DNA of 33,073 nucleotides from Solirubrobacterales bacterium 70-9 (GTDB lineage Bacteria > Pseudomonadota > Alphaproteobacteria > Acetobacterales > Acetobacteraceae): assembly GCA_903970625.1 (NCBI GenBank), contig CAJCJG010000130.1, forward strand, positions 1 through 33,073, read 5' to 3'. Positions within the stretch are counted from its first letter, which is position 1, and every line of letters starts with the position of its first letter. The notes beneath the pieces are model-generated. The model made no database searches. It saw only the letters and a program-made list of their open reading frames with translations, and had not been told where the DNA came from. Below are positions 1-33,073 of this stretch, piece after piece. The translations under genes and the position numbers were made by a program.

Positions 1-431
1 CTGTTGATGCTGATCCAGGCCATTGTCGCCCAGTCCGGAGGCAAACTCCCGGCGCCGCTGGTCGCGATGATCGAGGCCCAACTCCGGCGCATGGCCGAAG
101 ATTTCGCCCGCCTCGCCGCCAGCGTCGAGACAGGCCAGCCGGTCGGGAGCCGCCGCGAGCGCCGGACCGGGCTCTCCCCAAACGTCGCCGAGAAACCCGC
201 TCTCCCCTCGTGGGGTCGGGCTGCGACGCAGGCCGGCGCCTGGGACACGGGTCGCCCCGCCCGGAAACCGGAGCCCCGATCCCCCCTCGCTCAATCCGCG
301 CTGCCGGATGGTCCCCGAGCCACCTACGGCCCAAAAATTCCAGCCCAAAACAAGCCCGCGTCTTGGCACGCCCTAAATGTTGCAGAAACAAAACAATCGG
401 TGCCGCGTTGGCGTCCGCCGAGAATCCGGCT
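1..431 (+). other. Left-edge region, possible 3' part of a hypothetical gene
   Basis: Frame 1 is open from the left edge. Its first 45 codons look protein-like, with an amphipathic stretch containing IEAQLRRMAEDFARLAASVE that could form a helix. After about base 140 the translation becomes Pro/Arg-rich and low in complexity. The frame does not stop until 942, deep inside the confidently assigned ZapE gene, so the true end of any protein here cannot be fixed. I do not recognise a family. The stretch could be the tail of a truncated lineage-specific Pro/Arg-rich protein, or simple intergenic DNA carrying the zapE promoter. No convincing promoter or ribosome binding site was identified. Confidence 0.25.
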
Positions 432-1604
432 ATGTCGCGCCGCAACATGGATGCCGCCCCGCCCGATCTCCCGAACGGTCCACTGCCCGCCTACCGGGCG
501 ATGCTCGCCGACGGCCGCCTCGCGTCCGACCCGGCGCAGCGCATGGCCGCCGAGCGCCTGCAAGACCTCTGGACCAAGCTGCGCGGCTACGACCCGCCGC
601 CGATGCCAGCCCCCACCAATTCGCTGCTCGCCCGTTTCCTGCGCCGCAAACCGGTCGAGGGCGCGGACGAAGCGCGCCCCCACGGCCTGTATCTGGTCGG
701 CGAGGTCGGGCGCGGCAAATCCATGCTCATGGATCTGTTCTTCGCCGCAGCCCAAGTGCGCCGCAAGAAGCGCATTCATTTCCACCGCTTCATGCAGGAT
801 GCGCACGCCGGCTTCCACCGCTGGAAGCGCGAGAACCCGGACGGCGACGACCCGATCCCGCCGCTGGCCGATGCCATCGCCGCCGAGGCCGCCCTGCTGT
901 GCTTCGATGAATTCCAGGTCAACGACATCGCCGACGCGATGATTCTCGGCCGCCTGTTCCAGGCGCTGTTCGAGCGGGGCGTCGTGGTCGTGGCGACCTC
1001 CAACATCGTCCCCGACAATCTGTTCGCCGGCCAGCCCGGCCGCGATGCATTTTTGCCGTTCATCGCGCTCATCAAACAGCGCCTCGACGTGCTGGTGCTG
1101 GAGGGTGTGCGCGACTATCGCCGCCAACGGCTGCGCAGCCTGTCCACCTGGCACGTCCCGGCCGACCGCCGCGCCGAACGCGCGCTGGACGAGGCGTTCG
1201 CGGACCTCATTGGTAACGCGCCCCCGCGCGAGGAGCGCCTCGTCGTCATGGGCCGCAAATTGTCGGTTCCGCTCGCCGCCGAGGGCGTCGCCCGCTTCGA
1301 TTTCTCCGCCCTGTGCGGCACCCCGCTCGGCGCCGGCGACTATCTGGCCCTCGCCACGCATTTTCACGCGCTGGTATTGGACGCGATCCCCCGCCTCAGC
1401 CCGGCCAACTACGACGAAGCCCGCCGCTTCATCACCCTGATCGACGCCCTGTACGACCACCGCGTCAAACTCGTCGCCTCCGCCGCCGCGATGCCGGACC
1501 AGCTCTACGAACGCGGCGAGGGCGCCAAAGCCTTCGAACGCACCGCGTCGCGGCTGGAGGAAATGCAAAGCCAGGAGTACCTGGAGTTGCCGCATCTGAC
1601 GTAG
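432..1604 (+). CDS. zapE: Cell division protein ZapE / AFG1-family ATPase
   Basis: A 390-residue AFG1/ZapE P-loop ATPase. Family members are cytoplasmic AAA-like ATPases; E. coli ZapE acts at the Z-ring late in division, and mitochondrial AFG1 acts in protein quality control. The protein opens with the typical Pro-rich PLPAYRAMLADGRL stretch. Walker A, GEVGRGKSM, is at about residues 90-98, followed by a DLFF helix. Walker B, LLCFDEFQVNDIADAMI, lies near residues 155-171, then the VATSN sensor stretch and NYDEARRFITLIDALYD near the C-terminus. ATG at 432 was chosen because the family homology begins within about 15 residues of it; the frame is open further upstream but that part is low complexity. 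ATG 447 is an alternative. The next gene begins 64 bases downstream on the same strand and is functionally unrelated. Confidence 0.93.
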   Translation: MSRRNMDAAPPDLPNGPLPAYRAMLADGRLASDPAQRMAAERLQDLWTKLRGYDPPPMPAPTNSLLARFLRRKPVEGADEARPHGLYLVGEVGRGKSMLMDLFFAAAQVRRKKRIHFHRFMQDAHAGFHRWKRENPDGDDPIPPLADAIAAEAALLCFDEFQVNDIADAMILGRLFQALFERGVVVVATSNIVPDNLFAGQPGRDAFLPFIALIKQRLDVLVLEGVRDYRRQRLRSLSTWHVPADRRAERALDEAFADLIGNAPPREERLVVMGRKLSVPLAAEGVARFDFSALCGTPLGAGDYLALATHFHALVLDAIPRLSPANYDEARRFITLIDALYDHRVKLVASAAAMPDQLYERGEGAKAFERTASRLEEMQSQEYLELPHLT

Positions 1605-1668
1605 CGCGCCGACCGGTTGAACGCGCGACCCGCAGGTGCATAATCGAAAAAACGAGGGAGGGAGCGCG

Positions 1669-3369
1669 ATGACGAACATGTCGTCGATGGCAAAATACGG
1701 GCTTGTCCTGGCGGTGGCCCTGGTCGCCGCGCTTGGTAGCGCACGGGCCGCCCCGGCATTGTCGTGCGCCGACATGGCCAACCAAACCGTTCCCGCGTCC
1801 GCCATCGGCCTGCCGACAACCGGCGCCGCCGTGACGGCCGCCATCGACCTGCCTGCGGGCGGGGACGCCCCGCACATTTTCGGCGCATATTGCCGGCTCG
1901 ACATCGGCATCGCGCCGGTCGATCCGGCCGCCCCCAAGATTCTGATGCGATTGGCCCTCCCCGAAGCCTGGAACAAGCGCGCCATGATGTTCGGGGGTGG
2001 CGGCTACAACGGCTCCATCCCGAGGCTCACCGACAACGTGCCTGCCGGCCCTGCGGACAAACTCACGCCCCTCGGGCGCGGCTACGCCGTGTTCGCCAGC
2101 GATTCCGGCCACGAGGGAAGCGACGCCGACAACGCCGGGGCCTTCGCGCTGAATGCCGAGGCGCTGGCAAACTACGGGCACGACGCGCTCAAAAAGACGC
2201 GGGACACCGCGCTCTACCTCATCGGCAAGCGCTACGGCGAGGCCCCGGCGAAGATCTACTTTGCCGGGGGATCGACCGGCGGGCGCGAAGCCCTCGCCGT
2301 GGCGCAGCAATGGCCGAACGACTTCGATGGCGTGATTGCGCTCTATCCGGCGTTCAATGCCGCCAGCCTGAATCTCCAATTCGGCCGCATCACCCGCGCG
2401 CTGGCGCTGCCAGGCGCCTATCCGAATCTGCGCAAGCGCGCCGCCCTGTACGATGCCGCGATGGAAGCCTGCGACGGGTTGGACGGCGTCAAAGACGGCT
2501 TGATCAGCAATCAGGCCAAATGCAACGAAATCTTCGATCCCTCGACCGCGACCTTGAAGGGCTACCCGTTGCGCTGCCCGGATGGGTCCGACGTGTCCGA
2601 CACCTGCCTGTCGGACGCCCAAATCGCGGCCATGAAAGTGATCAACACGCCGATCATCTTCGATTATCCACTGGCGAGCGGCGAAAACCAGTACCCCGGA
2701 TTCAATACGTGGGGGACCGATTTCGGGCGCCCCGGAACGGGCGTCGTTCAGGTCATTGTCAACCGTCTGGGTTTGAGCACCGTGCAACCCGAATATCCGA
2801 TTGCAGGTTTCGGAACCACGATCGACAGCGTGCCCTATCATTCGGGCTTCTGGGACCAGTGGATCAAATACTTCGTCACCCGCGATCCGACCTACAATTC
2901 CTTTACGGTGGACCCTGAGCATCCCGGCCGGTGGCAGTCCCGCATCAGCGAACTGACACGGCGGCAGGACGTCAACAAGGCGGACCTGTCGGCCTTCGCC
3001 GCCCATGGCGGCAAGATTCTGATGGCGCACGGCACGTCCGATCAGTTGGTCAGCACGCGCGCGACGGAGCAATATTTCAATCGGGTACGCAGCATCATGG
3101 GGCCGGACCGTACCGCCGGGTTCATGCGCTACTATGAAATCCCCGGCTACAATCACGCTCTCAGCACCACCTTCGCCGCGTCGTGGGATTCGCTCACCGC
3201 CCTGGAGGATTGGGTGGAGAAAGATATCCCGCCGCCGCCGCAAATCGTGGCCGACACTGCCGGCGTTCCCGGTCGCCACCGGCCGCTGTGCGAGTATCCG
3301 TCCTGGCCGCAATACAACGGCTCGGGCGATGTGAACGCGGCCTCCAGTTTTGCCTGCGTCTCGGAATGA
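1669..3369 (+). CDS. Secreted tannase/feruloyl esterase family hydrolase, atypical active site
   Basis: A 566-residue alpha/beta hydrolase of the tannase/feruloyl esterase family, whose members cleave aromatic esters (gallates, ferulates, MHET). It begins with a signal peptide: a short basic start, the hydrophobic core YGLVLAVALVAALG, and a likely cut after SARA. ATG 1669 is preceded by the strong purine-rich site GAGGGAGGGA. Predicted triad: Ser202 in FAGGSTGGRE, Asp458 in HGTSDQLV, His496 in PGYNHAL. The CDGLDGVKDGLI stretch matches the calcium-binding lid region, and the C-terminal CEYPSWPQYNGSGD block is characteristic. The family's CS-D-HC motif places cysteines directly before the catalytic Ser and directly after the catalytic His. 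Here these are Gly201 and Ala497. Family membership is sure; the substrate is unknown. Confidence 0.92.
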   Translation: MTNMSSMAKYGLVLAVALVAALGSARAAPALSCADMANQTVPASAIGLPTTGAAVTAAIDLPAGGDAPHIFGAYCRLDIGIAPVDPAAPKILMRLALPEAWNKRAMMFGGGGYNGSIPRLTDNVPAGPADKLTPLGRGYAVFASDSGHEGSDADNAGAFALNAEALANYGHDALKKTRDTALYLIGKRYGEAPAKIYFAGGSTGGREALAVAQQWPNDFDGVIALYPAFNAASLNLQFGRITRALALPGAYPNLRKRAALYDAAMEACDGLDGVKDGLISNQAKCNEIFDPSTATLKGYPLRCPDGSDVSDTCLSDAQIAAMKVINTPIIFDYPLASGENQYPGFNTWGTDFGRPGTGVVQVIVNRLGLSTVQPEYPIAGFGTTIDSVPYHSGFWDQWIKYFVTRDPTYNSFTVDPEHPGRWQSRISELTRRQDVNKADLSAFAAHGGKILMAHGTSDQLVSTRATEQYFNRVRSIMGPDRTAGFMRYYEIPGYNHALSTTFAASWDSLTALEDWVEKDIPPPPQIVADTAGVPGRHRPLCEYPSWPQYNGSGDVNAASSFACVSE

Positions 3370-3400
3370 AGGCCGGTCGCGGCTGTCCCGGACCGCTGGC

Positions 3401-4195
3401 CTAGACCACCCGGTCCACCGGATAAAGCTGTGCCGCCAGCCACGGCGCCAGCCGCGCCTGCACTTCTTTCGCCTGGTCCGTCGTCAGCGCCCGCTTCCAC
3501 CGCCCGACTTCGCCCGTGCGGTTGGCATGGTGGCTGTGCCAGTGCGTCGCCGGGTCCAGCAGGTCGCCGCTCTCGCGATGGATCAGCACGCCGGGCTTCG
3601 TGGCCATCCCGGCAATGTGCCGCTCCACCTCCCGCCGGCGCGTGGCCGCAAAAATCCGCGTCCGGTCGGCCACCGGCAGCGCCACGCCCAGGCGCGCCGC
3701 CAGCCTGTCCAGCGTCGCCGGGTCGTCCACAAACCCCGCCTCGTAGCGCAGCACCAGCGCCCGCGAATCGGCGGCGAACCGGCCGCACTGCTCGGCAGAC
3801 TTCGCCGCCAGATCCAGCGCGCCGGCAAAATCCCGCTTCTGGTACTGCATCACCGACGCCACCACGTCCAACGGGTCGCGGATCGTCACGAACACCACCT
3901 CGGCCGCCGCCGCCAGCGCCGCCTCGGCTGGCGCGTCCGTCTCGTGCGACTTCACCAGCAACAGTCGGCGCGCCTTCGCCAGACTGCCCACGTCGCCCAA
4001 GCTCGCGACGAACCGCCCCTCGCGCGGCACGTCGGGCGCCGTCGCCTCGGCGAGCTTCATCAGCACATTGAACAGCCACGTCGAGCCGCTGGCATACATG
4101 CCCAGGCCCCACACGATGCCCCCGTCCCGCCCCAGCCGCACTGCCAAACCCTCCGAACGCCGCTGCAAATCACCGCATGCCGGCGGGCGAGGCAA
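3401..4195 (-). CDS. Sulfotransferase-like protein
   Basis: A 264-residue protein with the two PAPS-binding signatures of the P-loop sulfotransferase fold. The 5'-phosphosulfate loop-like LGMYASGSTWLFNVLM lies at about residues 31-46. The 3'-phosphate site-like FVTIRDPLDVVASVMQ lies at about residues 102-117, with the Arg/Asp/Pro and the downstream Ser in place. It presumably moves sulfate from PAPS to a hydroxyl on a sugar or small molecule in the cytoplasm; the acceptor is unknown. The gene ends 31 bases from the convergent tannase-like gene and is divergent from the GT61 gene with an 83-base gap, so it may belong with a surface glycan set. ATG 4195 is the chosen start. Residues 1-27 are not conserved-looking, so a later start is possible. 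Confidence 0.82.
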   Translation of the reverse strand: MPRPPACGDLQRRSEGLAVRLGRDGGIVWGLGMYASGSTWLFNVLMKLAEATAPDVPREGRFVASLGDVGSLAKARRLLLVKSHETDAPAEAALAAAAEVVFVTIRDPLDVVASVMQYQKRDFAGALDLAAKSAEQCGRFAADSRALVLRYEAGFVDDPATLDRLAARLGVALPVADRTRIFAATRRREVERHIAGMATKPGVLIHRESGDLLDPATHWHSHHANRTGEVGRWKRALTTDQAKEVQARLAPWLAAQLYPVDRVV

Positions 4196-4278
4196 CCCGC
4201 CCCAACTTGGCGTCGGCAGCTTGGCGTCTGCCCCCCGCCCCGGTAGATACCGTACGCAAGCCGGGATAAATTCGTCGC

Positions 4279-6141
4279 ATGACCGATACGCTGGCCGATA
4301 TCGACACGCTCGCCGATCTGGTAGCTGACCCGCGCCCCCCGGCCCGCCTGCTGACCCGCCTGGAGAGTCTGGATGCCACCGGGGACGAAGCCTCCGCCGC
4401 CCTCGGCGCCAGCCTGTTCGAGAGCCTGCATTACCGCTTGCCCGCCTTCTCCGACGATGTGCTGCCGTCAGTCGCCAGCCGGCTCTACGCCCGCCTCGGC
4501 CGCGCCGACGCGGCCCTGTTGCTGGCGGGGCTGGCCGCGCAACTGCGCCCTCAACACGCGCCGACGCTCGATGCGCTGGAGACGCTGCGCACCGCCTTCC
4601 ACAGCCCGCAGCCAGACCAAGCCGTTGCCGCCAAGGCGGCAGCCCTGGTCCAGCAGCACGACCCCGGCGAGGCCCTGCAACTGGCGCTGGAGGCCATGGA
4701 CACCGAGGCCGGCCAGCTCGCCTCCGCCGCGTTGTTCGAGGCGATCTGGCCCCGCGTGCGGCCGATGTCGCAATACTGGGTCTATCACCGGATGAGCAAC
4801 GTCTATGCCGCCCTCCGCCGCGCCGACGCGTGCGCGCTGCTCGCGGCCCTGGCCATCCAGATCAAGCCGGCCGACCCCGCCTCGGATAGCCCGCACCGCC
4901 ATTTGCTGGACTATTTCCGCGCCGCCCAGCGGTCGCGCGACGCGGCCGAATTGTGCCTGCGCCGCGCGGAATTGTGCCCCTCGCCATCGCTGCTGCACGA
5001 GCCGGAATTATGCCGGTTGCGCGCCGTCGCCGGACCATTGCGCCTCTCGCCGCCCCCGGCCGGCCGCAGCGACCGGCCATTGATGCCGCGCGAGCCGAAA
5101 ATCGTGCGGTCGTGGCGCAGCTACGGCGCCGGCGTGCCGCTGTGCCTGGTCGAGATGCAGCGCGACATGGTCCACGAGCCGATCGCGATGTCGGAACTGC
5201 GCAACGCGGACGTGCTGATCGACAACGGCGCCGTCGCCGTGTTCGGGGCGGACGGCGTGCCCCATGTCGATCTGTCCCTGCGCTGCTTCCCGCCGCTGCT
5301 GCGCCGTGCCCTGGCCGAACAGGCGGATGGCCCGGGCGCCGCCGAGGAATTCGAGGCTGACGAAGCGGTCGTTATCACCGACGAATTTCCCGGCCCCAAT
5401 CTGTGCCATTTCCTGCTCGACCACGCGACCCGATTGGAACTTTACCGCCGCGCCGGCGTGGCCATTGCCGAAACGCTGGTAATCGGGCCGGAACTGCACG
5501 CCGAATATCAAGCGGAGACGGCGGAGCGGATGGGGGTGCGCAGCTATCTTCACGTCAACCGCCGCGCACGTGTTCGCGTCTCCCGACTGTGGGTCAGCTC
5601 AAACTGCCACAACCAGCGCCATCCGGCACATTGGGGCGCGGCCTGGGCGCTCGATGCGGTGCGCGGCAAGTTCGATCTCGCGCCGCGCCACCCCGGCCGC
5701 CGGCTGCTCGTCTCCCGCCGCGATTCGCCCTGGCGGCGCATTCGCAACGAAGCGCAGTTGATGGATCTGCTGGAGCCACTGGGGTTCGAGATCATAGTAC
5801 CAGGCGAACTCACCTTCGCCGAGCAGGTCGCGGCGTTCCGCGACGCGACCCACATCATCGCGCCGCACGGCGCGGGGCTGGCCAATATTCTGTGGTGCGC
5901 GCCGGGCACCAGCGTGCTGGAGGTGTTCCATCCCCACTACGGCACCTGGGCCTATGCCATGCTGAAGGACATTCTGACACTCGACTACGCCGCGCTGGTC
6001 GCGCGCGACGCCGATTCCGAGGCGCCGGACTTCAACGACACGTCGCTGCCGCGCGAACAAATGGTGCAACATGCGGGGCGCGACATGTGGGTCGATCCCA
6101 ACGAACTGGAGCGTTGGCTGGTGGAAAGCGGGGTTTTGTGA
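4279..6141 (+). CDS. GT61 (DUF563) family glycosyltransferase with N-terminal helical repeats
   Basis: A 620-residue protein. The N-terminal half (about residues 1-260) is Ala/Leu-rich and made of helical TPR-like repeats: SRLYARLGRADAALLLAGLA recurs in diverged form as YAALRRADACALLAALAIQ. The C-terminal half is a GT61 domain. Its markers are NLCHFLLDHATRLELYRRAG, the RRLLVSRRDS-PWRRIRNEAQL block, and the hallmark APHGAGLANILWCAPGTSVLEV with its His near residue 530. GT61 enzymes transfer sugars such as xylose or GlcNAc to glycans; bacterial members are usually tied to capsule or lipopolysaccharide. Donor and acceptor cannot be told. The stop overlaps the GTG start of the aconitase-X large subunit (GTGA), implying co-translation. 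An AT-rich TAAATT lies 6 bases before the ATG, with no clear Shine-Dalgarno. Confidence 0.87.
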   Translation: MTDTLADIDTLADLVADPRPPARLLTRLESLDATGDEASAALGASLFESLHYRLPAFSDDVLPSVASRLYARLGRADAALLLAGLAAQLRPQHAPTLDALETLRTAFHSPQPDQAVAAKAAALVQQHDPGEALQLALEAMDTEAGQLASAALFEAIWPRVRPMSQYWVYHRMSNVYAALRRADACALLAALAIQIKPADPASDSPHRHLLDYFRAAQRSRDAAELCLRRAELCPSPSLLHEPELCRLRAVAGPLRLSPPPAGRSDRPLMPREPKIVRSWRSYGAGVPLCLVEMQRDMVHEPIAMSELRNADVLIDNGAVAVFGADGVPHVDLSLRCFPPLLRRALAEQADGPGAAEEFEADEAVVITDEFPGPNLCHFLLDHATRLELYRRAGVAIAETLVIGPELHAEYQAETAERMGVRSYLHVNRRARVRVSRLWVSSNCHNQRHPAHWGAAWALDAVRGKFDLAPRHPGRRLLVSRRDSPWRRIRNEAQLMDLLEPLGFEIIVPGELTFAEQVAAFRDATHIIAPHGAGLANILWCAPGTSVLEVFHPHYGTWAYAMLKDILTLDYAALVARDADSEAPDFNDTSLPREQMVQHAGRDMWVDPNELERWLVESGVL

Positions 6142-7382
6142 TTCTCACCGACGACGAAACCGCCATCGCCGCCGGCGGCCACGGCGAGGGGGCCGCCATC
6201 GCGCTGCGTCTGGTTGCCGAGTCCGGCCGGCTGCTCGGCGCGGACGGGCTGGTGCCGGTCGCCTCCGCCCACATCGACGGCTGCCTGTATCACGGCGATT
6301 CCGGCACCGAATTCGCGGAATTCCTGGTCGCCAAGGGCGCCCGCGTGACGGTGCCGGCCACATTGAACGTGGGCGCCCTCGATCTGCTGCGCCCCGGCAA
6401 CGTCCGCCTCGCGGGCGGCCGGCGGAACATGGCGCTGCGCCTGATGCGCGCCTACGAGGCGCTCGGCTGCCGCAGCACCTGGACCTGCGCGCCTTATCAG
6501 GCCGGCCACCGGCCGGACGCGGGCAGCGACGTGGCCTGGGGCGAATCCAACGCGGTCGCTTTCTGCAACTCCGTCCTCGGCGCCCGCACCAACCGCTACG
6601 GCGATTTTTTGGACATCGCCTGTGCCATCGCCGGCCGCGCGCCGCGCTACGGCCTGCATATCGCAGCCAATCGGCGGGCCACGGTGCGGGTGGATACGTC
6701 CCCCTTGTCCGACGCGTTGAAAGCCCGCGAGGCGTTCTGGCCGGTGCTGGGCGCGTGGCTCGGCCGCACGGTGGGCGAGGACATCGCCGTCATCGACGGA
6801 CTTGCAGCCCATGCCACCGAGGACCGGATGAAGGCGCTGGGCGCCGCCGCCGCCTCCACCGGTGCCGTCGCCCTGTTCCACATTTCTGGGGTCACGCCCG
6901 AAGCGTCCACCGCCGAAGCCATATTGGCGGATCAGTTTGCCACGGTCACATTGACCCCAGCGGACGTGCGCGACTCGCGCGCACTCCTATCCACGGCTTC
7001 GGGCGACGCTGTGGATGCCGTCGCCGTCGGCAGCCCGCATTTCTCGCTCGACGAAATTATTGCGCTCGAAATCCTGCTGGCCGGCCGCCGCGCGCGGGTG
7101 CCGATCTATCTGAACACCAGCCGCCATGTCCTCGGCAAAGTCGAACGCGAAGGCCGGCTCGCGGGCCTGACGGGGTGCGGGGTGGTGCCCATCGTGGACA
7201 CCTGCGTCGTCGCCACCCCGATCATGCCGGCGGCGGGCGGCGTGCTGATGACGAACTCGGGAAAATTCGCGTTCTACGCGCCCGGCAACACCGGCTACGC
7301 GGTCCAGTTCGGCAGCCTCGCCGACTGCGTGGAAAGCGCCATCGCCGGTCGTCTGGTGCGCGACGAGGCCGGCTGGCAATGA
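6138..7382 (+). CDS. Aconitase X catalytic (large) subunit
   Basis: A 414-residue aconitase-X (DUF521) large subunit. AcnX enzymes are Fe-S hydro-lyases; characterised members are archaeal phosphomevalonate dehydratase and bacterial cis-3-hydroxy-L-proline dehydratase. Recognisable blocks are VASAHIDGCLYHG near residues 41-53, TVPATLNVGALDLL near 71-84, ESNAVAFCNSVLGARTNRYG near 136-155, and TGCGVVPIVDTCVVATPIMP near the C-terminus. Several cysteines (C143 and those in the last block) are candidate cluster ligands. The start is GTG 6138 within a GTGA overlap with the GT61 stop. The frame is open far upstream, but only from 6138 does it look like the family. The small subunit follows with an ATGA overlap. 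No proline-degradation or mevalonate gene is adjacent, so the substrate is unassigned. Confidence 0.9.
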   Translation: MILTDDETAIAAGGHGEGAAIALRLVAESGRLLGADGLVPVASAHIDGCLYHGDSGTEFAEFLVAKGARVTVPATLNVGALDLLRPGNVRLAGGRRNMALRLMRAYEALGCRSTWTCAPYQAGHRPDAGSDVAWGESNAVAFCNSVLGARTNRYGDFLDIACAIAGRAPRYGLHIAANRRATVRVDTSPLSDALKAREAFWPVLGAWLGRTVGEDIAVIDGLAAHATEDRMKALGAAAASTGAVALFHISGVTPEASTAEAILADQFATVTLTPADVRDSRALLSTASGDAVDAVAVGSPHFSLDEIIALEILLAGRRARVPIYLNTSRHVLGKVEREGRLAGLTGCGVVPIVDTCVVATPIMPAAGGVLMTNSGKFAFYAPGNTGYAVQFGSLADCVESAIAGRLVRDEAGWQ

Positions 7383-7768
7383 GGCAGGCTCTGTTCCCGG
7401 GCGACGCCGAGGGCGAGGTACTGGTGCTGGCCGCGCCCCTGAGTTTTTGGGGCGGCGTGTCGTGGGAGACCGGTGCCATCACCAACGTCCGCCACCCGCA
7501 AATGGGCCAAGTGGTAACGGGGCGGGTGCTGGTGATACCGGAACCGGTCGGCTCCTCGTCGTCGTCCGCCGTGCTGCTGGAACTGATCCGCTCCGGCCGC
7601 GCCCCCGCCGCCATCGTCCTCGGCCGGCCAGACGCGATTTTGGTCGTCGCCTGCCTGGTCGCCCGCGAGATGGGATGGCCGGCGCCGCCAATCGTGTTGG
7701 CGCCCGATTTTCGGGGCACCGTGTCGGGCCGGGCTAGAATCGTTGGCGGCGTTTTGGACTACGGTTGA
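7379..7768 (+). CDS. Aconitase X swivel-domain (small) subunit
   Basis: A 129-residue DUF126/AcnX small subunit, the swivelling domain that packs on the large subunit to close the active site. Diagnostic stretches are LSFWGGVSWETGAITNVRHP (residues 20-39), VTGRVLVIPEPVGSSSSSAV with its Gly-Ser-rich loop, and LELIRSGRAPAAIVLGRPDAI. The separate-subunit layout corresponds to the two-gene bacterial/archaeal AcnX form rather than the fused one. The ATG at 7379 overlaps the large-subunit stop (ATGA), so the two are almost certainly made together. The last 10 bases overlap the end of the convergent hydroxylase-family gene on the other strand. Confidence 0.9.
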   Translation: MRQALFPGDAEGEVLVLAAPLSFWGGVSWETGAITNVRHPQMGQVVTGRVLVIPEPVGSSSSSAVLLELIRSGRAPAAIVLGRPDAILVVACLVAREMGWPAPPIVLAPDFRGTVSGRARIVGGVLDYG

Positions 7769-8529
7769 AACGGCATCGCCAAAAGACGCCAGAATCCGAG
7801 CGATTTTGCCGAGTCTGGTCCAGGGATTCCAAGGGTTGCCGAAGTCTGCCCGGCGGCCGGCGCAGCCCGATCGGTGCCGAAAACGCGGTCCCACACCGAC
7901 AGGAAAAACCCGAAATTGGAGTCGGTTTCGGCCTGTTCGACGGAGTGATGAATGCGATGCATGTCGGGCGTCACGACGAATTTTCGAACGATCCTGTCGA
8001 ACGACTCGGGAATGCCGATATTGCCGTGCGTGAAAATCGCAGCCCCGTTCAGCGTCGACTCGAACACCAGCACCGTCCACGGATCGACACCGAGCGCCAG
8101 CACCACACCGGCCTTATAGATCAACGAGATGACGATTTCGCCCGGATGGAATCGCAGCCCGCTGGAGGCGTCCAGGTCGGGGTCAGTGTGGTGGACCCGA
8201 TGCAGCCGCCATAGCCACGGCACGGCGTGAAAAACCCGATGTTGTAGATAGAGGGCGCAATCCAGCACCACGAAGCCGACGACGGCCTTTATCGGCCACG
8301 GCCAATGCATCAAAGGCAACAGCCCAAACCGGTGTTCTTTCGCATAGACCGCCGCCGCGATCGCGGCGGCGCCGAACAAAAGCCGTTGGACGACGATATC
8401 GATGGCAATCAGGCCGAAATTGGCAGCCCACCGGCGCCACTTCCGATACCGCAATTGCCGCCGAGGCCACCAAGCTTCCAATAGCGCGACAACGGCAAAC
8501 ACGGACGCGAAAATTCCGAAACGAATCAT
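7759..8529 (-). CDS. Sterol desaturase / fatty acid hydroxylase family membrane protein
   Basis: A 256-residue integral membrane di-iron oxygenase-type protein. The histidine clusters of the family are visible: HRVFH at residues 97-101, HRVHH at 110-114, FHPGE at about 128, THGN in the middle, and HRIHHS further on. These bind two irons for hydroxylation or desaturation of a lipid. Hydrophobic segments occur at about residues 3-20, 38-62 and 80-96, and another lies between the histidine clusters. The start, ATG 8529, lies 5 bases after the stop of the GT2-GtrA gene, so the two form an operon. The 3' end overlaps the convergent AcnX small-subunit gene by 10 bases. The substrate is unknown; a hopanoid, fatty acid or other membrane lipid are options. 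Confidence 0.9.
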   Translation of the reverse strand: MIRFGIFASVFAVVALLEAWWPRRQLRYRKWRRWAANFGLIAIDIVVQRLLFGAAAIAAAVYAKEHRFGLLPLMHWPWPIKAVVGFVVLDCALYLQHRVFHAVPWLWRLHRVHHTDPDLDASSGLRFHPGEIVISLIYKAGVVLALGVDPWTVLVFESTLNGAAIFTHGNIGIPESFDRIVRKFVVTPDMHRIHHSVEQAETDSNFGFFLSVWDRVFGTDRAAPAAGQTSATLGIPGPDSAKSLGFWRLLAMPFQP

Positions 8530-8534
8530 CGCCG

Positions 8535-9674
8535 CTACTTCGCCCGGCCCCAGGTGTAAGTGGACGCAATGGCATAGTTCCAGACGGCGCCGATCAAGGC
8601 ACCCGCCAGCCCCGCCAGCCACCAGCTACTGCCATCGCCGAAAACCTCTCCGGCGATGCCGATGTTGGCGACCGCGCCGATGCTGCACCCGACACAGAAT
8701 GTCACCAGTCCGCGCACCAGTCGCGCGCCCTTCAACCGCCGGTCGCGATAGGTGAACTTGTTGTTGAGCATGAAATTGCAGACCATCGCTGCAATCGTCG
8801 CGAGCGTCTCGGCCACCGAGAACCGCGCGCCGAGCCCCAGAAACGCCCGTAGCACCAGCAGATTGACCACCACGCCCAGGCCGCCGATCAGCGCGAACAG
8901 CACAAAGCGCACCGGAATGATGTGGCCGACCAACTTGTCGGCAATCAACATCAGATATTCCCAGGCCACCATGGAATCGAGCTTGCTCTCGCCGAACCTG
9001 CGCGCCCGGAACGTGAACGCCAGTTCGCGAAACCGTAGCTTGCGCGGCGAGGACGCAAAAATGTCCAGGAGGATTTTGAAGCCCTGGCCGGACAGATGGC
9101 GCACGGCGCCAGAGAAAACCTCGCGCCGCAGCATGAAGAATCCGCTCATCGGGTCGGCGAGGTCCGACTTCACGATCAGGCGAGAGAGTTTGGTGGCAAG
9201 TCCGCTGATCGCCACCCGCTTGGCGTCCAGGTCCCCGGTGCCGCCGCCGGGGATGTAGCGGCTGGCCACGACGATATCGAGGTCGCCGCCTGCAAGCGCC
9301 GCATACATTTGCGGCAGCAACGTCTCGTCGTGTTGCAAGTCGGCATCCATCACCGCAACGACCGGTGCCGAGGTTGCGAGGATTCCCTCGATGCAGGCAC
9401 TGGAAAGCCCTCGCCGGCCGATGCGTTGCAGGCACCGCACGCGCGGATCGGTTTGTGCCAGCCGCCGCACGACGTCGGGCGTGCCGTCGCGCGAATCATC
9501 GTCAACAAACAGAACTTCCCACTCGATTCCGGCCAAAACCTCGTGCAACAACCCAACCAGCACCGGCACGTTGGCGCTCTCGTTCAGCGTCGGCACCACC
9601 ACGGCAAGCTGCCGCGAACTCCAGGCCTGCCCGGGCGCAGCGCCGCCGTCGTAAGGGGTCGCGTCCAATGCCAC
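8535..9674 (-). CDS. GT2 polyprenyl-phosphate glycosyltransferase with GtrA domain
   Basis: A 379-residue fusion. Residues about 22-240 form a GT2 catalytic domain of the dolichol-phosphate-mannose synthase type: AVVVPTLNESANVPVL, FVDDDSRDGTPDVVRRL with the DDDS motif near 58-61, and VMDADLQHDETLLPQM with the DAD metal motif near 110-112. Residues about 250-379 form a GtrA-like domain with four hydrophobic segments, starting at VRFVLFALIGGLGVVVNLL. Such proteins put a sugar on undecaprenyl phosphate at the inner face and help it reach the periplasm for glycan decoration. It is the first gene of a two-gene operon with the hydroxylase-family gene. Upstream at 9706-9730 is a palindrome that could be an operator. 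Confidence 0.93.
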   Translation of the reverse strand: MALDATPYDGGAAPGQAWSSRQLAVVVPTLNESANVPVLVGLLHEVLAGIEWEVLFVDDDSRDGTPDVVRRLAQTDPRVRCLQRIGRRGLSSACIEGILATSAPVVAVMDADLQHDETLLPQMYAALAGGDLDIVVASRYIPGGGTGDLDAKRVAISGLATKLSRLIVKSDLADPMSGFFMLRREVFSGAVRHLSGQGFKILLDIFASSPRKLRFRELAFTFRARRFGESKLDSMVAWEYLMLIADKLVGHIIPVRFVLFALIGGLGVVVNLLVLRAFLGLGARFSVAETLATIAAMVCNFMLNNKFTYRDRRLKGARLVRGLVTFCVGCSIGAVANIGIAGEVFGDGSSWWLAGLAGALIGAVWNYAIASTYTWGRAK

Positions 9675-9705
9675 TCTCCAACTCTTCGCGCTTGCTGCCA
9701 GAAAG

Positions 9706-9730
9706 GCGTAAGTAAAGCAATTGCTTACGC
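9706..9730. promoter_or_regulatory. Nested palindrome in a divergent intergenic region, candidate operator
   Basis: Outer arms GCGTAAG (9706-9712) and CTTACGC (9724-9730) enclose a perfect 12-base palindrome AAGCAATTGCTT (9715-9726). The region is AT-rich compared with its surroundings and lies 31 bases upstream of the GT2-GtrA start and 84 bases upstream of the LysE-family start. The symmetry and position suit a dimeric regulator. No regulator gene is adjacent, so the identity of any binder is unknown. Confidence 0.35.
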
Positions 9731-9814
9731 TAAAATCCCATGCGCCGGGCGCACGGGTGGGCGGTGCCGGCGTCGGATATCGTGCCCCGATCCGGCGAGA
9801 CTACCATCCCAATC

Positions 9815-10447
9815 ATGGCAACGACCCTAACCCAGTGGCTGCTGCCCGTCATCGGTTTCGCCGTCGCGATATCGGCGACCCCGGGGCCGAACAACATCAT
9901 GGTCGCGGCCTCCGGCGCCACCTTCGGGCTGGCCCGCACGGTCCCGCATCTGCTGGGAATCGCGGTTGGCTTTCCGGTCATGCTGATGCTCGTCGCCATC
10001 GGCGCGGCCGAGCCGCTGCGGACGCTGCCTTGGCTGCACGAGTCGCTGCGGTGGGTCGGCGCGGCCTACATGCTGTGGCTGCCCTGGCACATCGCGCGCG
10101 CCGAACCCGTGGTGGCCAATGCCGACAGCCGCGCCGCCGCGCAACGCCGGGGCCGCCCGATGACGTTCCTGCAAGGCGCGCTGTTTCAATGGGTCAACCC
10201 CAAAGCCTGGGTGGCAGCCGGCGGCACCGTCATCACCTACATCACCGCGACCGGCGCCGATTTCTGGGCGCAAGCGGCTGTGCTGGGGGCGGTGTTTCTG
10301 GTGGCCACCGTGGTTTTCGTTGGCCTGTGGGCGGGAATTGGCGCGGGTGCCGCGCGGGTATTGCGAACGGCGCGCGCTGTGCAGCGATTCAACTGGGCGA
10401 TGGCAGGTCTGTTGGTCCTGTCGCTGGTGCCGCTTTTCATGGAATAG
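9815..10447 (+). CDS. LysE/RhtB family amino acid exporter
   Basis: A 210-residue membrane protein of the LysE/RhtB efflux family, which exports amino acids or their analogues across the inner membrane. The hallmark SATPGPNNIMVAASGATFGL lies in the first 40 residues, followed by a GIAVGFPVMLMLVAIGAA helix and the conserved GALFQWVNPKAWVAAGG block near the middle. About six hydrophobic segments are visible. ATG 9815 gives a start right at the first helix; the open frame upstream (from 9740) is not family-like. The gene ends 5 bases from the end of convergent hemW. The exported substrate cannot be predicted. Confidence 0.9.
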   Translation: MATTLTQWLLPVIGFAVAISATPGPNNIMVAASGATFGLARTVPHLLGIAVGFPVMLMLVAIGAAEPLRTLPWLHESLRWVGAAYMLWLPWHIARAEPVVANADSRAAAQRRGRPMTFLQGALFQWVNPKAWVAAGGTVITYITATGADFWAQAAVLGAVFLVATVVFVGLWAGIGAGAARVLRTARAVQRFNWAMAGLLVLSLVPLFME

Positions 10448-10452
10448 CGCGG

Positions 10453-11601
10453 CTACGCCACCAGCGCCCCCAGCAATGAATCCAACCGCTTCCGCCCCTC
10501 CGGCGTCGCCCGCAGGCAGCCGTTGTCGCGGGCCAAATAGTCGGCCTCCAGCGCGCGGGCCAGGATGTCCGCGTCGAGCGCGGCATCCAGGTGTATCCCG
10601 GTACGGGTAAAAAATCGCGCTTCGTCAATACCTTCAGTCAGGCGCAGCCCCATCAGCAGCATCTCGCGGGCGCGCTCGTCGGACGCGACCGGCACCTCGT
10701 CGGTGCTACCGTGCCCGTCGCGTTCGACGCGCTCCGCCCAGGGTTCCGGGGCGCGATGCCGGCGCGTGGCGAGCAAGGCACCATCGACGCTGACGCGACC
10801 GTGGGCACCGGGGCCGATGCCGGCGTAGTCGCCGTAGCGCCAGTAGGCGAGGTTGTGGCGGCTTTCCGAGCCCGGCCGCGCGTAGTTGGAGACTTCGTAC
10901 GGAAGCAGACCGAATTTTCCCGCCTCCTCCGCCGTCGCGTCGTACAGCGCGGCGGCGGTGTCGTCGTCCGGCAGCACGATGTCGCCGCGCGCGTGCGACG
11001 TGAAAAACGCTGTCCCGGGTTCGATGGTCAGTTGGTAGAGCGACAGGTGATCAGACGCGAGCGCCAGCGCCTGTCGCAATTCGGCGCGCCACGCCGCCTC
11101 GCTCTGGCCCGGGCGGGCATAGATCAGATCGAACGACACGCGGGGGAAGATTTTTCGGGCACGTTCCAACGCTGCAATGGCCTGATCCGCCGAATGCTGC
11201 CGCCCCAGCATCGTCAGCGACTCCGCTTTCAGGCTTTGCACGCCGAGGGAAATCCGGTTGACACCGGCTTGCCGGAACGCGGCAAGACGGGCGGCTTCGA
11301 CGCTGGTGGGGTTGGCTTCCAGCGTGATTTCCAGGTCCGGCAAAGGATCGAACAGACGGCGCGCGTCCTCGATCAGGTCGGCCACGGTCTGCGCGTCCAT
11401 CAGGCTCGGCGTGCCGCCGCCGAAGAAGATGCTGGCCATCGGCCGGCGGCCGAGGCGGGCAGCTTCCCACGCCAGTTCGGCGCGGAGCGCGGCGGCGAAG
11501 CGATGTTGGTCGATCCGCTCCCGCACATGGCTGTTGAAATCGCAGTACGGGCACTTGGCGAGGCAGAATGGCCAGTGGATATAGAGCGCGAGCGGTTCCA
11601 T
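10453..11601 (-). CDS. hemW: HemW, radical-SAM heme chaperone (coproporphyrinogen oxidase-like)
   Basis: A 382-residue radical-SAM protein of the HemW/HemN-like group. The CxxxCxxC cluster motif is CLAKCPYC (C13, C17, C20), preceded by LYIHWPFC as in HemW. Next come FFGGGTPSLM (the SAM-contacting GGGTP), LEITLEANPTS, RISLGVQSL and SFDLIYARPGQ. The C-terminal HemW region includes YEVSNYARPGSESRHNLAYW and AGIGPGAHGR. HemW binds heme and delivers it to apoproteins; the spacing CxxxCxxCxF rather than CxxxCxxCxC points to HemW instead of true HemN. ATG 11601 was chosen because the protein begins there as in relatives. The start is only 19 bases from the divergent YbaK-like gene. Confidence 0.93.
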   Translation of the reverse strand: MEPLALYIHWPFCLAKCPYCDFNSHVRERIDQHRFAAALRAELAWEAARLGRRPMASIFFGGGTPSLMDAQTVADLIEDARRLFDPLPDLEITLEANPTSVEAARLAAFRQAGVNRISLGVQSLKAESLTMLGRQHSADQAIAALERARKIFPRVSFDLIYARPGQSEAAWRAELRQALALASDHLSLYQLTIEPGTAFFTSHARGDIVLPDDDTAAALYDATAEEAGKFGLLPYEVSNYARPGSESRHNLAYWRYGDYAGIGPGAHGRVSVDGALLATRRHRAPEPWAERVERDGHGSTDEVPVASDERAREMLLMGLRLTEGIDEARFFTRTGIHLDAALDADILARALEADYLARDNGCLRATPEGRKRLDSLLGALVA

Positions 11602-11620
11602 CCGCCGGGATATAGGGCAA

Positions 11621-12097
11621 ATGGCCGAGAAAAACTCCGTCGAGCGGGTCAGGGCTGCACTGCTGGCCGCCGGCCACGCGGACACCATCGCGACGTTCCC
11701 GGAAGGCACGCGCAGCGCCGCAGACGCCGCAGCCGCCATCGGCTGTTCCGTGGCCCAAATTGCGAAATCGGTTGTGTTCCGCGCGAATGGCGAGCGGACA
11801 GCGGTCGTGATCGCGTCCGGCGTCAACCGCGTGGACACGGCGAAAGTGGCGGCGTTGCTGGGCGTGACGCTGAAGCGGGCGGATGCGGAGTGGGTGCGCG
11901 AGCACACCGGCTTCGCCATCGGCGGCGTTTCGCCGGTGGGGTTGTTGGGGACGCCGTTATTGGTGTTCGACCGGGATTTGCTGGCACTTCACCCGATCTA
12001 CGCGGCGGCCGGCTCGCCCCAGCATATTTTTCGGACCGAGGCGCAGGCCTTGGCGCGGATGACGGGGGCAGTGGTGGCGGAGGTTCGGGAGGGGTAA
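11621..12097 (+). CDS. YbaK/EbsC-family aminoacyl-tRNA deacylase
   Basis: A 158-residue protein of the YbaK/ProX-type editing family, which hydrolyses mischarged aminoacyl-tRNA (for example Cys-tRNAPro or Ala-tRNAPro). The fold signatures are AQIAKSVVFRANGERTAVVI with the conserved Lys, a basic/alpha stretch VNRVDTAKVAALLGV, and the substrate-pocket motif FAIGGVSPVGLLG, followed by LLVFDRDLLALHPIYAAAGS. The length is normal for stand-alone members. The gene is divergent from hemW with a 19-base gap; TATAGG lies 4 bases before the ATG. It ends 3 bases from the convergent antitoxin gene. The tRNA specificity is not predictable from the sequence. Confidence 0.88.
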   Translation: MAEKNSVERVRAALLAAGHADTIATFPEGTRSAADAAAAIGCSVAQIAKSVVFRANGERTAVVIASGVNRVDTAKVAALLGVTLKRADAEWVREHTGFAIGGVSPVGLLGTPLLVFDRDLLALHPIYAAAGSPQHIFRTEAQALARMTGAVVAEVREG

Positions 12098-12100
12098 AGT

Positions 12101-12445
12101 CTACCCGGCGAGTGCGCGCAGGGCCGCATCCGGCTCGCGTTCGACAATCCGGAGCAGGGCACGGACGGCCGAACTCATCGAAGCCTGAGAGTCCTCCCAC
12201 TCGCGCACCGTCGAAACCGGCACGCCGATGGCATCGGCGAACGCTTGCCGGGTCATTCCCAGCTTCATCCGAATCGAACGGGCATCTGGAACGGACCGAA
12301 ACGGCGGGAGCGGGGCGTCGGGGTCTTCACCATCCTCGATCTGATGGCGGCGAATATCGTCGTCCGTCGTGGCCGCGATCTTGGCACGGTCGACCTCCGG
12401 TTTGCGCTCCCGGATCTGCGCGAGCGTCATCGGTTCGCCAGCCAT
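12101..12445 (-). CDS. Xre-type antitoxin paired with a BrnT-like toxin
   Basis: A 114-residue protein. Residues about 20-50 are acidic (TTDDDIRRHQIEDGEDPDAP), resembling the toxin-binding front part of BrnA-type antitoxins. The rest is a helix-turn-helix of the Xre class: RSIRMKLGMTRQAFADAIGV followed by the recognition helix PVSTVREWEDS. The gene lies downstream of, and overlaps by 19 bases, the BrnT-like toxin gene, the usual toxin-first order for BrnTA. It should neutralise the toxin and repress the shared promoter. The classical BrnA has a ribbon-helix-helix instead, so this is the HTH-partner variant. Confidence 0.82.
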   Translation of the reverse strand: MAGEPMTLAQIRERKPEVDRAKIAATTDDDIRRHQIEDGEDPDAPLPPFRSVPDARSIRMKLGMTRQAFADAIGVPVSTVREWEDSQASMSSAVRALLRIVEREPDAALRALAG

Positions 12446-12696
12446 CGAACTCGTTCCTTTCTGTCCGCAAGCCGGGCGGAGATGATACGGCGAACGTCGC
12501 CCCGGTCGGTGAAGACGATATGGAGCACCATGCCCTCCGCCTCACCGATTGCACGCACGCGCACCTCGCCATAGTCCCGCCGGTCATCCGGCCACTCGAT
12601 TGTCGTGCCTTCAAATATAAGAGCCGCAACGTCGAAACCGAAGCCACGCTGACTCCGGTTCCACTCGTCTTTCACAGGGTCCCAATCGAACCTCAC
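12427..12696 (-). CDS. BrnT-like toxin (RelE-fold ribonuclease family)
   Basis: An 89-residue protein matching the BrnT family. It begins RFDWDPVKDEWNRSQRGFGF (family pattern: F-W-D-x-x-K, N, then G and F), followed by DVAALIFEGTTIEWPDD and the C-terminal IISARLADRKERVRWL block. BrnT toxins cut mRNA and are held in check by the partner. The start is a GTG at 12696, where the family pattern starts; the frame is open to 12792 but that extension is not family-like. The KHG that normally follows the first helix reads QRG here, so the usual His is absent. Overlap with the antitoxin gene supports one transcript. Confidence 0.8.
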   Translation of the reverse strand: MRFDWDPVKDEWNRSQRGFGFDVAALIFEGTTIEWPDDRRDYGEVRVRAIGEAEGMVLHIVFTDRGDVRRIISARLADRKERVRWLANR

Positions 12697-12785
12697 GGCG
12701 CAGTATTGCGCCCGCACCCTCGCGGATGGAAGGCCGGACACTGGATCACCCGATAACCAGGCGGCTCCGGCGGGCCGCCCCTTGC

Positions 12786-12814
12786 TTGACACCCCCCGCG
12801 CCCCCCGCTAACCC
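12786..12814 (+). promoter_or_regulatory. Candidate sigma-70-type promoter for fabD
   Basis: A perfect -35 hexamer TTGACA (12786-12791) is followed, 17 bases on, by TAACCC (12809-12814), a weak -10. It lies 36 bases before the fabD ATG in the region divergent from the toxin-antitoxin operon. The spacing and -35 are good, the -10 is poor, and no experiment supports it. Confidence 0.4.
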
Positions 12815-12850
12815 GCCGCGCCAGCCGAACCCACCACGGGACTCCACCCC

Positions 12851-13810
12851 ATGCCCGTCCACGCCTTCATTTTTCCCGGCCAGGGCAGCCAGGCCGTCGG
12901 CATGGGCCGCGACCTCGCGGCGGCCTTCGGCGCGGCGCGCGAGGTCTTTGGCGAGGTGGACGAAACCCTGAAGCAGAAGCTGAGCAAGCTGATGTTCGAG
13001 GGGCCGGCCGAGGAACTGACGCTGACCGAAAACACCCAGCCCGCGCTGATGGCGCACTCGCTCGCGGTGCTGCGCGTGTTGGAGACCGAGGGCGGTTTCG
13101 TGCTTGCCGACAAGGCCGTGGTCGTCGCGGGGCATTCCCTGGGCGAATATTCCGCACTGGCGGCAGCCGGCAGTTTTTCGGTGGCGCAGGCGGCGCGGCT
13201 GCTGCGGTTGCGTGGGCAGGCGATGCAGAAGGCTGTCCCGCCAGGCGAGGGCGCGATGGCCGCGCTGCTCGGCGCCGACCTCGAACTGGCGAAAGAGATT
13301 TGCGCGGCGGCGGCTGTGTCGCCGGACGGCAAGCGCGACGTGGTCGAACCGGCCAACGACAATGGCGGCGGGCAAGTGGTGATTTCGGGCGCCAAGGCGG
13401 CCGTGGAACGGGCCATCGAGGTTTCGCGGACCAAGGGCGTCAAACGCGCGCTGCTGTTGCCGGTCTCCGCGCCGTTCCACTGCGCGCTGATGGCGCCGGC
13501 GGCGGACGCGATGCAAGCAGCGCTGGAGGAGAGCCGGCCGGTCGCGCCGATGGTGCCGCTGGTCGCCAACGTCAGCGCCGCCAAAGCCACCGACCCGGAC
13601 GAGATCGCCCGGCTGTTGGTGGCGCAGGTCACGGCCACGGTGCGCTGGCGCGAGAGCGTGCTGGCGATGATCGGGTTGGGCGTGGACAGTTTTATCGAAC
13701 TCGGCGCCGGCAAGGTGCTAGCGGGCCTCGTGAAGCGGATCGCGCCGGATGCGGCGACCGCCTCGGTCGGCTCGCCGGCCGAGATCGAGCAGCTTCTCAA
13801 GACGCTGTAG
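12851..13810 (+). CDS. fabD: Malonyl-CoA:ACP transacylase FabD
   Basis: A 319-residue enzyme that moves malonyl from CoA to acyl carrier protein, supplying the extender unit of type II fatty acid synthesis. Motifs in order: IFPGQGSQAVGMGRDLA near the N-terminus, TQPALMAHSLAVLRVL, the nucleophile elbow AGHSLGEYSALAAAG with Ser96, and PVSAPFHCALM with catalytic His210. The conserved Arg of the malonyl-carboxylate clamp is present in RLRGQAMQKAVPPGEGAM. The length is typical. It leads the fabD-fabG-acpP-fabF-mltG operon; fabG starts 11 bases after its stop. A TTGACA box lies upstream. Confidence 0.96.
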   Translation: MPVHAFIFPGQGSQAVGMGRDLAAAFGAAREVFGEVDETLKQKLSKLMFEGPAEELTLTENTQPALMAHSLAVLRVLETEGGFVLADKAVVVAGHSLGEYSALAAAGSFSVAQAARLLRLRGQAMQKAVPPGEGAMAALLGADLELAKEICAAAAVSPDGKRDVVEPANDNGGGQVVISGAKAAVERAIEVSRTKGVKRALLLPVSAPFHCALMAPAADAMQAALEESRPVAPMVPLVANVSAAKATDPDEIARLLVAQVTATVRWRESVLAMIGLGVDSFIELGAGKVLAGLVKRIAPDAATASVGSPAEIEQLLKTL

Positions 13811-13821
13811 GACGGACAGAC

Positions 13822-14559
13822 ATGTTTCGGCTGGACGGAAAGGTGGCGCTCGTGACGGGTGCCTCCGGCGGCATCGGCGCCGCCATCGCGCGGGCGCTGC
13901 ATGCGCAGGGGGCAGTCGTCGCCCTGTCCGGCACGCGGCGCGAGGCGCTGGACGCGCTGGCGGCGGACCTCGGCGAGCGCGCGCATGTCTGTCCTGCCGA
14001 TTTGCGCGATGCGACGGCCACGGAGGCACTGGTGGCGGCAGCGGAGGCGGCGGCGGGGCCGCTGTCCATCCTCGTCAACAACGCAGGGCTGACCCGCGAC
14101 ATGCTGGCGCTGCGGATGAAGGACGAGGACTGGGCGACGGTGTTGGAGGTGGATTTGACGGCCCCGTTCCGCCTCGCGCGCGCGGCGCTGAAGGGCATGC
14201 TGCGGCGCCGGGCCGGGCGGATCGTCTCGATCGGCTCTGTGGTCGGAAGCACCGGCAACGCGGGGCAGGCCAACTATGCGGCGGCGAAGGCGGGTTTGGT
14301 CGGCATGACCAAGGCGTTGGCGCAGGAAGTCGGCAGCCGTGGCATCACCGTCAATCTGGTGGCGCCCGGCTTCGTCGCCACCGCGATGACCGACGGGCTG
14401 CCGGACGCGCAGAAGGAAAAGCTGACGGCGGCGATCCCGCTCGGGCGGCTCGGCCAGCCGGCCGACATCGGCGCGGCCGTCGTCTATCTGGCCAGCGACG
14501 AGGCGGCGTGGGTCACGGGTGCCACGCTTCATGTGAATGGCGGCATGGCGATGCTATAG
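13822..14559 (+). CDS. fabG: 3-oxoacyl-[ACP] reductase FabG
   Basis: A 245-residue short-chain dehydrogenase acting in the first reduction of fatty acid elongation with NADPH. The cofactor loop TGASGGIG is at residues 12-19, NNAG at 86-89, and the catalytic triad at Ser139, Tyr152 and Lys156 (YAAAK). The C-terminal [18 protein letters not shown] and [15 protein letters not shown] are standard FabG ends. The start, ATG 13822, directly follows the purine-rich GGACGGACAGAC and sits 11 bases after the fabD stop. The position between fabD and acpP makes the FabG assignment secure over other SDR enzymes. Confidence 0.95.
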
Positions 14560-14692
14560 GGCGGTCGGCGTCGTTGGGCCGCCGGGTTGGCCGTGTGACG
14601 AAACCGTGCTAATCGCCGCGCCGCTTCGTCCGGGGAGGATCGGCGCTGGACGAGACGATGAACCAGGACAGGCAGGCAGGAGCAGGACTTCC

Positions 14693-14932
14693 ATGAGTGA
14701 GATCGCCGACAAGGTGAAGAAGATCGTCGTCGAGCACCTCGGCGTCGAAGAGGGCAAGGTGACGCCGGAGGCGTCCTTCATCGACGATCTTGGCGCGGAC
14801 AGCCTCGACACGGTCGAGCTTGTCATGGCGTTCGAAGAGGCGTTCGGCGTGGAAATCCCCGAGGACGCGGCCGAGAAGATCAGCACCGTGCGCGATGCGG
14901 TGGACTATATCGAAAAGCAAAAGGCGGTCTGA
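14693..14932 (+). CDS. acpP: Acyl carrier protein AcpP
   Basis: A 79-residue, very acidic acyl carrier protein. The 4'-phosphopantetheine attachment site is Ser37 in [19 protein letters not shown], followed by [20 protein letters not shown], the classical helix III-IV sequence. It carries growing acyl chains between the fab enzymes. ATG 14693 follows the purine-rich GGCAGGCAGGAGCAGGA; the frame is open upstream to 14537, but the protein begins [10 protein letters not shown] as in relatives. The 133-base gap after fabG may hold a secondary promoter, although none was clear. Confidence 0.97.
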
Positions 14933-15002
14933 ACAGCCTGGGCGGCGCCGGTTTCGGCGTGGGTCGTGGGCTAGGCCCCGGGGTTAGGCAAGGATGACAG
15001 CC

Positions 15003-16265
15003 ATGCGGCGGGTCGTGGTCACGGGCATGGGGATCGTCTCCCCCCTGGGCGTTGGGGTGGAGCATGTCTGGAAGCGGCTGATCGAGGGCGATTCCGGCAT
15101 CACCGCCATCCAGTCGTTCGACGTGGCGGACATGCCGTGCCGCGTGGCCGGCACCATCCCGCGCGGCAGCCGGGCCGACGGCAAGCTGGACGTTGCCGAG
15201 TGGGTGCCGCCCAAAGACCACAAGAAGATGGACAAGTTCATCCAATACGCGATGGCCGCGGGGTCCGAGGCGGTCGAGGACAGCGGCTGGCTGCCGACCG
15301 ACGAGGAAGACCGCTGCGCCACCGGCGTGATGATCGGCTCGGGCATTGGCGGCGTGGAGACCATCTACGAGGGTTCGGCGCTGATCCTGGCCGGCAAGGG
15401 TAAGCGGCTGTCGCCGTTCTTCATCCCCTCGGCCCTGATCAACCTCGCCTCTGGAAATTTTTCGATCAAGTACGGCTTCAAGGGTCCGAACCATTCGGCC
15501 GTGACGGCGTGCGCCACGGGCGTCCACGCCATCGGCGACGCGGCCCGGCTGATTGCGTTCGGGGATGCGGACGTGATGGTGGCCGGCGGTGCCGAGGCGC
15601 CGGTCAATCCGATCGGCATGTGGGGATTTTGCGCGGCGCGCGCGATGTCCACCAACTTCAACGACACGCCGGCCCTGGCCTCCCGCCCTTGGGACAAGGA
15701 TCGCGACGGGTTCGTCATGGGCGAGGGCGCGGGCGTGGTGGTGCTGGAAGAGTACGAGCACGCCCGCAAGCGCGGCGCCAAGATCTACGCGGAAATTGCC
15801 GGCTACGGCATGTCTGGCGACGCCCACCACATCACGGCGCCGGCCGAGGGCCATGAAGGCGCCTTCCGCGCCATGAAGGCGGCGCTGCGCAGCGGCGGGC
15901 TGCACCCATCCGACATCCAGTATATCAATGCTCACGGCACCTCGACGCCGCTCGGCGACGACCTGGAGCTGGAAGCGGTCGAGCGGCTGTTCGGCGACGC
16001 CGCGAACGGCGTGGCGATGTCCTCCACCAAGTCAGCGACCGGCCATCTGCTGGGCGCGGCCGGCGCCATCGAGGCGATTTTCTCGATCTTGGCGATCCGT
16101 GACGGTATCGCGCCCCCGACATTGAATCTGGACGAGCCGAGCCGGGCCAGCGTCATCGACCGGGTGGCGAAGGTGGCACAGGAGCGGCGGATCGACGTGG
16201 CCCTGTCCAACAGCTTCGGCTTCGGCGGCACCAACGCCAGCGTGCTGTTCAAGAAGGCCGCCTGA
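15003..16265 (+). CDS. fabF: 3-oxoacyl-[ACP] synthase II FabF
   Basis: A 420-residue beta-ketoacyl-ACP synthase II that condenses malonyl-ACP with acyl-ACP. The active-site Cys170 is in VTACATGVHAIGDAARLI. The two catalytic histidines are His311 (NAHGTSTPLGD) and His348 (SATGHLLGAAG). The N-terminal MRRVVVTGMGIVSPLGVG and C-terminal NSFGFGGTNASVLF are family ends. The ATG at 15003 is preferred because AAGG ends 9 bases upstream; an in-frame ATG at 14994 gives three extra residues but abuts that site. FabF normally follows acpP in alphaproteobacteria, as here. Confidence 0.96.
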   Translation: MRRVVVTGMGIVSPLGVGVEHVWKRLIEGDSGITAIQSFDVADMPCRVAGTIPRGSRADGKLDVAEWVPPKDHKKMDKFIQYAMAAGSEAVEDSGWLPTDEEDRCATGVMIGSGIGGVETIYEGSALILAGKGKRLSPFFIPSALINLASGNFSIKYGFKGPNHSAVTACATGVHAIGDAARLIAFGDADVMVAGGAEAPVNPIGMWGFCAARAMSTNFNDTPALASRPWDKDRDGFVMGEGAGVVVLEEYEHARKRGAKIYAEIAGYGMSGDAHHITAPAEGHEGAFRAMKAALRSGGLHPSDIQYINAHGTSTPLGDDLELEAVERLFGDAANGVAMSSTKSATGHLLGAAGAIEAIFSILAIRDGIAPPTLNLDEPSRASVIDRVAKVAQERRIDVALSNSFGFGGTNASVLFKKAA

Positions 16266-16266
16266 G

Positions 16267-17262
16267 ACGCTCCGACGCTCGCGCATCGTCTGGCTGATCG
16301 TTCTTCTGCTGGTCGTGGCGGGGGGCGCCGCCGCTTGGTTCGGGCGGGCGGCCTACGACCGGCCGGGACCGCTGGAAAATTCCCGCGCCGTGCTGGTGCC
16401 CCGCGGCTCTCTGGAGCAAGTCGGCGACGCCCTCGCGGCCGCCGGGGTGATCGACAGCGCGCCGATGTTCAGATTGGCCGCCATCGCAACCGGCCTGGAC
16501 GGGAAGCTGCACGCGGGGGAGTTGGCGTTCCTGGAGCACGCCTCATTGCGAGAGGTGTTGCACGTGCTGCGCACGTCCAAGCCGGTGCAGCACAAGCTGA
16601 CCATCCCGGAAGGGTTGACGGCGGTGCAGATCGCCCGCCTGCTGAACAAATCGGAGGTGCTGACCGGCGAGGTGGCGACACCGCCGGAAGGTGCGATGCT
16701 GCCGCAGACATACGCGTTCGAATATGGCGCGACCCGCGCCTCCATCGTGGAGCGCGCATCGGCCGCAATGCAGCGGACGCTGGATCAGGCGTGGGCCAGC
16801 CGCGCGCCCGACCTGCCGCTGAACAGCCCGACCGAAATGCTGATCGTTGCCAGCATGGTCGAGCGAGAGACGGCGCGGCCGGAGGAACGGCCGCATATCG
16901 CCGCCGTGTTCCTCAACCGGCTGAAGAAGGGCATGCGCCTTCAATCCGACCCGACGGTGATCTACGCGGCCAGCAACGGTGCCGGCACGCTGGAACGGCC
17001 ACTCAGCAAAGCCGACCTCGAACTTGCCAGCCCGTTCAACACGTACCGCGCCAACGGCCTGCCGCCGGGGCCGATTGCCAGCCCGGGTTTGGCGTCGCTG
17101 GAAGCGGTGGCGCGGCCGGAGGACACGCAGGACCTGTATTTCGTCGCCGACGGCACCGGCGGCCACGCTTTTGCCACCACGCTGGAAGAACATCTGAAAA
17201 ATGTCGCAAGATGGCGGTCGCTAAACCCGTCCGCGCCGTTGCCGGGACAGTTGCTGCGGTAG
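16267..17262 (+). CDS. mltG: Endolytic murein transglycosylase MltG, apparent non-canonical start
   Basis: A MltG/YceG-like lytic transglycosylase that cuts nascent peptidoglycan and so ends glycan strands. Motifs: the LysM-like VLVPRGSLEQVGDALAAAGV, KLTIPEGLTAVQIARLL, LPQTYAFEYG, the catalytic Glu in IVASMVERETARPEE, AAVFLNRLKKGMRLQSDPTV, and SPFNTYRANGLPPGPIASPG. The first ATG/GTG/TTG in frame is the GTG at 16315, which would remove most of the membrane anchor. The frame just upstream encodes LRRSRIVWLIVLLLVVAGG, a textbook positively charged start plus transmembrane helix. A start at ACG 16267 (331 residues), behind AAGAAGG at the fabF end, fits this; a single T would make it ATG. Function is sure, the start is an inference. 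Confidence 0.85.
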   Translation, partial: TLRRSRIVWLIVLLLVVAGGAAAWFGRAAYDRPGPLENSRAVLVPRGSLEQVGDALAAAGVIDSAPMFRLAAIATGLDGKLHAGELAFLEHASLREVLHVLRTSKPVQHKLTIPEGLTAVQIARLLNKSEVLTGEVATPPEGAMLPQTYAFEYGATRASIVERASAAMQRTLDQAWASRAPDLPLNSPTEMLIVASMVERETARPEERPHIAAVFLNRLKKGMRLQSDPTVIYAASNGAGTLERPLSKADLELASPFNTYRANGLPPGPIASPGLASLEAVARPEDTQDLYFVADGTGGHAFATTLEEHLKNVARWRSLNPSAPLPGQLLR

Positions 17263-17277
17263 GAGCCGCTTGTCCGG

Positions 17278-17445
17278 CTACTCTATCTCATCATCGAAGA
17301 ATTTCAGCGCCGGCCGCTCCTGCTCCGCCGGCCGCTCGTTGACCGCCTGCACGACATCGTCGTCGAGCGGTCCAACCAGCGCTTCCAACCATGCCCAATC
17401 GGTCGGAATCGGCTTAACAGGACGCCCTTAGTCATTTCCACGCAT
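17278..17445 (-). pseudogene. Antitoxin-like mini-gene interrupted by a nonsense codon
   Basis: On the minus strand an ideal Shine-Dalgarno, AAGGAG (17452-17457), is followed 6 bases on by ATG 17445. The frame reads MRGND, then TAA as codon 6, and then stays open for 50 codons to TAG at 17278-17280. The downstream part encodes KPIPTDWAWLEALVGPLDDD, then a Val/Gln/Asn stretch, and ends in RPALKFFDDEIE. This has the look of the acidic C-terminal half of small AbrB/VapB-type antitoxins (Trp-rich, GPLD, RPAL-FF), but that resemblance is from memory. No toxin gene is adjacent. It is either a dead gene, a sequencing error, or a stop that is read through. Confidence 0.45.
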
Positions 17446-17507
17446 ACCGAGCTCCTTGAGAGCCTGTTGCGAAACTTATTGGGTGATTTGCGGGCATTCT
17501 GCCACTA

Positions 17508-17590
17508 CGTCATTTCCTCGAAGGCGGAAATCCAGGCCATCCGCTCCGACTTTTCTGTGGCCCTGGATTCCCGCCTTCGCGGGAATGACG
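17508..17590. repeat. REP-like long inverted repeat
   Basis: Left arm 17508-17539 and right arm 17558-17590 are reverse complements apart from about three mismatches and one bulge, giving a stem of roughly 30 base pairs around an 18-base loop. The right arm contains its own perfect small hairpin, ATTCCCGC-CTTC-GCGGGAAT (17567-17586). The type CATTCCCGCG-AAGGCGGGAATCCAGG is an interspersed palindromic element seen widely in proteobacteria. Its position between convergent mltG and ppx also suits bidirectional transcription termination or mRNA end protection. Confidence 0.7.
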
Positions 17591-17672
17591 GGTAACTGGT
17601 TGAAACACTGGAGTAGCTAACGGACGTACGCTGACCGAGACAAAGAAATCTTGTGAAGAACCCTCTCGCAAG

Positions 17673-19163
17673 TCACGCCGCCAGTTCGGTCATCGCCTGC
17701 AACCCCAGCGCCTGCGCCAGCCGGTCCAGGCGGCGCGTGACGCTTTCGCCCGCGAACACGCCGCTGCCCTCGGCCAGTTGCAGCGTCAGCGTATGGTTTA
17801 CCCGCAGTCGCGTGCCGGCCAGCAGGTCCGGCGTGCCGGCGGACAGCGTGTAGGCCAGCCGCAGCGCGCAACCGAGCACCGTGGCGCGCTGGATCGCATC
17901 TGACGACAGCAGCAACCGGGCGACCGACAGGAACGCCGCCTCCGGTTCGGCCTCGTAGCGCAACGCGAGCGTCAAGCCCAGGAAGGCGCGGGCGTGATGG
18001 TCGAGGCCAATTCCGGGCTGGCGCAGGATGCGGAAGAATGCCTGTTCGGCGCGATATTCGGGGTGGTCGTGGCTGCCGATGTCGCTCATCCAGCACGCCG
18101 CCTCGCGCAGCCGCCGCTGCTCGCCTGCCTCGCCGGAAAACAGCGGGTCGGTCCAGGCCAGCAACGCGGGCGGCAGCGTCAGGTCGCGACCGTACTGCTC
18201 CGCCAGATCGTGGGCCGCCGCGAGCAGCGGGTCCTTTGTCCGCAGGTCCGCAGGGATGCGGCGCATGTACCAGCCCTCGCGCAACCCATTGGCGCTGAAC
18301 ACAACACGGCGGACGCTGGTGGCGCGCAGCAGTCGCCGCAGCACGACGGCGGCGAATGGGAGGTCCTCGACGCGCCGGCGTGGCATGCCCGGCATCCGTT
18401 CCAGCACCCGGCGGGACGCGGCGGCGATCACGCCAGTCAGGTCCCGCGCCTCGTCGCGGCCGATCATGTAGTGGTGGATCATATTCAGCGGATAATTGGT
18501 CTGCGCGATGTGGATACGCGCCAGCGCTCGCCACGCGCCGCCGACCAGATACAGGTCGCGCCCGGCGCCCTCGCCGAGCCACGCCACCGTGGCGAGGTCG
18601 GCTTCCACCATCGGCCTTGCCTTCACCGGGTCGCCGCCGGCGCGGTCGGACAGTCGGATCACGCCGAGCGGCAGCGTACACGCCTCCCCGCGCCGGCCGG
18701 CCGACAGGCGCACCAGTTCCAGCGACCCGCCGCCGATGTCGGCTAGAATGCCGTCCGCTGCCGGAATGCCGCACAGCACGCCGTCGGCCGACAGATCGGC
18801 TTCCTCCTCGCCGCTCAGCACGCGGATGGCCACGCCTGGCATCCGCGCCTCCAGCGACTGCGCGAATGCCGGGCCGTTGCGGGCATCCCGGACCGCCGAG
18901 GTCGCCAGCACCTCGAACGGCGCTGCGCCCATCGCGCGGGCGATGGCGTGATAGCGGTTCATCACGGTCAGAGCCTGCGCCACCCCGTCCTCGTTCAGCA
19001 GCCCGGTCGCTTCCAGCCCGCGCCCGAGGCGCAGCACGGCCTTCTCGTTGAAAATCGGGATAGGATTGCGGCCCCGCCCCTCGAACACCACGAGCCGAAC
19101 GGAGTTGGAGCCAAGATCGACAACCGCGCAGCGCGGGGCATTGGGCGGGGGGGCAAATGGCAT
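17673..19163 (-). CDS. ppx: Exopolyphosphatase Ppx/GppA family
   Basis: A 496-residue member of the actin-fold Ppx/GppA phosphatases, which remove terminal phosphate from polyphosphate or hydrolyse pppGpp. Phosphate-loop motifs: CAVVDLGSNSVRLVVFEG (residues about 12-29), VLATSAVRDARNG, IRVLSGEEEADLSADGV and LADIGGGSLELVRL near 140. The C-terminal half (SDIGSHDHPEYRAEQAFFRI, HARAFLGLTLALRYE) is the HD-like helical domain. It starts 18 bases after the ppk stop on the same strand, so polyphosphate synthesis and breakdown are encoded together. Whether it prefers polyphosphate or pppGpp cannot be decided from the sequence, but the ppk neighbour favours polyphosphate. Confidence 0.92.
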   Translation of the reverse strand: MPFAPPPNAPRCAVVDLGSNSVRLVVFEGRGRNPIPIFNEKAVLRLGRGLEATGLLNEDGVAQALTVMNRYHAIARAMGAAPFEVLATSAVRDARNGPAFAQSLEARMPGVAIRVLSGEEEADLSADGVLCGIPAADGILADIGGGSLELVRLSAGRRGEACTLPLGVIRLSDRAGGDPVKARPMVEADLATVAWLGEGAGRDLYLVGGAWRALARIHIAQTNYPLNMIHHYMIGRDEARDLTGVIAAASRRVLERMPGMPRRRVEDLPFAAVVLRRLLRATSVRRVVFSANGLREGWYMRRIPADLRTKDPLLAAAHDLAEQYGRDLTLPPALLAWTDPLFSGEAGEQRRLREAACWMSDIGSHDHPEYRAEQAFFRILRQPGIGLDHHARAFLGLTLALRYEAEPEAAFLSVARLLLSSDAIQRATVLGCALRLAYTLSAGTPDLLAGTRLRVNHTLTLQLAEGSGVFAGESVTRRLDRLAQALGLQAMTELAA

Positions 19164-19181
19164 GGGTGTCGGTTCGCCCGC

Positions 19182-21428
19182 TCAATCCTGCAACACGCGG
19201 TCGGGGCGGCGGGAATGCGACGAGACCGTGGACACAAGCGGACCGTGCAATGCCGAACCACGACCGGACAGGGAAGGATTGGTCATAAAGTAGTCGTGGG
19301 CCGAAAACCCGGCCTTGGTGCCGCTGGGGCTCACGCGACGCCAAGCGCCATCCGGGTGCAGTTCCCAGGACTGCATCGAGTCCTTTAGGTCCACCACCAT
19401 GATCTGGTCCAAAATCTGTGCATGTACCGTCGGGTTGTGGATCGGCACCAGGGTTTCAACGCGCCAGTCCATGTTGCGCGCCATCCAGTCGGCCGAACTG
19501 ATGAACACTTTTGCGTTGCGGCCCGGCAGCTTGTGGCCGTTGCCGAACGCATAGACACGGGCGTGCTCCAGGAACCGGCCGACGATCGACTTCACGCGGA
19601 TATTCTCCGACAGGCCCTGGATGCCGGGCCGCAGACAGCAGATGCCGCGCACGATGCACATGATCTTCACCCCGGCGCGCGAGGCTTCGTACAGCCGGTC
19701 GATCAACCGGTCGTCAACGAGGCTGTTCATTTTGAGCCAGATGGAGCCGGGCTTGTCCTCCCGCGCCAACGCCGTCTCGTGGTCGATCAGGGCGTTGAGC
19801 GTGGTCCGCGTGGTCAGCGGGCTGAACGCCAGCGCCTCCATCTTCTCCGGGCGGGCGTAACCGGTCATGTAGTTGAACAGGCGGGCGGAATCGCGCGTCA
19901 ATTCCGGCTCGACGGTGAAGAAGCTGAGGTCGGTGTAGATGCGCGCCGTGATCGGGTGATAGTTGCCGGTGCCGAAATGCGCGTAGCTGCGCAGCGTGCC
20001 GCCCTCCCGCCGCACGACCAGCGACAGTTTGGCGTGCGTTTTCAACTCGGTGAAACCGTACACCACCTGCACCCCGGCCGCTTCCAGCGTGCGGGCGAGG
20101 CGGATATTGGCCTCCTCGTCGAAGCGGGCGCGCAACTCCACCATCGCCGTGACCGACTTGCCCGCCTCGGCGGCTTCGATCAGCGCCTTGACGATCGGGC
20201 TGTCGCGGCTGGGGCGGGACAGCGTCTGCTTGACCGCGACCACGCTGGGGTCCTGCGCGGCTTGCCGCAGGAACTGGACGACGACGTCGAAGCTCTCGAA
20301 CGGGTGGTGGACGATGATGTCCTTGGCGCGAATGGCGGCAAAGCAGTCCCCGCCGAAATCGCGGATGCGCTCGGGAAAGCGCGGCGTGTAGGGCGGGAAC
20401 AGCAGATCGGGCCGGTCGTCCACGATCAACTGCTTCAGTTCGACAAGGCCGAGCAGTCCCTCGACCAGATGCACTTCCTGGCTGGTAGCATCCAGTTCGT
20501 CGGCCACCAGTTCGCGCAGATTGGCCGGCATGCCGGCGTTCAGCATCAGATGAATCGCCACGCCCCGGCGGCGCCGCTTCAGCGCCGACTCGTAGGAGCG
20601 GACGAGGTCTTCGGCTTCTTCCTCGAACTCCACATCGGTATCGCGGATCAGGCGGAAAAGGCCCTGGCCGAGCACGCGGAAGCCCGGGAACATGGTTTGC
20701 AGGAACAGGCCGACGATATGTTCCAGCAGCACGAAGCGGATCGGCCCCGGGCCGCCCTCGGCCGGCTGGGGCAGGCGGACGAACCGCTCCACCTGGGCCG
20801 GCAGCGGGATGAGTCCGCGCATGCCGTGCCCGTCCTCGTCCCGCGTCAGCAGCAGCGCAATGACGAGGCCCATGTTCGGGATGAACGGAAACGGGTGCGC
20901 CGGGTCGATGGCCAGCGGCGTCAGCACCGGAAACACCCGCTCCATGAACCATGCATCGAGCCACACACGGTCCTGTTCGGTCAGGTCTTCGGGGTCGGCC
21001 ACCTGGATGCCGGCTTCGGCGAGCCGGGCGCGTAGGTCGCCCCAAACCCGCTGCTGATCGGCGATCAGCGCGCGGGCGCTGCTTTCCACCTCCGCCAACT
21101 GTCCCGCCGGCGTCTTGCCGTCCGGCGAGCGCGCGGACACGCCCGCCTTGGCCTGCCCGATCAAGCCGGCGACGCGCACCGAATAGAATTCGTCGAGGTT
21201 GTCGGCGCTGATCGAGACGAAGCGCAGCCGCTCCAGCAACGGATGATGCTCGTTCTGCGCTTCCTCCAACACCCTCCTGTTGAAGTCGAGCCAGGACAGT
21301 TCGCGGTTGATGAAGCGATCCGGATTGTCGGCGGCGATGGCCGGCACGGTCGCAGATGCCGGCGCAACCGCCTCAATAGCCGGCGCTTCCCTGGTCCGGC
21401 GCTGCCGCACCGCGCTGCTGTCGTTCAC
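19182..21428 (-). CDS. ppk: Polyphosphate kinase 1
   Basis: A Ppk1 of 748 residues that reversibly makes polyphosphate from ATP. The N-domain begins at [20 protein letters not shown], followed by [20 protein letters not shown]. The phosphorylated histidine is His465 in [14 protein letters not shown], with the second conserved His484 in [11 protein letters not shown]; their spacing (19) equals that of E. coli His435/His454. Also present are [13 protein letters not shown] and [15 protein letters not shown]. Two starts compete. GTG 21428 has AGGGAGAG 4 bases upstream and is preferred. ATG 21470 overlaps the hdaA end and adds a 14-residue Arg-rich leader repeating the AVRQRR motif. The gene is followed by ppx. 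Confidence 0.95.
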
Positions 21429-21457
21429 GAGGCTCTCCCTGCCGGCCCGTCGCTGTC

Positions 21458-22204
21458 TTACAGCAGGCATGGTACGGCAGAGGAGGCGGCCTGGGGCATT
21501 GGAGCAAAATCTTCATAATCGGCGAGGCTGTCCGGCTGCGCCATCGCGCGCACGACGTCCGCCGCGAGTGCGCGGGAGACGCGGCGGCCAGCAATCAATC
21601 CGGCTCTGTCCAGCCGCGCCGCCGCTTCCCGTAACGCCGCCGGGGTGCGCGGCAACCGCAGCAACAGCCAATCCTGAACCGGCTCGGCGACGGAAAGCTG
21701 TCGCTCCGATAACAAGCGGGCCAGCAGCGCGCGGAGCATGTGTTCGTCGGGCGGGCGGATTTCCACCGAGGTCACGGCCCGCAGGCGGCTGGCGAGGTCC
21801 GGCAGGCTCACGGCCCAACGCGCCGGCGCCGTGCGGGATGCCAGCAGGACCGGCAGGCCGGCGTCCCTACAGGCGTTCAGCAGATGCAGCAGCGGCCGCT
21901 CGGAGGCGGTGTCCGCATCGTCGATGGCGATCGGGTGCTCCGGACGCACCGGATCGCGCGGCAGGGCGGGGCCGGCAAGGAGACATGCGCCCGTCCGGGC
22001 CGCCCAGACGTGGACGAGGTGGGTCTTGCCACACCCCTCCGGCCCCCACAGCGCGAGCCGGTCTTGCGGCCATTCGACACTCGGTTTCAGCCACGCCAGC
22101 GCATCGGCGTTGGAGGAGTCGGCGAGCAGTCCGGCGGCAAGAAAGCGGGGCTCGTGGCGAAACGGCAGCGCCAACTGGCGCGATTCCGTGTGGTTGGGCG
22201 TCAC
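21458..22204 (-). CDS. hdaA: DnaA-related regulatory protein Hda/HdaA
   Basis: A 248-residue DnaA-like AAA+ protein lacking the DNA-binding domain IV, the pattern of Hda/HdaA, which with the DNA clamp promotes ATP hydrolysis on DnaA to stop over-initiation. The clamp-binding peptide RQLALPF is at residues 9-15, Walker A GPEGCGKT at 54-61, Walker B IAIDDAD at 92-98. [24 protein letters not shown] carries the sensor/arginine region, and [14 protein letters not shown] near the end is the lid. GTG 22204 lies in a GTGA overlap with the upstream perM stop. Hda upstream of ppk is a known alphaproteobacterial arrangement. Confidence 0.9.
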
Positions 22205-23373
22205 TGTTCCGTCTCCTCCGGGCTCGGGGGATCGAGATACAGGGGGCTTTCGATGTAACGGCGCAGCCAGAACCGGCTGAGCACCCCGATGATGGCTGCG
22301 ACCGGCACCGCCAGCAGCACGCCGACGAAGCCGAAAGCCGCACCGGCGGCAAACAACGCGAAAATCACCCAGACCGCGTGCAATTCCACCCGGTCGCCGA
22401 GGAAGCGCGGATAGATCACGTAGCCTTCCAACAAGTTGCCCACGACAAACACGGCGGCTACCAGGCCGACGCCCGTGTAGGTGGGGAACTGCGCGAGCGC
22501 CAGCCCGATGGCCGTCACCGCGCCGGTGATGGTGCCGACATAGGGGATGAACGACAGGATGCCCGAGGACAGGCCGACGATCAGACCGAGGTCGAGGCCC
22601 ACGGCCGACAGCCCGACCGCGTAGAACAGCGCCAGGGCAATGCAGCACATCGCCTGCCCGCGCAGCCACGCCGACAGGATGCGGTCCACTTCGCGGGCCT
22701 GGGCACGGATCACGCCGGCGTAGCGGCGCGGCAGCCACATGTCGATCTTCTCGACCACGCGCGGCCAGTCGCGAAGCAGGTAGAACGCCACCACCGGCGT
22801 CACCACGACCAGCGTCAGCACGTTGAACAGCGCAAAGCCGCCGCCGATCACGTGGCTCAGCGCGGACGGGACGAACGACAGCATCGCGCCGGCCTGCCCG
22901 CCGACCAGATCGCGCAGCTTCTCGTCCACGAAGTCCGGCCCAAGATGCTGCTGCAACCGCTCGATGGTGACGTTCAGGAACACCCGCAGCGCCTCCACGT
23001 AGGTCGGGACCCGATTAATCAGGATGCCGATCTGCGAGATGATCAGCGGATACAGCAGCAGCGCAAACAGCAGGCCGGCGGCGATCAACGCGATAATCAA
23101 CAGCAGCGCGGACGCGCCGCGCCGGATGCCGGCGCGGACGAGCCGCGTGGCCAGCGGGTCGAGGAAATAGGCGATGCCGGCGGCAGCCACGAACGGCAGC
23201 AGGATCGAGGCAAAGAGTTGCAACGCCAGCCATGCCGCGACCAGCAGGCCAACGAGCAGCGCGATCCGCTGGCCCCTGGTCGCCTCGCGCATCGGCGGCA
23301 GCGACGCGATGGCCCGCATCGCCGGGTGCGGCGGCTTGTCCAGCACGTCGTGGCCGGGGGCGCGATCGGTCAT
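22201..23373 (-). CDS. AI-2E/PerM family membrane transporter
   Basis: A 390-residue polytopic protein of the AI-2E transporter (PerM/YdiK/TqsA) family, whose members are putative exporters of small molecules or ions. Hydrophobic segments include [55 protein letters not shown], and others in the C-terminal half. The family hallmark blocks [20 protein letters not shown] and [20 protein letters not shown] are present. ATG 23373 is preferred; a GTG nine bases earlier (23382) is possible. It is the first gene of perM-hdaA-ppk-ppx and is divergent from purM across 173 bases. The substrate is unknown. Confidence 0.9.
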
Positions 23374-23546
23374 CGTGCGCACACCGCCCGCGATACGGGC
23401 AGCGTGCAGGGTGGCGGGAGGGGGGCGTGCATGGCCATCAGCACCACGTTGGGGGCAGGCCGGTCAAGCGCAACGCCCACGCGACACCCCGGTTGCGCGG
23501 CGCCCGGCGGTATGATTTGTGTCCGCCACCAGCGTTCGGAGCGACG

Positions 23547-24596
23547 ATGACCAGCATGACCTACCGCTCGGCGGGCGTCGATATCGACGCCGGCGATGCG
23601 CTGGTGGAGCGGATCAAGCCGCTTGCGCGCGCTACCACCCGCGCCGGCGTGCTGGGAGGCATCGGCGGATTTGCATCCTTGTTCGACCCGCGTGCCGCCG
23701 GCTTCAAAGACCCGATTCTGGTGGCGACGACGGACGGCGTGGGCACCAAATTGAAGCTGGCGATCGAGACCGGGCGGCACGCCACTGTCGGCATCGACCT
23801 GGTCGCCATGTGCGTCAACGATCTGGTGGTGCAAGGCGCCGACCCGCTGTTTTTTCTGGACTATTTTGCGTCGGGCAGCTTGCAGGTGGAACAGGCGGCC
23901 ACCGTGATCGCCGGCATCGCCGAGGGCTGCCGGCAGGCCGGCTGCGCCCTAGTGGGCGGCGAGACGGCGGAGATGCCGGGCTTGTATGCGGCCGAGGACT
24001 ATGACCTTGCCGGATTCGCAGTGGGCGCGGCGGAGCGCGGCACGTTGCTGCCGCGCGATGTGGCGCCGGGCGACGTGGTGCTCGGGCTGGCGAGTTCCGG
24101 CGTGCATTCCAACGGATTTTCGCTGGTGCGCCGCGTGGTGGTGGCGTCGGGCCTCGCCTGGCACGCCCCTGCCCCCTTCGCGCCCGGCGCGACGCTGGGC
24201 GAAGCACTGCTTGCGCCGACCCGGATCTACGTGCGCTCGGTGTTGGCGCTCCACCGCGCCGGCTTGCTGAAGGCCGCCGCCCACATCACCGGCGGCGGCC
24301 TGCCTGGCAATTTTCCGCGCGTGTTGCCAGAGAACACAGTTGCCGTGCTGGACGCCGCGCGCTGGACCCCGCCGCCAGTGTTCGGCTGGCTGGGTCGCAC
24401 GGGCGGCGTCGAGGCGGGCGAGATGTTGAAAGTGTTCAACTGCGGCATCGGCATGGCACTCGTGGTGGCCGACGCCGCCACCGCTCGCGCCGTGCTGGAG
24501 GCCGAGGGCGAGACCGTGTTCGACATCGGCCGGATCGAGGCCGGGGCCGGCCCAGCCGCCGTGCGCATCGACCTGCCGGCCGGCTGGCCCGCGTGA
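23547..24596 (+). CDS. purM: Phosphoribosylformylglycinamidine cyclo-ligase PurM
   Basis: A 349-residue AIR synthetase performing the fifth step of de novo purine synthesis (FGAM + ATP to AIR). Motifs: [20 protein letters not shown] near the N-terminus, [13 protein letters not shown] (60-72) that helps bind [59 protein letters not shown], and [23 protein letters not shown] 23547 has GGAGCG a few bases upstream; the longer open frame before it does not look coding. A TATGAT sequence at 23511-23516 is a possible -10. The stop overlaps the GTG of purN (GTGA). Confidence 0.97.
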
Positions 24597-25213
24597 GGCG
24601 ACGCACCGCCGTCCTGATCAGCGGGCGCGGCTCCAATCTCGCCGCCTTGCTGGCAGCCGCCCAAGACCCGAATTACCCGGCGGACATTCTCCTCGTCGTC
24701 TCCAACGTGCCCGGAGCGGGCGGGCTGGCGCTGGCCGAGGCGGCCGGGGTGCCGACCGTCACCATCGACCACAAGCCGTTCCACGGCGACCGTGCGGCGC
24801 ACGAGGCCGCGATTGTTGAGGCGCTGGACGCGGCAGCCATCGAACTGGTCTGCCTCGCCGGCTATTTGCGAAAACTGACACCGCTGCTGGTCGGGCGCTA
24901 TGCCGGCAGGATGCTGAACATTCATCCGAGCCTGCTGCCTGCATTTCCCGGCCTGCACACCCACGAACGAGCGCTGGCGGCCGGCGTGAAACGGCACGGC
25001 TGCACGGTGCATTTCGTCACGGAAGGGTTGGATGAGGGGCCGATCCTGGCGCAGGCGACCGTCCCGGTCTTGCCGGGCGACACGGCGGACACGCTGGCTG
25101 CACGCGTGCTCGCGCAGGAACACGTCATCTACCCGCGTGCGTTGGCGCTGCTGGCAAGCGGACAGGCCGGCGCACCGGACAAGCCCTTGATCCAAGCCGC
25201 CACCGCGCCGTAA
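24593..25213 (+). CDS. purN: Phosphoribosylglycinamide formyltransferase PurN
   Basis: A 206-residue GAR transformylase using 10-formyl-tetrahydrofolate, the third step of purine synthesis. The phosphate loop [12 protein letters not shown] is at residues 9-20. The catalytic trio is Asn109, His111 ([14 protein letters not shown]) and Asp147 (EGLDEGPIL), which align with N106/H108/D144 of the E. coli enzyme. The GTG start at 24593 lies inside the purM stop region (GTGA), giving translational coupling with purM. The length is normal with a short Ala/Pro-rich tail. Confidence 0.96.
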
Positions 25214-25249
25214 AACGCTGCAACGACCGTACAGCCGAGAGACCCGCCC

Positions 25250-25405
25250 ATGGCCCAGACACCCAGCACCACCCCCGCGCCGGTGACGGAGCAGGCGTTC
25301 CTCGCCGAACGCCAGAAATTTTTCGCCGGCTTCGGCAACGCCACATTGGGCGCAATTATATTTATCGTGATCCTGATGCTGCTGATGTGGATTTTTCTGG
25401 CCTGA
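25250..25405 (+). CDS. aa3-type cytochrome c oxidase subunit IV-like small membrane protein
   Basis: A 51-residue protein: a polar start (MAQTPSTTPAPVTEQAF), then LAERQKFFAGFGNATLGA and one transmembrane helix IIFIVILMLLMWIFLA at the very end. The pattern of an aromatic FxGF segment followed by a single C-terminal helix matches bacterial aa3 oxidase subunit IV (COX4_pro_2), which packs on the oxidase in the inner membrane. It begins 36 bases after the purN stop, so it may ride on the pur transcript. Main oxidase genes are not in the window. Its small size limits certainty. Confidence 0.65.
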   Translation: MAQTPSTTPAPVTEQAFLAERQKFFAGFGNATLGAIIFIVILMLLMWIFLA

Positions 25406-25412
25406 GCACACC

Positions 25413-25439
25413 CGCCCGACGGCGGCTTGCCGTCAGGCG
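25413..25439. terminator. GC-rich hairpin between convergent genes
   Basis: CGCC-C-GACGGC, loop GGCTT, GCCGTC-A-GGCG: ten pairs with one internal mismatch, placed 7 bases after the small oxidase subunit stop and 13 bases from the ndk stop. No long T-run follows on either strand, so it is a candidate bidirectional terminator or transcript-end stabiliser rather than a classical one. Confidence 0.5.
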
Positions 25440-25452
25440 GCAACTGGGGCGA

Positions 25453-25872
25453 TCAGCCGACGATCTCGGTGCCCGCGAAGAAGAACGCGATTTCAACTGC
25501 CGCGTTCTCGGCGCTGTCGGACCCATGCACCGAATTTGCCTCGATGCTTTCGGCAAACTCCTTGCGGATCGTGCCGTCGGCCGCGTTCGCGGGATTGGTG
25601 GCGCCCATGATTTCCCGATTGCGCAGCACGGCGTTCTCGCCTTCCAGCACCTGCGCCACGACCGGCCCCGACGTCATGAACGTAACCAGATCGCGGAAAA
25701 AGCCGCGTTCCTTGTGAACGCCATAGAATGCTTCGGCCTGCGCCGTCGTCAGATGCAGGCGCTTTTGCGCGACGATGCGCAAGCCGGCCTCCTCGAACTT
25801 GGCGTTGATCTTGCCCGTCAGGTTGCGGCGCGTCGCGTCGGGCTTGAGGATGGAGAGCGTGCGCTCGGCCAT
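25453..25872 (-). CDS. ndk: Nucleoside diphosphate kinase Ndk
   Basis: A 139-residue enzyme that equilibrates nucleoside di- and triphosphates through a phospho-histidine. The nucleotide-binding start [19 protein letters not shown], the hallmark [12 protein letters not shown] with active His116, and [18 protein letters not shown] are all in place. The length equals that of typical bacterial Ndk. ATG 25872 follows the purine-rich GAAGGAACCCC on the minus strand. The neighbouring purM/purN genes are on the opposite strand, so it is a separate nucleotide-metabolism unit. Confidence 0.97.
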
Positions 25873-25936
25873 GGCGGGGTTCCTTCAGTGTGATTGCGCG
25901 GCGCTTTAGAGCAGGCGCCGAACCTCGGCAACCCCT

Positions 25937-25965
25937 TTGCCCGCGCGCGCCCGTGCGGGTAAACC
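25937..25965 (+). promoter_or_regulatory. Candidate promoter placing the ABC-F start close to +1
   Basis: TTGCCC (25937-25942), a 17-base gap, then TAAACC (25960-25965). Only 7 bases separate the -10 from ATG 25973 and no Shine-Dalgarno is visible between them. If used, the transcript would begin at or next to the start codon. Both hexamers are imperfect. Confidence 0.3.
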
Positions 25966-25972
25966 CCGGCGC

Positions 25973-27838
25973 ATGAGCCTACTCACCCTCACCGACATCA
26001 CGATCCGCCTCGGCGGGCGCACGTTGCTGAACAACGCCGACCTGACCATCGACCCGGGCCGGCGCGTGGGGCTGGTGGGGCGCAACGGCGCCGGCAAATC
26101 GACGCTGCTGCGCGCCATCGCGGGCGACGTCGCCGTCGATGGCGGGGAAATTCGGCTGGCCTCGCGGGCGCGGATGGGGCGGGTGAAGCAGGAGGCGCCG
26201 TCCGGGGACGCGAGTTTGCTGGAGACGGTGCTGGCGGCGGACACCGAGCGGCTCGCACTTCTCGCAGCCCTGGCCAGCGCCGATCCGCACCGGCTGGCCG
26301 AAATCCACGACCGGCTGATTGCCATCGACGCCGACGCAGCGCCCTCGCGCGCGGCGGCGATCCTGGCCGGGCTGGGGTTCGACGCGGCGGCGCAGGCGCG
26401 GCCGGTGGAAAGCTTTTCCGGCGGTTGGCGGATGCGTGTGGCGCTCGCCGCCGCCTTGTTCGTACAGCCGGATTTGCTGTTGCTGGACGAACCGACCAAC
26501 CATCTGGATCTGGAAGCCACGCTGTGGCTGGAGCAATGGCTGGCGAAATTCCCCGGTGCAGCCATCGTCGTTTCGCACGATCGGGGATTGCTGGACCGCT
26601 GCGTGGACAGCATCGCGCATCTCGACCGGGGCAAGATTTCGCTCACCCCCGGCGGCTACGACGAATTTGTCCGCATCCGCACGGAACGCGCGATGCAACT
26701 GGCGAGCCAGGCGGAGAAGATCGCCAAGCAGCGGGCGCACATACAGTCGTTCGTGGACCGGTTCCGCGCTAAGGCGACGAAAGCGCGGCAGGCGCAATCT
26801 CGCCTCAAAGCCCTGGAAAAGCTGCCGCAGATCGAGAGCGTGATCGAGGACGCGCCGACGCGGTTCGCCTTTCCGGAGCCGGCGCAGATCGCCCCGCCGA
26901 TCCTGGCTTTGGACCGCGTTTCGGTCGGCTACGACGGGGTGCCCGTATTACGGAATCTGTTGTTGCGCGTGGACATGGACGACCGTATCGCGCTGCTCGG
27001 CGCCAACGGAAACGGCAAGTCCACACTGGCAAAATTGCTGGCCGGGCGGCTGGAGCCGCTATCGGGCGACGTACGGCGAGGCCCAAAATTGCGGGTGGGG
27101 TATTTCGCGCAGCATCAGGAGGCAGAATTGTTTCCCGACGAAACCCCCGTCCTGCACATGCAGCGCGCCCTGCCGCGCGCGCTGCCGCCGCAGGTGCGGG
27201 CACAACTGGCGCGGTTCGGGCTGGACGCGGATCGCGCGGACACGCGCGTCGCGAATTTGTCGGGTGGCGAAAAGGCCAGATTATTGTTGGCCCTTGCCAC
27301 GCGGGAGGCGCCGCATCTGCTGATCCTCGACGAGCCGACCAACCATCTGGACATCGACGCGCGCGAGGCGCTGGTGCGGGCGCTGGCGGATTTTTCCGGC
27401 GCCGTGCTGCTGATCACGCACGATCCGCACTTGGTGTCTCTGGTCGCCGACCGTTTGTGGCTGGTGGGCGACGGCACGGTGACGCCGTTCGAGGGCGATC
27501 TGGACGAGTATCGCGTCCTGCTGGTGGAACGCGCGCGGCCAACGGCGAAGGTAGAGGCTGCAACCAAGCGCGACGACCGACGCGACCGGGCGGAGGCGCG
27601 GGCAGCGACGGCGCCGTTGCGCAAGCGGGCCAAGGACGCGGAGGCGCTGCTGGCGAAATTGTCCGCCGAGCGGCTCAAGCTGGAGACGATGCTGGCCGAT
27701 CCAAAACTGTATGCCGCCGACAACACGGTCAAAATCACGGCGGCACAGACCCGGCTGGCCGCCATCGCGCGGGAGACGGAGGCGGCGGAGGCGGATTGGC
27801 TGGAGGTGGCGGAGGCGTTGGAGGCGGCGGGGGTGTGA
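25973..27838 (+). CDS. ABC-F family ATP-binding protein, YheS-like
   Basis: A 621-residue soluble protein with two ABC ATPase domains and no membrane part, typical of ABC-F proteins that act on ribosomes. Domain 1: Walker A GRNGAGKST (36-44), signature SFSGGWRMRVALA, Walker B LLLLDEPTNHLDL. The linker IAKQRAHIQSFVDRFRAKAT is the YheS/arm-type spacer. Domain 2: GANGNGKSTLAKLL, NLSGGEKARLLLA, LLILDEPTNHLDI. The C-terminal about 90 residues are charged and Ala/Glu-rich, predicted coiled coil. ATG 25973 was chosen over an upstream in-frame GTG (25937) because the first domain begins immediately. It is convergent with acs, 18 bases apart. It might be a translation factor or an antibiotic-protection protein; the former is more likely. 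Confidence 0.92.
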   Translation: MSLLTLTDITIRLGGRTLLNNADLTIDPGRRVGLVGRNGAGKSTLLRAIAGDVAVDGGEIRLASRARMGRVKQEAPSGDASLLETVLAADTERLALLAALASADPHRLAEIHDRLIAIDADAAPSRAAAILAGLGFDAAAQARPVESFSGGWRMRVALAAALFVQPDLLLLDEPTNHLDLEATLWLEQWLAKFPGAAIVVSHDRGLLDRCVDSIAHLDRGKISLTPGGYDEFVRIRTERAMQLASQAEKIAKQRAHIQSFVDRFRAKATKARQAQSRLKALEKLPQIESVIEDAPTRFAFPEPAQIAPPILALDRVSVGYDGVPVLRNLLLRVDMDDRIALLGANGNGKSTLAKLLAGRLEPLSGDVRRGPKLRVGYFAQHQEAELFPDETPVLHMQRALPRALPPQVRAQLARFGLDADRADTRVANLSGGEKARLLLALATREAPHLLILDEPTNHLDIDAREALVRALADFSGAVLLITHDPHLVSLVADRLWLVGDGTVTPFEGDLDEYRVLLVERARPTAKVEAATKRDDRRDRAEARAATAPLRKRAKDAEALLAKLSAERLKLETMLADPKLYAADNTVKITAAQTRLAAIARETEAAEADWLEVAEALEAAGV

Positions 27839-27856
27839 GGGCGCCAATTACACCCT

Positions 27857-29788
27857 CTACCCCACCCGATTATCGATCAACTCCGTCACCACCCCCGGAT
27901 CGGCAAGGGTAGAAGTGTCGCCCAGTCCTTCCGTCTCGTTGGCCGCGATCTTTCGCAGGATACGGCGCATGATCTTGCCCGAACGGGTTTTCGGCAGCCC
28001 CGGTGCCCATTGGATCGCGTCCGGCTGGGCGATCGGGCCGATTTCGCGGCGGACCCAGGCGACCAGTTCTTTCCGCAACGCCTCCGTCGGTTCCTCGCCG
28101 GTTTTCAGGGTGACGTAGGCGTAGATGCCCTGGCCCTTGATGTCGTGCGGGTACCCGACCACTGCGGCTTCGGCGACTTTCGGGTGGGCGACCAGCGCGC
28201 TTTCGACCTCGGCGGTGCCCATGCGGTGGCCGGAGACATTGATCACGTCATCGACCCGGCCGGTGATCCAGTAATAGCCGTCTTCATCCCGCCTGGCGCC
28301 GTCGCCGGTGAAGTACATACCTTTATAGGTGGAGAAATAGGTCTGCACGAAGCGGGCGTGGTCGCCGAAGACGGTGCGCATCATGCCGGGCCAGGGTTTG
28401 CGGATGCATAGATTGCCTTCCGTGGCCCCCTCCAGCTCGCGGCCGTCGGCATCCACCAGCAAGGGGAACACGCCTGGGAGCGGCAGCGTCGCCGATCCGG
28501 GTTTTTGCGCGACGGCACCGATCAGGGGCGAGATGAGAATGCCGCCGGTCTCGGTCTGCCACCACGTATCAACGATGGGGCAGCGCCCGTCGCCCACGAC
28601 ACGGTGGTACCACAGCCACGCTTCCGGGTTGATCGGCTCGCCGACGCTGCCGAGAACCCGCAGGCTGGCGCGGCTGTGCTTCTTCACCGGGGCATCGCCC
28701 TCTCGCATCAGGCTGCGGATGGCGGTGGGTGCCGTGTAAAAAATGTTGACCTTGTGCTTGTCCACCACCTGCCAGAAGCGGCCGGCGTCCGGATAGGTCG
28801 GAATACCCTCGAACATAAGCGTGGTGGCGCCGTTGGCGAGCGGGCCATAGACGATGTAAGTGTGGCCCGTCACCCAGCCCACGTCCGCCGTACACCAATA
28901 AATGTCGCCGGGATGGTAGTCGAACACCAGTTCGTGGGTGAGGCTGGCCCACACCATGTAACCGCCGGTGGTGTGCAGCGCGCCCTTCGGCTTGCCGGTG
29001 CTGCCGGACGTGTAGAGGATAAACAGCGGGTCTTCTGCGTTCATCTCGGCCGGCTCGCAATCGGGCTTGGCGGCAGCTACCGCGTCTTCATAGACGACAT
29101 CGCGGCCGGGCTGCATCGGCACCTTGCCGCCTGTCACGGTGACGACGAGTACGTGGGTGACATCCAGGCAGTGCGCGAGGGCCGCGTCGGCGTTGGTCTT
29201 CAGCGCCACCTTGCGGCCGCCGCGCCGGCCTTCGTCGGCGGTGATCAGCACTTTCGCCCCCGCGTCCTGGATGCGGTTGGCGAGGCTGTCCGGCGAAAAG
29301 CCGCCAAAGACGATGGTGTGGATGGCGCCGATGCGGGCGCAGGCGAGCATCGCGACGGCGGCTTCCACCACCATTGGCAGATAGATGCAAACCCGGTCGC
29401 CTTTTTCGACGCCGAAGCCTTTCAGGACGTTGGCGAGGCGGCAGACTTTTTCGTGCAGCGCGCGGTAGGTGACATGCTGTTGCGTGTTCGGGTCGTCGCC
29501 TTCCCAGATGATCGCGGTCTGGTCGCCGCGCGTGGCGAGGTGACGATCAAGGCAACTGACGGAGGCATTCAGCGTGCCGTCCGCAAACCAGGTGACGCGG
29601 ACATCGCCGGAGAAATCGCCTTCCAGCGACTTCGTGGGCGGCTTGATCCAGGCGATCCGGTTCTTCTGCTCGGCCCAGAAGCCGGCCGGGTCGTCGGTGG
29701 CGCGGGCGATCATCGCCTTGTAGCCGGCCGCGTCGATGAGTGCGTGGCCGGCAATCTCGGGAGCTACCGGGAACAGGGTGTCGGTCAT
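27857..29788 (-). CDS. acs: Acetyl-CoA synthetase Acs
   Basis: A 643-residue AMP-forming acetate:CoA ligase that activates acetate via acetyl-AMP. The P-loop [20 protein letters not shown] and [19 protein letters not shown] (acetate pocket Trp and adenine site) are typical. [16 protein letters not shown] precedes [20 protein letters not shown]. The C-terminal domain bears [11 protein letters not shown] with the acetylatable Lys605. The N-terminal [15 protein letters not shown] is also Acs-like. It follows the Rieske gene by 27 bases on the same strand, so it may be the last gene of the YCII-EVE-DUF29-Rieske run. Confidence 0.96.
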
Positions 29789-29815
29789 TGATTTATGTCC
29801 TTGGACGCGCAGCCG

Positions 29816-30160
29816 CTACAGGCCGGCATCCTCGGGCACGAGAACGACGCCGTCCTTGATCTCGATGATAACCGCTTCCAGCCGTTCGCCAAAACAGGGG
29901 CCGCGCAGGCACACCCCGTCGGCGATGGCGAACTCGGCGCCGTGGGTGGCGCAGATGATGCGGCTGCCGTCAGCGGTCAGGAACCGGTCGGGCGACCAGT
30001 CGAGGGGCACGCCGATGTGCGGGCAGGAATTGACATAGACGAACATCTCGTCGCCCTGGCGGACGGCGAACAGACCGGTGAAGCCGCCAGTAGGCGGGCC
30101 GAAGCCTTTCGCGCCGCCATCCGGAATATCGTCGAGTCGGCAGAGCGCACGCAGGGTCAC
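29816..30160 (-). CDS. Small Rieske [2Fe-2S] ferredoxin-like protein
   Basis: A 114-residue soluble Rieske protein. The cluster ligands are Cys46 and His48 (SCPHIGVPLDW) and Cys70 and His73 (CATHGAEF), the CxH...CxxH arrangement of biphenyl-dioxygenase-type or stand-alone Rieske ferredoxins. No membrane anchor or oxygenase domain is present, so it likely passes electrons to an unidentified partner. GTG 30160 lies in a GTGA overlap with the DUF29 stop; a longer open frame upstream is the DUF29 gene in another reading frame. Two more cysteines (GVCLRGPCF) follow the cluster. Confidence 0.88.
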   Translation of the reverse strand: MTLRALCRLDDIPDGGAKGFGPPTGGFTGLFAVRQGDEMFVYVNSCPHIGVPLDWSPDRFLTADGSRIICATHGAEFAIADGVCLRGPCFGERLEAVIIEIKDGVVLVPEDAGL

Positions 30161-30636
30161 GGCAACTCGGGCCGCTCCGGCAGCCAGTCGCCGAGAATTT
30201 GGTCCGCCGTATAGATCGGGCCGGACCGTTGGCGGGCCACGATGGCGGCGGGGTTTTCGCCGTAGGCGCGCAACGCGCCGGCTGCCTGCTTGGCCGCGTC
30301 CGGCCATTCATCGGCGACGATGGCGGGCAGACGCGGTTTGAGGCCGGGGTCGCTCCTCAGCAAAATTGCGATCTCTTTTCGGGCGTCGCCGACCGATGTT
30401 TGCCAGCCGGGGCGCGGCCCAGGCGCGGTCGAGTACTCTAATTTCAGCAGATGCAGCATGACGCGACTGATCTGGCTAGCAAGCGCGCGGTGTTGCGACC
30501 GTCCCAAACTCTCGACCTCCTCGATCAGATTGTCCCAATCCAGGCCGAGATTGCTGCCGGCGTCGGCGGCCTTGCGGAGCAGCAGGGCCTGCTGTTCGGT
30601 CCAGCCGATGAAGTCTTGCTCGTAGAGGTCGCTCAT
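30157..30636 (-). CDS. DUF29 family protein
   Basis: A 159-residue protein of the DUF29 family, function unknown. Typical features are MSDLYEQDFIGWTEQQALLL at the start, LDWDNLIEEVESLGRSQHRA, then SQISRVMLHLLKLEYSTAP and the helical C-terminal half. It is mostly alpha-helical, with no signal peptide or membrane segment. The start, ATG 30636, is in an ATGA overlap with the EVE gene stop, and its own stop overlaps the Rieske gene start, so all three are co-translated. DUF29 proteins are common in cyanobacteria and some alphaproteobacteria, often in several copies. Confidence 0.88.
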   Translation of the reverse strand: MSDLYEQDFIGWTEQQALLLRKAADAGSNLGLDWDNLIEEVESLGRSQHRALASQISRVMLHLLKLEYSTAPGPRPGWQTSVGDARKEIAILLRSDPGLKPRLPAIVADEWPDAAKQAAGALRAYGENPAAIVARQRSGPIYTADQILGDWLPERPELP

Positions 30637-31049
30637 TTGCCCTTCCACCCGCCAAGACCGCAGATATAGGCCCATTGGGCGTCCGACACAGGGACGACCG
30701 ACAGGCGCGACTGCTTGATTAACAAAAAACCGTCCAGTTTCGGGTCGGCCTTCATCTGCGCCAGCGTCACATGCGTCGGCATCGGGCCGACCGCCTTCAT
30801 GTCCACGCACACCCAGTCGCCGCTTTCGGCCGAGGGGTCGGGGTAGGCTTCCCGCACCACCTCGACGACGCCCACGACCTCCTTGCCGATGTTGGAGTGG
30901 TAGAAGAAGGCGCGGTCGCCCTTGCGCATCGCCTTCAGGTTCAGCTTGGCGGTGTGGTTGCGCACCCCGGTCCATGGCTCGACGCCGTTGGCGACTTGCT
31001 GGTCCCAACTGAACGCGTCCGGCTCGGACTTGACCAACCAGTGCGCCAT
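30633..31049 (-). CDS. EVE domain protein
   Basis: A 138-residue EVE-domain protein (PUA-like fold, related to YTH domains), a family that may bind modified bases in RNA or DNA. Signatures: MAHWLVKSEPDAFSWDQQ, WTGVRNHTAKLNLKAMRKGD, AFFYHSNIGKEVVGVVEVVR, YPDPSAESGDWVCVDMKAVG, and LLIKQSRLSVVPVSDAQW. The length is that of stand-alone EVE proteins. The ATG at 31049 shares a base with the YCII gene stop, and its stop overlaps the DUF29 start. Stand-alone EVE genes are usually near metabolic genes, as here, unlike the fused nuclease forms in defence loci. Confidence 0.92.
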   Translation of the reverse strand: MAHWLVKSEPDAFSWDQQVANGVEPWTGVRNHTAKLNLKAMRKGDRAFFYHSNIGKEVVGVVEVVREAYPDPSAESGDWVCVDMKAVGPMPTHVTLAQMKADPKLDGFLLIKQSRLSVVPVSDAQWAYICGLGGWKGK

Positions 31050-31342
31050 CAGGCGAGCTTCGCGCCGTCTTTGTAAACCTGTCGGAACGGGCGCACGACG
31101 GTGCTCTCGAACAGGCCGGCCTTGGTGTAGGGGTCGGCGGCGGCGAACGCTTCGGCGGCAGCGCGGTCTTCCACGTCGATCACCAGCAGTGAGCCCGAGG
31201 GCTGGCCGGCGGCGTCCAGCAATGCGCCGCCGCTGACGATCTTGCTCGCCGAGTCTTCGAGGAAGGCGAGATGGGTGGGGCGGGTGGAGAGGCGGAGATC
31301 CAGCTTGCCCGGACGGTCGATGTTGATCAGTGCGAACAGCAT
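31049..31342 (-). CDS. YCII-related (YciI-like) protein
   Basis: A 97-residue YCII-domain protein of the ferredoxin-like fold: MLFALINIDRPGKLDLRLST, THLAFLEDSASKIVSGGALL, then GSLLVIDVEDRAAAEAFAAA and DPYTKAGLFESTVVRPFRQV. The His in the THLAFLE segment and the Asp in ADPYTKAGLF match the conserved putative catalytic pair of the family, whose reaction is mostly unknown. ATG 31342 is chosen, as the family begins M-L/Y-F at once. It is the first gene of the minus-strand run and is divergent from ccmC across 130 bases. YCII next to an EVE gene is a recurrent alphaproteobacterial pairing. Confidence 0.88.
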   Translation of the reverse strand: MLFALINIDRPGKLDLRLSTRPTHLAFLEDSASKIVSGGALLDAAGQPSGSLLVIDVEDRAAAEAFAAADPYTKAGLFESTVVRPFRQVYKDGAKLA

Positions 31343-31472
31343 TGGTTTGCGTTCCTCCTGTTTACCATTCCAGCATGGAGACATTGTGTCACGGGTTTGG
31401 TACGCAAGCCTGAGCGAAATGCAACCTCCGGGTCGCTTTTAAGCCACGGCCGACTGGGTATAGAGTAGCTGG

Positions 31473-32270
31473 GTGGATACCAACGCAATCTATACCCCGC
31501 CCTCCCCACGCGGCCGCAATCTGCATCGATTCGGCAACCCCGGACGGTTTTTGCGCGTGTCGGGCAAGGTATTGCCGTGGCTTACAGCCGTCGGCGTGTC
31601 GCTGACGCTGATCGGGCTGGGCTGGGGCCTGTTCTACGCGCCGGCCGACTGGCAGCAAGGCGACGCGGTGCGGATCATTTATATCCATGTGCCCGCCGCA
31701 TGGCTGGCGTCCGCCGGCTATATGGGGCTGGCGGTCTGTTCGGCGATCTCGCTGGTCTGGCGGCATCCGCTGGCGGACCTGACCGCGGCGGAGATCGGGC
31801 CGGTCGGCGCCGGTGCAACCTTCATCTGCCTGACCACCGGCAGCATCTGGGGCAAGCCGATGTGGGGCGCGTGGTGGGTGTGGGACGCGCGCCTGACCTC
31901 CGTGCTGGTGCTGTTCTTTCTGTATCTGGGGCATATCGCGCTGATCCGAGCGTTCGACAGCCCGGAGCGCGGCGCCCGTGCCGGCGCCATCCTGGCGCTG
32001 GTCGGTGTCGTCAACTTGCCGATTATCAAGTTTAGCGTCGAGTGGTGGAACACGCTGCACCAGCCGGCGACCATTACCTTCACCGGCTCCCCCACCATGT
32101 ATATTGGCATGCTGTGGCCGCTGCTGTTTTCCGCGCTGGGGATGAGTTTCGGGTTCGCCGCCATCGTCGTGGCACGCACCCGTGCCGGCGTGATGGAGCG
32201 GCGGATTCGCGGGCTGCTGCTGGCACGTGCGCAGCAGGAGGCGGGCGCGCGGCTGGACGTGCTGGCATGA
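31473..32270 (+). CDS. ccmC: Heme exporter/handling protein CcmC
   Basis: A 265-residue membrane protein of cytochrome c maturation system I that presents heme to CcmE at the periplasmic face. The Trp-rich heme motif WGKPMWGAWWVWDARLTS spans about residues 126-143. The two axial-ligand histidines correspond to His72 (IIYIHVPAAW) and His196 (WWNTLHQPATI). About six hydrophobic segments are visible. GTG 31473 is the start. A TATAGA sequence lies 8 bases upstream, giving either a very short leader or no leader. The stop overlaps the ccmD start (ATGA). Confidence 0.95.
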   Translation: MDTNAIYTPPSPRGRNLHRFGNPGRFLRVSGKVLPWLTAVGVSLTLIGLGWGLFYAPADWQQGDAVRIIYIHVPAAWLASAGYMGLAVCSAISLVWRHPLADLTAAEIGPVGAGATFICLTTGSIWGKPMWGAWWVWDARLTSVLVLFFLYLGHIALIRAFDSPERGARAGAILALVGVVNLPIIKFSVEWWNTLHQPATITFTGSPTMYIGMLWPLLFSALGMSFGFAAIVVARTRAGVMERRIRGLLLARAQQEAGARLDVLA

Positions 32271-32404
32271 CGCATTTGCCCTATATCCTCGCGGCCTACG
32301 GCATCGCAGTCGTCGTTTCGGCCGGCTTCTCCGTCGATGCGTGGCGGCGCATGGGGCGGGCGCGGCGTCGCCTCGCGGCCATCGACCCGCGCGGACGGCG
32401 TTAG
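32267..32404 (+). CDS. ccmD: Heme exporter protein CcmD
   Basis: A 45-residue single-pass protein: MTHLPYILAAYGIAVVVSAG forms the helix, followed by an Arg-rich cytoplasmic tail (DAWRRMGRARRRLAAIDPRG). CcmD is a small, poorly conserved helper that releases holo-CcmE from CcmABC. The identification rests on the Y-I-xx-AYG-I start, the topology and its place exactly between ccmC and ccmE. Its ATG overlaps the ccmC stop by ATGA. Confidence 0.88.
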   Translation: MTHLPYILAAYGIAVVVSAGFSVDAWRRMGRARRRLAAIDPRGRR

Positions 32405-32411
32405 GCAGGAC

Positions 32412-32921
32412 ATGACACGTAAAAGCCGGCGTCTGGCGATCCTCCTGGCCTGCGGCCTGGGGCTGGGGTCGGCGACAGGGCTGTCGCTCTGGGCGCTGTC
32501 CGGCGACGTGGCGTTTTTCACCTCACCCTCGAAACTGGCGGAGGAGCGGCCGGCGCCAGGCCGCACGTTCCGGCTCGGCGGGCTGGTGCAGGCCGGCAGC
32601 GTCAAGCGCACGCTGGAGGACGGCAAGCCGGCGGCGAGCTTCCGCGTGACCGACGGAGCGGCGGCGGTGACGGTGAACTATGTCGGCATCCTGCCCGATC
32701 TGTTCCGCGAAGGGCAGGGCGTCGTAACGCTCGGCAGTCTGCAACAGGACGGCACGTTTCGCGCCGACGAAGTGCTGGCCAAGCACGACGAGACCTACAT
32801 GCCGAAGGAAGTGGTCGAGGCGCTGAAGAAATCCGGCCGATGGAACCCCGACAAGGGCGCGCCGCCGCCGGCCTCTACCTGGAACACGCTACCGACCGAC
32901 ACCGCGAAGTCGGGGGGATGA
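32412..32921 (+). CDS. ccmE: Periplasmic heme chaperone CcmE
   Basis: A 169-residue membrane-anchored periplasmic protein that covalently takes heme from CcmC and hands it to CcmF/H. Basic MTRKSRR is followed by a hydrophobic anchor LAILLACGLGLGSATGLSLW. An OB-fold with FRLGGLVQAGSVKRT, VNYVGILPDLFREGQGVV and DEVLAKHDETYMPKEV follows; His125 is the heme-attachment residue. ATG 32412 lies 7 bases after the ccmD stop. The tail after residue 133 is Pro/Lys-rich and normal for the family. The stretch at 32654-32675 is repeated at the right edge of the window. Confidence 0.96.
   Translation: MTRKSRRLAILLACGLGLGSATGLSLWALSGDVAFFTSPSKLAEERPAPGRTFRLGGLVQAGSVKRTLEDGKPAASFRVTDGAAAVTVNYVGILPDLFREGQGVVTLGSLQQDGTFRADEVLAKHDETYMPKEVVEALKKSGRWNPDKGAPPPASTWNTLPTDTAKSGG
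32654..32675 (+). repeat. 22-base segment of ccmE repeated at the right edge (copy 1)
   Basis: These 22 bases, coding for part of the DGAAAVTV stretch of CcmE, recur exactly at 33052-33073. The flanking bases differ on the left side; the right side cannot be compared because the window ends. Confidence 0.75.
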
Positions 32922-32963
32922 TGCTGTCTCGCTCGCGTCGTCGCACCCGCGCTCGATTCTTCT

Positions 32964-32996
32964 CCCTCTCCGCCCGCCCTTCGCGGGGGGAGAGGG
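32964..32996. repeat. GC-rich hairpin repeat downstream of ccmE
   Basis: CCCTCTCC (32964-32971) pairs with GGAGAGGG (32989-32996), and inner bases CCC/GGG and GC/GC extend the stem around a CCTTC loop. Elements of the form CCCTCTCC...GCGGGGAGAGGG are commonly interspersed in GC-rich proteobacterial genomes. It could end the ccmCDE message, or it may be a mobile palindrome inserted where ccmF would be expected. Confidence 0.6.
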
Positions 32997-33051
32997 CCGG
33001 GGTAAGGTGGATATCCCCGCCCGCCCGGCGTTGGAGACGAGTCTGGAACCT

Positions 33052-33073
33052 CGGAGCGGCGGCGGTGACGGTG
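33052..33073 (+). repeat. Right-edge copy of the 22-base ccmE segment (copy 2)
   Basis: An exact match to 32654-32675, in direct orientation, running to the last base of the window. Only 22 bases can be compared. A chance exact match of this length within 33 kb is very unlikely even in GC-rich DNA, so it is either a partial duplication of ccmE or an assembly end artefact. Confidence 0.75.

Follow-up and report, generated by a model that had tools for sequence, protein, structure and literature searches.

The window, by which we mean the whole 33,073-nucleotide stretch of DNA analysed here, carries an intact open reading frame of 566 amino acids at positions 1669-3369 of the plus strand (ATG at 1669-1671, stop at 3367-3369), upstream of which a GGGAGGG-like ribosome site can be read from the sequence. 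The PF07519 profile matches its product over nearly the whole length (E 4.3e-110, 369.3 bits against a cut-off of 29.8). A long antisense open reading frame (1465-3312, minus) was dismissed as a GC-rich shadow. The gene, its recognisable elements and its neighbours are as follows.

432-1604: AFG1-like ATPase, neighbour of the tannase-family gene.
1669-3369, plus: PF07519 (tannase/feruloyl esterase/MHETase) alpha/beta-hydrolase of 566 aa with a Cys-less active site, from the reading frame, the profile match and the model.
1669-1749, plus: probable Sec signal peptide, a hydrophobic stretch with an AxA-like site at its end, assigned by eye with an approximate end.
2182-2205, plus: helix motif DALKKTRD (residues 172-179), in which K175, K176 and D179 are markers of the main Cys-less clade.
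2266-2283, plus: nucleophile loop GGSTGG, codons read, with Gly201 at the Cys position and Ser202 as the predicted catalytic residue.
2470-2499, plus: calcium-loop motif CDGLDGVKDG, with acids D269, D272 and D276 kept in the alignment to MHETase.
3040-3042, plus: codon of Asp458, the putative catalytic Asp from its aligned column.
3145-3159, plus: His loop GYNHA, with His496 as the predicted catalytic residue and Ala497 at the Cys position.
3401-4195, minus: sulfotransferase, neighbour of the tannase-family gene.
4279-6141: GT61 glycosyltransferase, neighbour.

The Ser-Asp-His triad of the encoded protein (S202, D458 and H496) aligns with the PF07519 family, and the nucleophile motif, with its preceding residue, reads AGGSTGG. 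Enzymes of the CS-D-HC type have a Cys before the Ser and a Cys after the His, joined by a disulfide; the window protein has G201 and A497 instead and is not of this type. The translated reading frame bears out both the residue numbering of the first-pass annotation (G201-S202, D458, H496-A497) and its claim that the two cysteines are jointly absent with Ser, Asp, His and other cysteines kept. That annotation had also named a Cys elsewhere reaching the same positions as a way in which it could be wrong. The protein has eight cysteines (C33, C75, C268, C285, C303, C313, C541 and C563), all in the eight non-active-site columns conserved in Cys-containing and Cys-less rows alike, so that none is spare to replace the active-site pair. 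By alignment the cysteines of the family's other four disulfides appear to be present, as do the calcium-loop acids D269, D272 and D276, which we take to be calcium-coordinating.

An AF2 model built on a 45-sequence alignment (mean pLDDT 89.2 and pTM 0.89, with a mean pLDDT of only 72 in the His-loop block 491-500) predicts, over residues 27-565, an alpha/beta-hydrolase core with a large lid as in MHETase and FaeB. The top matches by Foldseek and VIA-align were MHETase, FaeB/FaeC and TanA, with other alpha/beta-hydrolases far behind (Z 19), and the subfamily profile run against solved structures gave 12 distinct sequences, all MHETase/FaeB/FaeC/TanA-type enzymes. With MHETase of Ideonella sakaiensis (6QGA, 6QZ3) the model would have the whole fold in common (Z 36.5, 2.8 Å over 501 residues) at 27-28% identity; the triad and the calcium-loop acids appear common to both sequences, and the cysteines align at conserved structural columns within the MHETase stretch compared. 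In fold the window protein also resembles two fungal enzymes at 25-26% identity, Aspergillus oryzae FaeB (3WMT, Z 35.5) and Fusarium oxysporum FaeC (6FAT, Z 34.3), and, more distantly, the tannin acyl hydrolase TanA of Aspergillus niger (7K4O, Z 28.0). Fungal tannases have the CS-D-HC arrangement.

MHETase Cys224-Cys529, in contrast, has no equivalent in the window protein. An alignment by eye further places Gly at the position of MHETase Ser131, a residue named in PMC7568301, and the window protein therefore gives no sign of MHET specificity. According to PMC6461665, MHETase has a calcium site, and FaeB has the active-site disulfide that the window protein is without. The same paper describes a tannase of Lactobacillus plantarum (ESTHER Block H) whose triad lacks the disulfide as in the window protein, but whose sequence is strongly different and whose lid has another fold.

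According to PMC6461665 the active-site disulfide is more than 80% conserved in the tannase/feruloyl esterase family, and work on MHETase and FaeB regards it as conserved and important (PMC7568301, PMC12347902). The bond is reported to be crucial in AoFaeB (PMC12347902, PMC8861512), and full-length MHETase without it to have given no soluble protein (PMC7568301). These reports would favour reading a gene without the pair as a pseudoenzyme or decayed copy, in which the disulfide was lost as catalysis was no longer selected. Against this, the aligned rows of the main Cys-less clade described below retain the Ser, Asp and His in intact reading frames, and members of that clade come from many genera and from two phyla. 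We reject decay because it would not preserve the triad together with the eight other cysteines, and consider a pseudoenzyme highly improbable.

Homologues were present in 10 of 60 related genomes searched. The two nearest, from the same bacterial family (L003 and L004, 48-51% identity), are both without either Cys; more distant ones (~28-35% identity) carry CSxGG and HC. A scan of a genome collection found 254 relatives, the best 80 of which were retained (55-68% identity), and all 80 of these are double-negative, with GGS[ST]GG and with Ala, Ser, Gly or Val after the His. They come from Stutzerimonas, Cupriavidus, Paraburkholderia, Caballeronia, Noviherbaspirillum, Collimonas, Herbaspirillum, Xenophilus and other genera. 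A match was also found in 162 plasmid records, and the six opened, among them Agrobacterium fabrum C58 pAt and a plasmid of Rhodococcus (Actinomycetota), all lack the pair. On the Rhodococcus plasmid (L168) the Cys-less member stands beside a 'PHB depolymerase family esterase' with insertion-sequence genes close by, a context that suggests spread of Cys-less members to Actinomycetota.

PF07519-family matches occurred in 51 of 398 genomes of a phylum sample, in 24 of 385 in a class search and in 64 of 299 in a family search, the rows read from the last being a subset that leaves aside many weaker matches. Of the 70 proteobacterial rows of the phylum sample, 40 have both Cys and 29 have neither; the remaining row is half of a broken gene. 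The 70 rows correspond to 69 genes, L161 being split over two rows scored 'both' and 'single' (the other half missing), and eight genomes whose matches are all weak or partial (G450, G385, G322, G101, G310, G366, G202 and G240) fall outside this census. The CS-D-HC pair is thus less universal in bacteria than assumed. Where the first-pass annotation took the pair as a family rule that would fail if most bacterial members lacked it, the absence in 29 of 70 rows does not amount to most, but the rule is softer than supposed. The same fraction, and a published conservation given only as more than 80% in PMC6461665, would fit ordinary family variation, in which many bacterial members can do without the bridge and its loss means nothing for function.

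For the tree we used 130 rows, of which 79 have both cysteines (CC), 50 neither and one a single Cys. Excluded were duplicates (L012, L015-L017, L179, L189, L191, L195, L196), broken, partial or weak rows (L161, L187, L190, L192, L193, L197-L199), two plasmid rows of the same subfamily (L169, L170) and the second tandem copy in L051, and only 8 of the 80 genome-scan loci were included. All trees were quick ones with SH-aLRT support only and no inferred root, and both trait columns were omitted. Forty-four Cys-less rows form one clade (SH-aLRT 99) whose sister lines contain Cys (L143 with L181, then L183), and four form a second clade (SH-aLRT 97) amid Cys-containing rows in the same part of the tree as MHETase. 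The two remaining Cys-less rows, L160 and L162, belong to a very distant group; they match PF07519, have the motif GHSQGG and are perhaps a separate family. The state changes 3 times over 101 rows against a shuffled mean of ~34 and, scored as three states, 4 times over 130 rows against a mean of 41. A single origin of both Cys-less clades was rejected (225 log-likelihood units worse, p-AU 0.00016, on 48 chosen rows and without a mixture model). The active-site pair was lost independently at least twice, and we speak of loss rather than gain on these unrooted trees because the Cys-less clades are nested among Cys-containing rows.

Together with the double-negative state of all 80 retained loci and of L003 and L004, the small number of changes relative to shuffles indicates more than chance. 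Absence is confined to a few clades, with 3-4 changes against ~40 in shuffles, and proteins with a single Cys are very rare (1 of 130 rows); both facts argue for constraint, and we regard ordinary variation without functional meaning as rather unlikely. The single-Cys row, L186, which comes from the class and family searches, is an intact PF07519 protein with the His-side Cys only (GGSAGG / GAGHC) and is possibly a half-way state between the Cys pair and none. Another row from these searches, L188, reads GCGNGG, with the Cys kept and Gly at the position of the nucleophile Ser, and is possibly a pseudoenzyme.

The retention of the triad, the calcium-loop acids and the other disulfide cysteines marks a maintained subfamily rather than decay, and the Cys-less branch is a real enzyme lineage, not a decayed gene. 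The first-pass annotation had proposed a correlated loss that defines a functional subfamily and not random decay. Much of this stands, as the loss is correlated and clade-wide, in a maintained clade of 44 rows (SH-aLRT 99) with the triad kept and at least two losses in the family. It needs amending in that the window protein has this old loss in common with its whole clade, and in that one Cys can be kept without the other, as in L186. We found no description of a Cys-less PF07519 clade in the open-access literature searched.

The reading that we favour, and hold to be likely, is that the window gene encodes a secreted or periplasmic PF07519 ester hydrolase of horizontal origin from an old clade without the disulfide, whose loops are held non-covalently. 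To judge from its signal peptide and family, the protein would be exported and would act as a carboxylic-ester hydrolase, with the putative Ser202-His496-Asp458 triad set in an alpha/beta-hydrolase core beneath a large lid and with a calcium loop that may bind calcium. The disulfide between the Ser loop and the His loop would have been lost as a unit in the old clade, and acylation and deacylation would proceed as in MHETase and FaeB with both loops kept in place by non-covalent packing. Substrates would probably be aromatic or other small acyl esters.

The 'differently held active site' that the first-pass annotation attributed to Cys-less enzymes is plausible, and the alignment offers a candidate for what holds it: a specific non-covalent clamp near the Ser and His loops, made of helix charges (K175/K176, D179 and D529) and aromatics (F142, Y489, F502 and W506). 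In its favour, D179 occurs in 44/44 main-clade rows and Asp at this position in 1/79 CC rows, K176 and D179 occur together in 41/44 against 0/79, and an aromatic residue is found at 142 in 44/44 main-clade rows and mostly at 502 and 506. A basic residue stands at position 182 in 72/79 CC rows and a non-basic one in the other 7; among the 50 Cys-less rows 44 are non-basic there, with members of both clades among them (three of the four rows of the second clade), and the position changes in none of 16 CC control clades. Against it, marker columns of the main clade are not in excess (2, versus 3 and 4 in two other clades), the second Cys-less clade is without K175, D179 and D529, and parallel changes in that clade affect 4 of 142 columns, a count equal to the highest in the 16 CC control clades (range 0-4). 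We think this particular clamp quite unlikely and put it forward as a candidate suggested by the alignment, not a result. An independent-pairs test had three pairs only, too few for significance. K175/D179/D529 were rejected as a proven disulfide substitute, being possibly ordinary clade markers absent from the second Cys-less clade, and Y489 was rejected as diagnostic, since it is present in 16/79 CC rows.

A tentative extension, of which we are somewhat more doubtful than convinced, is that a whole, widespread branch of the tannase/MHETase family functions without an active-site disulfide described as essential. On this view the Ser and His loops can be pinned in several interchangeable ways, the disulfide among them, non-covalent holds would have replaced it at least twice, and the active site of Cys-less enzymes would withstand reducing conditions. 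A large natural branch that keeps this fold and triad but has no such disulfide would make the role of the bond testable on natural enzymes rather than on unstable mutants, and its members might be scaffolds that fold without an oxidised active site.

The genomic setting bears on the origin of the gene. Its GC content is 0.646 against 0.69 for its neighbours, and the nearest rows among the best 80 of the 254 relatives are from Stutzerimonas (66-68% identity). A search of one genus mate did not find the gene, an absence that is uncertain because that genome is 87% complete. In the genus mate polA and a gene judged by eye to be NUDIX-like precede the sulfotransferase block, and the AFG1 gene lies, inverted, directly at the block's other end. 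The block, at ~3409-17270 of the window, is thus joined differently in the genus mate (window 1600-3410 and 14990-17270; L228 and L240), which places the tannase-family gene at a rearrangement breakpoint. Breakpoint, lower GC and Stutzerimonas relatives together make a horizontal gain likely, with a Stutzerimonas-like or beta-proteobacterial lineage as the probable donor.

Across 82 loci, no open reading frame cluster recurred in at least four genera other than those of the gene, of its antisense shadow and of a GGDEF/EAL-like protein (named by eye) at a median position ~6.6 kb away; with no conserved gene neighbours, these loci give no operon clue and no pointer to substrate. A betaproteobacterial MAG (L051) carries tandem Cys-less tannase-family genes at 7800-9596 and 9560-11407. 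The N-termini of L044, L169 and L170 show by eye lipobox-like LSAC, LVGC and LAAC, in contrast to the plain signal peptide of the window protein, and some members may be lipoproteins.
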